The notes beneath the pieces were generated by a model, which did not search any database, was not told where the DNA came from, and saw only the letters and a list, made by a program, of their open reading frames with translations. Source: Acanthococcus lagerstroemiae (Eukaryota; Arthropoda; Insecta; Hemiptera; Eriococcidae). From it: DNA of 64,000 bases. Positions 1 through 64,000 of the stretch are shown in pieces. The DNA lies in NCBI GenBank assembly GCA_031841125.1, contig JAJSSI010000010.1, forward strand, positions 1,185,001 to 1,249,000, read 5' to 3'. Every line of letters starts with the position of its first letter. Position 1 is the first letter of the stretch. The position numbers were made by a program, and so were the translations under genes.

Positions 1-271
1 GATGTGTTATATAAAATACTTCTTACTGGTCACACTGATCACACTAACACGCGTTTACAATGCCGGGGTAAGCGCGCGGAACACTCACACATACACACAG
101 AGACAAAACAACTTTAAAGCTTTTATTACAGCTGAAGGAATGAACTTTTCCGCAATATTGTTTGTCATAAACCTTCTCGGGAACTCAGACTTTCATTTGA
201 AACATTGTTGAAGGCAATCCGTTCAGTCTGCACAGAGATCATCGATCAAAACGTACGCTATATATAATAGA
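1..271. repeat. 271-bp direct repeat, copy 1
   Basis: This stretch recurs without visible difference at 1030-1300. It starts at the window edge, so the true unit may extend further left. It is LTR-like in position, next to the 3' end of Copia A, but I could not match it to the 5' LTR edge at 63.87-64.0 kb. Confidence 0.9.
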
Positions 272-1029
272 GGAAAAGTCACCCATTTGCAACCGTTAGT
301 TGGACGCTGTTTAAGCGCAAGGGAACCTACTGACATTTGTAAGCAGAATGATATATTAGTATCGTTATTGGTAAGTGCATAAAAAGCATAATTTTTCAAA
401 ATTGGCCCCCCAATTCAAAAATGTGCACTCACGTTGAAAAAATCTTATCCGTAAACGCTATGTCACATAGTTTCTACATGGCTCGTGAACTTCGAATCAC
501 GTGTTCTCAAAAAACAGATTTTACTGGTTGGTTCCCTTATGCTTCACAGCGTCCAGTTACCCTCAGATTACTCAGAAACCTGTCAGTTACCTTTGGTTCC
601 TTTCAGTTACTTGGGTAACTGGCGGGATTCTGCGCATCGGAAAGTTAGTACGTTTTACGTCACAGTTATCAAAAAATTTTCACGCCATAAGCTGCTAGGG
701 AATACTTACTTCTAGATGAGACATTTTTAAAAAGATTTCCTTCAGTAATACCTGAGAACACAGGTGAGGAAAAATCGAGACTTGTCTTTGTAATATATAT
801 TACATTAATCTCTCTAGTGAATGAAAAATGAAGCAAAAAAGTATTTGTAAAATGAAAATTCGATAGTAAAAAAACGACACATGGCTTAAGTTTTGAACAC
901 ATAAAGCCCTACAAAAGGACTTGTGAAGTAAAAGTTCAATAATAAACAAACGCAACATGGCCTGATCAACCGCAGTATGTACACTGAGACGCTTTTAGAT
1001 GAAAGAAACCCTGATCGTTCTATATTCAC
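272..1029. other. unassigned spacer between the two 271-bp repeats
   Basis: No convincing coding region, inverted termini or RNA gene is seen. Short open frames here lack motifs. Together with the first 271-bp copy it may form one unit of a tandem duplication about 1,029 bp long that continues outside the window. Confidence 0.4.
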
Positions 1030-1300
1030 GATGTGTTATATAAAATACTTCTTACTGGTCACACTGATCACACTAACACGCGTTTACAATGCCGGGGTAA
1101 GCGCGCGGAACACTCACACATACACACAGAGACAAAACAACTTTAAAGCTTTTATTACAGCTGAAGGAATGAACTTTTCCGCAATATTGTTTGTCATAAA
1201 CCTTCTCGGGAACTCAGACTTTCATTTGAAACATTGTTGAAGGCAATCCGTTCAGTCTGCACAGAGATCATCGATCAAAACGTACGCTATATATAATAGA
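1030..1300. repeat. 271-bp direct repeat, copy 2
   Basis: Second copy of the sequence at 1-271, offset 1,029 bp. It lies about 200 bp beyond the stop of the Copia A reverse transcriptase/RNase H frame, where a 3' LTR is expected on the minus strand. Identity of the copies implies a young duplication or recent conversion. Confidence 0.9.
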
Positions 1301-1513
1301 TACACGAATCGATACGAAGTATTCACTACTCTTACACGATGAGAACTGATCACACTCGAGAATTCGACAGCCGGTACACTATATACATGTTAGCGCGTGT
1401 ATGTCTTATCGCATCAATACTGATAACTTACGAAATAATATACAACTTATAAACTAAAGACTGGTCATTACGCTCATGACTAAATGGACCTGTTGTGAAC
1501 GATAGACTCGATC
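1301..1513 (-). other. probable 3' untranslated/LTR region of Copia A
   Basis: This lies between the RNase H stop codon and the 271-bp repeat. No clear polypurine tract or TG...CA boundary is visible, so the LTR edge is not defined. Assignment rests on position alone. Confidence 0.35.
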
Positions 1514-3685
1514 TTACATATGTAATTTTTGAAAATCTAAGTATTTCTTTTCGAGGTGACGCAGACGACCTCGAGAAGTTGTCTTGGCTGTTTGAGTTAT
1601 ACAGCCTGTGTTGTCCTCATATAGAGGAATAGGAAAAAGAGACTTCAAATTGGTTGTCTCTTCTGTCAAGCGACCGAGAAATAATATATCATGGGCCGCA
1701 TCTGTAATAGCAAGGTATTCAGCTTCAGTGGTCGATTCAGCATGTGTTGTTTGCTGTCTAGAGCGCCATGCAATTAAATTGCCGTGATAGAGTACGACGA
1801 AACCAGTCGTTGATCTTCCTGTCTGCTTATCATCTCGGAAAGAGGCATCAACATAGGTATCAAGCGGGGTTGAGTGAGTTTTGTCAAATTTTATTCCAAA
1901 GTTCCGAGTACCAGACAGATAGCGAAAAATTCGTTTGACCACGATGAAGTGAACATCAAGCGGATCATTTTGAAACCGCGCCAGAAAATGTACTGCGAAC
2001 ATTATATCTGGGCGGGTGTTGTTAGCAAGATACATGAGCGAGCCAATTGCGCTACGATAAGTAAAATTAGGTGGATTCACTTTGGTTATTGTATCATATT
2101 CAGTATTTTTTAAGATTGGTGTGTGGACAGGTTTGGAGTCTTGCATTTGAAATTGTGTGAGTATTGTTTCAAGATAAGTCTTTTGACTAAGTGCAATGCA
2201 ATGAGTAGTGTCCAAGGTTATATCAATCCCCAAAAATCGAGAGGGAGTACCTAGAATTTTTATATCAAATTCGGTTGAGAGTAATTCAACAGTCGAATCA
2301 ATGAGGTTTTGTTGTTCCCATGTGATCAGGATGTCATCTACATAACATAAGAGAATTATTGGAGTGCTACTCGTGTTCTTTGTATACAGGCACGGTTCTC
2401 GGCAACTTCTTTGGAAGCCGTGGTCAGTCAGAAAAGTGTCTAAACGCTGATACCAACATTTAGGAGAGGTTGCTAGCCCATAGAGAGCGCGATTCAGTTT
2501 AGCAACATGAGTTTTTGGATTTCCTGGTACTCCAGGCGGGAGTGAAATATATTTTTCCCGATCGAGATACGCATGTAAGAATGCAGATCGAATATCAATT
2601 TGAGTAATTGGATTTTTAGTATATGAACAGTGAGCTAGAAGCCAGCGAGTTGTGTCTATACTCGGCGTGGGTGAAGCTTTGTCCTCTGCAGAATAATTTT
2701 CAGAATCACGACAGCCGATAGCAACTAGACGTGCTTTCTTTTGTCCATCAGCTTTAGTACCAAATATCCATTTAACTGGAATAATTGGGGATGATTTATT
2801 GTACGGTACTATATAGACCAAACTTCATGTTTAGCCATTGATTTAAGTTCGTTTTCAATAGAAGCTTTTCACTGATGACTGTTGTCACCAGTTGTGGCTT
2901 GTTTGTATGTCAAAGGGACTGGTTCGAATGAAAGAAAATCTTTATCAAACTGTCCATTATCAGGATTATAGTAAGAAGGAATTTGACATGATTTGAGAGC
3001 GATGGGAATCAGTTCATCATCCCAATTGTAATCTATAGTTTGTTCAATTTCAGTTGTTTGTGACTGAGTAGCTTCAGATACGAGGGAACCACGATCAGAA
3101 GAGTGGAGAGCTTCATAGGAACTACAAGCATTCTCCGTGCCACTTTCAGTCGGTTTATCAAGATCTGAAGTGGAACTAAAACTAAGGGAGCCAAGTTCAG
3201 ATATTTGAGGATAGTCGTGTTTATACTGAATCTTTTCATCAATTTTAACAGAACATACGTTAGATGTTTTCTTGGTTTTCGGGTCATAAGTTATATACCC
3301 CGTGTCACGAAAACCAACGAGATATTGGGTGGTCAAACGCGGAGCAAATTTATTACCGCGAGTAAGTGCGAGAGCCAAAAATGCGAATATACGATAAATC
3401 AGGTTTCTTATTGAATGCTTTTTCGAAGGGCGTAACATAGTCAAGAGCCGAATGTGGAGTGCGATTGTACAGGTAGGTTGCACATTCGGCAGCTAAGCCC
3501 CAGAAAGAGATTGGAAATCCTGAACGAATTAACAAAGCACGTATGCGTTCTTCAAGTGTGCGATTAAGGCGTTCAATTGTGCCACAGTGTTCGTGAGCGT
3601 ATGGCTCAGCAAACTGCGATTGCACATCAAATTTATCAAGTACTTTCAGTGTTTCTTCATTAGCGAATTCGGTACCATTATCGCC
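1514..3685 (-). pseudogene. Copia A pol, 3' half: end of integrase, reverse transcriptase, RNase H (broken)
   Basis: Minus-strand relic of a Ty1/Copia polyprotein. The highest-coordinate part opens with the integrase DNGTEF signature, just after the EnSpm junction, and carries an ERLNRTLEER block. After a variable linker (2869-3483) comes reverse transcriptase with CYVDDILI and SAFLHAYLDRE, then RNase H with TYVDASFRDD and HAESTTEAEYLA. It is interrupted by a frame change near 3.4 kb, an in-frame TGA near 2.87 kb and a further shift near 2.82 kb, so it cannot make one protein. The missing first half of the integrase is at 49,961-50,726 in the same orientation, which shows that one element was split by an insertion. 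Confident for family; the exact break positions are approximate. Confidence 0.92.
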
Positions 3686-3689
3686 CAGC

Positions 3690-4130
3690 CAGGAGAGCGC
3701 TACCAATTCTTCAAAACGCTACCACCTTTTGCTGCATGCAGCAAAAAGTGGCAGCGTTGGACAAAAAGGGGGCTAGCGCTAATCATCTACGCACCCATCT
3801 GCGACACACGTAGCGCTCCAGGAGCGCTACATCTATTACGCTCACAGGTCCCGCAATCTGCGACACTAGTAGCGTTGCCATGCGCGCTATATCTATGCTC
3901 ACACATCTTGCAATCATCAGCGACGCGAAGAGCGCTACATCTACGCTCACCCGCAATTTGCGACACCAGTAGCGTTGCCATGAGCGCTACATGTACGCTC
4001 ACCCACCCCTCAATCTGCGACACTAGTAGCACTACCATGAGTGCTACAATATGCTCACATGTCCCACAATCTGCGACACCAGTAGCGCTGCCATGAGCGC
4101 TGCAAGCAGCATTTTGCTCGCATTTCACTG
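3690..4130. repeat. left subterminal repeat array of the EnSpm-like element
   Basis: About six degenerate units of roughly 56 bp, each with TGCGACAC, TAGCGCT or TAGCGTT, GAGCGCTAC and TACGCTCAC blocks (about 3790-4110). They follow a short palindrome TTTTGCTGCATGCAGCAAAA near 3727-3746. Such arrays bind transposase in CACTA elements; that role here is inferred. Confidence 0.75.
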
Positions 4131-4140
4131 GCTTCAGTAC

Positions 4141-4321
4141 CAGTGGCGTAGTTAGGGGAGGGGCTGTCCAGGGGATCTGGACCTCCCTGACAACTTTAAT
4201 TTTTTATAATCCACTTACGCCCCCTTCCCCCTTATACCACTCTGCTCTATCGCCCATATTAATTTTTCTTTTCTCAGTTTGGATCCCCCACCCCCTCAAT
4301 TTCATCCTGGATACGCCACTG
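4141..4321. mobile_element. hAT-type MITE
   Basis: Termini CAGTGGCGTA and TACGCCACTG, with C- and G-rich subterminal runs. It is flanked by TTCAGTAC and TTCAGTAA, an 8-bp duplication with one mismatch. It lies just inside the left subterminal array. Non-coding, 181 bp. Confidence 0.88.
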
Positions 4322-4739
4322 TTCAGTAATATATTATATATGCTTCTCCTCACGCATACCTCTACTGCAGCTTTCGCTACTATGGGCGATAGGGGCAGCC
4401 TTTGGAACTTTTTTGGAACTATAACAGTACGTGTGTATCTTTTCGCTTTAAAAAAATCATTAACAAAATCTACTTTTGAAACCTTCTCTTGGGTGATACC
4501 TTACCGTGGTGAGGAGGCTTAAGCGTAAAAATTAAATAAAAAAGAAATAAATTTAATAAAAGACTTGACGAGGTTATGTATTATAAAAATAATAACTCTT
4601 ATAATAATTCAAAATAGGCTTGACTTAATGTACTCGTATCTAATACTAACTCGGCTATTCTGTAACAAGAAACCTTATGGTTAAAAACATTATAAATAAA
4701 AAAATTATGGTACAAAAAAAAAAAAATCAGAACACAACT
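4322..4739. other. unassigned AT-rich sequence
   Basis: No motif-bearing frame is seen; the 60-codon frame at 4340-4522 has no recognisable feature. The rightmost part may belong to the degraded LINE that follows. Confidence 0.3.
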
Positions 4740-4881
4740 AAATATAGGAACAAATTTATTGTACCAACATACCTAACAGAGGAAGAAAACCAAAAAACTT
4801 GATATAGATACCAAATAAACAAGGTTACAACTAGATTTTACTCAAAATTGTACAAACACAATAGCGCAAAACTCCTAGGAA

Positions 4882-5062
4882 CAGGCGCGGATCCAGACGG
4901 CCATTGGAGGGGGGGGTAGCAGAATGAAAAGCGCATGGAAATTTTTTGCTGCCCCTCCCCCGTGGATTTCGCCACTTATTTTCCCCTCCCTACATATTTT
5001 CCTCCCTCCTCCGCAGATTTTTCCTCATTTTTTCTGGGGGGTACCCCGTGGATCTGCGCCTG
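4882..5062. mobile_element. hAT-like MITE inside the LINE relic
   Basis: Inverted termini CAGGCGCGGATCCA and TGGATCTGCGCCTG, with G/C-rich flanks just inside. LINE-like sequence continues on both sides. The expected 8-bp duplication is not clean (CCTAGGAA versus CTAAAAGT), so the duplication has decayed or the boundary is off by a few bases. Confidence 0.7.
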
Positions 5063-6404
5063 CTAAAAGTCAAAACCCTACCTAACCACGATAACAAAGA
5101 ACCAGAGATTCGTTAAAGTAAAATACAAACAATAATCCAAAATTGAAAAAATAATAAAACTTCTGGTCACGACAAAACAACGAACACATTGCATACCTAC
5201 GCGAGCGAAATGCTAACAAAAGAAATAACGATCCTATTTAACCTCATACTAAAATATTGAAAAGTACCAAGCGACTGGAAACTTACAGACAATTCTGATA
5301 TATATAAATATATATATACATAACTACATATAAAATATAAAAAAGGAGACAGAGTGACACACACAAAATTACAGATTACAGCTCTGTAAGTCAAAGTAGG
5401 TATGGTGCTCGCTAAAATATTCTTAAAAGCAATAGAACAAAGACTATAAGAACTAAACTAGACGAACAACAACCAAGGGAACAAGCTGGCCTTAGAGAAA
5501 CTTTTTCTAGATAATAGACCACCTTAAATAATCAACCAATTAATAGAAAAATGTGAAGAGTACCAACTAGAATTACATCTCCTTCTCACTGATGACTACA
5601 CAAAAACATTTGATTCAGTAGAACATCAAGCTATAATTCCTGCAGTAGTAGAACAGAGACTACCAAGTGAATATACCAACAAAATAATAGACACATGTAC
5701 TCAGGACTAAAGACATGAATAATATCAGACTGAACAGGGGTATACCTATAGAACTACAAAAGGGAGTAAGGCAGGGAGATCCTTTATCTCCTATCCTATA
5801 TTTAATTGCCTTCTTGAAAAGGTATTTAGGTACCTAGACTGGGAGACAAAGAAGGAATCAATATTTTGAATAACTTGATATTATTTTGATGACAGTAACA
5901 AACTGGAAAAGATGGCCATTGAACTGAATAAAGAAGGACAAAAAGCGAGTCTAAAAATAAATACCGAAAAAACAAAACTGACATCTGATACCCAGAGTCC
6001 CGAAACATGGAGCTAGATGGGGGGAAATTAGAGAAAGTGGAAGAATCTATGTATCTAAGATAAGCAGTTGGTCTAAAAAATAGAACGCAAAAAGAGGTGG
6101 AAAGAATAATAATTTTGGCATGGAATAAATACTGGAGTCTGAAACACATATTCAAAGGTCCCTACCAAAACAAACTAAAAAGTTCCACCTTCAACAGCTG
6201 CGCAGTGCCAACATTCATATATGGGACTGAGATATGAACTATGAATACCAGTATAGAGAACAAAATAAAAACAACATAGAATAAAATGGAACGCTCAATT
6301 CTAAAACTGAACCTTCGTGACAGAATCCCCATAAAAGTAATTGAGGCAAATTAAAACTAAATACAGACGCAGTCAAAGCATGTCAAGAGTATGGAACTGG
6401 GCGG

Positions 6405-6408
6405 GATA

Positions 6409-6455
<47 letters not shown>
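6405..6455. repeat. TA dinucleotide microsatellite
   Basis: Nearly uninterrupted alternating TA within the LINE relic. The peptide-like frames across it are artefacts of the repeat. Confidence 0.95.
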
Positions 6456-6458
<3 letters not shown>

Positions 6459-6717
6459 TGAACGCAGGACAATAAATGGACATGTAAAATAAACGTCTGG
6501 CAACCGTACTAAAATACGAAAAAGGGGTAAACAAAAGCTTAGATAGAGGGACGACTTCGACAAATTTTGGAGAAATAAACTTATTTCGCAGGGTGACGCA
6601 CGACAGAAAATAATGATACAGACTGAGGGAGGCCATCGCCCACAAACAGGCCCTGGTGCGGTAACAAATTCGGTGACTGTAACAGTAAACGTAAATTGTA
6701 ATTCGCATTCTAATAAA

Positions 6718-6762
6718 AACTTATTATTATTATTATTACTACTACTACTACTATTATTATTA
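6718..6762. repeat. TTA/CTA trinucleotide microsatellite, left part
   Basis: Tail-like repeat directly after the LINE relic. It continues at 7082 after a MITE inserted at a TA within the repeat. Confidence 0.9.
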
Positions 6763-7081
6763 CAGTAAAACGCCGATTATCTGGACTAACTGGGACCAGA
6801 GGCTTTCCGGATAACGGTTTTTCCGTATAACCGAAGCATGTGCGCTTCTTTTATAGAGGAAAACACATTTTGAAGGAAAACAGCCCAAAAAATTAGCTCA
6901 TTGGTTTCAGAATTTCCTGGTTTATATCCAGGAAACCTTAATATAGGTACTGAATAAGCTAGACTAGAAAGAAAAAAAATAAGAGGTTTTGCCTAGAAAT
7001 CGGGGCCCTAATTATTAGGTATTATAATTTTTTTTTTCGGCGTTCCGGATAGTTGGCGTCCGGTCAATCGGCGTTTTACTG
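6763..7081. mobile_element. pogo/Tc1-mariner-type MITE
   Basis: Inverted termini CAGTAAAACGCCGATT and AATCGGCGTTTTACTG, flanked by TA on both sides (6761-6762 and 7082-7083). The terminus and TA duplication fit pogo-like Tc1/mariner elements. At 319 bp without a transposase frame it is non-autonomous. It sits inside the TTA repeat. Confidence 0.88.
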
Positions 7082-7099
7082 TATTATTATTATTATTAC

Positions 7100-7147
<48 letters not shown>

Positions 7148-7158
7148 TACTATTATTA

Positions 7159-7201
<43 letters not shown>
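7082..7201. repeat. TTA trinucleotide microsatellite, right part
   Basis: Long TTA run with a few C and G interruptions. Poly-Ile and poly-Leu frames across it are not genes. The run reaches the TAA stop (7198-7200, minus strand) inferred for the last EnSpm transposase exon. Confidence 0.95.
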
Positions 7202-7203
<2 letters not shown>

Positions 7204-10200
7204 TGCCGTATTTTTCATGGGAGTCTCAATATGTCGCCATCTTTTCCTTGTTTGGTTTCGAGAACGAAACCAGTCTTTAACCACTTTCTCGGCGGCTCTT
7301 GTTTTTGTAATATCGCCCTCAAAGAAGTGATTCAAGCAGGAATCTGCAAGAAAATTTAAAAAAAGTTACTCAGTTCTAACGATTGAGAAATTGAACATCC
7401 GCGTTAGCGCGTCCACAAAGTATCTGATTGGACCTCATTATATCTCATTCGTTCGTAGGTATCCATTATTTTAGAAAGTTATGAAAAAAGAAACTTCACT
7501 TATTCCGGGAACGGAACTTTAATCAGAGAAACGCGAGGGTCGTTTGACAATTACCTAGGAATTACATGCACAGTAGGTATATACTGATGTAAGGTAACAA
7601 GTGTCGATACGTACTTTTCAGACATATGAATACTGGACTCCCATGAAATTTGCTTTTCTCCACCTTGTCGGTGTCTGTCCTTCGTGGCATTTCTCGATAA
7701 TAATAGAAAGCAAAAATACTTTCTTCCACCACGAAGGACATTGCTTTCCTGACGACCACTTTCGGCTGCAACTGTTCGGGGTGGCCCCTGAATAGTGTCT
7801 CCAAATATGATGTCTGAAAAATAACCATAATTTATGCATACATGTAAATAATGAAAACAGGTTTAGAAGCAAGTAAAGAAATATAGGTACACACTACACA
7901 TACAAATTCGTCCATTTTCTGCTCACGTATCAAATAGGCAGAAAAGTTTTCAAATCCCTCTTTATTAAGAGGGAATTTGAACAATCCGAAGGGGTTATTC
8001 GTCGATGTTTCCGGGACCCGGTGGCTTTCAACAACAGAGGTTTTGTTCAAATTATGTAATAAGATTTGCGTTTTTTTCTGAAAAGTTCAAGAACATGAGT
8101 AAAGAGAAAATGTATATAGTACCTATATGTATACTTGAAAAAAATATAAATAGTGCTTCAGACCTTAACAAAAGTTGAAAAGGAAAAATTGGTTAAAGGG
8201 GGAGAGTCAGAAGCTATCAAGATCATCATTACGGCAACACACATAAAATCAGAAAATTTAAAGGATCAATATAGAGGAAATAAATAGTCGATACCAAAAT
8301 GGTACGCTGTAACCGGAAGTAGATATATAATGCGGGTCCTGCGACAATTCGTGTATGTCACATTGCAGAACTAGATGTTTGAAGGGGAATGTTTATACAC
8401 ATTTCGCGCGAGATTTTGAGTATGTATGCGAGAAGTTGCACGATGTAATTATTTGCTGCGAATTTCAAACTATCGGGGATAAAAATTTAAAGTGGGGGAG
8501 GGGATGTATTAAACTATCGATCGGAGGTTGTTCTAAGTTTAATTCTCAAACGAATAGATGTTAAATATTTTATTATTATCATCAATATTTTCCGTTTATC
8601 CCGTTATGCTCTCCGATTTGTATGACTGGAAAGCGTAGTAGCGGAGACAGTTGAAATTTAAATTATGATTACATCATCGATATTTTGATCCGATCGAGCA
8701 TTTGATACTTTATTAATATTATCAATATTTCCCATTTATCCCCGTTATGCTCTCCAATTTGTATGACTGGAACGCTTAGTAGCGGAGACAGCCGGGATTT
8801 AAATTCCGGGCTTTGAGCTCAGCCTACAGCGGTGGATATACGATCGAATTTCACTTCTAGATAAATTCTTTTGCTAATAGGATATCCGATAAAAGTACCG
8901 TTTGATTTAGGCTTTCATTCCCATTATCAGGGGATTTTTACTCGAAATACAAAAAATACCTACTCGCCACTCTTCTGAAAAAAATATGGATTCAGTTCCA
9001 ATTGCTTGTAGGGTTTGCTTCTATGCTCTCACTCGCGAAATATACCGTTACTTTTGCAGCGACATTTCGCTTCAAAAATTCCAAGAAATCGCATTCCGAT
9101 CTCGTTCGACGCGCGAGCAATGGTAATTACTCCCGCAATAAACCAGTTCACTCCTAGTCAGAGTATTTTTTGGTATCGAGGGTTGTTTTATATTATCGAC
9201 AGTATCTCACACGTGAAATATACCGTTACTTTTGCTGCGACATTCCGCTTCAAAAATTCCAAGAAATCGCATTCCGATCTCGTTCGACGCGCGAGCAATG
9301 GTAATTACTCCCACAATAAACCAGTTCACTCCTAGCCAGAGCATTTTTGCTAATGAGGGTTGCTTCTAGGTTCTCTCTCATATATGAAATACATATACCA
9401 ATATAGCGTCAACATTCCTCAAGTCCCGTTATTCGCAAACCCCACTGTCAATAGCTAGTTAGCATGTTGGAATATCGTCTCCTGGAGAAAATCATCGTTG
9501 GCAAAATGATGAGTATATTTCATCCCCTCCAATTTTTCGACCATTGCAAGACCAAAGCAGAGTGAATATAATATTGAAACTGCAACTGCAATTTCATTCC
9601 ACGTTTTGCATCGCCTACGATACGACTTGAGATTTTTGCTGTTGCTCCTACATTTCGTTCTCGAATCTATCAAAGGATTTTAGCTGCTTTTCGCGGTCGA
9701 ATTTTCTCGCTCGAGTATAATAATTCTCGCATTTTTCAATTTTAATTTTAATTTTAACTTAATAAGACATTTTGCGTTTTATCTTTGTTGAAAAGACAAT
9801 TTTTTATACTTTTTCGATTTTATTTAAAAATTTTTGCTTCTCTCGCTGCGCGTGATTTTTCCGCTGTCTTTCTTCCGAGTTTACGCAGACATCTGATTCT
9901 AGTAAGTATTTCAATCTTTTATTATCGCCTCAGTTTATTCGCAAGTGAATTTACATAATTTTCCTTTGATTATTCATCATATGTGTTCATATATGCGGAA
10001 TATTAACGCAAAATTTATTTTCTGCTCAATAGAAATGACATCTAATAATAATAATCTCGCCGGATCAAACGCTGCCGCCTCTCCCTCTAGCTCCGATCGA
10101 GGTTCCACCGTCCCCATGGCTGGTCCTAGCGGGGTTTTCAATCCAACTCGCCTATCAATCTCAGTGAGTATTTTCCCATCATCAGCTGTATTTTTGATTA

Positions 10201-13200
10201 TTTATCGGCTTATTATTATATTTATTCGTGAATATTTTCAGACTAATTCTATGCGTTCGAGTATCGCGGTTCCCAATCGAGCTACTACCGCCGTTGCCAC
10301 AGCTCGCGAATCCGAGTCAAATGCGAGTCTCCCTCCAAACGCGGTAAGAATTTTCGCATTTATATAGTTTTCTTGTAATTCATCGAATTAATTAATTGAT
10401 TGCATAATACCTATGGAAATTTTGAATCGTATTCTAAATTTAATTATTTTTCAGGCTAATAGCCATATCGCGTCCGAGGGTAGAGACATCAATGACGAAA
10501 GAATCTCCTGTCTGATTTGTGGTACCAGTCATAAGAGGACATTTTGGTATCGTCACATCCTCTCGCAGGAACACAAAAACGCAGTTTACCGCAGCGAAGC
10601 TGAAAATACCAGTACTCGCGGTATTATCATCCAGCAGACTCCGGTAGGATTATGTATGATATTTTGTTTAAAGCCGACCGCGATAACAAAAATATCAAGT
10701 TCATTCGGCCCGAGCTGACCTCGATAGACGAAGCATCGCTCCAACAGACGCATGCGGAAGCCTTGGAAACCATAGAAAATTTTTTCGGGCATTTCTACGA
10801 GGGGATTTTGTATAGGTTAACCGAGGGGCTAGCTATACATAATGCCTTAAAGGTGCACAGTTCGCTAAGCCTATCGTTACAAAAATTTGCTGTCGGTGAC
10901 GAAATTTTACATGAAAATGTCTCTTTACGCACATCAGCAGAAGAAGTATTTGTAGCGACAGATTTGGAGGAGTGGACAACTCTTTTAATTGCTCAGCTAA
11001 TGGTGAAATACGAGGAATGTTCTCATCGTGGTTCCAACTGGACTTTATTAAAAGTCAACGATTTCGAATTGCATATTTCGAAATACAGTCCATTACGCGC
11101 TTCGTCTTATATTCCCCTTCCAACTGAAATAGTACAGAAAAAAGCTGTAATTAATGTTAAAAATTCTAATGATGAATTGTGTTTCAAATATGCAATTCTA
11201 AGTAAAGTAGCTTATAATAAAGTCCCTCATCCAAATCGCGTTAATATTTATAAGAAATCTGAGTACAAAAATTTATTTAATTTTAATGACATTACGTTTC
11301 CAACTCCCTTGGTAGACATAGGCATTTTCGAACGTAACAACACCGCGTCTGTTAATGTTTATGGATTAAGTAAGGAGGAAAGTAAACAATTTTTTGTTTA
11401 CCCAATCCGAATCTCGAAAAATTACGTGGCTGGTAACCATTTTGATTTGTTATATGTCCAAGATGAATCGTCCTTGACTTGCGAGGACGAACCCGTCAGA
11501 GGGCACTACTGTCTCATCACAAATTTGAGTCGTCTGATCAACTCGCAGAATAATAATCATAAGAATGCGCTCTATATATGCCACCGGTGTTTAGTATCTT
11601 TTAACAGCAAAGAGGCTCTAACTGAACACGGACTCATCTGCAATAAATTAGATGCGGTCCATTCGGTGATGCCTACAGGGGAAAAGGCCGTGCAGGTATT
11701 TAAGAATTATCAATTTAAGCAACGTGTTCCTTATGTAATTTACGCTGATTTCGAATGCGCTCTCGTTCCGCAATCAATTCCTACTCGTGAATTGAATGCT
11801 GAGAGTAGTTCGTACACAGATAAGACGCAAAAGCATGAGGCCACCTCGTATTGTTATTATATTGTAACAAACAACAAGAATGATCCGCGTGAGTATCAGC
11901 CTCAGTTGTATCGAGGGCCGAACGCAGTGCGACATTTCTGGCGGAGCCTACGGGCTGATTTGGAGAAAATCAGTATGATATATAGGAAAATTGTACCTAT
12001 GAATCTTACTCCGGAGGACTTGCTCTATCTTAATCAGAATATGAGCTGTCATATATGTGGTGCGGAAGCTCCCACCCCTGCGTTAAATGGCTTTGTTATT
12101 GATCACTGTCATTTAACGGGGAAAGTGAGGGGTTACGCGTGTAATAGTTGTAATCTTAATTATAAGTTGCCGTCATTTGTACCTATTATATTTCACAATG
12201 GGTCAAACTACGACTTTAAATTATTAATTAAAGATGTTTTTTCTGAAATTAACCCAAATGCTGACGATGAGATTGTTGACGGACGAACGAAATCTGCTCG
12301 AAGCGGTAGTGCTGGCAGAAGGAGAGTAAAGAGGGCGAGGAACAGCTTCGTATTAGACGAGGCTGAAGACAGTGACTCGGACAAAGACATGGAGGAGGGA
12401 GACATAGACGCAGATGGACTCGACGAAGATGATGAGGATTTGGAAGAGACGACGACTGCTGTCAGAGCTAACCGTGGAAAGACCTCGAATGATATAAAGG
12501 TCATTGCTCAAAATGCAGAGAATTTTATATCATTCGAGGTTAAAGTCACGCGAAATTTATCCGCGAGATTTATCGACAGTTTTCGATTCATGTCGTCGGG
12601 TCTCAGCACGTTGGTGGGTAATTTAAACGTGGAGCAATTAACTCATGTCTCCAAATTTTATCAGGGACAGCAATTTGAGCTATTGACTCGTAAAGGTGTA
12701 TTCCCATATGAATACATCGATAGTCAAGAGCGCTACAGCGAAAACTCTCTCCCGCCAAAGGAAGCGTTTTATAGCTCCTTGAGCGGTGAGGGGATATCCG
12801 GCGAAGACTATAATCACGCTAAGCTGGTATACAATGCGTTTAATTGTAATACCCTCGGTGATTATAGTGACATTTATCTCGAGACGGACGTATTATTATT
12901 AGCCGATGTATTTGAGAATTTCAGAGACTTTTGCTTAGAGGCATATCAGTTAGATGCTGCGTGGTGCTACTCAGCTCCGGGGCTTTCTTGGAATGCGATG
13001 CTAAAGACTACTGGCGCTCGCTTGGAGCTGCTAGAAGACATTAGCATGTATCAATTTTTCGAAGCTTCAGTGAGAGGTGGCTATGCTGCATCATCTCTCA
13101 GATATGCCAAGGCTAATGTCCGCAAATGAGCGATTTTAATCCGGATGAGCCTCTAAATTCGCTATTCTACATTGATGCTAATAACTTATACGGATATGCA

Positions 13201-16200
13201 ATGTGCGAACCCCTCCCATTGCGAGATTTCCGATGGCTCGAACAACATGAAATCAACTCGCTGGATGTTTCATCAATTCCAGAAGACGGCTCAATTGGCT
13301 ATGTTTTAGAAGTTGATTTGGAATATCCAGCTGAGATACATGATGCTCATGCAGACCTTCCGTTTTGCCCTGATAAATTAAGAACTTGTAATAATAAGAA
13401 TACCCCGCCTAAGTTGATTGCGACATTACACGATAAGAATAGATATATTATTCATTATCGGTATCTACAGTCTGCACTAAAGCACGGCCTTAAATTGAAA
13501 AAGATACATCGAGGGGTTAGATTTCATCAGGAACCCTGGATGTTGCCATACATCCTTCTCAATAATGAAAGAAGGAAAATGGCGACTTCAGAGTTTCAGA
13601 AAGATCTCTTTAAATTACTAAATAACTGTATATTTGGAAAATTCCTGGAAAGCATCCGCCGTAGACGCAATTTTATCCTCACAAACCGCCTCCCCACCAT
13701 CCTGAAGAATATCCGCCTACCAACCTTCAAACGTCGTCATATCCTCAATGAAGAAACCAATCTCGTTCTCATTGAAAGAGCTCGCACTAAAATTCTCTTT
13801 GATCGGTTTGTCCAAGCTGGTGGAGCAATTTTAGACATTTCCAAAATGCACATGTACGACTTCCATTACAAAACTATGAAATCAACAATATTCCCAGATT
13901 CCAATATTTTTCTTGCGTATACGGATACAGATTCCTTCATTTACCAAATTCCGGTCCAATCTTCCCTGAACGATCATTTGTTTACATTTAAAAATTATTT
14001 TGACTTTTCCGAATATCCACCTTCTCATCCTCTATTTGATCCAACGAATAAAAAGGTCTTAGGTAAATTTAAAGATGAACTCAAAGGTGGCATTATGAGC
14101 GAGTTCTGCGGGTTGAAAGCGAAAATGTACGCGTTTAAAAGTACCAGCCACGAGGTAAAAAAAGCCAAGGGAGTGAAGAAAAATATTATTAAGCAAACGT
14201 TAAATTTTAATTCTTATTTTAATTGTTTGAAAAATCGCGATCGCATCTATCGAACCATGACGAGCATACGGAGTTTTGGTCAGCAATTGTTTACGATTCG
14301 CCAAAACAAGGTTGCTCTATCGATGCTAGATGATAAACGATACATCTTGCCAGATGGTGTGCATACACTCCCCTGGGGTCATTATAGCATTCCTCTGGAG
14401 GATGATATTATTTACCAAAGCAATTCAGATTCGATAGAGACGGTTGACGGTGAAGAGGAAGAAGAAGACGTTTAATTTTTTAAGCTTGTATATGTGTGTG
14501 TATTTGTGTATATATATATTTTTAATTATCGAAAGTGGGGATGAGTTAGCTCTCTCATCGAGATTCAAATATTTTATAATTTAATGCGCTAGTCTCAGTT
14601 TGTTCAAATTATTCGAAGCGGCAAGTACCTAGTTTTATGCTTAAGATGGCAGATTCTGAATTAATTTTATCAAAAATGTACAGTTTAGAACGCGTTTCAT
14701 TATCGTCCGAAATTGGAATGAATCCTTCGAGCAAGGAATATAATATTCAAGTGAAACTTTGCAATCCGGTAAATAGCATTTTAATGAATGTCAACGATTT
14801 TGTTCGAGTTTCGAGCTACATTTTATCGCTGAAAAGTAATGATCAGAAATCTAAAGAGAGTGATGAAGAGGAAAAAGCCATCTCCGTCAATGTCGCTTCT
14901 GATATAGGTGATAATTTCATTCATCTCGAAATTGAAGAATATAACCTCGTATATTCTCCCAACGATGGTGATAAACTTCAATTTTATTCGAAAATTAATT
15001 TCATGTTATGTCCACCCGTTTTTCAAGTGGAGCTGAATAATTATGTACAATTTATAGCGCGATTTAACATTGCCATAACTTATTATATTATGTTTTTGGA
15101 AAAATATCGGAGTTACGCGAGCCTTGTACATGAACGCATAATAACATTTTACACAAAATGGTTACATAACGAGGAAAATTCATTGAAATTTGATTTCGAT
15201 TTTTTAGCAGATAATATTTTAACTTTGGAAAGCGCGAGTTTACCGAGAATTAAACATCCCCACCTTGTCTGTGATTATACACGTCTAGATTATAATGTAT
15301 GCTATCTGATAGACTCTGAAATACGTTTAAAATCTGTTTTCCCTATTTATATGCAAATTTTACTTTCAGATATTGTTGATGATGATTAATATACCAATCT
15401 ATGTAAATTTTATTTGTTGTATGTATTTGTATATGTTCAGGTATTCATGTATCAATGTATATCAATAGCACCAGCATCATGAATGAAATTTTGCGTGTAC
15501 ATAAAAAATTAATAAATGTATTTAAAAATATTACATGTTTTACAATCTTTTCACAATGCTCGAAAGAGGAGAATACTGTACAATCTTATCGTGAAGTATT
15601 AAACAATGACATAGAGTATTTGCAGGAACAGGCACAGCAGTTTCAATTTCTACGCGAATATCCACAGTCCCAGTCTTGATGCTATCATTTTGAAAATTAC
15701 AGTCCAAGACTACTATAAAATTATCTTCTAAAAATTTTTTCCTAGTTAATACGGGACAATAATTTTGACGTTGATAGTACGAGTATTGGAAATCTGAATA
15801 CATTCTGTACAAAAACGATATGTCTTTTTTGCTGACATCTAAATTTAGGTTCATGTTTGGATAGTATTCGTTATTTAAAAATAGTTTCACATCTCTGAGG
15901 CGAAGATTATCAAACTTGTCCATTTGTTTTTTCAACTGGTTCTTCCTATCGATGAGAAAGGCTAAAAGCACATATCTAGGCTTCTCCAGCTGTGTGGTCG
16001 TCATGACTGTCCAATTATTTCGAGTTGTCATAGATAATGAAGGATTTTCAATCAGCTCCCAACTTCTGAACGGCATCAAAATCGAAGTATCTTTTTCAAC
16101 TAGGCTCAGCAGGGCAATACGCGAGACATCACTGGCTGTGATATATGGAACCAGCCAATTAATATCCTGGATCTGAACTGAAGGCATATCGTTGTCAACA

Positions 16201-19200
16201 GATGAAAATAATGCGTTTGTGTCGTTGTTTGAACGCTGAAGGATGAGCTCCTGTTTCATCGAAATTATTACGCAATTGTAATCCTCCATAAATCCGAGGC
16301 AAACTAGTTCGTGCAGCTGAATCAGATGCGCGATTTATTAGAAACGGCATCGCCTATCTATTTGATTGCATAAGCTACAGCCTGAATAATGTGGAAGTGG
16401 ATAAGACAAGAAACTTGGGACCTGCTACTCTACTTAAAGGCTTGGCGTCTATGACTGTAGACGAGTACCTTTATTCCTCAAATTCTGGTTTTGCAAACTT
16501 GAATGCCGATGAAATTTTGACTGATGACGGTGAATTTAGCGTGTGCATTCCTCTGAGAAATTTGCTCGGATTTATGGAGGATTACAATTGCGTAATAATT
16601 TCGATGAAACAGGAGCTCATCCTTCAGCGTTCAAACAACGACACAAACGCATTATTTTCATCTGTTGACAACGATATGCCTTCAGTTCAGATCCAGGATA
16701 TTAATTGGCTGGTTCCATATATCACAGCCAGTGATGTCTCGCGTATTGCCCTGCTGAGCCTAGTTGAAAAAGATACTTCGATTTTGATGCCGTTCAGAAG
16801 TTGGGAGCTGATTGAAAATCCTTCATTATCTATGACAACTCGAAATAATTGGACAGTCATGACGACCACACAGCTGGAGAAGCCTAGATATGTGCTTTTA
16901 GCCTTTCTCATCGATAGGAAGAACCAGTTGAAAAAACAAATGGACAAGTTTGATAATCTTCGCCTCAGAGATGTGAAACTATTTTTAAATAACGAATACT
17001 ATCCAAACATGAACCTAAATTTAGATGTCAGCAAAAAAGACATATCGTTTTTGTACAGAATGTATTCAGATTTCCAATACTCGTACTATCAACGTCAAAA
17101 TTATTGTCCCGTATTAACTAGGAAAAAATTTTTAGAAGATAATTTTATAGTAGTCTTGGACTGTAATTTTCAAAATGATAGCATCAAGACTGGGACTGTG
17201 GATATTCGCGTAGAAATTGAAACTGCTGTGCCTGTTCCTGCAAATACTCTATGTCATTGTTTAATACTTCACGATAAGATTGTACAGTATTCTCCTCTTT
17301 CGAGCATTGTGAAAAGATTGTAAAACATGTAATATTTTTAAATACATTTATTAATTTTTTATGTACACGCAAAATTTCATTCATGATGCTGGTGCTATTG
17401 ATATACATTGATACATGAATACCTGAACATATACAAATACATACAACAAATAAAATTTACATAGATTGGTATATTAATCATCATCAACAATATCTGAAAG
17501 TAAAATTTGCATATAAATAGGGAAAACAGATTTTAAACGTATTTCAGAGTCTATCAGATAGCATACATTATAATCTAGACGTGTATAATCACAGACAAGG
17601 TGGGGATGTTTAATTCTCGGTAAACTCGCGCTTTCCAAAGTTAAAATATTATCTGCTAAAAAATCGAAATCAAATTTCAATGAATTTTCCTCGTTATGTA
17701 ACCATTTTGTGTAAAATGTTATTATGCGTTCATGTACAAGGCTCGCGTAACTCCGATATTTTTCCAAAAACATAATATAATAAGTTATGGCAATGTTAAA
17801 TCGCGCTATAAATTGTACATAATTATTCAGCTCCACTTGAAAAACGGGTGGACATAACATGAAATTAATTTTCGAATAAAATTGAAGTTTATCACCATCG
17901 TTGGGAGAATATACGAGGTTATATTCTTCAATTTCGAGATGAATGAAATTATCACCTATATCAGAAGCGACATTGACGGAGATGGCTTTTTCCTCTTCAT
18001 CACTCTCTTTAGATTTCTGATCATTACTTTTCAGCGATAAAATGTAGCTCGAAACTCGAACAAAATCGTTGACATTCATTAAAATGCTATTTACCGGATT
18101 GCAAAGTTTCACTTGAATATTATATTCCTTGCTCGAAGGATTCATTCCAATTTCGGACGATAATGAAACGCGTTCTAAACTGTACATTTTTGATAAAATT
18201 AATTCAGAATCTGCCATCTTAAGCATAAAACTAGGTACTTGCCGCTTCGAATAATTTGAACAAACTGAGACTAGCGCATTAAATTATAAAATATTTGAAT
18301 CTCGATGAGAGAGCTAACTCATCCCCACTTTCGATAATTAAAAATATATATATACACAAATACACACACATATACAAGCTTAAAAAATTAAACGTCTTCT
18401 TCTTCCTCTTCACCGTCAACCGTCTCTATCGAATCTGAATTGCTTTGGTAAATAATATCATCCTCCAGAGGAATGCTATAATGACCCCAGGGGAGTGTAT
18501 GCACACCATCTGGCAAGATGTATCGTTTATCATCTAGCATCGATAGAGCAACCTTGTTTTGGCGAATCGTAAACAATTGCTGACCAAAACTCCGTATGCT
18601 CGTCATGGTTCGATAGATGCGATCGCGATTTTTCAAACAATTAAAATAAGAATTAAAATTTAACGTTTGCTTAATAATATTTTTCTTCACTCCCTTGGCT
18701 TTTTTTACCTCGTGGCTGGTACTTTTAAACGCGTACATTTTCGCTTTCAACCCGCAGAACTCGCTCATAATGCCACCTTTGAGTTCATCTTTAAATTTAC
18801 CTAAGACCTTTTTATTCGTTGGATCAAATAGAGGATGAGAAGGTGGATATTCGGAAAAGTCAAAATAATTTTTAAATGTAAACAAATGATCGTTCAGGGA
18901 AGATTGGACCGGAATTTGGTAAATGAAGGAATCTGTATCCGTATACGCAAGAAAAATATTGGAATCTGGGAATATTGTTGATTTCATAGTTTTGTAATGG
19001 AAGTCGTACATGTGCATTTTGGAAATGTCTAAAATTGCTCCACCAGCTTGGACAAACCGATCAAAGAGAATTTTAGTGCGAGCTCTTTCAATGAGAACGA
19101 GATTGGTTTCTTCATTGAGGATATGACGACGTTTGAAGGTTGGTAGGCGGATATTCTTCAGGATGGTGGGGAGGCGGTTTGTGAGGATAAAATTGCGTCT

Positions 19201-22200
19201 ACGGCGGATGCTTTCCAGGAATTTTCCAAATATACAGTTATTTAGTAATTTAAAGAGATCTTTCTGAAACTCTGAAGTCGCCATTTTCCTTCTTTCATTA
19301 TTGAGAAGGATGTATGGCAACATCCAGGGTTCCTGATGAAATCTAACCCCTCGATGTATCTTTTTCAATTTAAGGCCGTGCTTTAGTGCAGACTGTAGAT
19401 ACCGATAATGAATAATATATCTATTCTTATCGTGTAATGTCGCAATCAACTTAGGCGGGGTATTCTTATTATTACAAGTTCTTAATTTATCAGGGCAAAA
19501 CGGAAGGTCTGCATGAGCATCATGTATCTCAGCTGGATATTCCAAATCAACTTCTAAAACATAGCCAATTGAGCCGTCTTCTGGAATTGATGAAACATCC
19601 AGCGAGTTGATTTCATGTTGTTCGAGCCATCGGAAATCTCGCAATGGGAGGGGTTCGCACATTGCATATCCGTATAAGTTATTAGCATCAATGTAGAATA
19701 GCGAATTTAGAGGCTCATCCGGATTAAAATCGCTCATTTGCGGGACATTAGCCTTGGCATATCTGAGAGATGATGCAGCATAGCCACCTCTCACTGAAGC
19801 TTCGAAAAATTGATACATGCTAATGTCTTCTAGCAGCTCCAAGCGAGCGCCAGTAGTCTTTAGCATCGCATTCCAAGAAAGCCCCGGAGCTGAGTAGCAC
19901 CACGCAGCATCTAACTGATATGCCTCTAAGCAAAAGTCTCTGAAATTCTCAAATACATCGGCTAATAATAATACGTCCGTCTCGAGATAAATGTCACTAT
20001 AATCACCGAGGGTATTACAATTAAACGCATTGTATACCAGCTTAGCGTGATTATAGTCTTCGCCGGATATCCCCTCACCGCTCAAGGAGCTATAAAACGC
20101 TTCCTTTGGCGGGAGAGAGTTTTCGCTGTAGCGCTCTTGACTATCGATGTATTCATATGGGAATACACCTTTACGAGTCAATAGCTCAAATTGCTGTCCC
20201 TGATGAAATTTGGAGACATGAGTTAATTGCTCCACGTTTAAATTACCCACCAACGTGCTGAGACCCGACGACATGAATCGAAAACTGTCGATAAATCTCG
20301 CGGATAAATTTCGCGTGACTTTAACCTCGAATGATATAAAATTCTCTGCATTTTGAGCAATGACCTTTATATCATTCGAGGTCTTTCCACGGTTAGCTCT
20401 GACAGCAGTCGTCGTCTCTTCCAAATCCTCATCATCTTCGTCGAGTCCATCTGCGTCTATGTCTCCCTCCTCCATGTCTTTGTCCGAGTCACTGTCTTCA
20501 GCCTCGTCTAATACGAAGCTGTTCCTCGCCCTCTTTACTCTCCTTCTGCCAGCACTACCGCTTCGAGCAGATTTCGTTCGTCCGTCAACAATCTCATCGT
20601 CAGCATTTGGGTTAATTTCAGAAAAAACATCTTTAATTAATAATTTAAAGTCGTAGTTTGACCCATTGTGAAATATAATAGGTACAAATGACGGCAACTT
20701 ATAATTAAGATTACAACTATTACACGCGTAACCCCTCACTTTCCCCGTTAAATGACAGTGATCAATAACAAAGCCATTTAACGCAGGGGTGGGAGCTTCC
20801 GCACCACATATATGACAGCTCATATTCTGATTAAGATAGAGCAAGTCCTCCGGAGTAAGATTCATAGGTACAATTTTCCTATATATCATACTGATTTTCT
20901 CCAAATCAGCCCGTAGGCTCCGCCAGAAATGTCGCACTGCGTTCGGCCCTCGATACAACTGAGGCTGATACTCACGCGGATCATTCTTGTTGTTTGTTAC
21001 AATATAATAACAATACGAGGTGGCCTCATGCTTTTGCGTCTTATCTGTGTACGAACTACTCTCAGCATTCAATTCACGAGTAGGAATTGATTGCGGAACG
21101 AGAGCGCATTCGAAATCAGCGTAAATTACATAAGGAACACGTTGCTTAAATTGATAATTCTTAAATACCTGCACGGCCTTTTCCCCTGTAGGCATCACCG
21201 AATGGACCGCATCTAATTTATTGCAGATGAGTCCGTGTTCAGTTAGAGCCTCTTTGCTGTTAAAAGATACTAAACACCGGTGGCATATATAGAGCGCATT
21301 CTTATGATTATTATTCTGCGAGTTGATCAGACGACTCAAATTTGTGATGAGACAGTAGTGCCCTCTGACGGGTTCGTCCTCGCAAGTCAAGGACGATTCA
21401 TCTTGGACATATAACAAATCAAAATGGTTACCAGCCACGTAATTTTTCGAGATTCGGATTGGGTAAACAAAAAATTGTTTACTTTCCTCCTTACTTAATC
21501 CATAAACATTAACAGACGCGGTGTTGTTACGTTCGAAAATGCCTATGTCTACCAAGGGAGTTGGAAACGTAATGTCATTAAAATTAAATAAATTTTTGTA
21601 CTCAGATTTCTTATAAATATTAACGCGATTTGGATGAGGGACTTTATTATAAGCTACTTTACTTAGAATTGCATATTTGAAACACAATTCATCATTAGAA
21701 TTTTTAACATTAATTACAGCTTTTTTCTGTACTATTTCAGTTGGAAGGGGAATATAAGACGAAGCGCGTAATGGACTGTATTTCGAAATATGCAATTCGA
21801 AATCGTTGACTTTTAATAAAGTCCAGTTGGAACCACGATGAGAACATTCCTCGTATTTCACCATTAGCTGAGCAATTAAAAGAGTTGTCCACTCCTCCAA
21901 ATCTGTCGCTACAAATACTTCTTCTGCTGATGTGCGTAAAGAGACATTTTCATGTAAAATTTCGTCACCGACAGCAAATTTTTGTAACGATAGGCTTAGC
22001 GAACTGTGCACCTTTAAGGCATTATGTATAGCTAGCCCCTCGGTTAACCTATACAAAATCCCCTCGTAGAAATGCCCGAAAAAATTTTCTATGGTTTCCA
22101 AGGCTTCCGCATGCGTCTGTTGGAGCGATGCTTCGTCTATCGAGGTCAGCTCGGGCCGAATGAACTTGATATTTTTGTTATCGCGGTCGGCTTTAAACAA

Positions 22201-25200
22201 AATATCATACATAATCCTACCGGGAGTCTGCTGGATGATAATACCGCGAGTACTGGTATTTTCAGCTTCGCTGCGGTAAACTGCGTTTTTGTGTTCCTGC
22301 GAGAGGATGTGACGATACCAAAATGTCCTCTTATGACTGGTACCACAAATCAGACAGGAGATTCTTTCGTCATTGATGTCTCTACCCTCGGACGCGATAT
22401 GGCTATTAGCCTGAAAAATAATTAAATTTAGAATACGATTCAAAATTTCCATAGGTATTATGCAATCAATTAATTAATTCGATGAATTACAAGAAAACTA
22501 TATAAATGCGAAAATTCTTACCGCGTTTGGAGGGAGACTCGCATTTGACTCGGATTCGCGAGCTGTGGCAACGGCGGTAGTAGCTCGATTGGGAACCGCG
22601 ATACTCGAACGCATAGAATTAGTCTGAAAATATTCACGAATAAATATAATAATAAGCCGATAAATAATCAAAAATACAGCTGATGATGGGAAAATACTCA
22701 CTGAGATTGATAGGCGAGTTGGATTGAAAACCCCGCTAGGACCAGCCATGGGGACGGTGGAACCTCGATCGGAGCTAGAGGGAGAGGCGGCAGCGTTTGA
22801 TCCGGCGAGATTATTATTATTAGATGTCATTTCTATTGAGCAGAAAATAAATTTTGCGTTAATATTCCGCATATATGAACACATATGATGAATAATCAAA
22901 GGAAAATTATGTAAATTCACTTGCGAATAAACTGAGGCGATAATAAAAGATTGAAATACTTACTAGAATCAGATGTCTGCGTAAACTCGGAAGAAAGACA
23001 GCGGAAAAATCACGCGCAGCGAGAGAAGCAAAAATTTTTAAATAAAATCGAAAAAGTATAAAAAATTGTCTTTTCAACAAAGATAAAACGCAAAATGTCT
23101 TATTAAGTTAAAATTAAAATTAAAATTGAAAAATGCGAGAATTATTATACTCGAGCGAGAAAATTCGACCGCGAAAAGCAGCTAAAATCCTTTGATAGAT
23201 TCGAGAACGAAATGTAGGAGCAACAGCAAAAATCTCAAGTCGTATCGTAGGCGATGCAAAACGTGGAATGAAATTGCAGTTGCAGTTTCAATATTATATT
23301 CACTCTGCTTTGGTCTTGCAATGGTCGAAAAATTGGAGGGGATGAAATATACTCATCATTTTGCCAACGATGATTTTCTCCAGGAGACGATATTCCAACA
23401 TGCTAACTAGCTATTGACAGTGGGGTTTGCGAATAACGGGACTTGAGGAATGTTGACGCTATATTGGTATATGTATTTCATATATGAGAGAGAACCTAGA
23501 AGCAACCCTCATTAGCAAAAATGCTCTGGCTAGGAGTGAACTGGTTTATTGTGGGAGTAATTACCATTGCTCGCGCGTCGAACGAGATCGGAATGCGATT
23601 TCTTGGAATTTTTGAAGCGGAATGTCGCAGCAAAAGTAACGGTATATTTCACGTGTGAGATACTGTCGATAATATAAAACAACCCTCGATACCAAAAAAT
23701 ACTCTGACTAGGAGTGAACTGGTTTATTGCGGGAGTAATTACCATTGCTCGCGCGTCGAACGAGATCGGAATGCGATTTCTTGGAATTTTTGAAGCGAAA
23801 TGTCGCTGCAAAAGTAACGGTATATTTCGCGAGTGAGAGCATAGAAGCAAACCCTACAAGCAATTGGAACTGAATCCATATTTTTTTCAGAAGAGTGGCG
23901 AGTAGGTATTTTTTGTATTTCGAGTAAAAATCCCCTGATAATGGGAATGAAAGCCTAAATCAAACGGTACTTTTATCGGATATCCTATTAGCAAAAGAAT
24001 TTATCTAGAAGTGAAATTCGATCGTATATCCACCGCTGTAGGCTGAGCTCAAAGCCCGGAATTTAAATCCCGGCTGTCTCCGCTACTAAGCGTTCCAGTC
24101 ATACAAATTGGAGAGCATAACGGGGATAAATGGGAAATATTGATAATATTAATAAAGTATCAAATGCTCGATCGGATCAAAATATCGATGATGTAATCAT
24201 AATTTAAATTTCAACTGTCTCCGCTACTACGCTTTCCAGTCATACAAATCGGAGAGCATAACGGGATAAACGGAAAATATTGATGATAATAATAAAATAT
24301 TTAACATCTATTCGTTTGAGAATTAAACTTAGAACAACCTCCGATCGATAGTTTAATACATCCCCTCCCCCACTTTAAATTTTTATCCCCGATAGTTTGA
24401 AATTCGCAGCAAATAATTACATCGTGCAACTTCTCGCATACATACTCAAAATCTCGCGCGAAATGTGTATAAACATTCCCCTTCAAACATCTAGTTCTGC
24501 AATGTGACATACACGAATTGTCGCAGGACCCGCATTATATATCTACTACCGGAGGTACACCTCTTCAATTGCGAAACGTTTTCATTCACTCGCAGAATTT
24601 GAATAAGTCTAAATTATCGGTAAGTAGTTTCATTGCCATAAGTCCAAGTGTGCAACTAAAGTACCCTCATACAACTCTCTGAAGTTAGTCGAACAAACCA
24701 CATTTACTTTCTGTTACTCAAGACGATCCGAAAACCTTACATGTACCTTCACCCTTTTCAACATTTTTTTTATTGGCGAGGCGTACCTACCTCTTCAGCA
24801 TGTAATGCGTATATGGATCAAGATGCAGCATACTCACAAGAATATGGAATGGTCAGGCCAAATTAAATCAAGTTTAAGTAGAAAACTATTCATAATGAAA
24901 ATTAAACAAATTTTCGCATTATACTAACTGTGTTGGAGAAGTCTTTGTTTGTGTCGGACAAGGCTTTGTTTATAAGAAAACCATAAACAATTGATGATCT
25001 CATTGTTTGAAGCGATTCCTCCGCGACTGAACATAACCAACAATAAATTATGGTTAACATTGTAAAGTAGAACGTAATTAAGGCCGGAATCGAAAAATAA
25101 TAAAATTACTTACTCGACCTTCTCCTTGACTTGCGCAAGAATGTTTTTCGTTGTTGTCTCGTGTACCCTGCGACAAAATAATATTATAGGGTTTGTTATT

Positions 25201-28200
25201 TCCATCAACCACAAACAAATTTCTCAACAGGCGCATAGTAGGATATGCTATAGAATTTTTAAGGTCGCTAGTTTCACTATGTACGAGATTTCAAGCTAAA
25301 TTTTGCTTTGTCTCTGAAGGAAAGTTTATATTTTTCACAATGTTGACTTACTTTGTTGGCTGCATATCATTAAGATTGCAAATAGTATAATTATCCGCTT
25401 CAGATGAACAAGGCCAAGACGGCACTTCATTTTGTTGTGTTAACTTTGGTGGCTGAAAATTAAGATTACAGATGGTATAATTAACCGCTTCAGGAAGCAC
25501 AGGATTATGGTCAGATGAATAAGGCCAGGACGGCACTTCATATTGTGTTGTTACTTCATATTGTGGCGGCACTTCATACTCAAATGGATTCGCGGCGCAT
25601 TTTTCGAAATCGGAATTTAAATTTTTTCTGAAAGAAAAAAAGAGAAAGACGGAATAAATAAATAAACCAGAGAAATCTGTAATGTGTACCCATACCTATG
25701 TAATCTTGTAAACTTTACTCACGTTACAGCTGCTGTAGGACTACCAGCATTGTTTGTCAAGGCAGAATGTTGAAAAAAATGGTCGGGCGTTGTCGTAGCT
25801 GTAGATGAACAAGGGATAGTATTTAAACGAGTAGTATTCTTAGGAGACTGGATTGCCGTCGTCAAATTAACTTTTGAACACTTACCATTCTGAGAAAGGC
25901 CGGTCTTCGTATTTTTATTTCCGGCTCGTAGTGTTTCTGGCACACTCACCGCGAGGCTTGTCGATAAGTCTTTGCTGTACATAATATCATATTAACCTCG
26001 TAAAACTTGAATTTCGTAATCAAATAGCTAAATGTGTACGTCCTTGTATATAGAAAAGGTCCTTGTTGTCGAAATGATGTTGAGGCCAATACCTCATGGT
26101 GGATTTACATTCGAGTCGGCGACATGTCGCGAACAAACTTATAAATAATGTCGGCGACACCTACGGATTTACATTCCTTTCCAACTGCGTTAAAGGCCTA
26201 TCACAGACATGTCGCGGACAACTTTTCTCCGAACCGACAAATGTCGGTTTGAGGAGGATGTCGCCCGACTTGAATGTAAATCTACCCATCATAGTACAGA
26301 CTTTTCTGATCAGAGTGAAACCTTTTCTAACCCAAAAGCTCCGTACTCACTTTAGCGCTACGCATATCAGATTTGAAAATGGAAATTATTGGATTTTTAT
26401 TGGACCTTTACGTATGCCTAACCACAAATAAAAAAGGCATGCCTATGCAGATTTTTTTGTTATTTATTCATTTATCATTTATTGTTTTAATCACTGAAAG
26501 AATTTTCTCTTTCCAAGAATGAACCCTTTCTCAAATAATGCATCCAGTCAAGTTTTAAACAACTTTAAATATATTATTAGACATATTTCCTTATTTTTCT
26601 ATTTTTTCCATTAGACCCAAGACGAATTGTTCGATAATTTTCACACCTATCTGCTCGTGCTTTTTTTTGGTATAGTTACAATAGCACTCTTTGTAAAGTC
26701 TTCTGGCATTTCTCCTTTATCATGAATATACTATACTAATTTGTACAATTTATCAAGTACTTATTCTCTCAAGTTCTGTAATAATTTAGCTGGTGTCTCA
26801 TCCACTCCTGGTGCTTTCCCTTTCCTTAAATTTATCAGTGTTGTATCAAATTCGCCTCTTAAAATTGAGTCTTTTCTCTCATCTTCTTCCACATCTTCCT
26901 CCCTCTCCATTCTTATCTCTTCATCTCCATTATTACTACAAAATCCTTTTACTTATTCTAGCCACCTTTTCACTTTTCCTTCAGCTGTATACATAGGCTC
27001 ACCCTCCTTATTTATTACTTGCTTTCTTCCTTCTTTCTCCGAACTCCATCTTTATTTTTCTGTATGCCAGGTGTATTTGTCCTTGATTCATAAATTTTTC
27101 TATCTTATATCAGTTTTTTCTTTCATCCATTCCTGCTTTGCCTTTTTACACTCTCTCTTTATTTCATTCCTTAATTTTTGATAAGCTCTAATCGACCTTC
27201 TCTATCTTTTGCATACTTATATTTTCTTCATTCATCCATCTTTCTGAGGATTTTCTCCTTCATCCATCTTTCTGAGGATTTTCTCCTTCATCCATGGTTT
27301 ATTTTCTTCCATTTTTAGTTTTACCTAAATTTTTTTCTGCTGATTTTAATATTCCCTCCTTTATTTTATCCCATTCTTCCTCCACACTTTGAATTTCTTT
27401 TTTTTCTTCAGCCTTTAATTATAATACAATATAGATAAGGAGTAGTACACATCAAAGTACACTTTCATTTCTACCAGATTTATCATAATAATTTTTTCGA
27501 TTGTTTTGACCCAACTTTCAGAAATCAACAGTATCTCAAAAACTGAGGATCAACAACAAGGACCCTTTCGACATGGACGTATACAAAAATTAGTGTTGTA
27601 ATATTGTTTTACCTATTCTGCTGGCGGCGGTCACTATCGACATGTTCATGAGTTATTACCCTTTTTTTCTTCTTCACAATGGGGCTGTAATCTTTATTAG
27701 GGCTACTACTCTCGACATCTGTATTTATATAATAATCCAATCTATGTTTTTTTACTTGACTTAGTCGTACTGAAATAAAAACAATAACCTCAATTAATAG
27801 ACGGAGAATATGAACTAAAAATATGTGTAAGTATTTATAACCTAAATAATTATTCGAATGTTATAATTCGTCACACTCAAATTGATACCCAAAATTTGGT
27901 CACAGGAAAATTGGCAGCAAGCGAAAATTAGGGGAAAAAGAGACCATACAAATAAGTAAAATATGCTCACTATCCGAGAATAAAATCCGACCACTATATG
28001 GTATTTTCCACCAAGACGGCTCGGGATTTACGTGACTCGCTTTCAGATTTTCGGCTATGTATTCGGATACATTTGAGGGCCAGAAAAAAAGATTCTCTTT
28101 AGGTAGGAGCCAACGATCTGAAATGATCGTATAATGAATTTTTTGGTCGTTTTCATCACACGGTAGCTCTTTTACCAAGACGAAACTATACTTCGGGCGT

Positions 28201-30892
28201 GATGATAACATTCTGAAACAATACAAATGAGTACAGAGTACTAGTAATCGGTCCATATTTAGGTTCAATAAGTTAAACAGTTAGACAGCTATTTCAAACT
28301 TACAATGAAGTAGCTTCGTAAACACGTACTCATTTCCCGTACTGTTTAAAAGCATACCGTAATATTTCCCAGTAATTCTTGAAACTGGGAGAGCAACAAA
28401 ATCATCTGTACCGTCGGGTATACTAGCCCTCAGAGTATCAAAATGAACAGAATCACACGGAAGTGAGTACAATGACTGTGTTTTTTTTATCTGCGTACCA
28501 AATACGTACGGTTGATTATCTACAATTTGAAAGTGATGAACGATAAACACAAACTGGTTATCGATTTGGCAATATCTATTCGCGAATCCATCATCGAAAC
28601 AATATTCGGGAGTCCTGAATCTCTTGAAAGTACCAGCACTAGTCTTACAATCGAATCCAAGTTTTCGCTTTTTCTTCTCCCGACATGCTTGAAAATGATT
28701 CATTTCATAGACTCTTCGCGCTACTTGCGTTGCAGGCAAGTGCGCTGACCTGACAAGGGCGCTGAGAAATCCGAGGCGCGACTCATAAGCATACGCACTC
28801 ATGGATATGGCCGTGCCAAACCTTTCCACGTCGTCTGCCAAGTGTAGCAATGAGTGCACCACGTAGGAAACCAGTTCTGGCTTGTAGATATTTTTGAAAT
28901 CTGAGACAAAAGCGCGCAACAGTTTTCGAGCGAATTGAATATTTTCTGGGTATTTAATGGCTTCAGAATTATTTAATACTCGGTACGCGATATGTAAAAA
29001 GAGGAAGTGCCTATACTGCCTCGCAGGCAATATTTCCTGAAATATTGTTGGCCCCAAATATAGTACAATGGCGCGATATTCTTTCGCCTTGAAAAACGCC
29101 AAGTCAGCCAGTGGCCGCGGTTTTCTCTGAAATTCATCCGGACAAAACTTACGAATGCTAAGCAACCTGTCGGATAATTGGTCTTTCACGTGTGGCAGGA
29201 GGCTAAATTCGGTACGCTGCGTCCACAGTTTCATTAATTTTCGCATGACACCCAGTTCAACCACGTGCATGGGATCGACCTGACAATGTGAAACTGGATC
29301 AAAACTTTCAATTCTTAGAAGCTCAGAACACTTTGTTTCACCGTCTCTTAAATAAGTATAAAACTGTTCTCTAGTTCGTGCTGGGGCATCTACATCTAGA
29401 AAGCACATGCGATGATTTATGTAAACACCAATCACTTCACATTTGTGACAACCTTCATATGCATTGAAATTCGGCGTATTCAAAACTAGACAGCGAGCTG
29501 GGGCATCGAAACATGCATTTCTCAGCGAAATACGGTACGTTTTATTTCTCAAAGTAAAACCAGCCTCTAACTCCTTCATCTCGTCGACGAATTTCTTCAA
29601 AAACTTATTACTATACCTTGGTTTTGACCGCCCATAATATAGGCCAATTTCAAAAGGTCTACACTGGTTGAAACGGCCTAGTATAGGCCAAAATGATTTT
29701 TGAGCGCTGGTGAAGACTGGAATGCCATCCACGTTTATATGTAAAGCTAGATTATCATCTTTAGGATCAAATTCAGCGGCCTCATTCTCGAGCGCCCATT
29801 TGATTCCAAAATAAATGAAGACATCGCGACTCCCTGTATCAGTCATTTTGAGTGAGGTTGACTGTAAGTTAGGATTAAGATCATCTGCAAATATACTGTC
29901 TAAATCGCTGCCCTCGCTTGCCGCCTCACTGTCGCTATCATCAATTTTATTATTAACGTCGAACTGCGGATAAGACCCAACAGCAGTTTTAAAATCAGCA
30001 GGTAGCATGAGGATTTCCATAGGATTGGTGAATTTGCGAAGAGTATTTAAGATTGCGTTAATCGCAGTGATTGTAACATGATGCTCGATTAATGTCCTGT
30101 ACAGATCTTGATTTCCGATAGTAGTCTCTTTATTATCAGTATTCAATATCAAATCTATACAGAAGAAAAGAAAAAGATCGAGGATATATAACTTGCTACT
30201 GAGATGATACGTTTCAAAATAATAATTTGTATCTCTATAATAATTATATACTTTCGAACCTCGTAATACAGTGTTTTTAGCTCTTTTCACGTAAATTTCG
30301 TTAGCAAACTCTGTTCACCTCAAAGTTCAAGTAATATCTCTGTTCTCTCTCTTTTTCACACTCTCGAGTTCTCAGTCCACTTTTATCTTCGTTCAATGAG
30401 CCCTTTATAAACCCTTACACCCCTTCATCGTCTCTTCATCTTCTTTCCCTCTTCTCTTCCTCCATACTGCTTTTTTCCTCGCTTTGCTTCTCCCCCACAG
30501 CTCAGCTTATTCACACTTCCACTCTCCTTCCGCACTTCTTCTTTCCCTGACACCCTTCATTTTTTCCCTTTTAATTTTAAATTATTGGTGAATCCTTGAA
30601 GAAGAAAATACTAACTATTATCGGAAACACCATCACGCAGAAGTTCGTCGTCATCATCCTCCATGACAGTCTCTTCGTCATCGTCATCCCCGGTAATTTG
30701 TAAACCGAGAAGCGATATTTCATTTCTTTGCTCGGGTATGTCATCCATATCAACTTCATCATCCAAAAACATATGGGAAGAAGCATCAACATGCATGAAT
30801 ACCTCATGTGAGAGGTTCTCAGATATATCAATTTGATGACAACGCTCAAAATTTTCATTTGAAAAATTGTCTGCAAGATCATCATCTGAAAC
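7198..30892 (-). CDS. EnSpm/CACTA-like DDE transposase with C-terminal DUF4806-like domain, ten inferred exons
   Basis: Exons inferred from splice sites and motifs: 30892-30616, 30154-28304, 28212-27971, 27769-27613, 25974-25723, 25627-25352, 24608-24561, 8077-7904, 7813-7615, 7343-7198. Exon 1 is acidic (runs of DDDD). Exon 2 holds the DDE-type core: LHINVDGIPVFTSAQ, QVDPMHVVELGVMRKLM, then LLHLADDVERFG and YESRLGFLSALVRS, giving the expected D...D...E order of animal EnSpm-like transposases. Exon 3 has a WLLPKENLFFWPS block. Exon 6 repeats a VPSWP...YTICNLN module twice. Exons 8-10 carry FKFPLNKEGFENFSAYL and a helical tail ending in KVVKDWFRSRNQTRKRWR, like DUF4806. The 16.2-kb palindrome lies in the intron between exons 7 and 8, with its edge 13 bases beyond the exon 7 end. 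LINE and MITE copies lie in the intron between exons 4 and 5. I did not check every exon junction for frame, so intactness is probable rather than shown. The start codon is not identified. Confidence 0.75.
8575..8805. repeat. duplicated block in left terminal region of the palindrome
   Basis: Two direct copies of a block containing ATCAATATTT, GTTATGCTCTCC, TTTGTATGACTGGAA and AGTAGCGGAGACAG, about 135 bp apart. A mirror copy lies at about 24060-24290. It is in the non-coding 1.7 kb between the terminus and the polymerase. Function unknown; a replication or packaging signal is possible. Confidence 0.8.
9015..9345. repeat. tandem duplication of about 180 bp in left arm
   Basis: Two near-identical units share GAAATATACCGTTACTTTTG, TCGTTCGACGCGCGAGCAAT and AATAAACCAGTTCACTCCTA. 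The protein-like frame 9015-9335 arises from the repeat and is not treated as a gene. Mirror copy at about 23520-23850. Confidence 0.85.
10035..14475 (+). pseudogene. left-arm protein-primed DNA polymerase B, broken by two single-base deletions
   Basis: Mirror copy of the right-arm polymerase. Exon 1 10035-10163, exon 2 10242-10343, exon 3 from 10455, with GTGAGT/CAG and GTAAGA/CAG introns. Frames break near 10,643 and near 13,122, where the right arm has CCC and this arm has CC. The reading is thus split into the parts before 10,643, 10652-13129 and 13126-14475. All motifs of the intact copy are still present. One amino acid difference (Y for H near 12,658) is visible. Because both losses are in C runs, sequencing or assembly error is possible; otherwise this is a very young pseudogene. 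Confidence 0.9.
14637..15389 (+). CDS. unknown 250-aa protein, left-arm copy
   Basis: Open frame on the plus strand 161 bp after the polymerase stop, in the same orientation. The translation is identical to the right-arm copy at 17474-18226. I do not recognise it. It has an acidic patch (SDEEEK near residue 78), a tyrosine- and phenylalanine-rich central segment near residues 138-160 that is hydrophobic but interrupted by charged residues, and an acidic C-terminus. No cysteine cluster or enzyme motif is obvious. A second ATG occurs at residue 4. Position between polymerase and the reversed third gene suggests a structural or replication accessory protein, but this is a guess. Confidence 0.75.
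   Translation: MLKMADSELILSKMYSLERVSLSSEIGMNPSSKEYNIQVKLCNPVNSILMNVNDFVRVSSYILSLKSNDQKSKESDEEEKAISVNVASDIGDNFIHLEIEEYNLVYSPNDGDKLQFYSKINFMLCPPVFQVELNNYVQFIARFNIAITYYIMFLEKYRSYASLVHERIITFYTKWLHNEENSLKFDFDFLADNILTLESASLPRIKHPHLVCDYTRLDYNVCYLIDSEIRLKSVFPIYMQILLSDIVDDD
15540..16289 (-). pseudogene. left-arm copy of the reversed third gene, N-terminally truncated
   Basis: The 249-residue frame is identical to the C-terminal part of the central frame at 16391-17323. It starts at an internal Met because the palindrome junction at 16,298 removes everything upstream. It runs convergently toward the 250-aa gene, with about 150 bp between their stops. The right-arm copy keeps at least 61 more codons upstream. 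This truncation is the main evidence that the palindrome formed by fold-back within the gene. Confidence 0.85.
16292..17323 (+). CDS. central gene of the palindrome: conserved-looking protein, capsid-like candidate, 5' end lost
   Basis: The reading frame is open from just after a TAA at 16289-16291 to the stop at 17321-17323, but has no ATG until well inside; a GTG occurs at 16391. The N-terminal block (GIAYLFDCISYSLNNVEVD) is in the unique spacer and the rest in the right arm. Other landmarks are VCIPLRNLLGF, ISMKQELILQRSNND, TTTQLEKPRYVLLAFLIDRK, and a C-terminal VDIRVEIETAV...CLILHDKI. Alternating hydrophobic strands, many aromatic residues and no catalytic motif would suit a jelly-roll structural protein, and it is encoded opposite to the polymerase. 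I infer, with limited confidence, a major-capsid-like or other structural protein. The frame begins at the fold-back junction, so the true N-terminus is missing. Confidence 0.6.
   Translation: MRGKLVRAAESDARFIRNGIAYLFDCISYSLNNVEVDKTRNLGPATLLKGLASMTVDEYLYSSNSGFANLNADEILTDDGEFSVCIPLRNLLGFMEDYNCVIISMKQELILQRSNNDTNALFSSVDNDMPSVQIQDINWLVPYITASDVSRIALLSLVEKDTSILMPFRSWELIENPSLSMTTRNNWTVMTTTQLEKPRYVLLAFLIDRKNQLKKQMDKFDNLRLRDVKLFLNNEYYPNMNLNLDVSKKDISFLYRMYSDFQYSYYQRQNYCPVLTRKKFLEDNFIVVLDCNFQNDSIKTGTVDIRVEIETAVPVPANTLCHCLILHDKIVQYSPLSSIVKRL
16299..16564. other. asymmetric centre (loop) of the 16-kb palindrome
   Basis: The only non-mirrored DNA inside the element. Mirror pairing is exact up to 16298/16565, where both sides continue with GCAAA-like sequence, suggesting junction microhomology. 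The spacer is coding for the N-terminal part of the central protein on the plus strand. It fixes the side from which the strand folded back. Confidence 0.85.
17474..18226 (-). CDS. unknown 250-aa protein, right-arm copy
   Basis: Mirror image of 14637-15389 with the same translation. It lies 161 bp downstream of the intact polymerase on the same strand and converges on the central gene. No family recognised. Notable parts are the MADSELILSKMYS start region, an acidic EEEK patch, a YYIMFLEKY segment and a DIVDDD end. Equal preservation in both arms does not show selection, because the arms are nearly identical overall. Confidence 0.75.
   Translation of the reverse strand: MLKMADSELILSKMYSLERVSLSSEIGMNPSSKEYNIQVKLCNPVNSILMNVNDFVRVSSYILSLKSNDQKSKESDEEEKAISVNVASDIGDNFIHLEIEEYNLVYSPNDGDKLQFYSKINFMLCPPVFQVELNNYVQFIARFNIAITYYIMFLEKYRSYASLVHERIITFYTKWLHNEENSLKFDFDFLADNILTLESASLPRIKHPHLVCDYTRLDYNVCYLIDSEIRLKSVFPIYMQILLSDIVDDD
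18388..22830 (-). CDS. protein-primed DNA polymerase type B, spliced, intact right-arm copy (about 1,417 aa)
   Basis: Three coding exons: 22830-22702, 22623-22522, 22410-18388; a further 5' UTR intron is likely. The ATG is chosen because exon 1 is then 43 codons with a clean GTGAGT donor. Approximate landmarks: zinc-finger-like CLICGTSH...H near residues 95-117; CHRC...H...C near 455; ExoI YADFECAL near 507; an endonuclease VII/HNH-like zinc module CHICG...DHCHLTGKVRGYACNSCN at 609-645; ExoII FHNGSNYDF near 656; a basic-acidic insertion (RRRVKRAR then DEDDEDLEE) at about 690-750; ExoIII-like YLETDVLLLADVF near 882; motif A FYIDANNLYG near 982; motif B LLNNCIFGKF near 1134; motif C YTDTDS near 1233; then GLKAKMYAFKS. 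This is the DNA_pol_B_2 family seen in Polintons, adenoviruses and linear plasmids. It would copy a linear genome from a terminal protein. No separate terminal-protein gene is seen. Confidence 0.92.
23520..23850. repeat. tandem duplication of about 180 bp in right arm
   Basis: Mirror of 9015-9345 with the same two units. The frame at 23530-23850 is repeat-derived. Confidence 0.85.
24060..24290. repeat. duplicated block in right terminal region of the palindrome
   Basis: Mirror of 8575-8805, two direct copies containing CTGTCTCCGCTACTA and GGAGAGCATAACGGG. It lies within 500 bp of the right terminus. Confidence 0.8.
24609..25351. other. intron of the EnSpm transposase gene
   Basis: 743 bp between inferred exons 6 and 7 on the minus strand, bounded by GTAAGTC and TAATTTAG. 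No other feature is seen. Confidence 0.5.
26098..26286. mobile_element. MITE with long inverted termini and CAT duplication
   Basis: Left arm GGTGGATTTACATTCGAGTC and right arm complementary to it (GACTTGAATGTAAATCTACC), flanked by CAT on both sides. Internal TGTCGCGACAT-like words repeat. It lies in an intron of the EnSpm transposase. Superfamily not assigned; a 3-bp duplication would suit PIF/Harbinger or EnSpm derivatives. Confidence 0.75.
26600..27430 (-). pseudogene. LINE reverse transcriptase fragment
   Basis: On the minus strand, broken frames show a lysine-rich linker and then the reverse transcriptase N-terminal block INLRKGKAPGVDETPAKLL near 26.8 kb and a GEMPEDFTKSAIVTIPKK-like block near 26.65 kb, typical of jockey/L1-type LINEs. 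Plus-strand serine/leucine-rich frames in the same place are shadows. It is inserted in the intron between EnSpm exons 4 and 5. Confidence 0.75.
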
Positions 30893-31079
30893 CTACAAAG
30901 ATTACAGTCATAACATGAGCTAACACAAGGCTTTACGGCCGGTACTTTTTCATTTTCCAATTAGGTGCTAACTCAAGACCATTGACGGGGGTAATTTTAC
31001 GTGTGTAACATTATGCTTGCTCCGCTCCGGATTTTACGAATCCTACGCTTATCGCGTAAATGCTTTTCGCGCATCAATT

Positions 31080-31245
31080 TAGCTTTCGATTTCGGAACCA
31101 TTTTCGTCTAATTATTTAGACATCTCCAGTTTCACGATTGATAAGGCATTCACGACAAAATGGTAATATTTAACTTTCGATTTCAGAACCATTCTCGTCT
31201 TATTGTTTAGAAGTCTCCAGTGTCACGATTGATAAGGCATTCACG
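31080..31245. repeat. imperfect tandem duplication of about 95 bp
   Basis: Two copies of a block with CTTTCGATTTC, AACCATT, TCTCCAGT, TCACGATTGATAAGGCATTCACG. The second copy ends in the CATTCACG that was duplicated by the MITE at 31246. Confidence 0.8.
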
Positions 31246-31420
31246 TAGTGGCGTAACTTGGGGGGGGGCACGGTGGACACGTGCCCCCAATATTTTTACA
31301 TTAAGTTATGATAAAGGAATATCCTTTTTTATCTACCTCGGTAATAATTCTGTAGAGAAGCAACGAAATTTTCTCTAGTGGAGTAAGCCCCTCAATCATG
31401 TTGAGCACGCTACGCCTCTG
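31246..31420. mobile_element. hAT-type MITE
   Basis: Begins TAGTGGCGTAAC and ends GCTACGCCTCTG, flanked by the perfect 8-bp duplication CATTCACG (31238-31245 and 31421-31428). G-run near the left end and C-rich run inside. Non-coding, 175 bp. Confidence 0.9.
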
Positions 31421-31439
31421 CATTCACGCCAAAATGCTG

Positions 31440-31600
31440 GAAAAGGGTGAAACCCAAACGTTTGGTACAAACAGGAGCGTGTCTGGGGGAGCGTTACGAT
31501 TTTTGCTCAAGTATACCCAGTAGTAAAAGCATATGAACAGGAACAGGAGCGTGTCGGGGGGAGCATACGGGTTTCATATAAAGTGCTAAAACGTAATTTT
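31440..31600. repeat. dispersed repeat family, copies of a GCTCAAGTATACCCAGTAG block
   Basis: Contains AGGAGCGTGTC twice and TTTGCTCAAGTATACCCAGT, followed by AAAGCATAT. Related copies occur at about 44215-44275 and 44420-44490. Family unknown. Confidence 0.7.
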
Positions 31601-32295
31601 AAAAATACCATGCGGGGTTAGCGGTCGTTATAGCACCAATGCCATCATCCTACTGCAGGAATTAATGGGTTAAAATACATACTGAAATGCTCTTAATGAC
31701 AGAGTTGGAAAGAAGGGTGTCTAACCCGAATCCCTCCCCCCTGTTCTTACGCCGGTGTATTAAACACATCTCGGCACTGGATTGATTATAATAATAGTGA
31801 GAGATTTTCAAATACGTATTCTGATCAGTAATTGGTACTTTACCCTATTTAGTCACTTCCACCATGAATAGTCCAGTCAAATTAGCATTTGAACTAAAAA
31901 TATTGCGATCAAAGGATTTTTGCTGATTATTGTGCAGACTGGCTCACTGAATGACCTACATAAATCCCATCCTCCTGACCCGTGTGCGTTTTCCACCATA
32001 GTAGTGAATCCCCCACCCCCGTTCGTCATCAAAATATGAATCATATTGGAATATAGTTTACTGAATCAAAAATACGCCCAATAAAATTCCCTACAAAATG
32101 ATATCAAACTAGGATTCCTGTGACTTAAAGGGGAGCCCCACACGACCACTCAAAAATAGGTATTCTTCAATTTCGTTTTTTTTCCTCACCGAATAAATGG
32201 AAAATTATGCGAAATAAGGGAAATACTTTCTACTAAAAAAATTCGGTTACAATTCTCTACGAAATGATATCAAATATGATACTTCTAACATAATG
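31601..32295. other. unassigned sequence
   Basis: AT-rich, with short CCCCCAC-type runs but no coding motif or inverted termini that I can pair. Confidence 0.3.
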
Positions 32296-32553
32296 CAGTG
32301 GCGTAGCCAAGGGGTGGGGCTAATGCCCCCAAGGCGCCTGAAATTGAATGTAAAATATGCAAAAATTAGCAAATTTCGCCTTTATAACGTTTTTTTGGAA
32401 AATGTTTGCTCGAGTAATAATTTTACCTCCATTTTCACAAAATAGTCCTCTAATATCGGCGATTTTTAAAAAATACCTCAATTTTTGACTTTTTCTCCCT
32501 TGAAAATCTTACTCCCCCTCCACCCCCTTGGGAAAATCCTGGCTACGCCACTG
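32296..32553. mobile_element. hAT-type MITE
   Basis: Termini CAGTGGCGTAGCCAAGGGG and CTGGCTACGCCACTG. Flanks ACATAATG and ACATAAAA agree at six of eight positions, as expected of an old 8-bp duplication. Confidence 0.82.
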
Positions 32554-32934
32554 ACATAAAATGGGAACTATATGTTCGGAGCATCATATTTTGTATAGGT
32601 TTGTATGATATTACACACGAAATTTGTTTAGTCTAACAAAATATTGAAATTTTATCCAAGCTACCTTTATTTAAGATTTGAGGCTCAAGATTTGACCAAC
32701 TGAAAAATAACTTTCCCCCTACTTCTTTCAAATGGATCCACTTTCCTCTTGCAGAGTAAGATAGAATAAAATCACTACAAAATTTCAAATCGACAAGATG
32801 AGAGGCACATGACCCAGAGCCCCCCTCCCTCGAAACTAATCATTTTAATGAATAAATTTATTTCTTGACTCCATGAAGCTTTCAAAGTTCAAATTTTTCA
32901 ATTTATTCAGAGCTGAGGATAATTTTTACCCTCT

Positions 32935-33833
32935 TGTGGTAACCGACGGCAAGACTCCTGCGAGGTTGTAGGATAGCCCGGTATATGGTGAGAGGAACCA
33001 CAACACCACGTGTAGCACACGACTAGCTCTAAGTGGTCTACAGGGTTGAGAGAACGACACTTAGGACTTTCAATATCGACTGCGTTGACGGTTGCGAGGT
33101 ACCTCAAGATTTGGACTGAGCTCTGCCTAGCGAATGCCTCGAGTGTCGGGTCCTACTCTGACACGATGGTAAGCAGGAAGGACGACGGCACGAGAACAAC
33201 GAAAACACACACAACACAGAGACTACGGTGAAGACGCTGTTTATTCGGGAAAGCTTAAACTAAACGGTGACGACGACGGAAACAAATGTACCAACTTCTA
33301 GATGACTGCCGGACAGCACGAACTTGAGGACGGCACGTGGAGTCCCGTTCCGAAGATCGATCAGGAACGGCGTAACAAACTCGCGGAAGTATCTGAGGTT
33401 TTACGAAATGATTCGCGACGACGTTGCGTAAGGAACTCAAGCAAAACGAATTATAGCCAAAATAGGCTCGCAACTCAATTTGACTCAAGACTCAGCTTTT
33501 AGAAAAACGTGGGCGAAAAATATAGCCGAGGAACCTCGAATAGACCTTTACGCTTATACGTCCGAAAAGCGAGTCCACGCTGCAGCTATTTCTCAAATGG
33601 TCATCGGTGATTTTCCCCCTCCCTTAGACAGGTCATGGAAGTCACGGAAAAAGAGGAAAAGTCGACGATATCGAAAAAGAGCACACAGACAGGTATTAAC
33701 AGGAAGCAACATGTAGGAACGGGAACAAACGTAGGAGGATAGAAGAGAGAAGAGGAAATCTATATCGTATCAATCGTATGAATCGATACGATATGCCTTG
33801 ACCATTCGGAACTAGCGTAGCTGGGTTACCACA
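32935..33833. repeat. solo LTR, 899 bp
   Basis: Begins TGTGGTAACC and ends GGTTACCACA, a 10-bp inverted terminal match with TG...CA ends. Flanked by CTCT on both sides (32931-32934 and 33834-33837). No polyprotein lies nearby, so this looks like an LTR left by recombination. A Gypsy or BEL/Pao origin is likely from the 4-bp duplication and size, but not proven. Confidence 0.75.
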
Positions 33834-35529
33834 CTCTTGAACGGTCTACTTATTCGAATTCACATTAAAGACACGTATTAGATGAAACCCATATGAGAGT
33901 TTTGACAATTCTTGATTGGATCTTCACTAGGGACCTCGCAACTAGGAGGAAGGAGAGGATGTTGAATTCTCAAGAGTAGGCAAATCTGAGCCCTGCAACC
34001 CCTCCACTCCCTCCGAAAAAACACGGCGTAGAAATCGAAGAGTTAGTTTTTTGCTTGTTAACTGAAATTTGGGGGTTGGAATTGTCATGTTGTTCCACCC
34101 TTGGACCCGAGGTGGGTCTCCCCCGGTCACATTACTGGGCTGGTTCGAGTTAAATCTGTGCGTGAAGAAACTGCCAAAAGAAATATAGACCATGTTACCT
34201 ATCTACGTATGCCTTTATGACAAATACGAAGTACAGCAGGAAGGACGTCGAAATTAACGCCTTACATATTTGAATTTACAAGAATCTGCAAGACGGTCAA
34301 GTTTTTTTGGGAAGATCCGAAATTTGTTAATTTTACTGTACCCAGTATGCAGCCTCTCAAGGGAAAATCGTATAACTGAATTTTACTTATTTTGAAAAAT
34401 GATCACAACGGAAGAAATCGATACCCTGAAATATTATGCTTATTGTACTACGCGGTTATTTACTTCACAGTTTCGATACGTACCTTGATTTAATAAGAGA
34501 TGGACAGCGTTCTTTCGACGTCATGGGATTTGTTGCGCGATAAAAACAAAGAATACACAAAAATGCTCTAAGTAGTTTGTTGCCGATGAGTAAGACCGAG
34601 AAGACTGACTGCGAAATCTTAAGAGAACAGAAAAGCAAGGCATAACGATCCCTTCGCGAGGAACCGCCGGTTTTGCTCCATCTCGAAGTCGGGCTCTGAT
34701 TCGGTCATCCCTGGCCATTCTGTCATTGTAACGGTTGTAAAAGTCAGTAATAAAACCTTAAAACCTACAGTCTTTTCAATGCGGCTTGCACGTGTTCAGT
34801 AAAAGAGCACGTTAGTAGTTTATTTTTTATAAGGAGAAATTAAGATGTGTTTCGGTTTATTGCATGTAAAACTGAAGACAGACTACAAATACCTAAATCT
34901 CAAAATTTAAATACCGAATTTGTGAATGACGTGAGTTTAGATGATAATAGCGCCGAATTATTAATGGACGATCTTATTTTCAGTTTTTTGTTAAATGGTG
35001 ATGAAAAGGTCACAAAAATAGACCAGATTCTACTTTTTTAAATGAATACGGCGATACAGCTGTGGATGTGACCGAAATAGAAATAAAATAACGTCCAATG
35101 ACGGTGTCTTTGATGCCGTAACAAGAAATTTTTTTTGGCAAATCCGTGAAAAAAGCAGGATATGACGACAGCAAATCGTTTTCTGTTTCTTTGAATCAGA
35201 TTTTGAAAAAGTCGAAAAAATTTTTACTGCCTACGAAGAGAGCTAAGCACGAATCACTAGAGAACCTTGAAGTTAAGTGCAAAAAACACAAGAGTGACAT
35301 AGGTCGAAATGGCAAAGAACGATGAAAAAAAAACACCACGACTGCACCCAAATCGAATGCCAATATTAATAACTCGGACGAAAATGTAAATAAACTCAGA
35401 GAATCCAGAGCCCCCCCCCCCTAGAAAAATGGGGTGGATCATGTTCAAGGGCAAAATTTAAAGAAGCTAACAAAAAAAAATTGAACCGGAACGGGAAAAC
35501 TTTTCAACAAAAAAAAAAATGTGACTAAT
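33834..35529. other. unassigned sequence
   Basis: No recognisable gene. A plus-strand frame at 34847-35041 and its downstream broken frames look like degraded coding sequence with lysine-rich composition, but I cannot place them. Confidence 0.3.
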
Positions 35530-36220
35530 AACAACGGTGATAAGTTGGTGCTACTGGCGCTCGAAAACAATTTGAAAGTAGTTAATATAGGTACCTTTCA
35601 AAACATCAACAAAAATGAAATGGACCTGCAAAACCTCAGACGAAGTCACGGAAAATGAAATTGACAATTTTTTGATTTGCAACCATAAAGAAGGACTAAA
35701 CTACGATATAATTAACATGTTTGAATTTTCTTCTGACCACATGCCGGGAAGGACAATAAGAGTTAGAACAGGTCCCAAATCCAATTTTGGCAATAGCAAG
35801 GGCGTCGATTCGGTTAACCTAATTATTCCCGCGTACAAGAGAGATGAGACAAGTACCAGGCTAAAAACGAATTATCAGAACTAACAGAAGAAAACTTGAC
35901 GGCCCTCCAAAAAAATACAACCGTTTTGAATCAGCAATCAAAGAGATCCTAGAGGAGGTAGAAAGGGGGAGAACACAAGCTGCAATGTACGACAAACTCA
36001 GCAGCAAAATAAAAGATCTGATAGCTAAGAGGAACCTCTCAAAAAACAAAAATATTGGAAATTCTCGAGAAAAATTAGAACACAAAACTATCAGAAGAGA
36101 ATTAAGAACTTATGAATTAGAAATGAATCAAATTACGAATAAGGGAGTAAAAGACCCAATCTCAACATCCAAAAAATTAACATCGTTTTTAGAGGATACA
36201 ACCAATTTTGACTAGGACGA
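35530..36220 (+). pseudogene. LINE endonuclease fragment (RTE-like)
   Basis: Broken plus-strand frames include LVLLALENNLKVVNIGTFQ, then a block with NEIDNFLICN and SSDHMPGRTIRVRTG. This matches the C-terminal part of an AP-type endonuclease (NEID...SDH). Lysine-rich sequence follows toward the reverse transcriptase, which is missing. It may belong to the same family as the reverse transcriptase relic at 4.7-6.7 kb. Confidence 0.72.
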
Positions 36221-36229
36221 AAATGAGAG

Positions 36230-36690
36230 TGTCGGAAAAAGTTATAAAAATGGGGAAGGGCTACTAGGCAACCCCAAAAAGGATCACCCCACCTCCAAAT
36301 TATCAAAATACAAGAGCGGCAGAGGGCTATTACTAGGCAACCCAAAAGGGACCGTATGAATTTTGACTCAAATTATAAAAGGAGAAAGGCAACCAAAACA
36401 AGGACCACACCGAATTAAATTCGAGCGACAGCTCTAATACTTTATTCAACAACTGAGAATATTTAAGCAGAAATAGTGACGAGGGAAACTATGAAGATTT
36501 CAGGTAGAAAATTAAAAAAAGTAAATAAATAAATGAAAATCTCTATGCTTACAATGTAATTTAATATGACTGTCGTTGGAAAAAATTATCAAAATGAAAA
36601 CAAAAGCTACTAGGCAATCCAGAGAGGGCCCATTCTGTATCAAATCCGAGCGACAACTTTAATATTTCATCCGATAGAACTGAAAATTCA
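36230..36690. repeat. degenerate direct repeats with CTACTAGGCAA block
   Basis: Three spaced copies of a GCTACTAGGCAA- or TTACTAGGCAA-type block, with CCGAGCGACA-like words downstream. A hAT-like terminus CCTATAGTTTCGCCTCTG ends at 36850, but its partner was not found. Confidence 0.5.
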
Positions 36691-37181
36691 AATAGTAAGA
36701 CCAACGAAGAAAATTACCTAAAGAAAAAAGAAAAAAGCCCAACAAACATGCATAAGAAATGAAAATTCAAATGAACAGTTTCAATATTTGCCAAATGCCA
36801 AATTATTAGGGGGTTTCAACCCCCTACACCCTCCTATAGTTTCGCCTCTGTCAATGCAATTTTTGGCAAATCTAATTTCAGAAACATTTAATGGAGAATT
36901 TTACGAAACCTAATGCACTACTGATTACTGCGACGAAACACGACAGCCTAGCCGAAAAAAATTAAAAGCAAGGGAGTCATCAAAACGACTTTGCCAAATC
37001 TGAATTAAAGTCAAGTTCATGGCCGGCAACTTACATTTTAACCGTGTGTAGCAAAAACATTTTCTCAAAATCCAAAATAGTAACCTTTTACTCAATTTCA
37101 TAAATTTTTCTTTTTTCTCGGTTCGGTACACTAAACTTTTATCTATACAATAATAGGTAATTAATTAAATGATAATATTTA

Positions 37182-40100
37182 TTAATTCGCGATACCGAAC
37201 ACCCCTTTACGCTGCTTACACTTATTTATAAAATCATTCATTAATGACTCAAGGTCATTCGCGTCGATATCAATAGATTGATGGACATGCAGAATAGAAA
37301 TATTATTTAGTCGCTGAGCGATTAACCCTAGAATACCATATATAAAAAAAAGTCCGTCGCCACCACACATGGGTACAATTGTACCCATAGCAATTTTTTT
37401 GACTTGTATAAATACTACGGCTTTTGTAAGTGAGTTATATAAGTATTTTTCGACGCTGAATTTGAATTCGATATTTATTTTCAGATTAGACTAAGCAATA
37501 ATGAAGGAAAATGCAGTTTTCAGTAGGAAAAGATAGTTGATTGTAGAAAAAATTTGCAATTTTCAATTATTTTATAAATGATATACATAGTCATAAACAT
37601 TACACCAATTCTTAAGGAATTTTTAAAATTATCTAAAATTTGACCCACGTTGTTTGCTTTAGTGGATGAGTTACAAAAATTTGGACCAAAAATTTGAAAC
37701 CAGCAACCAAAAAAACCTATTGCTAAACTTAGACAACATATCACGTTTTGGGCAAAAAATTTCACCAAAAAAATGGGAACAAAAATTAATTCGCCTTACA
37801 ACAAAAGGGTAAACAACACATTCGACATACGATTTTGAGGGTCCAGTATAGCCGAACAGATTCAGTAAGTAACAGGATCGCACTGCTGATATGCGTGGGA
37901 TTACACCCATGCGTATTTTAGTGTGGGTACATTTGTACCCATGTGTGGTGTTCTAGGGTTAAAGAGGAACGTAAATAAGATTTTAACCTACGCATCGCGG
38001 AAAAACAACGCTCGCAAGTACAATTCGACGCGGCATCGTTAATATAATTTTTATGAGCTGAAAAATTTGGGGAATAATTTTTATTACATCGAGATTGTGA
38101 CGCGCAAAATCAACGACTTCGGAAATACGTTTCGGTTTAATTCCATTACGGTCGATCATAATGTCTAATAACGAATCACGGTGCAATATTAACCGATCTT
38201 TAGCAAAGTTATCATTGTTATAAAAAGAAATTATTTCGTCAGCATACGTATTATGATCGCCTTCTTTAATAAAAAATTTTTCAACTTTACTCAAAAAATC
38301 CATCGTGTCGGATTTAAACCTACTATCCAACGACGAAATTACTGTGTCTAATATTTCGAAATATCGTTTACGATAAAATTCAGCAGCATTTTGAAAAACA
38401 TGTGGTGACGTTTGATTTTCGTAGCGTTTCGGAACTTTCCTCAATTTTGGTACGCTAGGTGACTCAATTCCTAAACATTCAACTTCTGAATTGACATTCT
38501 CCCATAAATTATCGAAACCTTCTTCTCGCAGTTTTTGGAGACCTTTTTTCGTAACGTCGACACTTGTATGAGCCTCATTAAAATTTAAGTCTATTTTCTG
38601 TAACGCACGGTTTAGATTTTCCACTCTCTCGAAAATATAAATTAACGATACTAAATTGAAGTAAAACGAAAATGATTCTAATTTATCGGCATATCCGAAC
38701 GCTGTACTTGTAATCGACTTATCGAATGAAGAATCATGTCCAATATCATTAAAAAAATCTATAAGCGCAGTGTAATTACTTTTTATACTTTTTAAGGATT
38801 TTACGCGCATGCACCAACGAGTTGGGCAGTATTTCGACAGAGTTGGAGCGTTATCGTCTTGAAATTCAGTGAAAATGGCTAACCTCCGCGGTGAACTTTT
38901 TACAAAATTTATTAATTGCTGTATAGTGCCGATAAAATTACGAATATCCGTGATGCCGGTTAAGGCATCCTGAACGACAAGGTTCAGACGATGGGCTACG
39001 CAATGAACGAACAACGCTATTGGACATACTTTCAAAATTTTAGTTTGCAATCCTGAAATGTGGCCGCTAACGTTGGAAGCTCCATCGTAACATTGCCCGC
39101 GAATATTGTTCATATTCAATTGAAATCGTATCATGGCATCTTTCACGATATCGAATAAGGTATTAGCCTTTGTATTGCCGGTTTCGTAAAATCCAACAAA
39201 TTGTTCCTTCACAATTAATTCATCATTTACGTAACGTAATGAAATGCATACTTGTTCTAGTCTCGAAATATCCGATGTTTCATCGATCATGATCGAAAAA
39301 TATTTGGCATTTCTTACTTCGTTCAAAATTTTATTCAAAACGTGATCCGCCAACAATTTCAAAATCTCTTCTATCGATTGGTGGTGAAGCCACTTGAATC
39401 CCGACCGCTGTAACCATGACTTCAATTCCGGAATGTCTTCTGCTCTCAATTTTAAAATTCTCATAAATTTCGAATTTTCACCTTGCTCATCTGCGTAATA
39501 TGTGCCACGAAAAGGTAATCCTTCTTGCCCAACAAAAAGAACAGTCTGAAATATTTTTCTGAGGGCAAGTCGAGCTTCATTCATAGCGCGCATTTTCTCT
39601 TTTGATAAGTGTTGAACCACTGAAATTTTTTTTCTATTGCTTATAGAAACTGAATTTGATTGGTGAAAATCGGATTTTTCATGTGCTTTAAAGGCTGTAA
39701 TAGCTCTACTCCATGCAGAAAAACCATTTGTTACAAATGCATTCATCGCATGTTTATTATTCGCATTCATCGGAGGCAACGGTAGCTTACTAGTCACAGC
39801 TTCTGTGCATACGGTACATATTGCATTTCCATTCTTCTCGGAGTCAGAACACAAAAGCCACGGGAATGAATCAATCCACACAGGTCGAAATTTTCGAGAT
39901 TTACTAACATTAGGTCGAACTAAATCTGCTGAAATGAATGAATAATACAACACGAAATGTTACTATCTAACCTAACGATTTTCGTCATAAAACTCAAAAT
40001 TCATTCAACTTACCCTCATTTTCACTCGCATTCGTAGCAGTAGCATTAGCATCATGTGTACCATTGCCATTGCTACTAGTACTACTACTGGTACTAGGCA

Positions 40101-40185
40101 CAGGACTCGTACTACTAGTTCTACAAGTTTCTATATCCTTCTTTTTCTTACTTATTGTAATAAACCGGTCCATGGTAATAAACAA
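37182..40185 (-). pseudogene. hAT transposase (zinc finger MYM-type 1-like), interrupted
   Basis: Exon 1 at about 40185-39994 (serine/threonine-rich, STSSTSS). The main frame 39953-37983 begins with a TTF-type zinc-finger region (WLLCSDSEKNGNAICTVC, HEKSDFH). A DUF4371-like RNase H-fold core follows with FSIMIDETSDIS and GQCYDGASNVSG...HCVAHRLNLVV, and the hAT dimerisation region is at the C-terminus. Near 38.03 kb a one-base shift moves the expected CERCFSAMRRLK signature into another frame. The C-terminal tail (HVHQSIDIDANDLESLM) resumes at about 37,322 and stops at 37,182. Between them a piggyBac MITE is inserted at TTAA. Inactive as it stands. Termini of the hAT element were not identified. 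It lies within the EnSpm-like element. Confidence 0.88.
37326..37958. mobile_element. piggyBac-type non-autonomous element
   Basis: Begins CCCTAGAATACC and ends GGTGTTCTAGGG, flanked by TTAA on both sides (37322-37325 and 37959-37962), the piggyBac signature. Inner palindromes ATGGGTACAATTGTACCCAT and ATGGGTACAAATGTACCCAC-type lie near each end. Minus-strand frames inside (CYLLNLFGYTG) may be a transposase remnant. It interrupts the hAT coding frame. Confidence 0.93.
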
Positions 40186-42100
40186 CAGGTGTTAGACACG
40201 TGAATAAGATAGAATTTAAAAGGTACGATACACAGCAAAGGATATTCAGACACACGCAGATAGCTCTAGTCAGTGAATAGAGACGTGAATTGTACATACG
40301 CTGGGCGGAATGCGGGACGCGGAGAGCTCATGCTCATACTGCATCGCTCTACCGGGTAACCCCACCAATCACCAAACGGCAAACGCAGTCTCACTCGCAA
40401 ACGTGCATACATAGTACATAGCCCATATATATCATACACTTACACTAGACTAGACGTTTGTCCTCGTCCTACAGTAGAAACAAAAATACAAACAAAATCT
40501 GGGAAAATTTTTCTCGGATTTTGTTCGTACTTCATGATTTAATCATGAATATTTTAGAGGAAAATTTCAGATGAATTCCCGTGTGTAGCAACGCTACACA
40601 CGGAAATGCTCATGTGTAGCGAGTGAAATCGAGATACATAGACTGCGCCGGCCATGGTCAAGTTAATGCGAAAATTAGAAGAAACTGCGTACAAAATTAA
40701 GAAATAGGGATCACGAAATATGCGCTCGCAGCCTCAAAAATATGAAAAAAAAATTCCTTTCCAAAACACAAGGCAACATGAGTCTCAAAATGCAGGATTT
40801 TTTATAATGAAACACACGCCCGTTTCGTATGAATTTTAGAAATCGTTTAATAGGTACCACCATTTCTCACACATCGAATTGTGAATGGCAGCTCATCCAT
40901 ATGACTAATATCAGGAGGTGAGTCAATATTTATGAAATAATATTTGCTGCTTTTTACTCCTTCAATTATTTTGAAAATTCCTCGTAAGTCGTTTTAGACA
41001 AGATCATAACTTTCCTGATCCCGGATGGCTGTGATACACTATACGTGTAGCAAGTAAAGAATCAAACTCTGCTATGAACGCCAAACTCATGAAATTTCCG
41101 TTATTTGTTTCCCCAAATTTCTCATTCTTTCTTTTGAATGCTAGTCCGCGAATATCCAGTTTTTCTTATAATAGGTACAACGTTTAAATACACTCCGCCA
41201 ATACTCAATGTAACGAGACTATTATAATGTACTCAGTAGAGTTTTTATGATGAGAAATGGTGCTGTGAACATTATTCCAGTCAGTAAACCCTTCTAGTCC
41301 CAATTCTAAACATTTATTTCGGCCCCCTTTTCGCGATTTCCTGTCATTCTACTGTTCTATTTTTTGATTTTTCTCGACATTTCTCGGTACAGTGTTCTAC
41401 GAAAGCTAAAAACAATCACGTGTCTAATTTTTTGGAATATTTTTCCATCACTTTTTTGGAAAGAAAATTTGGAAATTATTGATGTCCAAATAAGTTTTTC
41501 GGCCACTGTATGGGGAAAAAGTGAACGATAGTAATTATCAATAATTTTCCTATTCTATCCAATTTATTGTTTGACATTTCAGTGATTAAATGATCATCAA
41601 ATCATGTGCAAATTTTTTCCTTAAAAATATTTGTAAAAAAAAATTGGCGCCCTCAATTTTTGCATACAAAGCTTCAGTTTGTTCCGCTTGTACGTAAATC
41701 CGCGGCTGGCATAAAAGAAATTTCGGAAGTAAATAGTGTTCGAATTGTCGATTAAAAAACATACAAATGAATGTGGAAAGAAACAAAATTTAAACCGAAA
41801 TCGATATCAAATTCTGGCAAAACGTCGAAATTTTGTAAAAATTTTTTATGGTAATTGGCACAATGAAAGAGAAAGTTATACAAAAAAAAAAGTAAAATTT
41901 TCAAATGTCCATGCAGCTGCACTCAGAAGCGAGGTTATAAAAGTTTGGATTACCGGAAAAGAATATTTAATAGACAGAAAAAGCAGGAGAGTAAATATTA
42001 TAATAATTATGACATGGAAAATCATAGAAAAGTATTTATTTATTTATTTATTGATTTTTGTTTCATTTTCATTTTCTTTTAATATTTAACGAGACACTGA
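40186..42100. other. unassigned AT-rich sequence with one perfect hairpin
   Basis: No gene recognised. At 40579-40603, CCGTGTGTAGC and GCTACACACGG form an 11-bp perfect stem with loop AAC. It could be a transposon terminus or a terminator-like hairpin; neither is supported further. Confidence 0.35.
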
Positions 42101-42116
42101 TACTTATTTGCACTCG

Positions 42117-42262
42117 ACAAAAAGAGCATATTATTGTCGAGTTCTATTTTTTCCCCTTTACCGTATTTCATTTTCTTCTCGTGTGCAATGCATTCTTTTT
42201 GCGTTGCTGCAATTTCTTTCGCGCGTACCGCCTTTCTTTTTCGCGTGCCGAAAAATCGCACC
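42117..42262. repeat. dispersed inverted repeat, copy 1
   Basis: About 145 bp containing TATTATTGTCGAGTTCTATT, GCGTTGCTGCAATTTCTTTC and TTTTTCGCGTGCCGA. It matches 46556-46690 in inverted orientation. It may be two MITE copies or the inverted ends of a 4.6-kb unit. Confidence 0.75.
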
Positions 42263-43780
42263 CAAAATCATACTACGGCTATAAGTCATCTACTCGTACG
42301 TGCAACTTACTGTCTATTTCGCCTGCCATGATAAGTAACAAGTGAAGAATGTTCGTCGCACAAAGTGTATCGTAAAAAATTTTTTGATTGCTATGCATAC
42401 AAAATGTACTTGGAAATCGGAGGAAGATTCATTCGGAAAAACGTACTCCGGAAAATTCTTTCGGAAGATGTGTCCTTTGGGAAAATATTTCGGAAAATAG
42501 GTTTTCGGGATTTTTTTTCTTCGGAAAAAGGGATTTGGAAGAATCGTACTTGGAAAAATGTCCTATCATTCGGAGGAATGCAGTAAACGAAAAATGTTCA
42601 AGACGCGTTCAACTTCAATGGTCCGCTGGCAAGCCCCGGCATAGTGGACCCACAACATTTGTGAACTAGGAACAGGGAGAAAAAGAAAAACAAATTGCAG
42701 AACTTTCAAATATTCAGGGACTAAATTATGGACCCAAAATCATACTCGTAAAAGAGGTAACATTAACAAACCCTGACGCTGGATTAATGTACACTCCTTT
42801 ATAAACTCGCCCTCAGCAGCCCGAAATCGTTAAAAATTTATTATTGATCCAGGTGTAACAAATGAAATTATTAAAGCGCATGCACTCGATTTCTACGACA
42901 GAATTTGAGACAGACGAAATAATACACTTGAATGAATAGTTGCAAATCAAACAATAAAAAAAGAATCAATAAGGCATACGAAAATGATTTGGAACCTCGA
43001 AGCAGAATAGGGTTTAAACATATCATAAACGGACCCTCAATAATACCTTTGGATGAATTATTACATTATTGGGAATAGATTTCATGGAGAAATTTTGCAG
43101 GGTCATTAGCTGCAAAATAGATGTTTTAATTTTGGTAAATGACGAAATTCCGATCAAACTTCGGTGCATTGAAGAGGACACGAATACTGAAACGTTAAAA
43201 TGAGGGAACTCCGACTCCAAAGAAAATAAAGGCTACATCCCGTTAAGATAGGTGAGTCGGGCCTCTGGGGATTTTTTTGACTTTTATTTTAGTCTTTTTT
43301 TTTAAACTTTTTAATTTATTTAACAAGATATTTAATATCAGAAAGCTATGATCTCGGCGGTAAACATTTCGATAAGTACTGATTAAAAAAAAAATTCTTA
43401 GCTTATGACGACATTCCCCCTCCAGGGAGGCGTAATAAAGTAAACCAGCAATATTTGAGTAATAAAATTCATTTTCTTGTAAATAACTGCGAATTGTGCT
43501 GTTTATGAGCATAAGAATGGCCAAAAATGAAGGAGGATTGACCAAGAAAATGTTTTTTTTGCTATTTAGATATGTGCACGGATTTTAAAAAGGGTATATA
43601 TACATAGTTGAAAAATATACGTGAAATTTTTTGAATGTCCACCTCAAAAAAAGCACTCAGGACGCCATTTTGAAAATTTCAAAGTCAATTTTACGGGTGC
43701 ATGAGCGATAAAAAAATCTGTGGGCCACCTATATTTACCAAGTTTCGCTTCAATCGATCGAAAAATGCCTGAGATTATGC
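42263..43780. other. unassigned sequence, with a TTCGGAAA-rich degenerate repeat at 42420-42580
   Basis: Irregular repetition of CGGAAAA and TTCGGAA words every 20-30 bp, low complexity. Frames across it are not credible genes. The rest (42600-43780) shows no recognisable motif. Confidence 0.45.
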
Positions 43781-43792
43781 TAAAAAAAGAGA

Positions 43793-43920
43793 GGCAGGAA
43801 GACCCGGCACACGGTGGGAGGACAAAATCTGGTTAAATGTCTACGAGGGTTATGGACCAGGACGGATGGGAGCTGGTAGGGGAGGGGTATGCCCAGCAAT
43901 GGGCTTGAAGCGCTAGATGA
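43793..43920 (+). pseudogene. LINE C-terminal fragment
   Basis: A short plus-strand frame reads GRPGTRWEDKIWLNVYEGYG before a stop. This resembles the GRP...RW.D block found at the C-terminus of many LINE reverse transcriptases. Too short to assign a clade. Confidence 0.5.
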
Positions 43921-44214
43921 TGCAGTACGTGACTGTAATGTAAAAAAATGTCTAAATTTTATGTAGTAAAATTCGTACATATCACACTGTGTACCGTCTC
44001 AATAAACGCTGTTTATATTAATTAGTCAACTATTTTCACATTTAAATCTTGCTAGACACCTTGAGGTGACACAAAATTGAAAAAGAGACACGTAGTGTAA
44101 CATTTTATATGCTTTCTTACCCTAATAAAAAAAAAAAATCCGTGGAAATTTCTATTAACAACACGGCTGCAGACTGTAGTCGCGCAGGGCACAGCACGTG
44201 TCAACCATTGAATT

Positions 44215-44490
44215 CGTGTCGAGGGAGCGTGTCCCGGGGAGTGTTACGGTTTTCGCTCAAGTATACCCATGACTGGAAGAAAATGGAAATGTCAACCACT
44301 GAACTGAATTGTCACTATGAATGCTGAAGAACTGTGAGCTGAATTGAGCTGGAAATGAGAAGAGAACCCCGACGTCTCTGAGGTAATACTCGAAAGGGCG
44401 CTGGCTTCACGTCAGGGGGAGAGTGTCTGGGGGAGGGGGGCTTTACGGTTTTCGCTCAAGTATACCCAGTAGTAAAAGCATATAAAATGC
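44215..44490. repeat. two more copies of the GCTCAAGTATACCCA dispersed repeat
   Basis: Blocks at about 44215-44275 and 44420-44490 share GTTACGGTTTTCGCTCAAGT or TTTACGGTTTTCGCTCAAGT and TATACCCA with the copy at 31.45-31.56 kb. Confidence 0.7.
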
Positions 44491-45119
44491 TTACGAGAAA
44501 ATCACATATTTCAAGGTTACGCCTCCGTGTCGGTGGCTGGGAATGTCGTCATAGGCTCAAAAATTTTCTTATATCAGTACTCATCGAAGACTAAAATTAA
44601 AATCGAAAAAATCACCAGAAGCCGATTCACCTACCTCGAGCCGTTTCGATTTTAAAGGCGAGAACGGAAACAGGGACGTACCGAAGTTTCTTTTGAGGGG
44701 AAGGAGGGGGGGGAGTTGTGAAACTCTCAACTGACTCAACTCAAAACTCCCAAGTATCAAAGCAAGACAAAAAGACTTTGTGACTTGTTGGATTTTTCCA
44801 ACTTCTCAACTCAGTTACCAAGTTAGTATCAAAGCCAAAGAAAAAAAAAATCCTTTGACTCTTTGGATTTTCTCAACTCCGCCTGACTAAAATGGAAAAT
44901 TTTCCCAATTGCTGGGTGAAAAATTCCTACAGGATGGGGAGCCCCCCCTGTCGGTACATTCCTGAACGGAAACAGTAGTCGAGATCAAAGTTGTGAATCC
45001 GTAGAGATACGAGAAGGAATAATTCCAAAAATTAATTACAAATTTGTTCATGTCAAAAGCAGTAAAAAGATCAACCAAAGTTCAAAAGCCTACGCAACTA
45101 CCTATTTTAAATCAGGGAT

Positions 45120-45450
45120 GCGGAGAAACCGATAGCTGGAAGTCAGAAGCCGGAAATTTTTGCAGTTTTGGGATAGTTTTGAAACGCCAGAAGTTGAAAG
45201 CTGGAAGCCAATCGGCTTTTTACAATTTTATGTTTTTGGTTTTTTTTTTTAACCTAAAAAAGTAGAAGAAAAAGAGAGGAAAGAAAGGTTACTGAAAGTG
45301 AAATGGTGAGAATAATTTTAAAAAAGCTAGAAGCTAGAAGCTAGAAGCCGAAAAAATTCGAAGTTAGAAGTTCATATACCTATACTGAGGCTGGAAACTA
45401 GAAGCGAGAAGCTAGATGAGAATTGGAGGCTAGAAGCCGGAAGCAGAAGG
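45120..45450. repeat. degenerate GAAGCTAGAA-type low-complexity repeat
   Basis: Repeated GAAGCTA, GAAGCC and GAAGTT words in a purine-rich stretch. Not coding. Confidence 0.8.
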
Positions 45451-45639
45451 TGTAGCGTTCGGCTGCCGCGTCCTTGTTGTAAATACGAGTACATCAAACA
45501 TGGATTACAAATGCAGACTAATTAGAACTTATATTGAACTTGAATCGTTCAAAGAATAAAATTCAATAATATTTGATCGGAAATACGAAACTAAAATAAA
45601 CCAAGATACAGATGTCAAAAGTAGGTTTTATCCAATAAC

Positions 45640-45900
45640 GATTTGGATAAAATTGTCGAAAATTTGAGTAATCCGTGTAACGACGATAATGATTCCAATA
45701 GTGACGACGAGGGAAGTGAAGTTGAAGAATTTGAGATTGAATCTGAGGACGAATCTGAAAAAGGTGGATCAGTTAAAGGTTTATCAATGATTATTTTCAC
45801 AAATTTGTATGCGAATTTCTCGAAATTCAGATTCAGAATCGGGTAGTTCAAGTGAATCAGATATTAGTGTGCAATCAGCCACAGCAGCAATATCGCAAGC
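45640..45900 (+). other. acidic, serine-rich coding remnant, family unknown
   Basis: A plus-strand frame reads NDDNDSNSDDEGSEVEEFEIESEDESEK. After a frame change come serine- and glutamate-rich codons (SGSSSESDISVQS). Composition resembles acidic N-termini of transposases such as piggyBac, but no catalytic part follows. Confidence 0.35.
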
Positions 45901-46555
45901 TACGTTCAGGTCACCTAACAATAATGAAAAAATATTTTCTTCTTTTTGATAATTGCATTGTTACGACACAGATTTTTTCCTGTTTTGATTCATTGAAAAT
46001 AAAGTTTTACAAATATTCCGTGTGAATAATAGCCAAACATATCACATTTGAAAAGTAATAATGACCCAATGTCGTATATATGTGATAGGGGGTTGTAACG
46101 CACCTCCACCCGTGAACATCATCCTTTTAAGTTTTCAGTACTATATTACTAGAAAGCAACTTGTTAGCGAAAGGGTTAATTAGATAGATCTGGTCGCCAA
46201 GACAGCAAGAACCCAAATGATTATTTGCTCTAATTGCACTCCTGTTTATTTCTCCAAAAATTATGATAATTCATCGCACCAAAAATAGAGTAGCCGAATT
46301 CAAAAATATGTTAGCGATTAAACAAGTTTCAAGGAATTAGCGCCGTGCCGACAAAACAGAATAACTGACTACAATAAACTAAACGTGACTGTTTCAATAA
46401 AAGGAAAACCTTTGCGCCGCCGTCCGAACCTAATACCTACATACCAAATAATGGACGATTCCCCCAGCTTGTAAAAAATATACAAACAGAGATCGATTGT
46501 ATCAAAGGCACTATCCTTATTCCGTATTTCTCTTTTCTCCTGAATTTTTTTTTTT

Positions 46556-46690
46556 TTTTTTTTGAGATGCGATTTGTCGGCACGCGAAAAAGAAGGGCGG
46601 TTCTCACGAAAAAAATTGCAGCAACGCCAAGAACACAAGGAGAAAATGAAACACGGTAAGTGGAAAAAATAGAACGCGACAATAATGTAT
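46556..46690. repeat. dispersed inverted repeat, copy 2
   Basis: Reverse complement of 42117-42262 with scattered differences; preceded by a poly-T run at 46546-46563. Confidence 0.75.
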
Positions 46691-46699
46691 TCAGCTTGG

Positions 46700-49619
46700 G
46701 AAAAAAACAGAATGTGACAATATAATGTAATCTGCTACAGTATGAAAAAAAAATAGAACGCCAGCTTCAAAAATTTTCTTTTCGATTTTTTTGGAAATTG
46801 TGCTGTCAGTGACTCGATCTGGCCCCTGGATCGTGTTCAAGGATTAAAAGTGAACCATTATTGTCATTCGTTGTGCTGAAAAATGTATATAAGGCACATA
46901 TCCTTGCACCAGGCCAATGGACTGAAAACCCTAGTAATACAACTTTACGTCGTCCCTTCTGGAAATATGAAGTCACTGACAGCAAATTGAGCCTTTTAAC
47001 ATACATACTTCCATTCTTCCTGAATAATAATGCCACTTTATTAAAAAAACAAAACTGGGAACAAAGTAAAGTAAAAAAAAATTTAACAGGGGTAGTAAGA
47101 TTCACAATGACGAATACCTTTCTATGCTTTTCCCGTTCAAAAGATGGTAATTGTTCTGTCTAATGAATTGCGGATGTTACTGTGTAACCCAAAATAACTC
47201 TCCCTCCCCCTCGCTAGGAAAAAATATAAAAAATTGGAAGTTATGGTTCTAAATTTACTGGTAACAAAATATTCTCAGTTTTTGGTAAATGATCCGTCAG
47301 CTGAAATATTTGAATTTAAATTGAGTTAGGAATTTGGTACCTTAACCACCCCCTGCCACTTCACCATGAGAATACAGTGCGACGACATACTGTTCCGAAG
47401 ATATAAATTCATATGCAGTATTTCGCGTGCATTTTTTATAGAAATCGCGAGTGTTTGATTTCTTTACGCTTCTTTTTCGCGCATGCAGACGCTCTTTCTG
47501 TCGTGTGCGAATAAATACTTCCCAAATTTTTAAATCTTCTTAGGGTTTGTTTTCCGAGCATTGATTTCTGTAAAGTCGCCCATGATAGTTTTTAAAATCC
47601 ATACTTTCTCTGTTTCAAAATTGTAAGGTTAAATATATTTTTTGTTCAGATCTAAAAGTTTGTGTAACTTTTTTTCATTGCTGATAAGTTTTTCTACCAG
47701 TTTTACCAAATCGGTATCGTTTCGCAGATACCATCAATTTTTGTGCGGTGGGGAGACGACAAAAACCACTTTCTCGCACTTGTATCACAATATATGTACT
47801 ATTTTAATAATTTAGTGGAATAATTATAAATTATTTTTGTAAAATTTGGATTTTGAGAATACAAACTGGGACTATGCACCAGAAATATGGTATAACAGCA
47901 TGTCTAAAAAATGTTTCATGCTTTTTTTGAATTTCAAAAGTAGGTAATTTTTTATCAGAATGTAAGTAATCCTATAGAACTTATTTTGCGGTTGCTTTTA
48001 CGAATTGGCATTCAATTTCCATTAACAGGCTCTCTTAACGATGTGCTTAAAAATGGCACAAACATGCTATATGGTTCCATACCTATGCGTCAATATACAT
48101 GTTATTAAAAAATCTGTAAGCATTTGAAGTTACATGGCGCAAAGCTTTTAACTTGCTGAATGAAGTTGGAGTGTAAATCTTATGGCTGTGTAAATCTTAC
48201 GGCTCCTAATATTGTTGACGTGATTGAAAAATTACGTCCGAAGGTATAAAAATTCCTACACAGCTACATCACCAGGGTACCCATCGACCATGTTAATGTC
48301 TTAAGGTAATTTAATTCAACAATGTAAAATAAGTTATATCTACTTCTCCACCTACTTGAATAAGTTGAAATATAATATTATGAACGGAAGAAAAAAAAAC
48401 CTGTCAAATAATAAAATAAATAGATGAATAAAATGATTGTAAGTAGTACTTACGATTGCTTTACAACTGAACTCTCTTGCAACATTGAAAATGAAATAAT
48501 TAATTCAAACACAAACCATCTCACCCAGAATGCAAAATTAAAATTCACATCTGATTGCAACAAATACCATAAAACAGATGGTTATAAATATTTAATTTCC
48601 GTTATCATTATCTTAATACATACATGAACAAGTATACAACTACACTGATACACAGGATGTGATAAAATTTTTAAAATAGGTACCGGGTACCAACTTAGGC
48701 TACTTAGGTGTTTGTATATTTGGACCTATGAACTAAAAATGAAAAATGTACTTACCTGCCAACAAACAATAAGTGAAATGGAATACAAAATTCACTAGAT
48801 TTCACTAATTCACTGTTATAGTTTTTACTGATAAGTAATATCTGACAATTCCATAATACATTATGGACCAAAAACAGACTATGGACCATTAAAAGCCGAT
48901 ATTTGGACGTCTATATTAAGACTATTTACAACCATGTTAACGGCAATACAATTGAAATTCAATACATTTATGTAGCTTCTGTAAGCCAAACACAAAGGTC
49001 CATTCATCCTCGATTATTGAACAAAAATATTCAAAGAACGCTCTCTCAGATGAGGAAAAAAATTGAAATTAATATTCTTTGTGAATATTTCAGGCATGTA
49101 ACTTGAACACTCTCAAAATCTCTTTATGCTAAGAACTATCTATTCAAATTTGAATTTGCAGCTATGTCACCTATTTATTCTCTCACATACTTGATTTATA
49201 TTAAGAGTATACACTCACTGAATATACCTACATATTACAGAAATGAAACACTCATAAAATTTTTGTTACAAGATTTTGGTTTTACACATCGGGCGAACTC
49301 AACTTACAGACGATTATCAGCAACACCATGCACGGGCATTTGGGTGCTCAGAAAATATATGCTAGTCTGTTAACGGTAACAGCAAAAAATATGTACTAAT
49401 TATAGTAATCAAAAATTTCACTGTGCCCTTAAATTATTTAGATCTAACCAATAGAGGCAGAGGGGAAAATAAAAATATACGGAAAATTGGATTATTTGAT
49501 ACAGTTTGAAGCCATTAGTAGTGCAGAACACTATGCGCGACCATCTCTGCTACCATTATTAAGAATGGGATGATTATCATTTTTGCTAATATACTTGTAT
49601 TTTTTACTAGATGAAGCAA
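46700..49619. other. unassigned AT-rich sequence
   Basis: About 2.9 kb without recognised genes or paired termini. Open frames at 46861-47163, 48903-49106 and 49164-49373 lack motifs and I do not call them genes. Most likely old EnSpm internal sequence or decayed repeats. Confidence 0.35.
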
Positions 49620-49957
49620 AGTAGGAGCGCTTGCTATGGGAGCGTACGCTCCTTTTTTGCTACAAGCAGCAAATGATAATTCACGCTCATGGTACAACGC
49701 TTCCATAAGCGCTCGTTTCTAGAAGCGTGTGCTACAGTCGCTCGTAGTTCCGCTACCTATATAGCGTTCGCTCATAGTTCCGCTACCCGTATAGCGTTCG
49801 CTCATAGTTCCGCTACCCGTATAGCGTTCGCTCATCATTGCGCTCTGTTACACACACTCCATTTAATGGTGTGTTGCGACTTACAAATTTTTCATAGTGT
49901 TAGTGTGGAAGCGTGCGCTGCAACCTGGCTATACGTAGCGCTACTAATATTTCCTGG
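49620..49957. repeat. right subterminal repeat array of the EnSpm-like element
   Basis: Three and a half units of 30 bp built as CGCTCATAGTTCCGCTACCC plus GTATAGCGTT (about 49739-49840). Flanking AGCGCT words and TTTTTGCTACAAGCAGCAAA (49654 onward) match the left-end motifs. Ends at TCCTGGCTG. Confidence 0.75.
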
Positions 49958-49960
49958 CTG

Positions 49961-50730
49961 AGTCAGTTCTAAGATATCGGAAGTACGGTTTTTCAGGAAA
50001 CATAGTTTTCAGATTAGTGAATGCCTGCTGGAGGCACGTTGGAACTTTAGTTTTGTTTGCGATTGTATAGGTCTGTAAAAATCGAGTAAAGTCGTCTAGA
50101 ACAGTCAATATGTATTTGTTACCTTGAATAAACGTGGGAGTCAAGACTGTGGTAAGGTCAGCGTGTATAATTTGACATGGATGCGAAGCACCCTCGCGAT
50201 CTTTGTCAAAAGTCTTTCGAGTCATCTTTGCTTGATTACATACTTCGCAGTTCAACAGTGTTTTATTGAATATAAATTCTGTTATCCCAGCAGAGTTAGA
50301 TCTGAGGCGATTGAGGTAAGGGGCAGAGATATGGCCAAGTCGATCATGCCATAAATCCCCCTCCTGTTTCAATATCTCTAATTTCTTAGGTGTAATACGG
50401 TTACGTTTTGATTTACGGGACTTGAAAGTTATTTTAGATATTCGAACAAAAAAATTATTACTTGTGAAACAGTCAGAATTATTATCATCATTAAAGGAAC
50501 ATGAGAATAACCGTGAATATAAATCAGGTTGATCCCCGTTGAAGATTTTGATGTGCGTATCCAAGTGGAACGCATTCGGAAAACCACTTCCACTACTACA
50601 TTGATGAGCTCTATATATTAAAACAGGGTTAGATGCAAGAGTGGTAGTAAGCGTTCCTGGACAATCTGCGTTGTGGAATTCCCACTTTAAAATGTACACC
50701 AAGGATCTATGTATTGGCGAGCGCATTCAG
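49961..50730 (-). pseudogene. Copia A pol, middle: GAG-pre-integrase and first half of integrase
   Basis: Minus-strand frame with GDLWHDRLGHIS (GAG-pre-integrase), a zinc-binding CEVCNQAK, QIIHADL (first catalytic Asp), VLDDFTRF and the end FRYLRTD. It stops a few codons after the EnSpm junction. The remainder of the integrase, beginning at DNGTEF, is at 3,685 and below. Upstream of 50.59 kb the sequence is duplicated in tandem, about 177 bp (50590-50880), each copy with an ADCPG block. Confidence 0.9.
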
Positions 50731-50880
50731 GTGGATATACATTCGTAAAACCACTACCACTACTACATTGATGAGCTTTATGATGAAAACCGGTTTAGAT
50801 GTGTGGGTGGTAGTGACAGTGAGCATTCCCGGACAATCTGCGTGGTGGAATTTCAACTTTAAAACCACAACATAACCGCT
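50590..50880. repeat. diverged tandem duplication of about 150-180 bp in Copia A
   Basis: Both copies share CCACTACTACATTGATGAGC and GGACAATCTGCGT, roughly four-fifths identical. The second copy no longer keeps the frame. Confidence 0.75.
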
Positions 50881-51274
50881 ACCCCACCGTTTCTGCAATT
50901 GTACTATGACGACCAATCAAAACGTTTCTGTTGAAAACGGTTGATATTTCAAACAAAACTGAATTACCTACTAATGCGCTTGATACTGACAACGTGATAA
51001 CTATATCATTCGGTTGTTCGGTGTTACTTTTCAGTTTTCGAATAATTATCAGAAAGTTTCGAGTGTTGTTTTCAATTTGCAATTTAAGAGAACAAAGTAT
51101 TCAGTGTTTTGTCGATTGCATTTCCTAAATACGTACGTCGCATAAAAGATCAAATGTTGGAGAATTCTACAATCCATTCCAACAAAAGTTCGTGGAAAAA
51201 AAGCAAACATTCTGCAGCGAGAGGTCTTTTGGTGACCAGGTAAATCTTGAAAAATTTTGTAATATCCTTGTTAT

Positions 51275-51425
51275 GTAGTAAGTACTAAGCTCGAAATGTA
51301 CAGATCCGGAATGGTACAAGCATTTTTGTACTGTGCGCGAATCGAACGACCCACTTCTATCTGAACCTGAGATATCAGACTTAATACAATTAATACTGTA
51401 CCGTTTGCGATTAGTGTACCAACTT
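51275..51425. repeat. inverted repeat arm 1, GGTACA-rich
   Basis: Reverse complement matches 52327-52495 at roughly four-fifths, including GGTCGTTCGATTCGCGCA and GTACAAAAATGCTT. Multiple GGTAC words. With the partner it encloses an integrase relic. Confidence 0.75.
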
Positions 51426-51639
51426 GTAGGAAATAAATAACATTGTGGGTACCGAATATATTGTACAAACCCTGGAATAGATTGTATTTGTATGTAATAA
51501 TCCCTTATTGCCCTTTACATGGTTCAACATGATAGTTCATATAGTGCAGTGACCAACGTTGGAGGTGTGCATCATTCTCATGCAATCACTTTATTTGGAA
51601 GGGGTTGTAATTTAGCATACAGTTTTTGCAGAAGCTAAT

Positions 51640-52130
51640 GCTAGGGGTCAAGTCGACTTGATCGATGTGCAGTCATAGAAATGGCCAGTTTCAATTTATC
51701 GTGAATTATCAAGATCACCAGGTTAAATTTTTACACTTATGTGCTCTCAAAAAACGAAGACCACTGCAGAAGTTGCTTACAATTTAATTGACCTTTTTTA
51801 TGGATTCAGTGCCCCCTCCCTGTTACAATCTAATAATTATCGCGAATTTGTAAGTGCCATTATCAGTGATTTGGAACTGTTATGGCCGGGTCTCAAGATT
51901 GCATAATAGTAAACCTCGGCATTCTCAAAGTCAGAGAGGTATCAAACAACCAAACCGCGATGTTGAGGGAATGGCGAGAGCTTGGATGATTGACAATGGT
52001 TTGACTGCCTGGGCTGATGAATTATGTACGTTTCGTCCAAATTTCAAAAAAATAAGTTACCCCTCAGGAATTAAACAATCCCCTTTTGAGGCGCTGTTTG
52101 ACAGGAAAGCGAAATTAGAAGTATCAGTGT
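51640..52130 (+). pseudogene. Ginger/KRBA2-type integrase relic
   Basis: Frames broken by shifts show NYQDHQVKF, TAEVAYNLIDLFYGF, then LWPGLKI, KPRHSQSQ, NRDVEGMARAWM and IKQSPFEALF. This pattern is that of Gypsy-derived DDE integrases found in Ginger-like elements and in KRAB-A domain-containing 2-like proteins. Catalytic Asp positions are eroded. It lies between inverted GGTACA-rich repeats, which could be the ends of its element. Confidence 0.72.
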
Positions 52131-52326
52131 GATGGAAGTTACACGAGAAACTGACCTCAATACAAAAAAAAAAAAAAAAAAAAAAGAGGAGAACAGTTCG
52201 TCTTCAAACGATAATGTAATGCTGGAAAAGCTATACGTACTTCCATCAAGAGGAATCTAGATGAGGGATACTATAATTACTATAATGGCTGTATATCTCT
52301 ATTTTCTTCGTCAGCTTTTGGTCTTA

Positions 52327-52495
52327 TTGGTACAAACTTTTCATACATTTCGCAAATGGTACAGCATTATTTGTACCTAGTCCGATATTTCGGGTTCAGT
52401 GCAAATAAGTTGGTCGTTCGATTCGCGCATGGTACAAAAATGCTTATACAATTCCCGATCTGTACAATTTCGGGTTTGGTACGTAACATCCTGAC
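52327..52495. repeat. inverted repeat arm 2, GGTACA-rich
   Basis: Partner of 51275-51425. Confidence 0.75.
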
Positions 52496-54561
52496 CGTTA
52501 TCTGTGAGAAGATATACCCTTCCTCGTTAAAGAGCATTATTGTTGTAACTATGTATAATATATTGTAGTTTCTGCCTTCTATAATTGGTGGACAGGTATT
52601 TGGGTGATTCCATATTGAATTTCCAGCTAAGAATTAGTCAAAAATGTAATACTTAATATAAGTAGTTGTATCTAATGTTGGCCCCATTACATTCAGCTAC
52701 ATGTATCAAATATTCTCCGCATATTTACCCAATGGGAAAAGGAAAATGGCAATTTTGTTCTTAAGCGTGGACATAAAATAGGTATGTTCAACGTGGACAC
52801 TCACATATTTCTTGTATCCACGACAAAAGACGTGAATCTTTCGACACTTAGAAGCAGTCTGTAGAAACAGCCTCTAAATCTTCTTTGTGCAGAGACTACT
52901 TTCCTAGATGAATTGTAGGTACTTTGTAAAACCGTGATCTGTAAGATTGTAACCTATATTGCCGCTGTGTGATCATACAGCCTCATCTTATCGTACTATA
53001 TGAACGTGAAAAATTTGTCTTTCAACGTGGACATCAATTTTTTATGACTCTACCCCCCCCCCCTCCCCCAAAAAAAGAAAGAAGAAAAATCAAATTTAAG
53101 CCCGCCCATCGACGGAATACGGTTTTCTCAGTGCTCCTAGTATCGATTTCAACGAAAATACATTTGGAAAGTGAACCTCGTTTTTTTTGTTTTTGTCCAT
53201 GTCGAATTGTCTAGTTTTCAGAGAATCACCCATTTACTGTCTTGAGCATTATGGTATGCCTTCCCTTAGGAGATATCACAAATTTATTATTTGTCTGTTA
53301 TTCCATTTATTATCTCCTAATTTGCGCATATTCATTTTGCAGAAATAGCATCAACTATCACCAAAAATGTATCCGAAACCTTGAACATTGTTCAGGAATG
53401 GATCAGAAATAAGCGACGGGGCACAAAAATACGAAATGACCAACGAAACAGTGCACAACCACGACCAAGTATAAAAAAAGGCGGACGAATAGTTCAACAC
53501 AGCCCGGACATTCGTTTCCAAATTTGAATCAAAGTCAAATATCTTCGTTACTGCGCACCCCTCTCACTTCCTCAAAACATCATACCTTGCAAACAATAGT
53601 GACATTAGATGGTCCGTCCATCTCATCAAATTCCAGAATAGGATGTATACAATACTTTAAATTTTTTTTTTAATTTAAATTGTTTTTTAATGAATGATTT
53701 TTATTTTATTTTAAATAATATTTCAGGGTGTCTACACCTATTGATAAGCAGTTTGGTTCTCGCACTGAGCTTGTCATACGTTCATGGTTTTGCCCGCATC
53801 ACGCTTATTAACTGTTCGGTTTCTTTCAGAACTTCCTCAAACTGATTGTACGAGTCCTACAGGTCCGCCGCCCGTGTTGGTTCTATCCTATTTTTGGACG
53901 CCATTCCTTTGCAGTTGTAATGTAAAATTTGTAAGTCAGTCTTGCTCTCTCTGCTATCTTATATATATTTTGGGACAAGTGTTTTGTAAATTAGCTCAAC
54001 CATTTCTTTGGAGAGGTGCTCGTCTATGAAAATCAACTGGGGAGCCAGCTCAGATTACCTGGCCATTCAGCTTTTCCTTCTTATAGTTTTCTACCAGGTC
54101 TTATTTGACCCCATTCTTACTATTCAGTCTAACAATCATTGTTAAGGTCTGATTTCTTGAAGGCAGCCCTTGTACTGCCCAGAAATAGTAGTCTTGGAGC
54201 TCTACCTCAAGGTTTTCTGTCGCCTTATTAAATATTTTCTTCACATCTTCTGACTCCTGGTACAGAATGCCATTAATTATGACATTGTCTTCTTGCTTTA
54301 TTGCAGAAATAGACTTTTAAAAAAACTTCTAAATTCGAGTACATGTAACGTTTATCTTTTTTGTTGTTTCAGTTGTATGAGATGTGTAGTGAGTTTATTC
54401 TGTCTTGATATTCATTTTGTTTTTTTTAACATACATATTTACTTTTTTGATGTACCATGTGCATATGTGTTACCGGAAATGTTGATTGTTCAAAGATTAC
54501 AAAAACGCCTAGTCCATCACACGAGTTCCTAAAATGACCAGGTCATGACTATAATGACTAG

Positions 54562-54725
54562 CAGTGGCGCAAATACGGGAGAACCCCCCCCCCCCCCCAA
54601 CCTCTTATAAGTTTATTTTTTGTTCATTTAATGAAAATTGAACATAGTGAAAAAATACCTACTTTTTCTTCTATGATTTCAGCCCCCCCCCCTCCCCCCA
54701 GAAAGAACGATTAGTTACGCTACTG
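54562..54725. mobile_element. hAT-type MITE
   Basis: Starts CAGTGGCGCAAATACGGG and ends GTTACGCTACTG. Flanks ATGACTAG and ATGACAAG differ at one of eight positions. C-runs at both subterminal regions. Confidence 0.83.
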
Positions 54726-55496
54726 ATGACAAGGACGTAATAACGTGTATTTTAATTGTTGTAGGCAAATGCGTTGTTGATTTATAAGATTATAAAGCTG
54801 GCCTAGGCTGTTTTGTGAGTGCCGGAGAGGTAGTAGGTACTATCAATCTTGAGGACAAAGAATGACTCAGTAGTGAAAATGAACAAAAAAATAGTTTATG
54901 CTTTTACATGCTTGTATTACGTTGGTAAGAAAAACCATCTAAAATAATTGTAGAATGAAGTACAATATGACGTTTTATTCTACAGATGAGAGGAAAGCAC
55001 GAACAAGAAGAAATCTGGAACATTCGAAACGTATAATGAGCTATCACGTTTTCAGTTATCGTTGAGCCGTCAGTGTAGAAACGCGCATGCGCGGGAACAT
55101 ATTATAGAACAGGTGTTTTGTCTAAAATTCCCTAGACATTTAAAATTTCATAAATCCCACTAGTGACGTGTCGAAGAAAAGGGTCTTAGTGGTAAGTGAA
55201 CATTCAGGCTCTTCTCTTGTGACATGTCACTCTTCTGTTCTTTAAAATCACGTTAAGCAGTCACTTTAGCTCCTAAAAACTGTGATTAAAATCGTACTTT
55301 ACCATCATCTATAGAATAAATTTATAAAATTACTCGTAAATTTTCGAAACTTTTGCCATATTTTTAAACTTTAGATTAATTACTGTTAGATCTTTCAAAC
55401 TTGAATTCGGTAATATGTAGTTTACACGAATGTTATAAAGAAGGTATACTAATTTGGTGCGGTAGGTACACCTATAGTCATTTCAAAATGCAATTA

Positions 55497-55861
55497 GGGG
55501 TCGTTCATTAATTACGTACAGCCCCCGGGGGGGGGGGGTAAAAATCTCTACATAGCCTTACTGAGAAGGGGAGAGGTAGAAGCCATTCTTACGTAATATT
55601 TTATTACGTAATTTTTAATGTAGCCACCACTCAGGCGACACATTTTCTACATGCAGCCGCTAAAGATGAGTAAATACACATACAGTGAAACCTGTTGAAC
55701 CTTTTCAAATGATGTTAATTTATTTTAAAGCTTTTTAGGAAAATTCATGAAAAAATCACGTAATAAGGGGAAGGGGGTTCAGTTAATCTTATGTGTCCTT
55801 ACATGGGGGTAGGGGGTCAAAAACAGCCAAAATCATCCTTACATAATTAATGAATGACCCC
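55497..55861. mobile_element. MITE with GGGGTCRTTCATTAATTA termini and TTA duplication
   Basis: Left end GGGGTCGTTCATTAATTACG, right end TAATTAATGAATGACCCC, flanked by TTA on both sides (55494-55496 and 55862-55864). The TWA target fits PIF/Harbinger-type elements. Internal ACGTAA words. Non-coding, 365 bp. Confidence 0.83.
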
Positions 55862-56272
55862 TTAATCCACGTTTGCATGTGTTCAAATGTGCCCAGAAGT
55901 TGTGAACAAACGAAACTGTATATGCAAAGTACTAGTGCGCAGAGGTATACTAGACACTGCCTGCTCCTGATTAGGAATTAACGAATAGGCCTACTTAATT
56001 TTGCGAATTTCAAGATTTCCTAAATTATTACGGAATTCAAGTTATTTAGTTACTATCCCTCGTTCCTAAAACCCAACGACAGTGATGTTATTGCCTGGAC
56101 ATTCTCAAGTTTTCCGTAATTTTCGACACTTCCGGTAACACAAATACAATACTATTTTCTGTACAAGCTCGTTCTCTCCTCTTTGATGCCGAATTCTGTT
56201 ATGGAAATATTCTGATGTAATAAAGTACTTTTCATTTATAATTAATAAATTTTTTATTATGTCCTGAATTGT

Positions 56273-56427
56273 CAGGGGCGGATACAGAAAATAATTTCGG
56301 GTAGGGGGAGGGGTCCGAATGAAAAATGGTATAGACGAAACATAATAGCCTTAGGTCACTGTAGACAGATTTAAATGTTTGGTATTTCATGGGGGCGACC
56401 TCCCCCCCCCCTCTGTATCCGCCACTG
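56273..56427. mobile_element. hAT-type MITE
   Basis: Starts CAGGGGCGGATACAG and ends CTGTATCCGCCACTG. Flanks TGAATTGT and TAAATTGC match at six of eight positions. Confidence 0.8.
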
Positions 56428-56439
56428 TAAATTGCGCAT

Positions 56440-56972
56440 AGTGGCATAACGTGCATAAGAATACTGCCATATGTATGCGCGAAAATTTTGGCTTGCGTAG
56501 TGGCTTCGCACACGTAATGTAATGGTACGGCGTAGTTGGAAACAAGTGATCCGTGAGCGCATTTCCACTACAAATAAATGTGTTCTTGGGGAAGCACCAC
56601 TGCCAAACGCATTCCATGCGTGTGCGTTTCTTTTGAAAAGACAATAGTTCGTAGTGGCATTACCACTCTGATACGTGCACGCAGAGCAACTACATTTTCA
56701 TATTTTAATGTGAAAATTTTCAAGGGGGTAGTGGTACGACGTAGTGGGAAACAAGTGGTCCGTGAGCGCAGTTCTACTACGAAGAAATCGACGTAGTGGG
56801 AAACAAGTGGTCCGTGAGCGCAGTTCCACTATGAAGAGATATGTCGTCGGTGTAGCGCCACTGCCATCCGCATTCCAAGCGTGTGTGTTTTATTTGAAAA
56901 GACAATGGGTCGTAGTGGCATTTCCACTCTAATACGTGTAAGCAGCGCAACTAGATTTTCATGTTTTTAGTG
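56440..56972. repeat. two-unit array of about 210-245 bp with GTAGTGG words
   Basis: Units about 56521-56729 and 56730-56972 share GGAAACAAGTG, TCCGTGAGCGCA, GAAAAGACAAT and CGTAGTGGCATT. It ends at TAGTG next to Copia A. Could be subterminal repeats of a CACTA-type element. Confidence 0.7.
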
Positions 56973-57874
56973 GGAAAAGCGTGAACAACTCATTTCTGCG
57001 TATCAGTGCTATTTCTTCTTCTTGTTTCTTCTTTCTGGAAATAATAATTCCATTATCAGCGTAAAGTGTGATTGACGTGTTAAATTGGTTGTTGAATGCT
57101 AGTACACTGATAACTGAGTCCTCAAGGTTATCAACAAGTTGTACGTCGGTCAATTTAAGAATATGATACGTTTTTTTAAATTGTAAAAGAAGAGGAATAC
57201 AACCTGAGCCGCGAGAACAACTTGCCTCGGCTTTAATGGCTAATTTCACAGGTTGAGCTTCCATATAGGGTCGATAGTCATGAAGTAATTTACAATCAGA
57301 TACTGCGTGATGCGAAGCACCCGAGTCGACTATAAAATTAATTTCAGTGTCAAAATATTGAACGATGTCAGGTGTATTAATTGACAGATTGCAATTTGTA
57401 GATGATGAGAACTCAGAACACAGGGTGTTAGTGTCCTCACCTTCTTTACAGTCAGATTGACCATGTCCAAAACAAAAACAATTCATACAAAGTGGAGTTT
57501 TGTATGGGCAGTTACCGGCTTGGTGAAAATAGATGTGGCATGTTGCACATCGATTTTGTGCTTTTTCAGAGGATGACATTGTTGGAAGCTTTGCGCGTTG
57601 CTCGAGCGAATACAAGTCTTCCATGGATACCTTATTCTTACTTGCAACCAAGTCGGTGAGCGTTCTCCTTTTAGTTTCAGATGAATTTGTGGAACATTCT
57701 CGCGATCGAGGATTCTCGGTGGATTCACGGGAGCGTTTGTTCGATGATTTTTCTGATTTCGTGGATTCTTGTCTCTTCAGTTTTGGTACCGTTGGTGCGA
57801 AGTTGAGAAACCTGCTTTTGACTGTATTGAATGTACGAAACTCTTTTGGAAGTGTTTGTACGATGTTATAAAAC
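56973..57874 (-). pseudogene. Copia A gag C-terminal part and protease
   Basis: Minus-strand frame with charged serine-rich gag sequence, two CCHC knuckles (CATCHIYFHQAGNC and CMNCFCFGHGQSDC), then the aspartic protease FIVDSGASHHAV. It ends NELFTLFP at the 6-kb insertion. The upstream gag part is at 63,040-63,766, and the frame continues across the Copia B insertion once the ACAAC duplication is taken into account. Confidence 0.9.
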
Positions 57875-57879
57875 ACAAC

Positions 57880-58123
57880 TGTTAAGTTAAATCGATGCCA
57901 CGTTGAGTGAACGACATTCAAGCACATTGAAACCGTGTTACTAATATATTAAAGAAAAGACGACATATTGATACCACAAAGTCACGACACAGAATAACAC
58001 GGAACGAGGAAACGAGAAAAGAAAACGGGCAAAAGTTTTGAAACATAGAATACATAAAAACACGCAGATGCTCACCAGAGCTTAGATAATACAAATTACT
58101 CCGTGTATGCAACACGCCCAACA
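57880..58123 (-). repeat. Copia B 3' LTR
   Basis: 244 bp, pairs with 62791-63034. The adjoining 58124-58591 is non-coding 3' region with the polypurine tract at 58124-58140. Confidence 0.95.
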
Positions 58124-58591
58124 TTCCCCTTCCTTTTTATAAAAAATTCGCGTTGAAAAACCTTACTATTATTTTCCTAGACCCTTAATATTACAACATA
58201 GCAAAAATAGCGAAATTTTTCCTATAATCTAAGTCATTCGAATTCAAAATACATTTATACAATTTGACTAAATACAAGTACGAAAAAAAAAAAAATGGAA
58301 TACATTTAAATAAATCTTCGAGTCAATTGATGTGTAAATACGATGTAAAACTACGTCAATAAAATAAAGAGTTTGGTAACCTACTCTTTCTACTTCATCG
58401 CATTTTCATCATTTATATCAAGAACAAAGTGAATAACAAAAATAAACTGTACCGACTAGATGTAGTGGAATTGAAACACGTAAAAAATATGGTCATGCAT
58501 GATGGTCTATAAAGAATAAAGTTTTACAAGACGAGGCAAATTAAATTTCTTATGGGAGGTATCCCAGAAAACTGTCCAAAACATAATTTAT

Positions 58592-61500
58592 TTAACGAAT
58601 ATTCAGTGCGTTTCTCAACTCAAGGAAATGTTCGGAGCCAAGAGCTTTAGTTAAAATGTCCGCAAGTTGTTCCCTGGAATCGACCTTTAGGACCCGGATG
58701 ATGTCCTTCGAGACGTAATCTGCCACAAAATTGTACGCCACCTCGATATGTTTGCCCCCCTTTGAGAATTTTCCCTTCATTGCCAGCGCTTTCGCACTCG
58801 AATTGTCCTCAAATACAGGCATAGGGTCGTCAACATATATGTGCAGGCTTTCTAAAACACCTTTAATAGGGAACATTTCAGCGACCGTATCAGCAAGGGC
58901 CACGTACTCGGCGTAGGTTGACGAACGAGTCACCGACCCCTGTTTTCTTGAACTCCAGACAACCGGGTTTCCGAATGCCCTTATGAGCGTTCCTCCCGTA
59001 GACTTTCTATCAATAGTATCGGCCGCCCAGTCCGCGTCCGCCCAACCTTCAATCGGAAAATTCGATTTTGCGTTATAGTATAATTTCATATTTTTAGTAG
59101 TTTCCAAATATTTCAGTACACGAAGCGCATATTTAAAGTGGTTGGCGGTCGCGCACGTTTGGAAACGGCTTAAGTAATTTACCGGAAAAGATACATCGGG
59201 GCGAGTACACGTACTTACATACAACAGACCTCCAATTAATTTCCTATAATTTTCGAACTCACCTTCCGAGTCGTTAGAAAAAGTTAACTTTAAATTTTTT
59301 TCCATCGGAGTATTAAATTTTCTCATTTCCCCGACGGAAAATTTATCCGCCAAGGATTGGATGTACTCACTCTGATCGAGTCCTAACACACGATTGGTTC
59401 TATCATGGGATATGTTCATTCCCAAGTAATTCATCACTGGACCCATGTCCTTCATTGAAAATCTCTTACTCAAGGCTGTCTTCATTTCCTTTACTGTCTC
59501 GACCGATTCTGAAAAAAGTAACAGATCATCGACATATACAATTAAACCAGCCAGGACTCCATTATTGAGCCTGGTGTATAAACAACAATCATGATTAGAA
59601 CGAACAAATTTCAAGTTTACAAGGAATGCATGAAGGCACTCATACCAGGCACGAGAGCTACCTCTCAGGCCATAAAGAGTCTTCTTTAATTTCAAAATCT
59701 TACCATCTTTTCTGTCGTAACCCCTTGGCTGCGCAACGTACACATCACCATCAATCTCGCCATTCAAAAACGCTGCATCCACGTCCATTTGGTGGATTAC
59801 CCAGTTTTTCTTACAGGCAACAGACAACACTGTTCTCAAGGTTCCAGCAGCAACGACCGGAGAGTAATTTTCCTCTTCTTCACCAACTGGCTGTCTAAAT
59901 CCGACTGTCACCAATCTCGATTTGAATTTACCATTGGATTTTACCGTGTATCTCCATTTTACCGGAATGATACGAACGTTGCTTGGTGGTTCCACCACCT
60001 CCCAGGTGTTGTATTTTTCCAGGTTGTTCATTTCTTCCTGCATCGAAATTTTCCAGCATGGCGAGTTTTCGCAGCTGACGGCTTCATCGTAAGTTTCTGG
60101 TGTATAAACCCTCGTATACTTGGCTTCAACAACATAGTCTGCATATTTAGACGGTAATTTATTTTTGCGAGCTGGTCGAGCAACATCACCTCCGTCATTT
60201 CCATCAGTTGGCTCCGGATCATCTTCCCTCAAATTCGCATTTTCCTCCTCTCGATTGGCGTCAGGAATAGTGTTCCCGTTTTCCGGTTCAGCTCCGTCCA
60301 ATTCCGACGACGTGTCGTTGAACCTGCCAAATGATTCAGCTTGCTCGGGTTGACTCTCCGTTTCCTCATATTCCGCCAGTCTGACGTAAGGAGTTTCTTT
60401 CACGATGTTCTTCACCAATACGCGATAGCCAGTTTCCGTGTAACCCACCAGGATTCTTCGTTCCACTTTCAGATCCGTTTTGAATTTCCTCTGAACTTCC
60501 GGTATTCGAATGTAGACTCTACTTCCAAAAGGCATCAAACACGAACCATCTGGTTTCTTTCCAAAGAATATCTCAAACGGTGTCTTTGTTTCTTCCGTGT
60601 TAGCTAAGACACGATTTCCCAAGTACGCCGCCGTCATGGCGCATTCTGGCCAAAACACCTTGCTGATCTTCGATTCAGACAGTAGACAACGCACCCTATC
60701 CATAATGTTGCAATTGAATCGTTCCGCAGTACCATTCAGCTGGTGTACGTACACAGGTGAAGGGTTAACTGAAATTCCTTTCTGTAAACAAAAGTCTGAA
60801 AAGGTTTTGTTAAGGTATTCGGTCCCTCTATCACACCTGAGGACCTTAATATTCGAATTAGTGAGGTTCGACATTGTATTAACATTATGCATAAATTTAT
60901 CGACCACTTCGGTTTTTGACTTGATACAATAAATACGTGCCAATCTGCTAAAATCATCAACAAAGGATACGAAACCAATTTCTCCCTTATTACCAGTGGA
61001 CGAAACGAAGTTCACGTCAGAATGTACTATTTCAAGAACTTTACCAGCCCTACTTCTAAGTTTTGTATGAGTAAAATTAGAAAATTTACTTTCCAAGCAG
61101 ATGTTACACGTTTTTGGTCGATCAGTGAGTTGCTTAGGCAACCCTTCAACTAATTCCTTGGAACACAACGTCGCCAAATTCTTATAATTGACATGTCCGA
61201 GAGATCTGTGCCACCTTTCGGCTTCCTTGATACCTGAAACATTTTTAGCAACTTCCACGGATGCACACGCTACATCATCGCAAACAACCATTACAAGTTC
61301 ATAAAGCTTATTTTTCTTAACCGCCAAAGCCACAATTTTATCCGAGGGATTAAGAATTTTTGCATTTTCCCCCGTAACATAAACAGCATGACCCGCTTTC
61401 GTAATTCTGTCAAAGCTTAAAAGGTTTCCGAACATTTCCAGGGCATAATAGACATTTTTAAAATCAATAATACTTTCCTTTCCGTCTATAGCACACTTTG

Positions 61501-62164
61501 CCCTTATATTTCCTATATGAGTAGCTTTTAGAATGCGACCATCAGCAAGTTTAACATTAACAGGTACCTTAAGCTTTACAATATGATAAAAATAAGATAT
61601 TTTATTCACGATGTGATCGGTGCATCCGCTATCAAGGATCCATACCAACGCCAAAGTTGTCTCTACATGGGCGGCGCCCTTATCATCCCTCGCGACTTCC
61701 GATGACATGACACTGACGTATAAAGTACTTATTTCCATGGTATCAGCAACCTCCGTGAAATTAGAGGCAATACGATTCGAACCGCCGTGATTACCGTGGC
61801 TGCGATAGGTACTCGATTGACGATTTCCCGAACTGGTACTTGCCGACGCACCTTCCTGCGGCAATTTGACTCGACAATCCTTTCTGTAGTGACCCGGCTT
61901 TTTGCATCGATGACAAGTGAAATTTGGCCTGGATGGCCCCCTAGAAACGTTCACCTTCATCGCTGCTGTTTCCACAGTCGTTTCCTGCAAGTCATTGGAC
62001 TTACAATGATCAAAAAGAAGTTTTCCTTTTACGTAATCGACCATATGTTTGTCCTCCGGCATCGCATCCAACACGTCAATAATGTGACTGTAACGATCCG
62101 GAAGAACCATTAACAAATAATGAAGCTTTTCCTTAGGTGAAATTTCCTCACCCGCATCTTTCAA
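58592..62164 (-). CDS. Copia B Gag-Pol polyprotein, main open frame (1,190 codons)
   Basis: Order as in Ty1/Copia: late gag; CCHC knuckle CHRCKKPGHYRKDC near residue 83; protease WILDSGCTDHIV near 183; GAG-pre-integrase RWHRSLGHVNYKNL near 320; integrase with HSDV, RCDRGTEY and NGTAERFN giving D, D, E; reverse transcriptase with WRYTVKSNGKFKSRLV, MDVDAAFLNGE and LIVYVDDLLLF; RNase H with WADADWAADT and SSTYAEYVALAD. The frame is uninterrupted to the stop at 58,592. The first displayed residue is not a real start: gag begins upstream at 62,190-62,609 in another frame. Encodes the proteins that reverse-transcribe and integrate the element in the nucleus. Confidence 0.93.
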   Translation of the reverse strand: MKDAGEEISPKEKLHYLLMVLPDRYSHIIDVLDAMPEDKHMVDYVKGKLLFDHCKSNDLQETTVETAAMKVNVSRGPSRPNFTCHRCKKPGHYRKDCRVKLPQEGASASTSSGNRQSSTYRSHGNHGGSNRIASNFTEVADTMEISTLYVSVMSSEVARDDKGAAHVETTLALVWILDSGCTDHIVNKISYFYHIVKLKVPVNVKLADGRILKATHIGNIRAKCAIDGKESIIDFKNVYYALEMFGNLLSFDRITKAGHAVYVTGENAKILNPSDKIVALAVKKNKLYELVMVVCDDVACASVEVAKNVSGIKEAERWHRSLGHVNYKNLATLCSKELVEGLPKQLTDRPKTCNICLESKFSNFTHTKLRSRAGKVLEIVHSDVNFVSSTGNKGEIGFVSFVDDFSRLARIYCIKSKTEVVDKFMHNVNTMSNLTNSNIKVLRCDRGTEYLNKTFSDFCLQKGISVNPSPVYVHQLNGTAERFNCNIMDRVRCLLSESKISKVFWPECAMTAAYLGNRVLANTEETKTPFEIFFGKKPDGSCLMPFGSRVYIRIPEVQRKFKTDLKVERRILVGYTETGYRVLVKNIVKETPYVRLAEYEETESQPEQAESFGRFNDTSSELDGAEPENGNTIPDANREEENANLREDDPEPTDGNDGGDVARPARKNKLPSKYADYVVEAKYTRVYTPETYDEAVSCENSPCWKISMQEEMNNLEKYNTWEVVEPPSNVRIIPVKWRYTVKSNGKFKSRLVTVGFRQPVGEEEENYSPVVAAGTLRTVLSVACKKNWVIHQMDVDAAFLNGEIDGDVYVAQPRGYDRKDGKILKLKKTLYGLRGSSRAWYECLHAFLVNLKFVRSNHDCCLYTRLNNGVLAGLIVYVDDLLLFSESVETVKEMKTALSKRFSMKDMGPVMNYLGMNISHDRTNRVLGLDQSEYIQSLADKFSVGEMRKFNTPMEKNLKLTFSNDSEGEFENYRKLIGGLLYVSTCTRPDVSFPVNYLSRFQTCATANHFKYALRVLKYLETTKNMKLYYNAKSNFPIEGWADADWAADTIDRKSTGGTLIRAFGNPVVWSSRKQGSVTRSSTYAEYVALADTVAEMFPIKGVLESLHIYVDDPMPVFEDNSSAKALAMKGKFSKGGKHIEVAYNFVADYVSKDIIRVLKVDSREQLADILTKALGSEHFLELRNALNIR

Positions 62165-62189
62165 TGCGCTAATATGTCGTTCAAATCTA

Positions 62190-62609
62190 CTAAAATATTC
62201 TTGAGCATCTTCGCCCTTCCGACATTTTAAGGTTCAAAAGCTGTTTTTTCGCAAGAATACGCATTAATAAAGTTTTACGGCGATAAACAGAATCGAGTAT
62301 ATCGAGCATTTTTTTGGCAGTATCCTCATGACCAATTTCGTCTAAAATACGATCTGTAACCGCATCTACCAAAGTACTTCTAACTTTCACGTCTAACTTA
62401 TCCCAAGCAGCAGCATCAGCTGCAACTGTAGGTCTCGGTTTAGTCAAGGCGTTGTACCATTCCTTCCTCTCTACAAAGAGAGTAAAACGAAGACGAAATT
62501 TCGAATATTCCGTTCCATCAAAACGCTTCGTATTCCAATTGTCGTTCGATGCCATGTTCCGGCTTGCCACAAAAACGAACCAACAAAAGATGACGTACCA
62601 TACAACCAC
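62190..62609 (-). CDS. Copia B gag N-terminal part, separated by a one-base shift
   Basis: Frame with SNDNWNTKRFDGTEYSKFRL and a helical region ending RILAKKQLLNLKMSEG; a Copia-type gag (UBN2-like). The likely initiator is the Met before ASNDN, near 62,555, not the upstream residues. Near 62,217 the frame shifts by one base in a GGG run, after which it stops early. Whether this is a mutation or a base-call error cannot be told here; programmed shifting is unusual in Copia. Confidence 0.85.
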   Translation of the reverse strand: MVVWYVIFCWFVFVASRNMASNDNWNTKRFDGTEYSKFRLRFTLFVERKEWYNALTKPRPTVAADAAAWDKLDVKVRSTLVDAVTDRILDEIGHEDTAKKMLDILDSVYRRKTLLMRILAKKQLLNLKMSEGRRCSRIF

Positions 62610-62790
62610 AATTACCGTGGGCGGCTATCGAGACTTTCAAGCAGCGACGTGAACCCATCACAAAGATCACGAACCGGCATGGAATATTCCGTCAGCAGTC
62701 ATAATCGGTGAACCAAAACTGAAGAAAACTGAACTTCAAATGCATCGCTCGGGCTACAAACTGGCGATCAACCACAAACCACTGCTACCA

Positions 62791-63034
62791 TGTTATGTTA
62801 AATCGATGCCACGTTGAGTGAACGACATTCAAGCACATTGAAACTGTGTTACTAATATATTAAAGAAAAGACGACATATTGACACCACAAAGTCATGACA
62901 CAGAATAACACGGAACGAGGAAACGAGAAAAGAAAACGGGCAAAAGTTTTGAAACATAGAATACATAAAAACACGCAGATGCTCACCAGAGCTTAGATAA
63001 TACAAATTACTCCGTGTATGCAACATGCCCAACA
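62791..63034 (-). repeat. Copia B 5' LTR
   Basis: 244 bp, pairs with 57880-58123. The primer-binding site begins at 62,790, reading TGGTAGCAGTGG on the minus strand. Confidence 0.95.
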
Positions 63035-63039
63035 ACAAC

Positions 63040-63766
63040 ATAGGGGTTGTCTTTGCCCTGTGTGTCGACGTCAATCATAGCTAAAAACTTGGCAATAAGA
63101 GGCTCTTCTTCATACTCGGTTCCTATCGCTTTGAAATTCGGCGATGATAGCTTCGAATTCATTTACAAAACGAATAGGATTGTGCCATGGTCGAAAGGTT
63201 AAGCGACGTTGACGACGTTCGAGACGGATGTTTTCGGATAGTTTCTGATCACCATATGTGATTGCCAACGGTCGAAATGCTGCGTAGGCCGTTTTCGATC
63301 TTATGAGTGATGCACCAATTTCTGTGCTTACTGTTACACTGATGTACTGCATTGCTTGCGCATCCCGGATTTTGCGTACATCTTCTGGGACTGATGTATC
63401 TCCTTCATTTTTCACGTAACGCAACAGATTTTGCAATTGTAGCCCATTTTCTAGTTTCGCTATCCATGCTTGGTAATTGACACTGCCTTGAAGTTTTTCT
63501 TCCTTAGTGTATTGCGGAACTTGAAAAGTGGGTTGTACATACCGGGAGTTTGATAATAGGAGTCCATTGTTCGAGAATGTCGAAAAGAATGACGCGAGCT
63601 GCGTCGTTAGGGCCGCCTGCACTGCATCGTTGATCCTTTTCTCAAATGCTTCTGTTTCAGTAGTCTTTTCGCTCAACACATGGTCCTCCTGATCACCGTT
63701 CTCGGTACTTGCATCCGTAGCTGGTTGTTCCGTAGTACCATTTTTCATGTCTTTCTTTTTAGGCAT
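63040..63766 (-). pseudogene. Copia A gag N-terminal part
   Basis: Starts MPKKKDMKNG (ATG at 63,764-63,766), preceded by in-frame non-ATG codons. It includes NYQAWIAKLENGLQL and FRPLAITYGDQ, a Copia gag pattern. A one-base shift near 63,113 ends the open frame early. Gag-like codons continue in another frame to the Copia B junction at 63,039. Confidence 0.85.
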
Positions 63767-63856
63767 AGTTTGACACACACAAAAAGAACGTGAAAAAAAA
63801 TAAATCCAATATCGCTAAAAAGGATCGATAATAAAATTAAATTAAAGCACACGAAA

Positions 63857-63870
63857 GGCCCATAACCCAG
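63857..63870 (-). promoter_or_regulatory. Copia A primer-binding site, initiator Met tRNA anticodon-arm type
   Basis: The plus strand reads GGCCCATAACCCAG, the anticodon-stem and loop sequence of eukaryotic initiator Met tRNA. The minus strand is therefore complementary to an internal tRNA site, as in Drosophila copia, which is primed by a half-tRNA. It lies about 90 bp before gag. Confidence 0.82.
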
Positions 63871-64000
63871 TTGTGCTATGGAGTCCGCTGTTACACTTGT
63901 GGGTGAACAGAGGAAGCTCGTTGCTTCTGTTATGTGGTGTATAGTAAACAATCATCTGTGATATATTCAAAGGTTGTTCGGAGGCATGTAGTGGAAGGAG
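63871..64000 (-). repeat. end of the Copia A 5' LTR, cut by the window
   Basis: Expected LTR position directly beyond the primer-binding site. The LTR start lies outside the window, and no matching 3' copy was found at the left end. Confidence 0.5.

Follow-up and report, generated by a model that had tools for sequence, protein, structure and literature searches.

How did an element of the Maverick kind come to have the same end on both sides, within one target-site duplication? The locus lies in the genome of the hemipteran Acanthococcus lagerstroemiae, in a stretch of 64,000 nucleotides that was analysed as a whole and is called the window here (Table 1). When the window was compared with itself, 8313-16303 matched 24552-16561 in inverted orientation over 7,993 columns with 99.94% identity. 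In a base-by-base alignment, the two arms differ at three places: a base is substituted at one of them, and the length differs by one base at the other two. Since the longest inverted match listed outside the element has 139 columns and 81% identity (E ≤ 1e-10), the mirroring of the arms is not due to chance. Further inverted rows of 101-162 columns within the element come from its subterminal repeats, each matching the mirrored set in the opposite arm. Thus, the two near-identical arms of 7.98 kb and the 266-bp centre, which had been described in an earlier reading made without database searches (the sequence-only reading), were confirmed by the self-comparison and the alignment. The span given there (8312-24553) does hold the palindrome and counts the duplications in; without them, the element runs from 8318 to 24547. 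Its length of 16,230 bp fits a unit Maverick genome.

Table 1. Features of the palindromic element, in positions of the window
Feature	Position	Strand	Description
Left target-site duplication ACCGGA	8312..8317	.	identical to 24548-24553; flanks differ
Arm A	8318..16298	+	inward from element end; 7,981 bp; AGTAGATATATAATG
Subterminal direct repeats	8565..9365	+	two of about 100 bp and two of about 162 bp; mirror copies at 23500-24300; from self-comparison
Polymerase gene, arm A copy	10413..14475	+	two one-base frameshifts, giving three frames
Gene X, arm A copy	14637..15389	+	protein identical to arm B copy
Hexon gene, shorter 3′ part, arm A	15540..16289	-	249 codons from first ATG
Fold-back junction	16292..16303	+	12 bases pairing with same-strand hexon; 7+4 bp with a single bulged base; about 257 nt in the loop
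Hexon frame, arm B and centre	16292..17323	+	PF21738, E = 4.6e-80 over 290 codons from first ATG
Centre (loop)	16299..16564	+	266 bp; coding sequence of the hexon that continues from arm B
Arm B	16565..24547	-	mirror image of arm A; 7,983 bp
Gene X, arm B	17474..18226	-	250 aa; predicted four strands and a helix, twice; Pur-alpha-like
Family B DNA polymerase	18388..22452	-	arm B; open frame of 1,354 aa with endonuclease VII-type insert; cores of the catalytic motifs kept
Right target-site duplication ACCGGA	24548..24553	.	identical to 8312-8317

The termini of the element read AGTAG...CTACT. The AG...CT ends and the ACCGGA on both flanks, already pointed out in the sequence-only reading, were seen, and the duplication is perfect; the match ends there, with GCTGTA beyond it on the left and GGTACA on the right. 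Under even base use, chance alone would give six identical bases at any one boundary in about 1 of 4,096 cases. Both termini are the same polymerase-side end, with the 6-bp duplication around them; the earlier claim that one end of an element forms both termini is thus supported. In the window, exact occurrences of the end 15-mer were found only at the two outer ends, which, together with the single shared 6-bp duplication, rules out two separate insertions placed head to head. An AGTAG-like 15-mer with two mismatches at 7572 was taken as a chance match, since no further similarity appeared near it in the self-comparison. The first 20 bases of the element end had no match in IMG/VR. In excerpted text of PMC8097293, a 6-bp target duplication and AG...CT ends are the norm for vertebrate elements, and the terminal inverted repeats of intact vertebrate Mavericks measure 46-1,447 bp. 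In contrast, the inverted repeats of this element measure 7.98 kb, more than five times the longest reported there.

What do the arms encode? The polymerase is of the Polinton/adintovirus kind, with 81 relatives and the motif cores kept. The Pfam model DNA_pol_B_2 did not match it at E ≤ 1; the same model matches its relative P0003. An OTU-like domain at the polymerase N-terminus is named for adintoviruses in excerpted text of PMC11071296. No close relatives were found in IMG/VR by polymerase or hexon, and a polymerase profile found two distant relatives only (L001 and L002) in the same database. A polymerase search of the genome contigs database gave no match. Each arm also carries the 3′ part of a hexon gene of the adintovirus type. 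By BLAST, the hexon has 63% identity to P0082 over 100% of the query, and P0147 and P0183 are named adintovirus hexons. The frames of at least 120 aa in the element are those of the polymerase, gene X, the hexon, and a 153-aa frame without a Pfam match, all of which were scanned, together with a frame of 125 aa that runs antisense to the polymerase.

An integrase hidden in the arms was also considered. No retrovirus-type integrase was found among the scanned element frames of at least 120 aa, and among the nine window frames scanned, rve matches fell only on two frames of copia-type retrotransposons. Neither a packaging ATPase, a protease, nor a penton or minor capsid protein had a match among the scanned element frames. 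It was correctly noted in the sequence-only reading that the duplicated half holds a polymerase, a 250-aa gene, and part of a third gene. The missing half may have carried the integrase, ATPase, and protease, as was assumed there. The Maverick-type origin proposed there is supported by the relatives of the polymerase and the hexon, the AG...CT ends, and the 6-bp duplication. In summary, the element shares with Maverick/Polinton elements and Adintoviridae a family B polymerase with an endonuclease VII-type insert, an adintovirus hexon, AG...CT ends, a 6-bp duplication, and a length of about 16-17 kb. Unlike a complete Maverick or adintovirus, it has no integrase, ATPase, protease, or penton among the frames found, its hexon is truncated, and half of the gene set is present twice.

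Gene X is a predicted PUR-type single-strand-binding protein. The best matches of its predicted fold are PUR-type proteins, which bind single strands, although the structure model has a mean pLDDT of 58 and was built from three sequences. Among viral models, a protein of an insect adintovirus, named MOSUB, comes closest. By sequence, only two relatives were found among 169 candidates, and there was no match in Pfam, PHROG, or NCBIfam. A sequence profile of gene X found no significant solved structure in the PDB (best E, 0.031). The possibility that gene X is a penton was set aside, since the model suggests no jelly roll and PUR proteins match best.

Where, then, does the mirror copy begin? It starts inside the hexon gene, and the two arms break this gene off at different positions. 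Followed from arm B through the centre, the hexon frame closes at the arm A junction; it opens at 16292 and matches its relatives from the first codon in an alignment of 14 relatives chosen among the 120 listed. Thus, a foreign or random sequence as the centre is ruled out, and arm B is taken as the original since its hexon frame continues into the centre. Truncated and duplicated adintovirus hexons are also on record in excerpted text of PMC11071296, so that a cut hexon alone is not unusual; the truncation there is C-terminal, that is, at the opposite end. The inverted match at the junction comprises 11 bp with one bulged base, of which 7 bp would match by construction, so that both stem controls are partly circular. 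The 7-bp part of the stem may be parental, judging from two hexon columns (Ile in 9 and Arg in 2 of the 14 relatives).

Fold-back replication of a protein-primed linear genome had been suggested in the sequence-only reading. The junction does resemble an intrastrand fold-back: the loop is short, and an inverted microhomology lies within one gene. The fold-back may have happened on free replicating DNA or else in the chromosome. A mirror duplication of one end and a short unique loop are present, as in snap-back defective genomes. I favour, with a probability of roughly 60%, the reading that the 16.2-kb palindrome is a defective Maverick/adintovirus derivative of the snap-back type, which arose by fold-back during extrachromosomal copying and was inserted by an integrase acting in trans. 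Its formation would have preceded the integration. Copying would have proceeded from the element end along arm B, crossed the centre, and turned around inside the hexon gene, a reversal probably primed by the 11-bp inverted match across the loop of about 257 nt. Extension back to the same end would have given a hairpin, and re-priming of the open end by a terminal protein would have converted it into a linear palindrome with two competent ends. The integrase of the parent may then have attached both of the identical ends to chromosomal DNA. This model rests on one locus.

Could the palindrome have arisen in the chromosome instead? A normal element with short inverted repeats would have been inserted first, and a break on the integrase side would later have been repaired by fold-back or by copying from the opposite end via the inverted repeats. 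Such a rearrangement would preserve ACCGGA and both ends, chromosomal repair could leave the same anatomy, and an integrase in trans would be unnecessary. Replication-based inverted duplication of chromosomal DNA has been described as origin-dependent inverted-repeat amplification (PMC4689423). However, fold-back at a chromosomal break would normally extend the palindrome into the left flank, whereas this one ends precisely at the border of the element. The return to the right flank via the short terminal repeat would be a second event, and intrastrand fold-back of one strand explains the 266-bp centre at once. On these arguments, a rearrangement after the insertion is rather unlikely.

The near identity of the arms would also fit an assembly or library artefact, in which an inverted chimeric molecule (from a missed adaptor or an amplification chimera) was joined into a normal element; two of the three arm differences are one-base length changes, which are often seen as long-read errors. 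I regard this as improbable, since a chimeric read would mirror the flank as well, while the left and right flanks differ here, the same 6 bp lie on both, and the element-adjoining bases match nothing elsewhere in the window at E ≤ 1e-10. The position of the junction inside a gene with inverted microhomology also speaks against it, although amplification chimeras can show microhomology too. Very improbable is a stable family of naturally palindromic elements that always takes its integrase from another element. Such a family would have replication genes in both arms, as is the case here, and nothing in the window is against it. On the other hand, the hexon cut at different points in both arms looks like a scar rather than a design, and the distant relatives L001 and L002 each have a single polymerase gene, and inverted arms in the parts examined (15,756 of 17,398 and 13,561 of 15,128 bases, respectively) do not exceed 48 nt.

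How does the proposed snap-back Maverick compare with known systems? Daniell 1976 is said to have described defective adenovirus genomes with one end mirror-duplicated as a product of protein-primed copying, and Kikuchi 1985 reportedly described derivatives of pGKL1, a linear plasmid of yeast, in hairpin and palindromic form, which arose by snap-back of a terminal-protein replicon. Citing passages present Daniell 1976 for incomplete particles with left-end DNA only, not for mirror duplication, and Kikuchi 1985 for covalently closed hairpin plasmids. Defective adenovirus genomes are free or packaged DNA in infected cells, whereas the element here is chromosomal with its own target duplication. 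The pGKL1 derivatives belong to a yeast plasmid without a capsid gene or integration, whereas a hexon remnant and integration are found here. Foldback and long-TIR DNA transposons have very long inverted repeats like this element; they are not known to carry a family B polymerase or hexon. Among the matches listed in the literature search, which did not cover the founding adintovirus paper, no title or abstract opening mentioned a palindromic or snap-back Maverick. None is described in the excerpted text of PMC6431247, PMC11071308, PMC6035795, and PMC12368964.

The snap-back palindrome would have kept the replication module, namely the polymerase and the predicted single-strand-binding protein in two copies each, and hence could have been copied onward as a satellite of its parent. 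More tentatively, and with some doubt, it may have been a palindromic satellite of an adintovirus-type Maverick that drove its own replication as free linear DNA of unit genome length and used the capsid and integrase of the parent to enter the germline. If true, this would be the first integrated Maverick genome of the defective-interfering type, as far as the literature search shows, and direct sequence evidence of free protein-primed copying in animals. The pairing of the polymerase with a predicted PUR-type protein in the arms suggests a single-strand-binding partner for adintovirus replication. Gene content has been the main basis for inferring free replicating forms of Mavericks. According to excerpted text of PMC8097293, no particles of Mavericks had been observed up to that time. 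With a turning point readable almost to the base and a target duplication of its own, the palindrome would preserve a single replication error and a single integration event of the free form, and it would demonstrate that the terminal sequence suffices for the integrase, without two different ends being needed. Such events can be counted by scanning genomes for Mavericks with two same ends. The element would be a fossil trace of Maverick replication outside the chromosome.

The insertion spans 16,230 bp, and its two halves are mirror images of each other, separated by a centre of 266 bp (see the table). Read inward, the outer ends are AGTAGATATATAATG at both sides. The hexamer ACCGGA adjoins both ends (8312-8317 and 24548-24553), and the match between the two sides stops there. 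In the self-comparison of the window with the element excluded, the longest inverted match listed was 139 columns at 81% identity. A near-copy of the element's end 15-mer, with two mismatches, lies at 7572-7586, 746 bp beyond the left end; the self-comparison found no further similarity to the element around it.

Coordinates of the features in the window
Feature	Position	Remarks
Insertion	8318-24547	
Arm A	8318-16298	aligned with arm B (24547-16565) over ~7.98 kb, 3 differences
Centre	16299-16564	
Subterminal direct repeats	8565-9365, mirror 23500-24300	units of ~100 bp and ~162 bp, two copies each
Gene X	17474-18226	predicted PUR-type fold; structural match to the adintovirus protein named MOSUB
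Degraded copia-type pol	1514-3718	minus strand
677-aa frame	28281-30314	
658-aa frame	37983-39959	DUF4371 (PF14291)
Copia-type retrotransposon	57880-63034	gag-pol frame of 1,213 aa, 58592-62233

The window holds other mobile sequences. The copia-type retrotransposon is bordered by 244-bp direct repeats of 98% identity (57880-58123 and 62791-63034), which are apparently its LTRs. Beside the degraded copia-type pol, a 271-bp direct repeat is exact (1-271 and 1030-1300). The DUF4371 frame presumably belongs to a relative of hAT-type transposases. The 677-aa frame looks transposon-derived by eye; a Pfam search with it gave no match at E ≤ 1e-3.

Reading inward, each arm carries about 2 kb with the subterminal direct repeats, a polymerase gene, the 250-aa gene X, and the 3′ part of a hexon gene in the opposite orientation. 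The direct repeats could be replication or packaging signals. A family search with a 128-aa frame in the outer ~2 kb gave no match. In arm B, the polymerase gene forms an uninterrupted frame of 1,354 codons, while the arm A copy is interrupted by two one-base frameshifts. The gene encodes a family B DNA polymerase with 81 relatives among 6,821 candidates (E ≤ 1e-3), the nearest of which, P0001, shows 51% identity across 95% of the query. The named relatives were found in ants, a spider, a wasp, aphids, and molluscs; for the polymerase and the hexon together, they are for the most part arthropods, which, with the copia-type retrotransposons of the window, makes an arthropod the likely host. In an alignment of 23 relatives chosen from the 81, the first exonuclease block retains D-x-E in all 23, and the polymerase block retains DTDS in 20. 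An endonuclease VII-type insert was also found. As a point against this assignment, the Pfam DNA_pol_B_2 profile gave no match to the element's polymerase at E ≤ 1, while it does match the relative P0003 (3.9e-21). Judging from its predicted structure, gene X is possibly a single-strand-binding protein of the adintovirus-like group.

The third gene matched a Pfam double jelly-roll-like domain (E = 4.6e-80), and 156 of 2,078 candidates were related to it; the 120 relatives listed include two named insect adintovirus hexons, P0147 and P0183. Its open frame begins at 16292, right after a stop codon, crosses the entire centre, and enters arm B. Aligned with 14 relatives picked from the 120, the frame matches from codon one (Ile-Arg-Gly-Lys-Leu, against IRGKLE in the relative P0082). 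Thus, the centre is the sequence that originally continued arm B. That it might be filler was rejected, as the hexon coding sequence is continuous with arm B. At the junction, the frame is closed inside 7 bases common to the centre side and arm A, and therefore the mirror copy begins within the hexon gene. The element's hexon lacks the first ~60 residues of its relatives, and the arm A remnant is even shorter. Truncated and duplicate hexons are recorded for adintoviruses; however, the truncations described in PMC11071296 are C-terminal, in contrast to the N-terminal loss seen here.

On the inward strand of arm B, the junction bases can pair with hexon sequence at most 280 nt before, forming a stem of 7 bp, one bulged base, and 4 bp with a loop of ~257 nt. 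Of all positions in arm B and the centre at which the turn could have occurred (7,557), 41 have an equally good stem within 600 nt. Among 500 random 13-mer pairs, one attained the duplex energy of −11.1 kcal/mol. Each of these two controls is circular in part because the 7 bp sit in bases matching arm A anyway; the shorter segment of the stem alone escapes this circularity. The 7-bp stem bases may already have been present in the parent, as suggested by the hexon columns at the junction, where 9 of the 14 relatives have Ile and 2 have Arg, the latter two belonging to the three nearest.

Intact vertebrate Mavericks are described as 16,862 ± 1,678 bp long, with ends of the AG type and duplications of 6 bp; their inverted repeats range from 46 to 1,447 bp (PMC8097293). 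The palindrome is alike in length, ends, and duplication, but differs from that description by its 7.98-kb repeats. Two Spodoptera Mavericks are reported to carry integrase, ATPase, and protease alongside the polymerase (PMC5803895), and the description of adintoviruses in PMC11071296 names a polymerase, a hexon, and a chromodomain-bearing integrase. None of integrase, ATPase, and protease was found in the palindrome in a scan of its frames of at least 120 aa, which covered all but one antisense frame of 125 aa. Thus, the palindrome was filed as derived from a Maverick/adintovirus-type element, not as a complete member. In L001, a distant metagenomic relative from IMG/VR, a single contig encodes the polymerase together with an integrase (PF00665, E = 6.4e-8) and an ATPase of the A32 type. 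Inverted matches in L001 do not exceed 48 nt over the 15,756 bases examined, out of 17,398. Its integrase gene lies tail to tail with the polymerase gene (L001:13511-14434). In the arms, by contrast, gene X occupies that place, without integrase.

Could the palindrome have arisen later, after an element had been inserted in the chromosome? A fold-back at a chromosome break would extend the palindrome into the left flank, whereas the mirror symmetry goes no further than the end of the element. A second step through the short terminal repeats is possible, but it is an additional requirement, and I consider a later origin rather unlikely. An assembly artefact is still less probable: in a chimeric read the flanks should be mirrored as well, yet they are different and share the 6 bp, so that the artefact would have had to take an improbable route via the terminal repeats.

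No palindromic or snap-back Maverick appeared among the titles and abstract openings listed by the literature searches. Mirror-duplicated defective adenovirus genomes and palindromic derivatives of the yeast plasmid pGKL1 are precedents. Later authors cite Daniell (1976) in connection with incomplete particles that contain left-end DNA; for hairpin plasmids, the work cited is Kikuchi (1985).

The same end is present twice with a common target duplication, the centre is continuous with arm B, and the turn lies inside the hexon gene. A short loop is the expected product of intrastrand fold-back. In the snap-back reading, copying that ran inward from the polymerase side would have produced a strand that paired with itself near its own 3′ end and was extended back to its start, giving a hairpin, which priming at the free end may have opened to a linear palindrome. 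The total length is close to one unit genome, as a limit set by packaging would predict, though a single case proves nothing. Since the terminal sequence of such a palindrome is identical at its two ends, the integrase of a parent would be able to join them to the chromosome, duplicating 6 bp.
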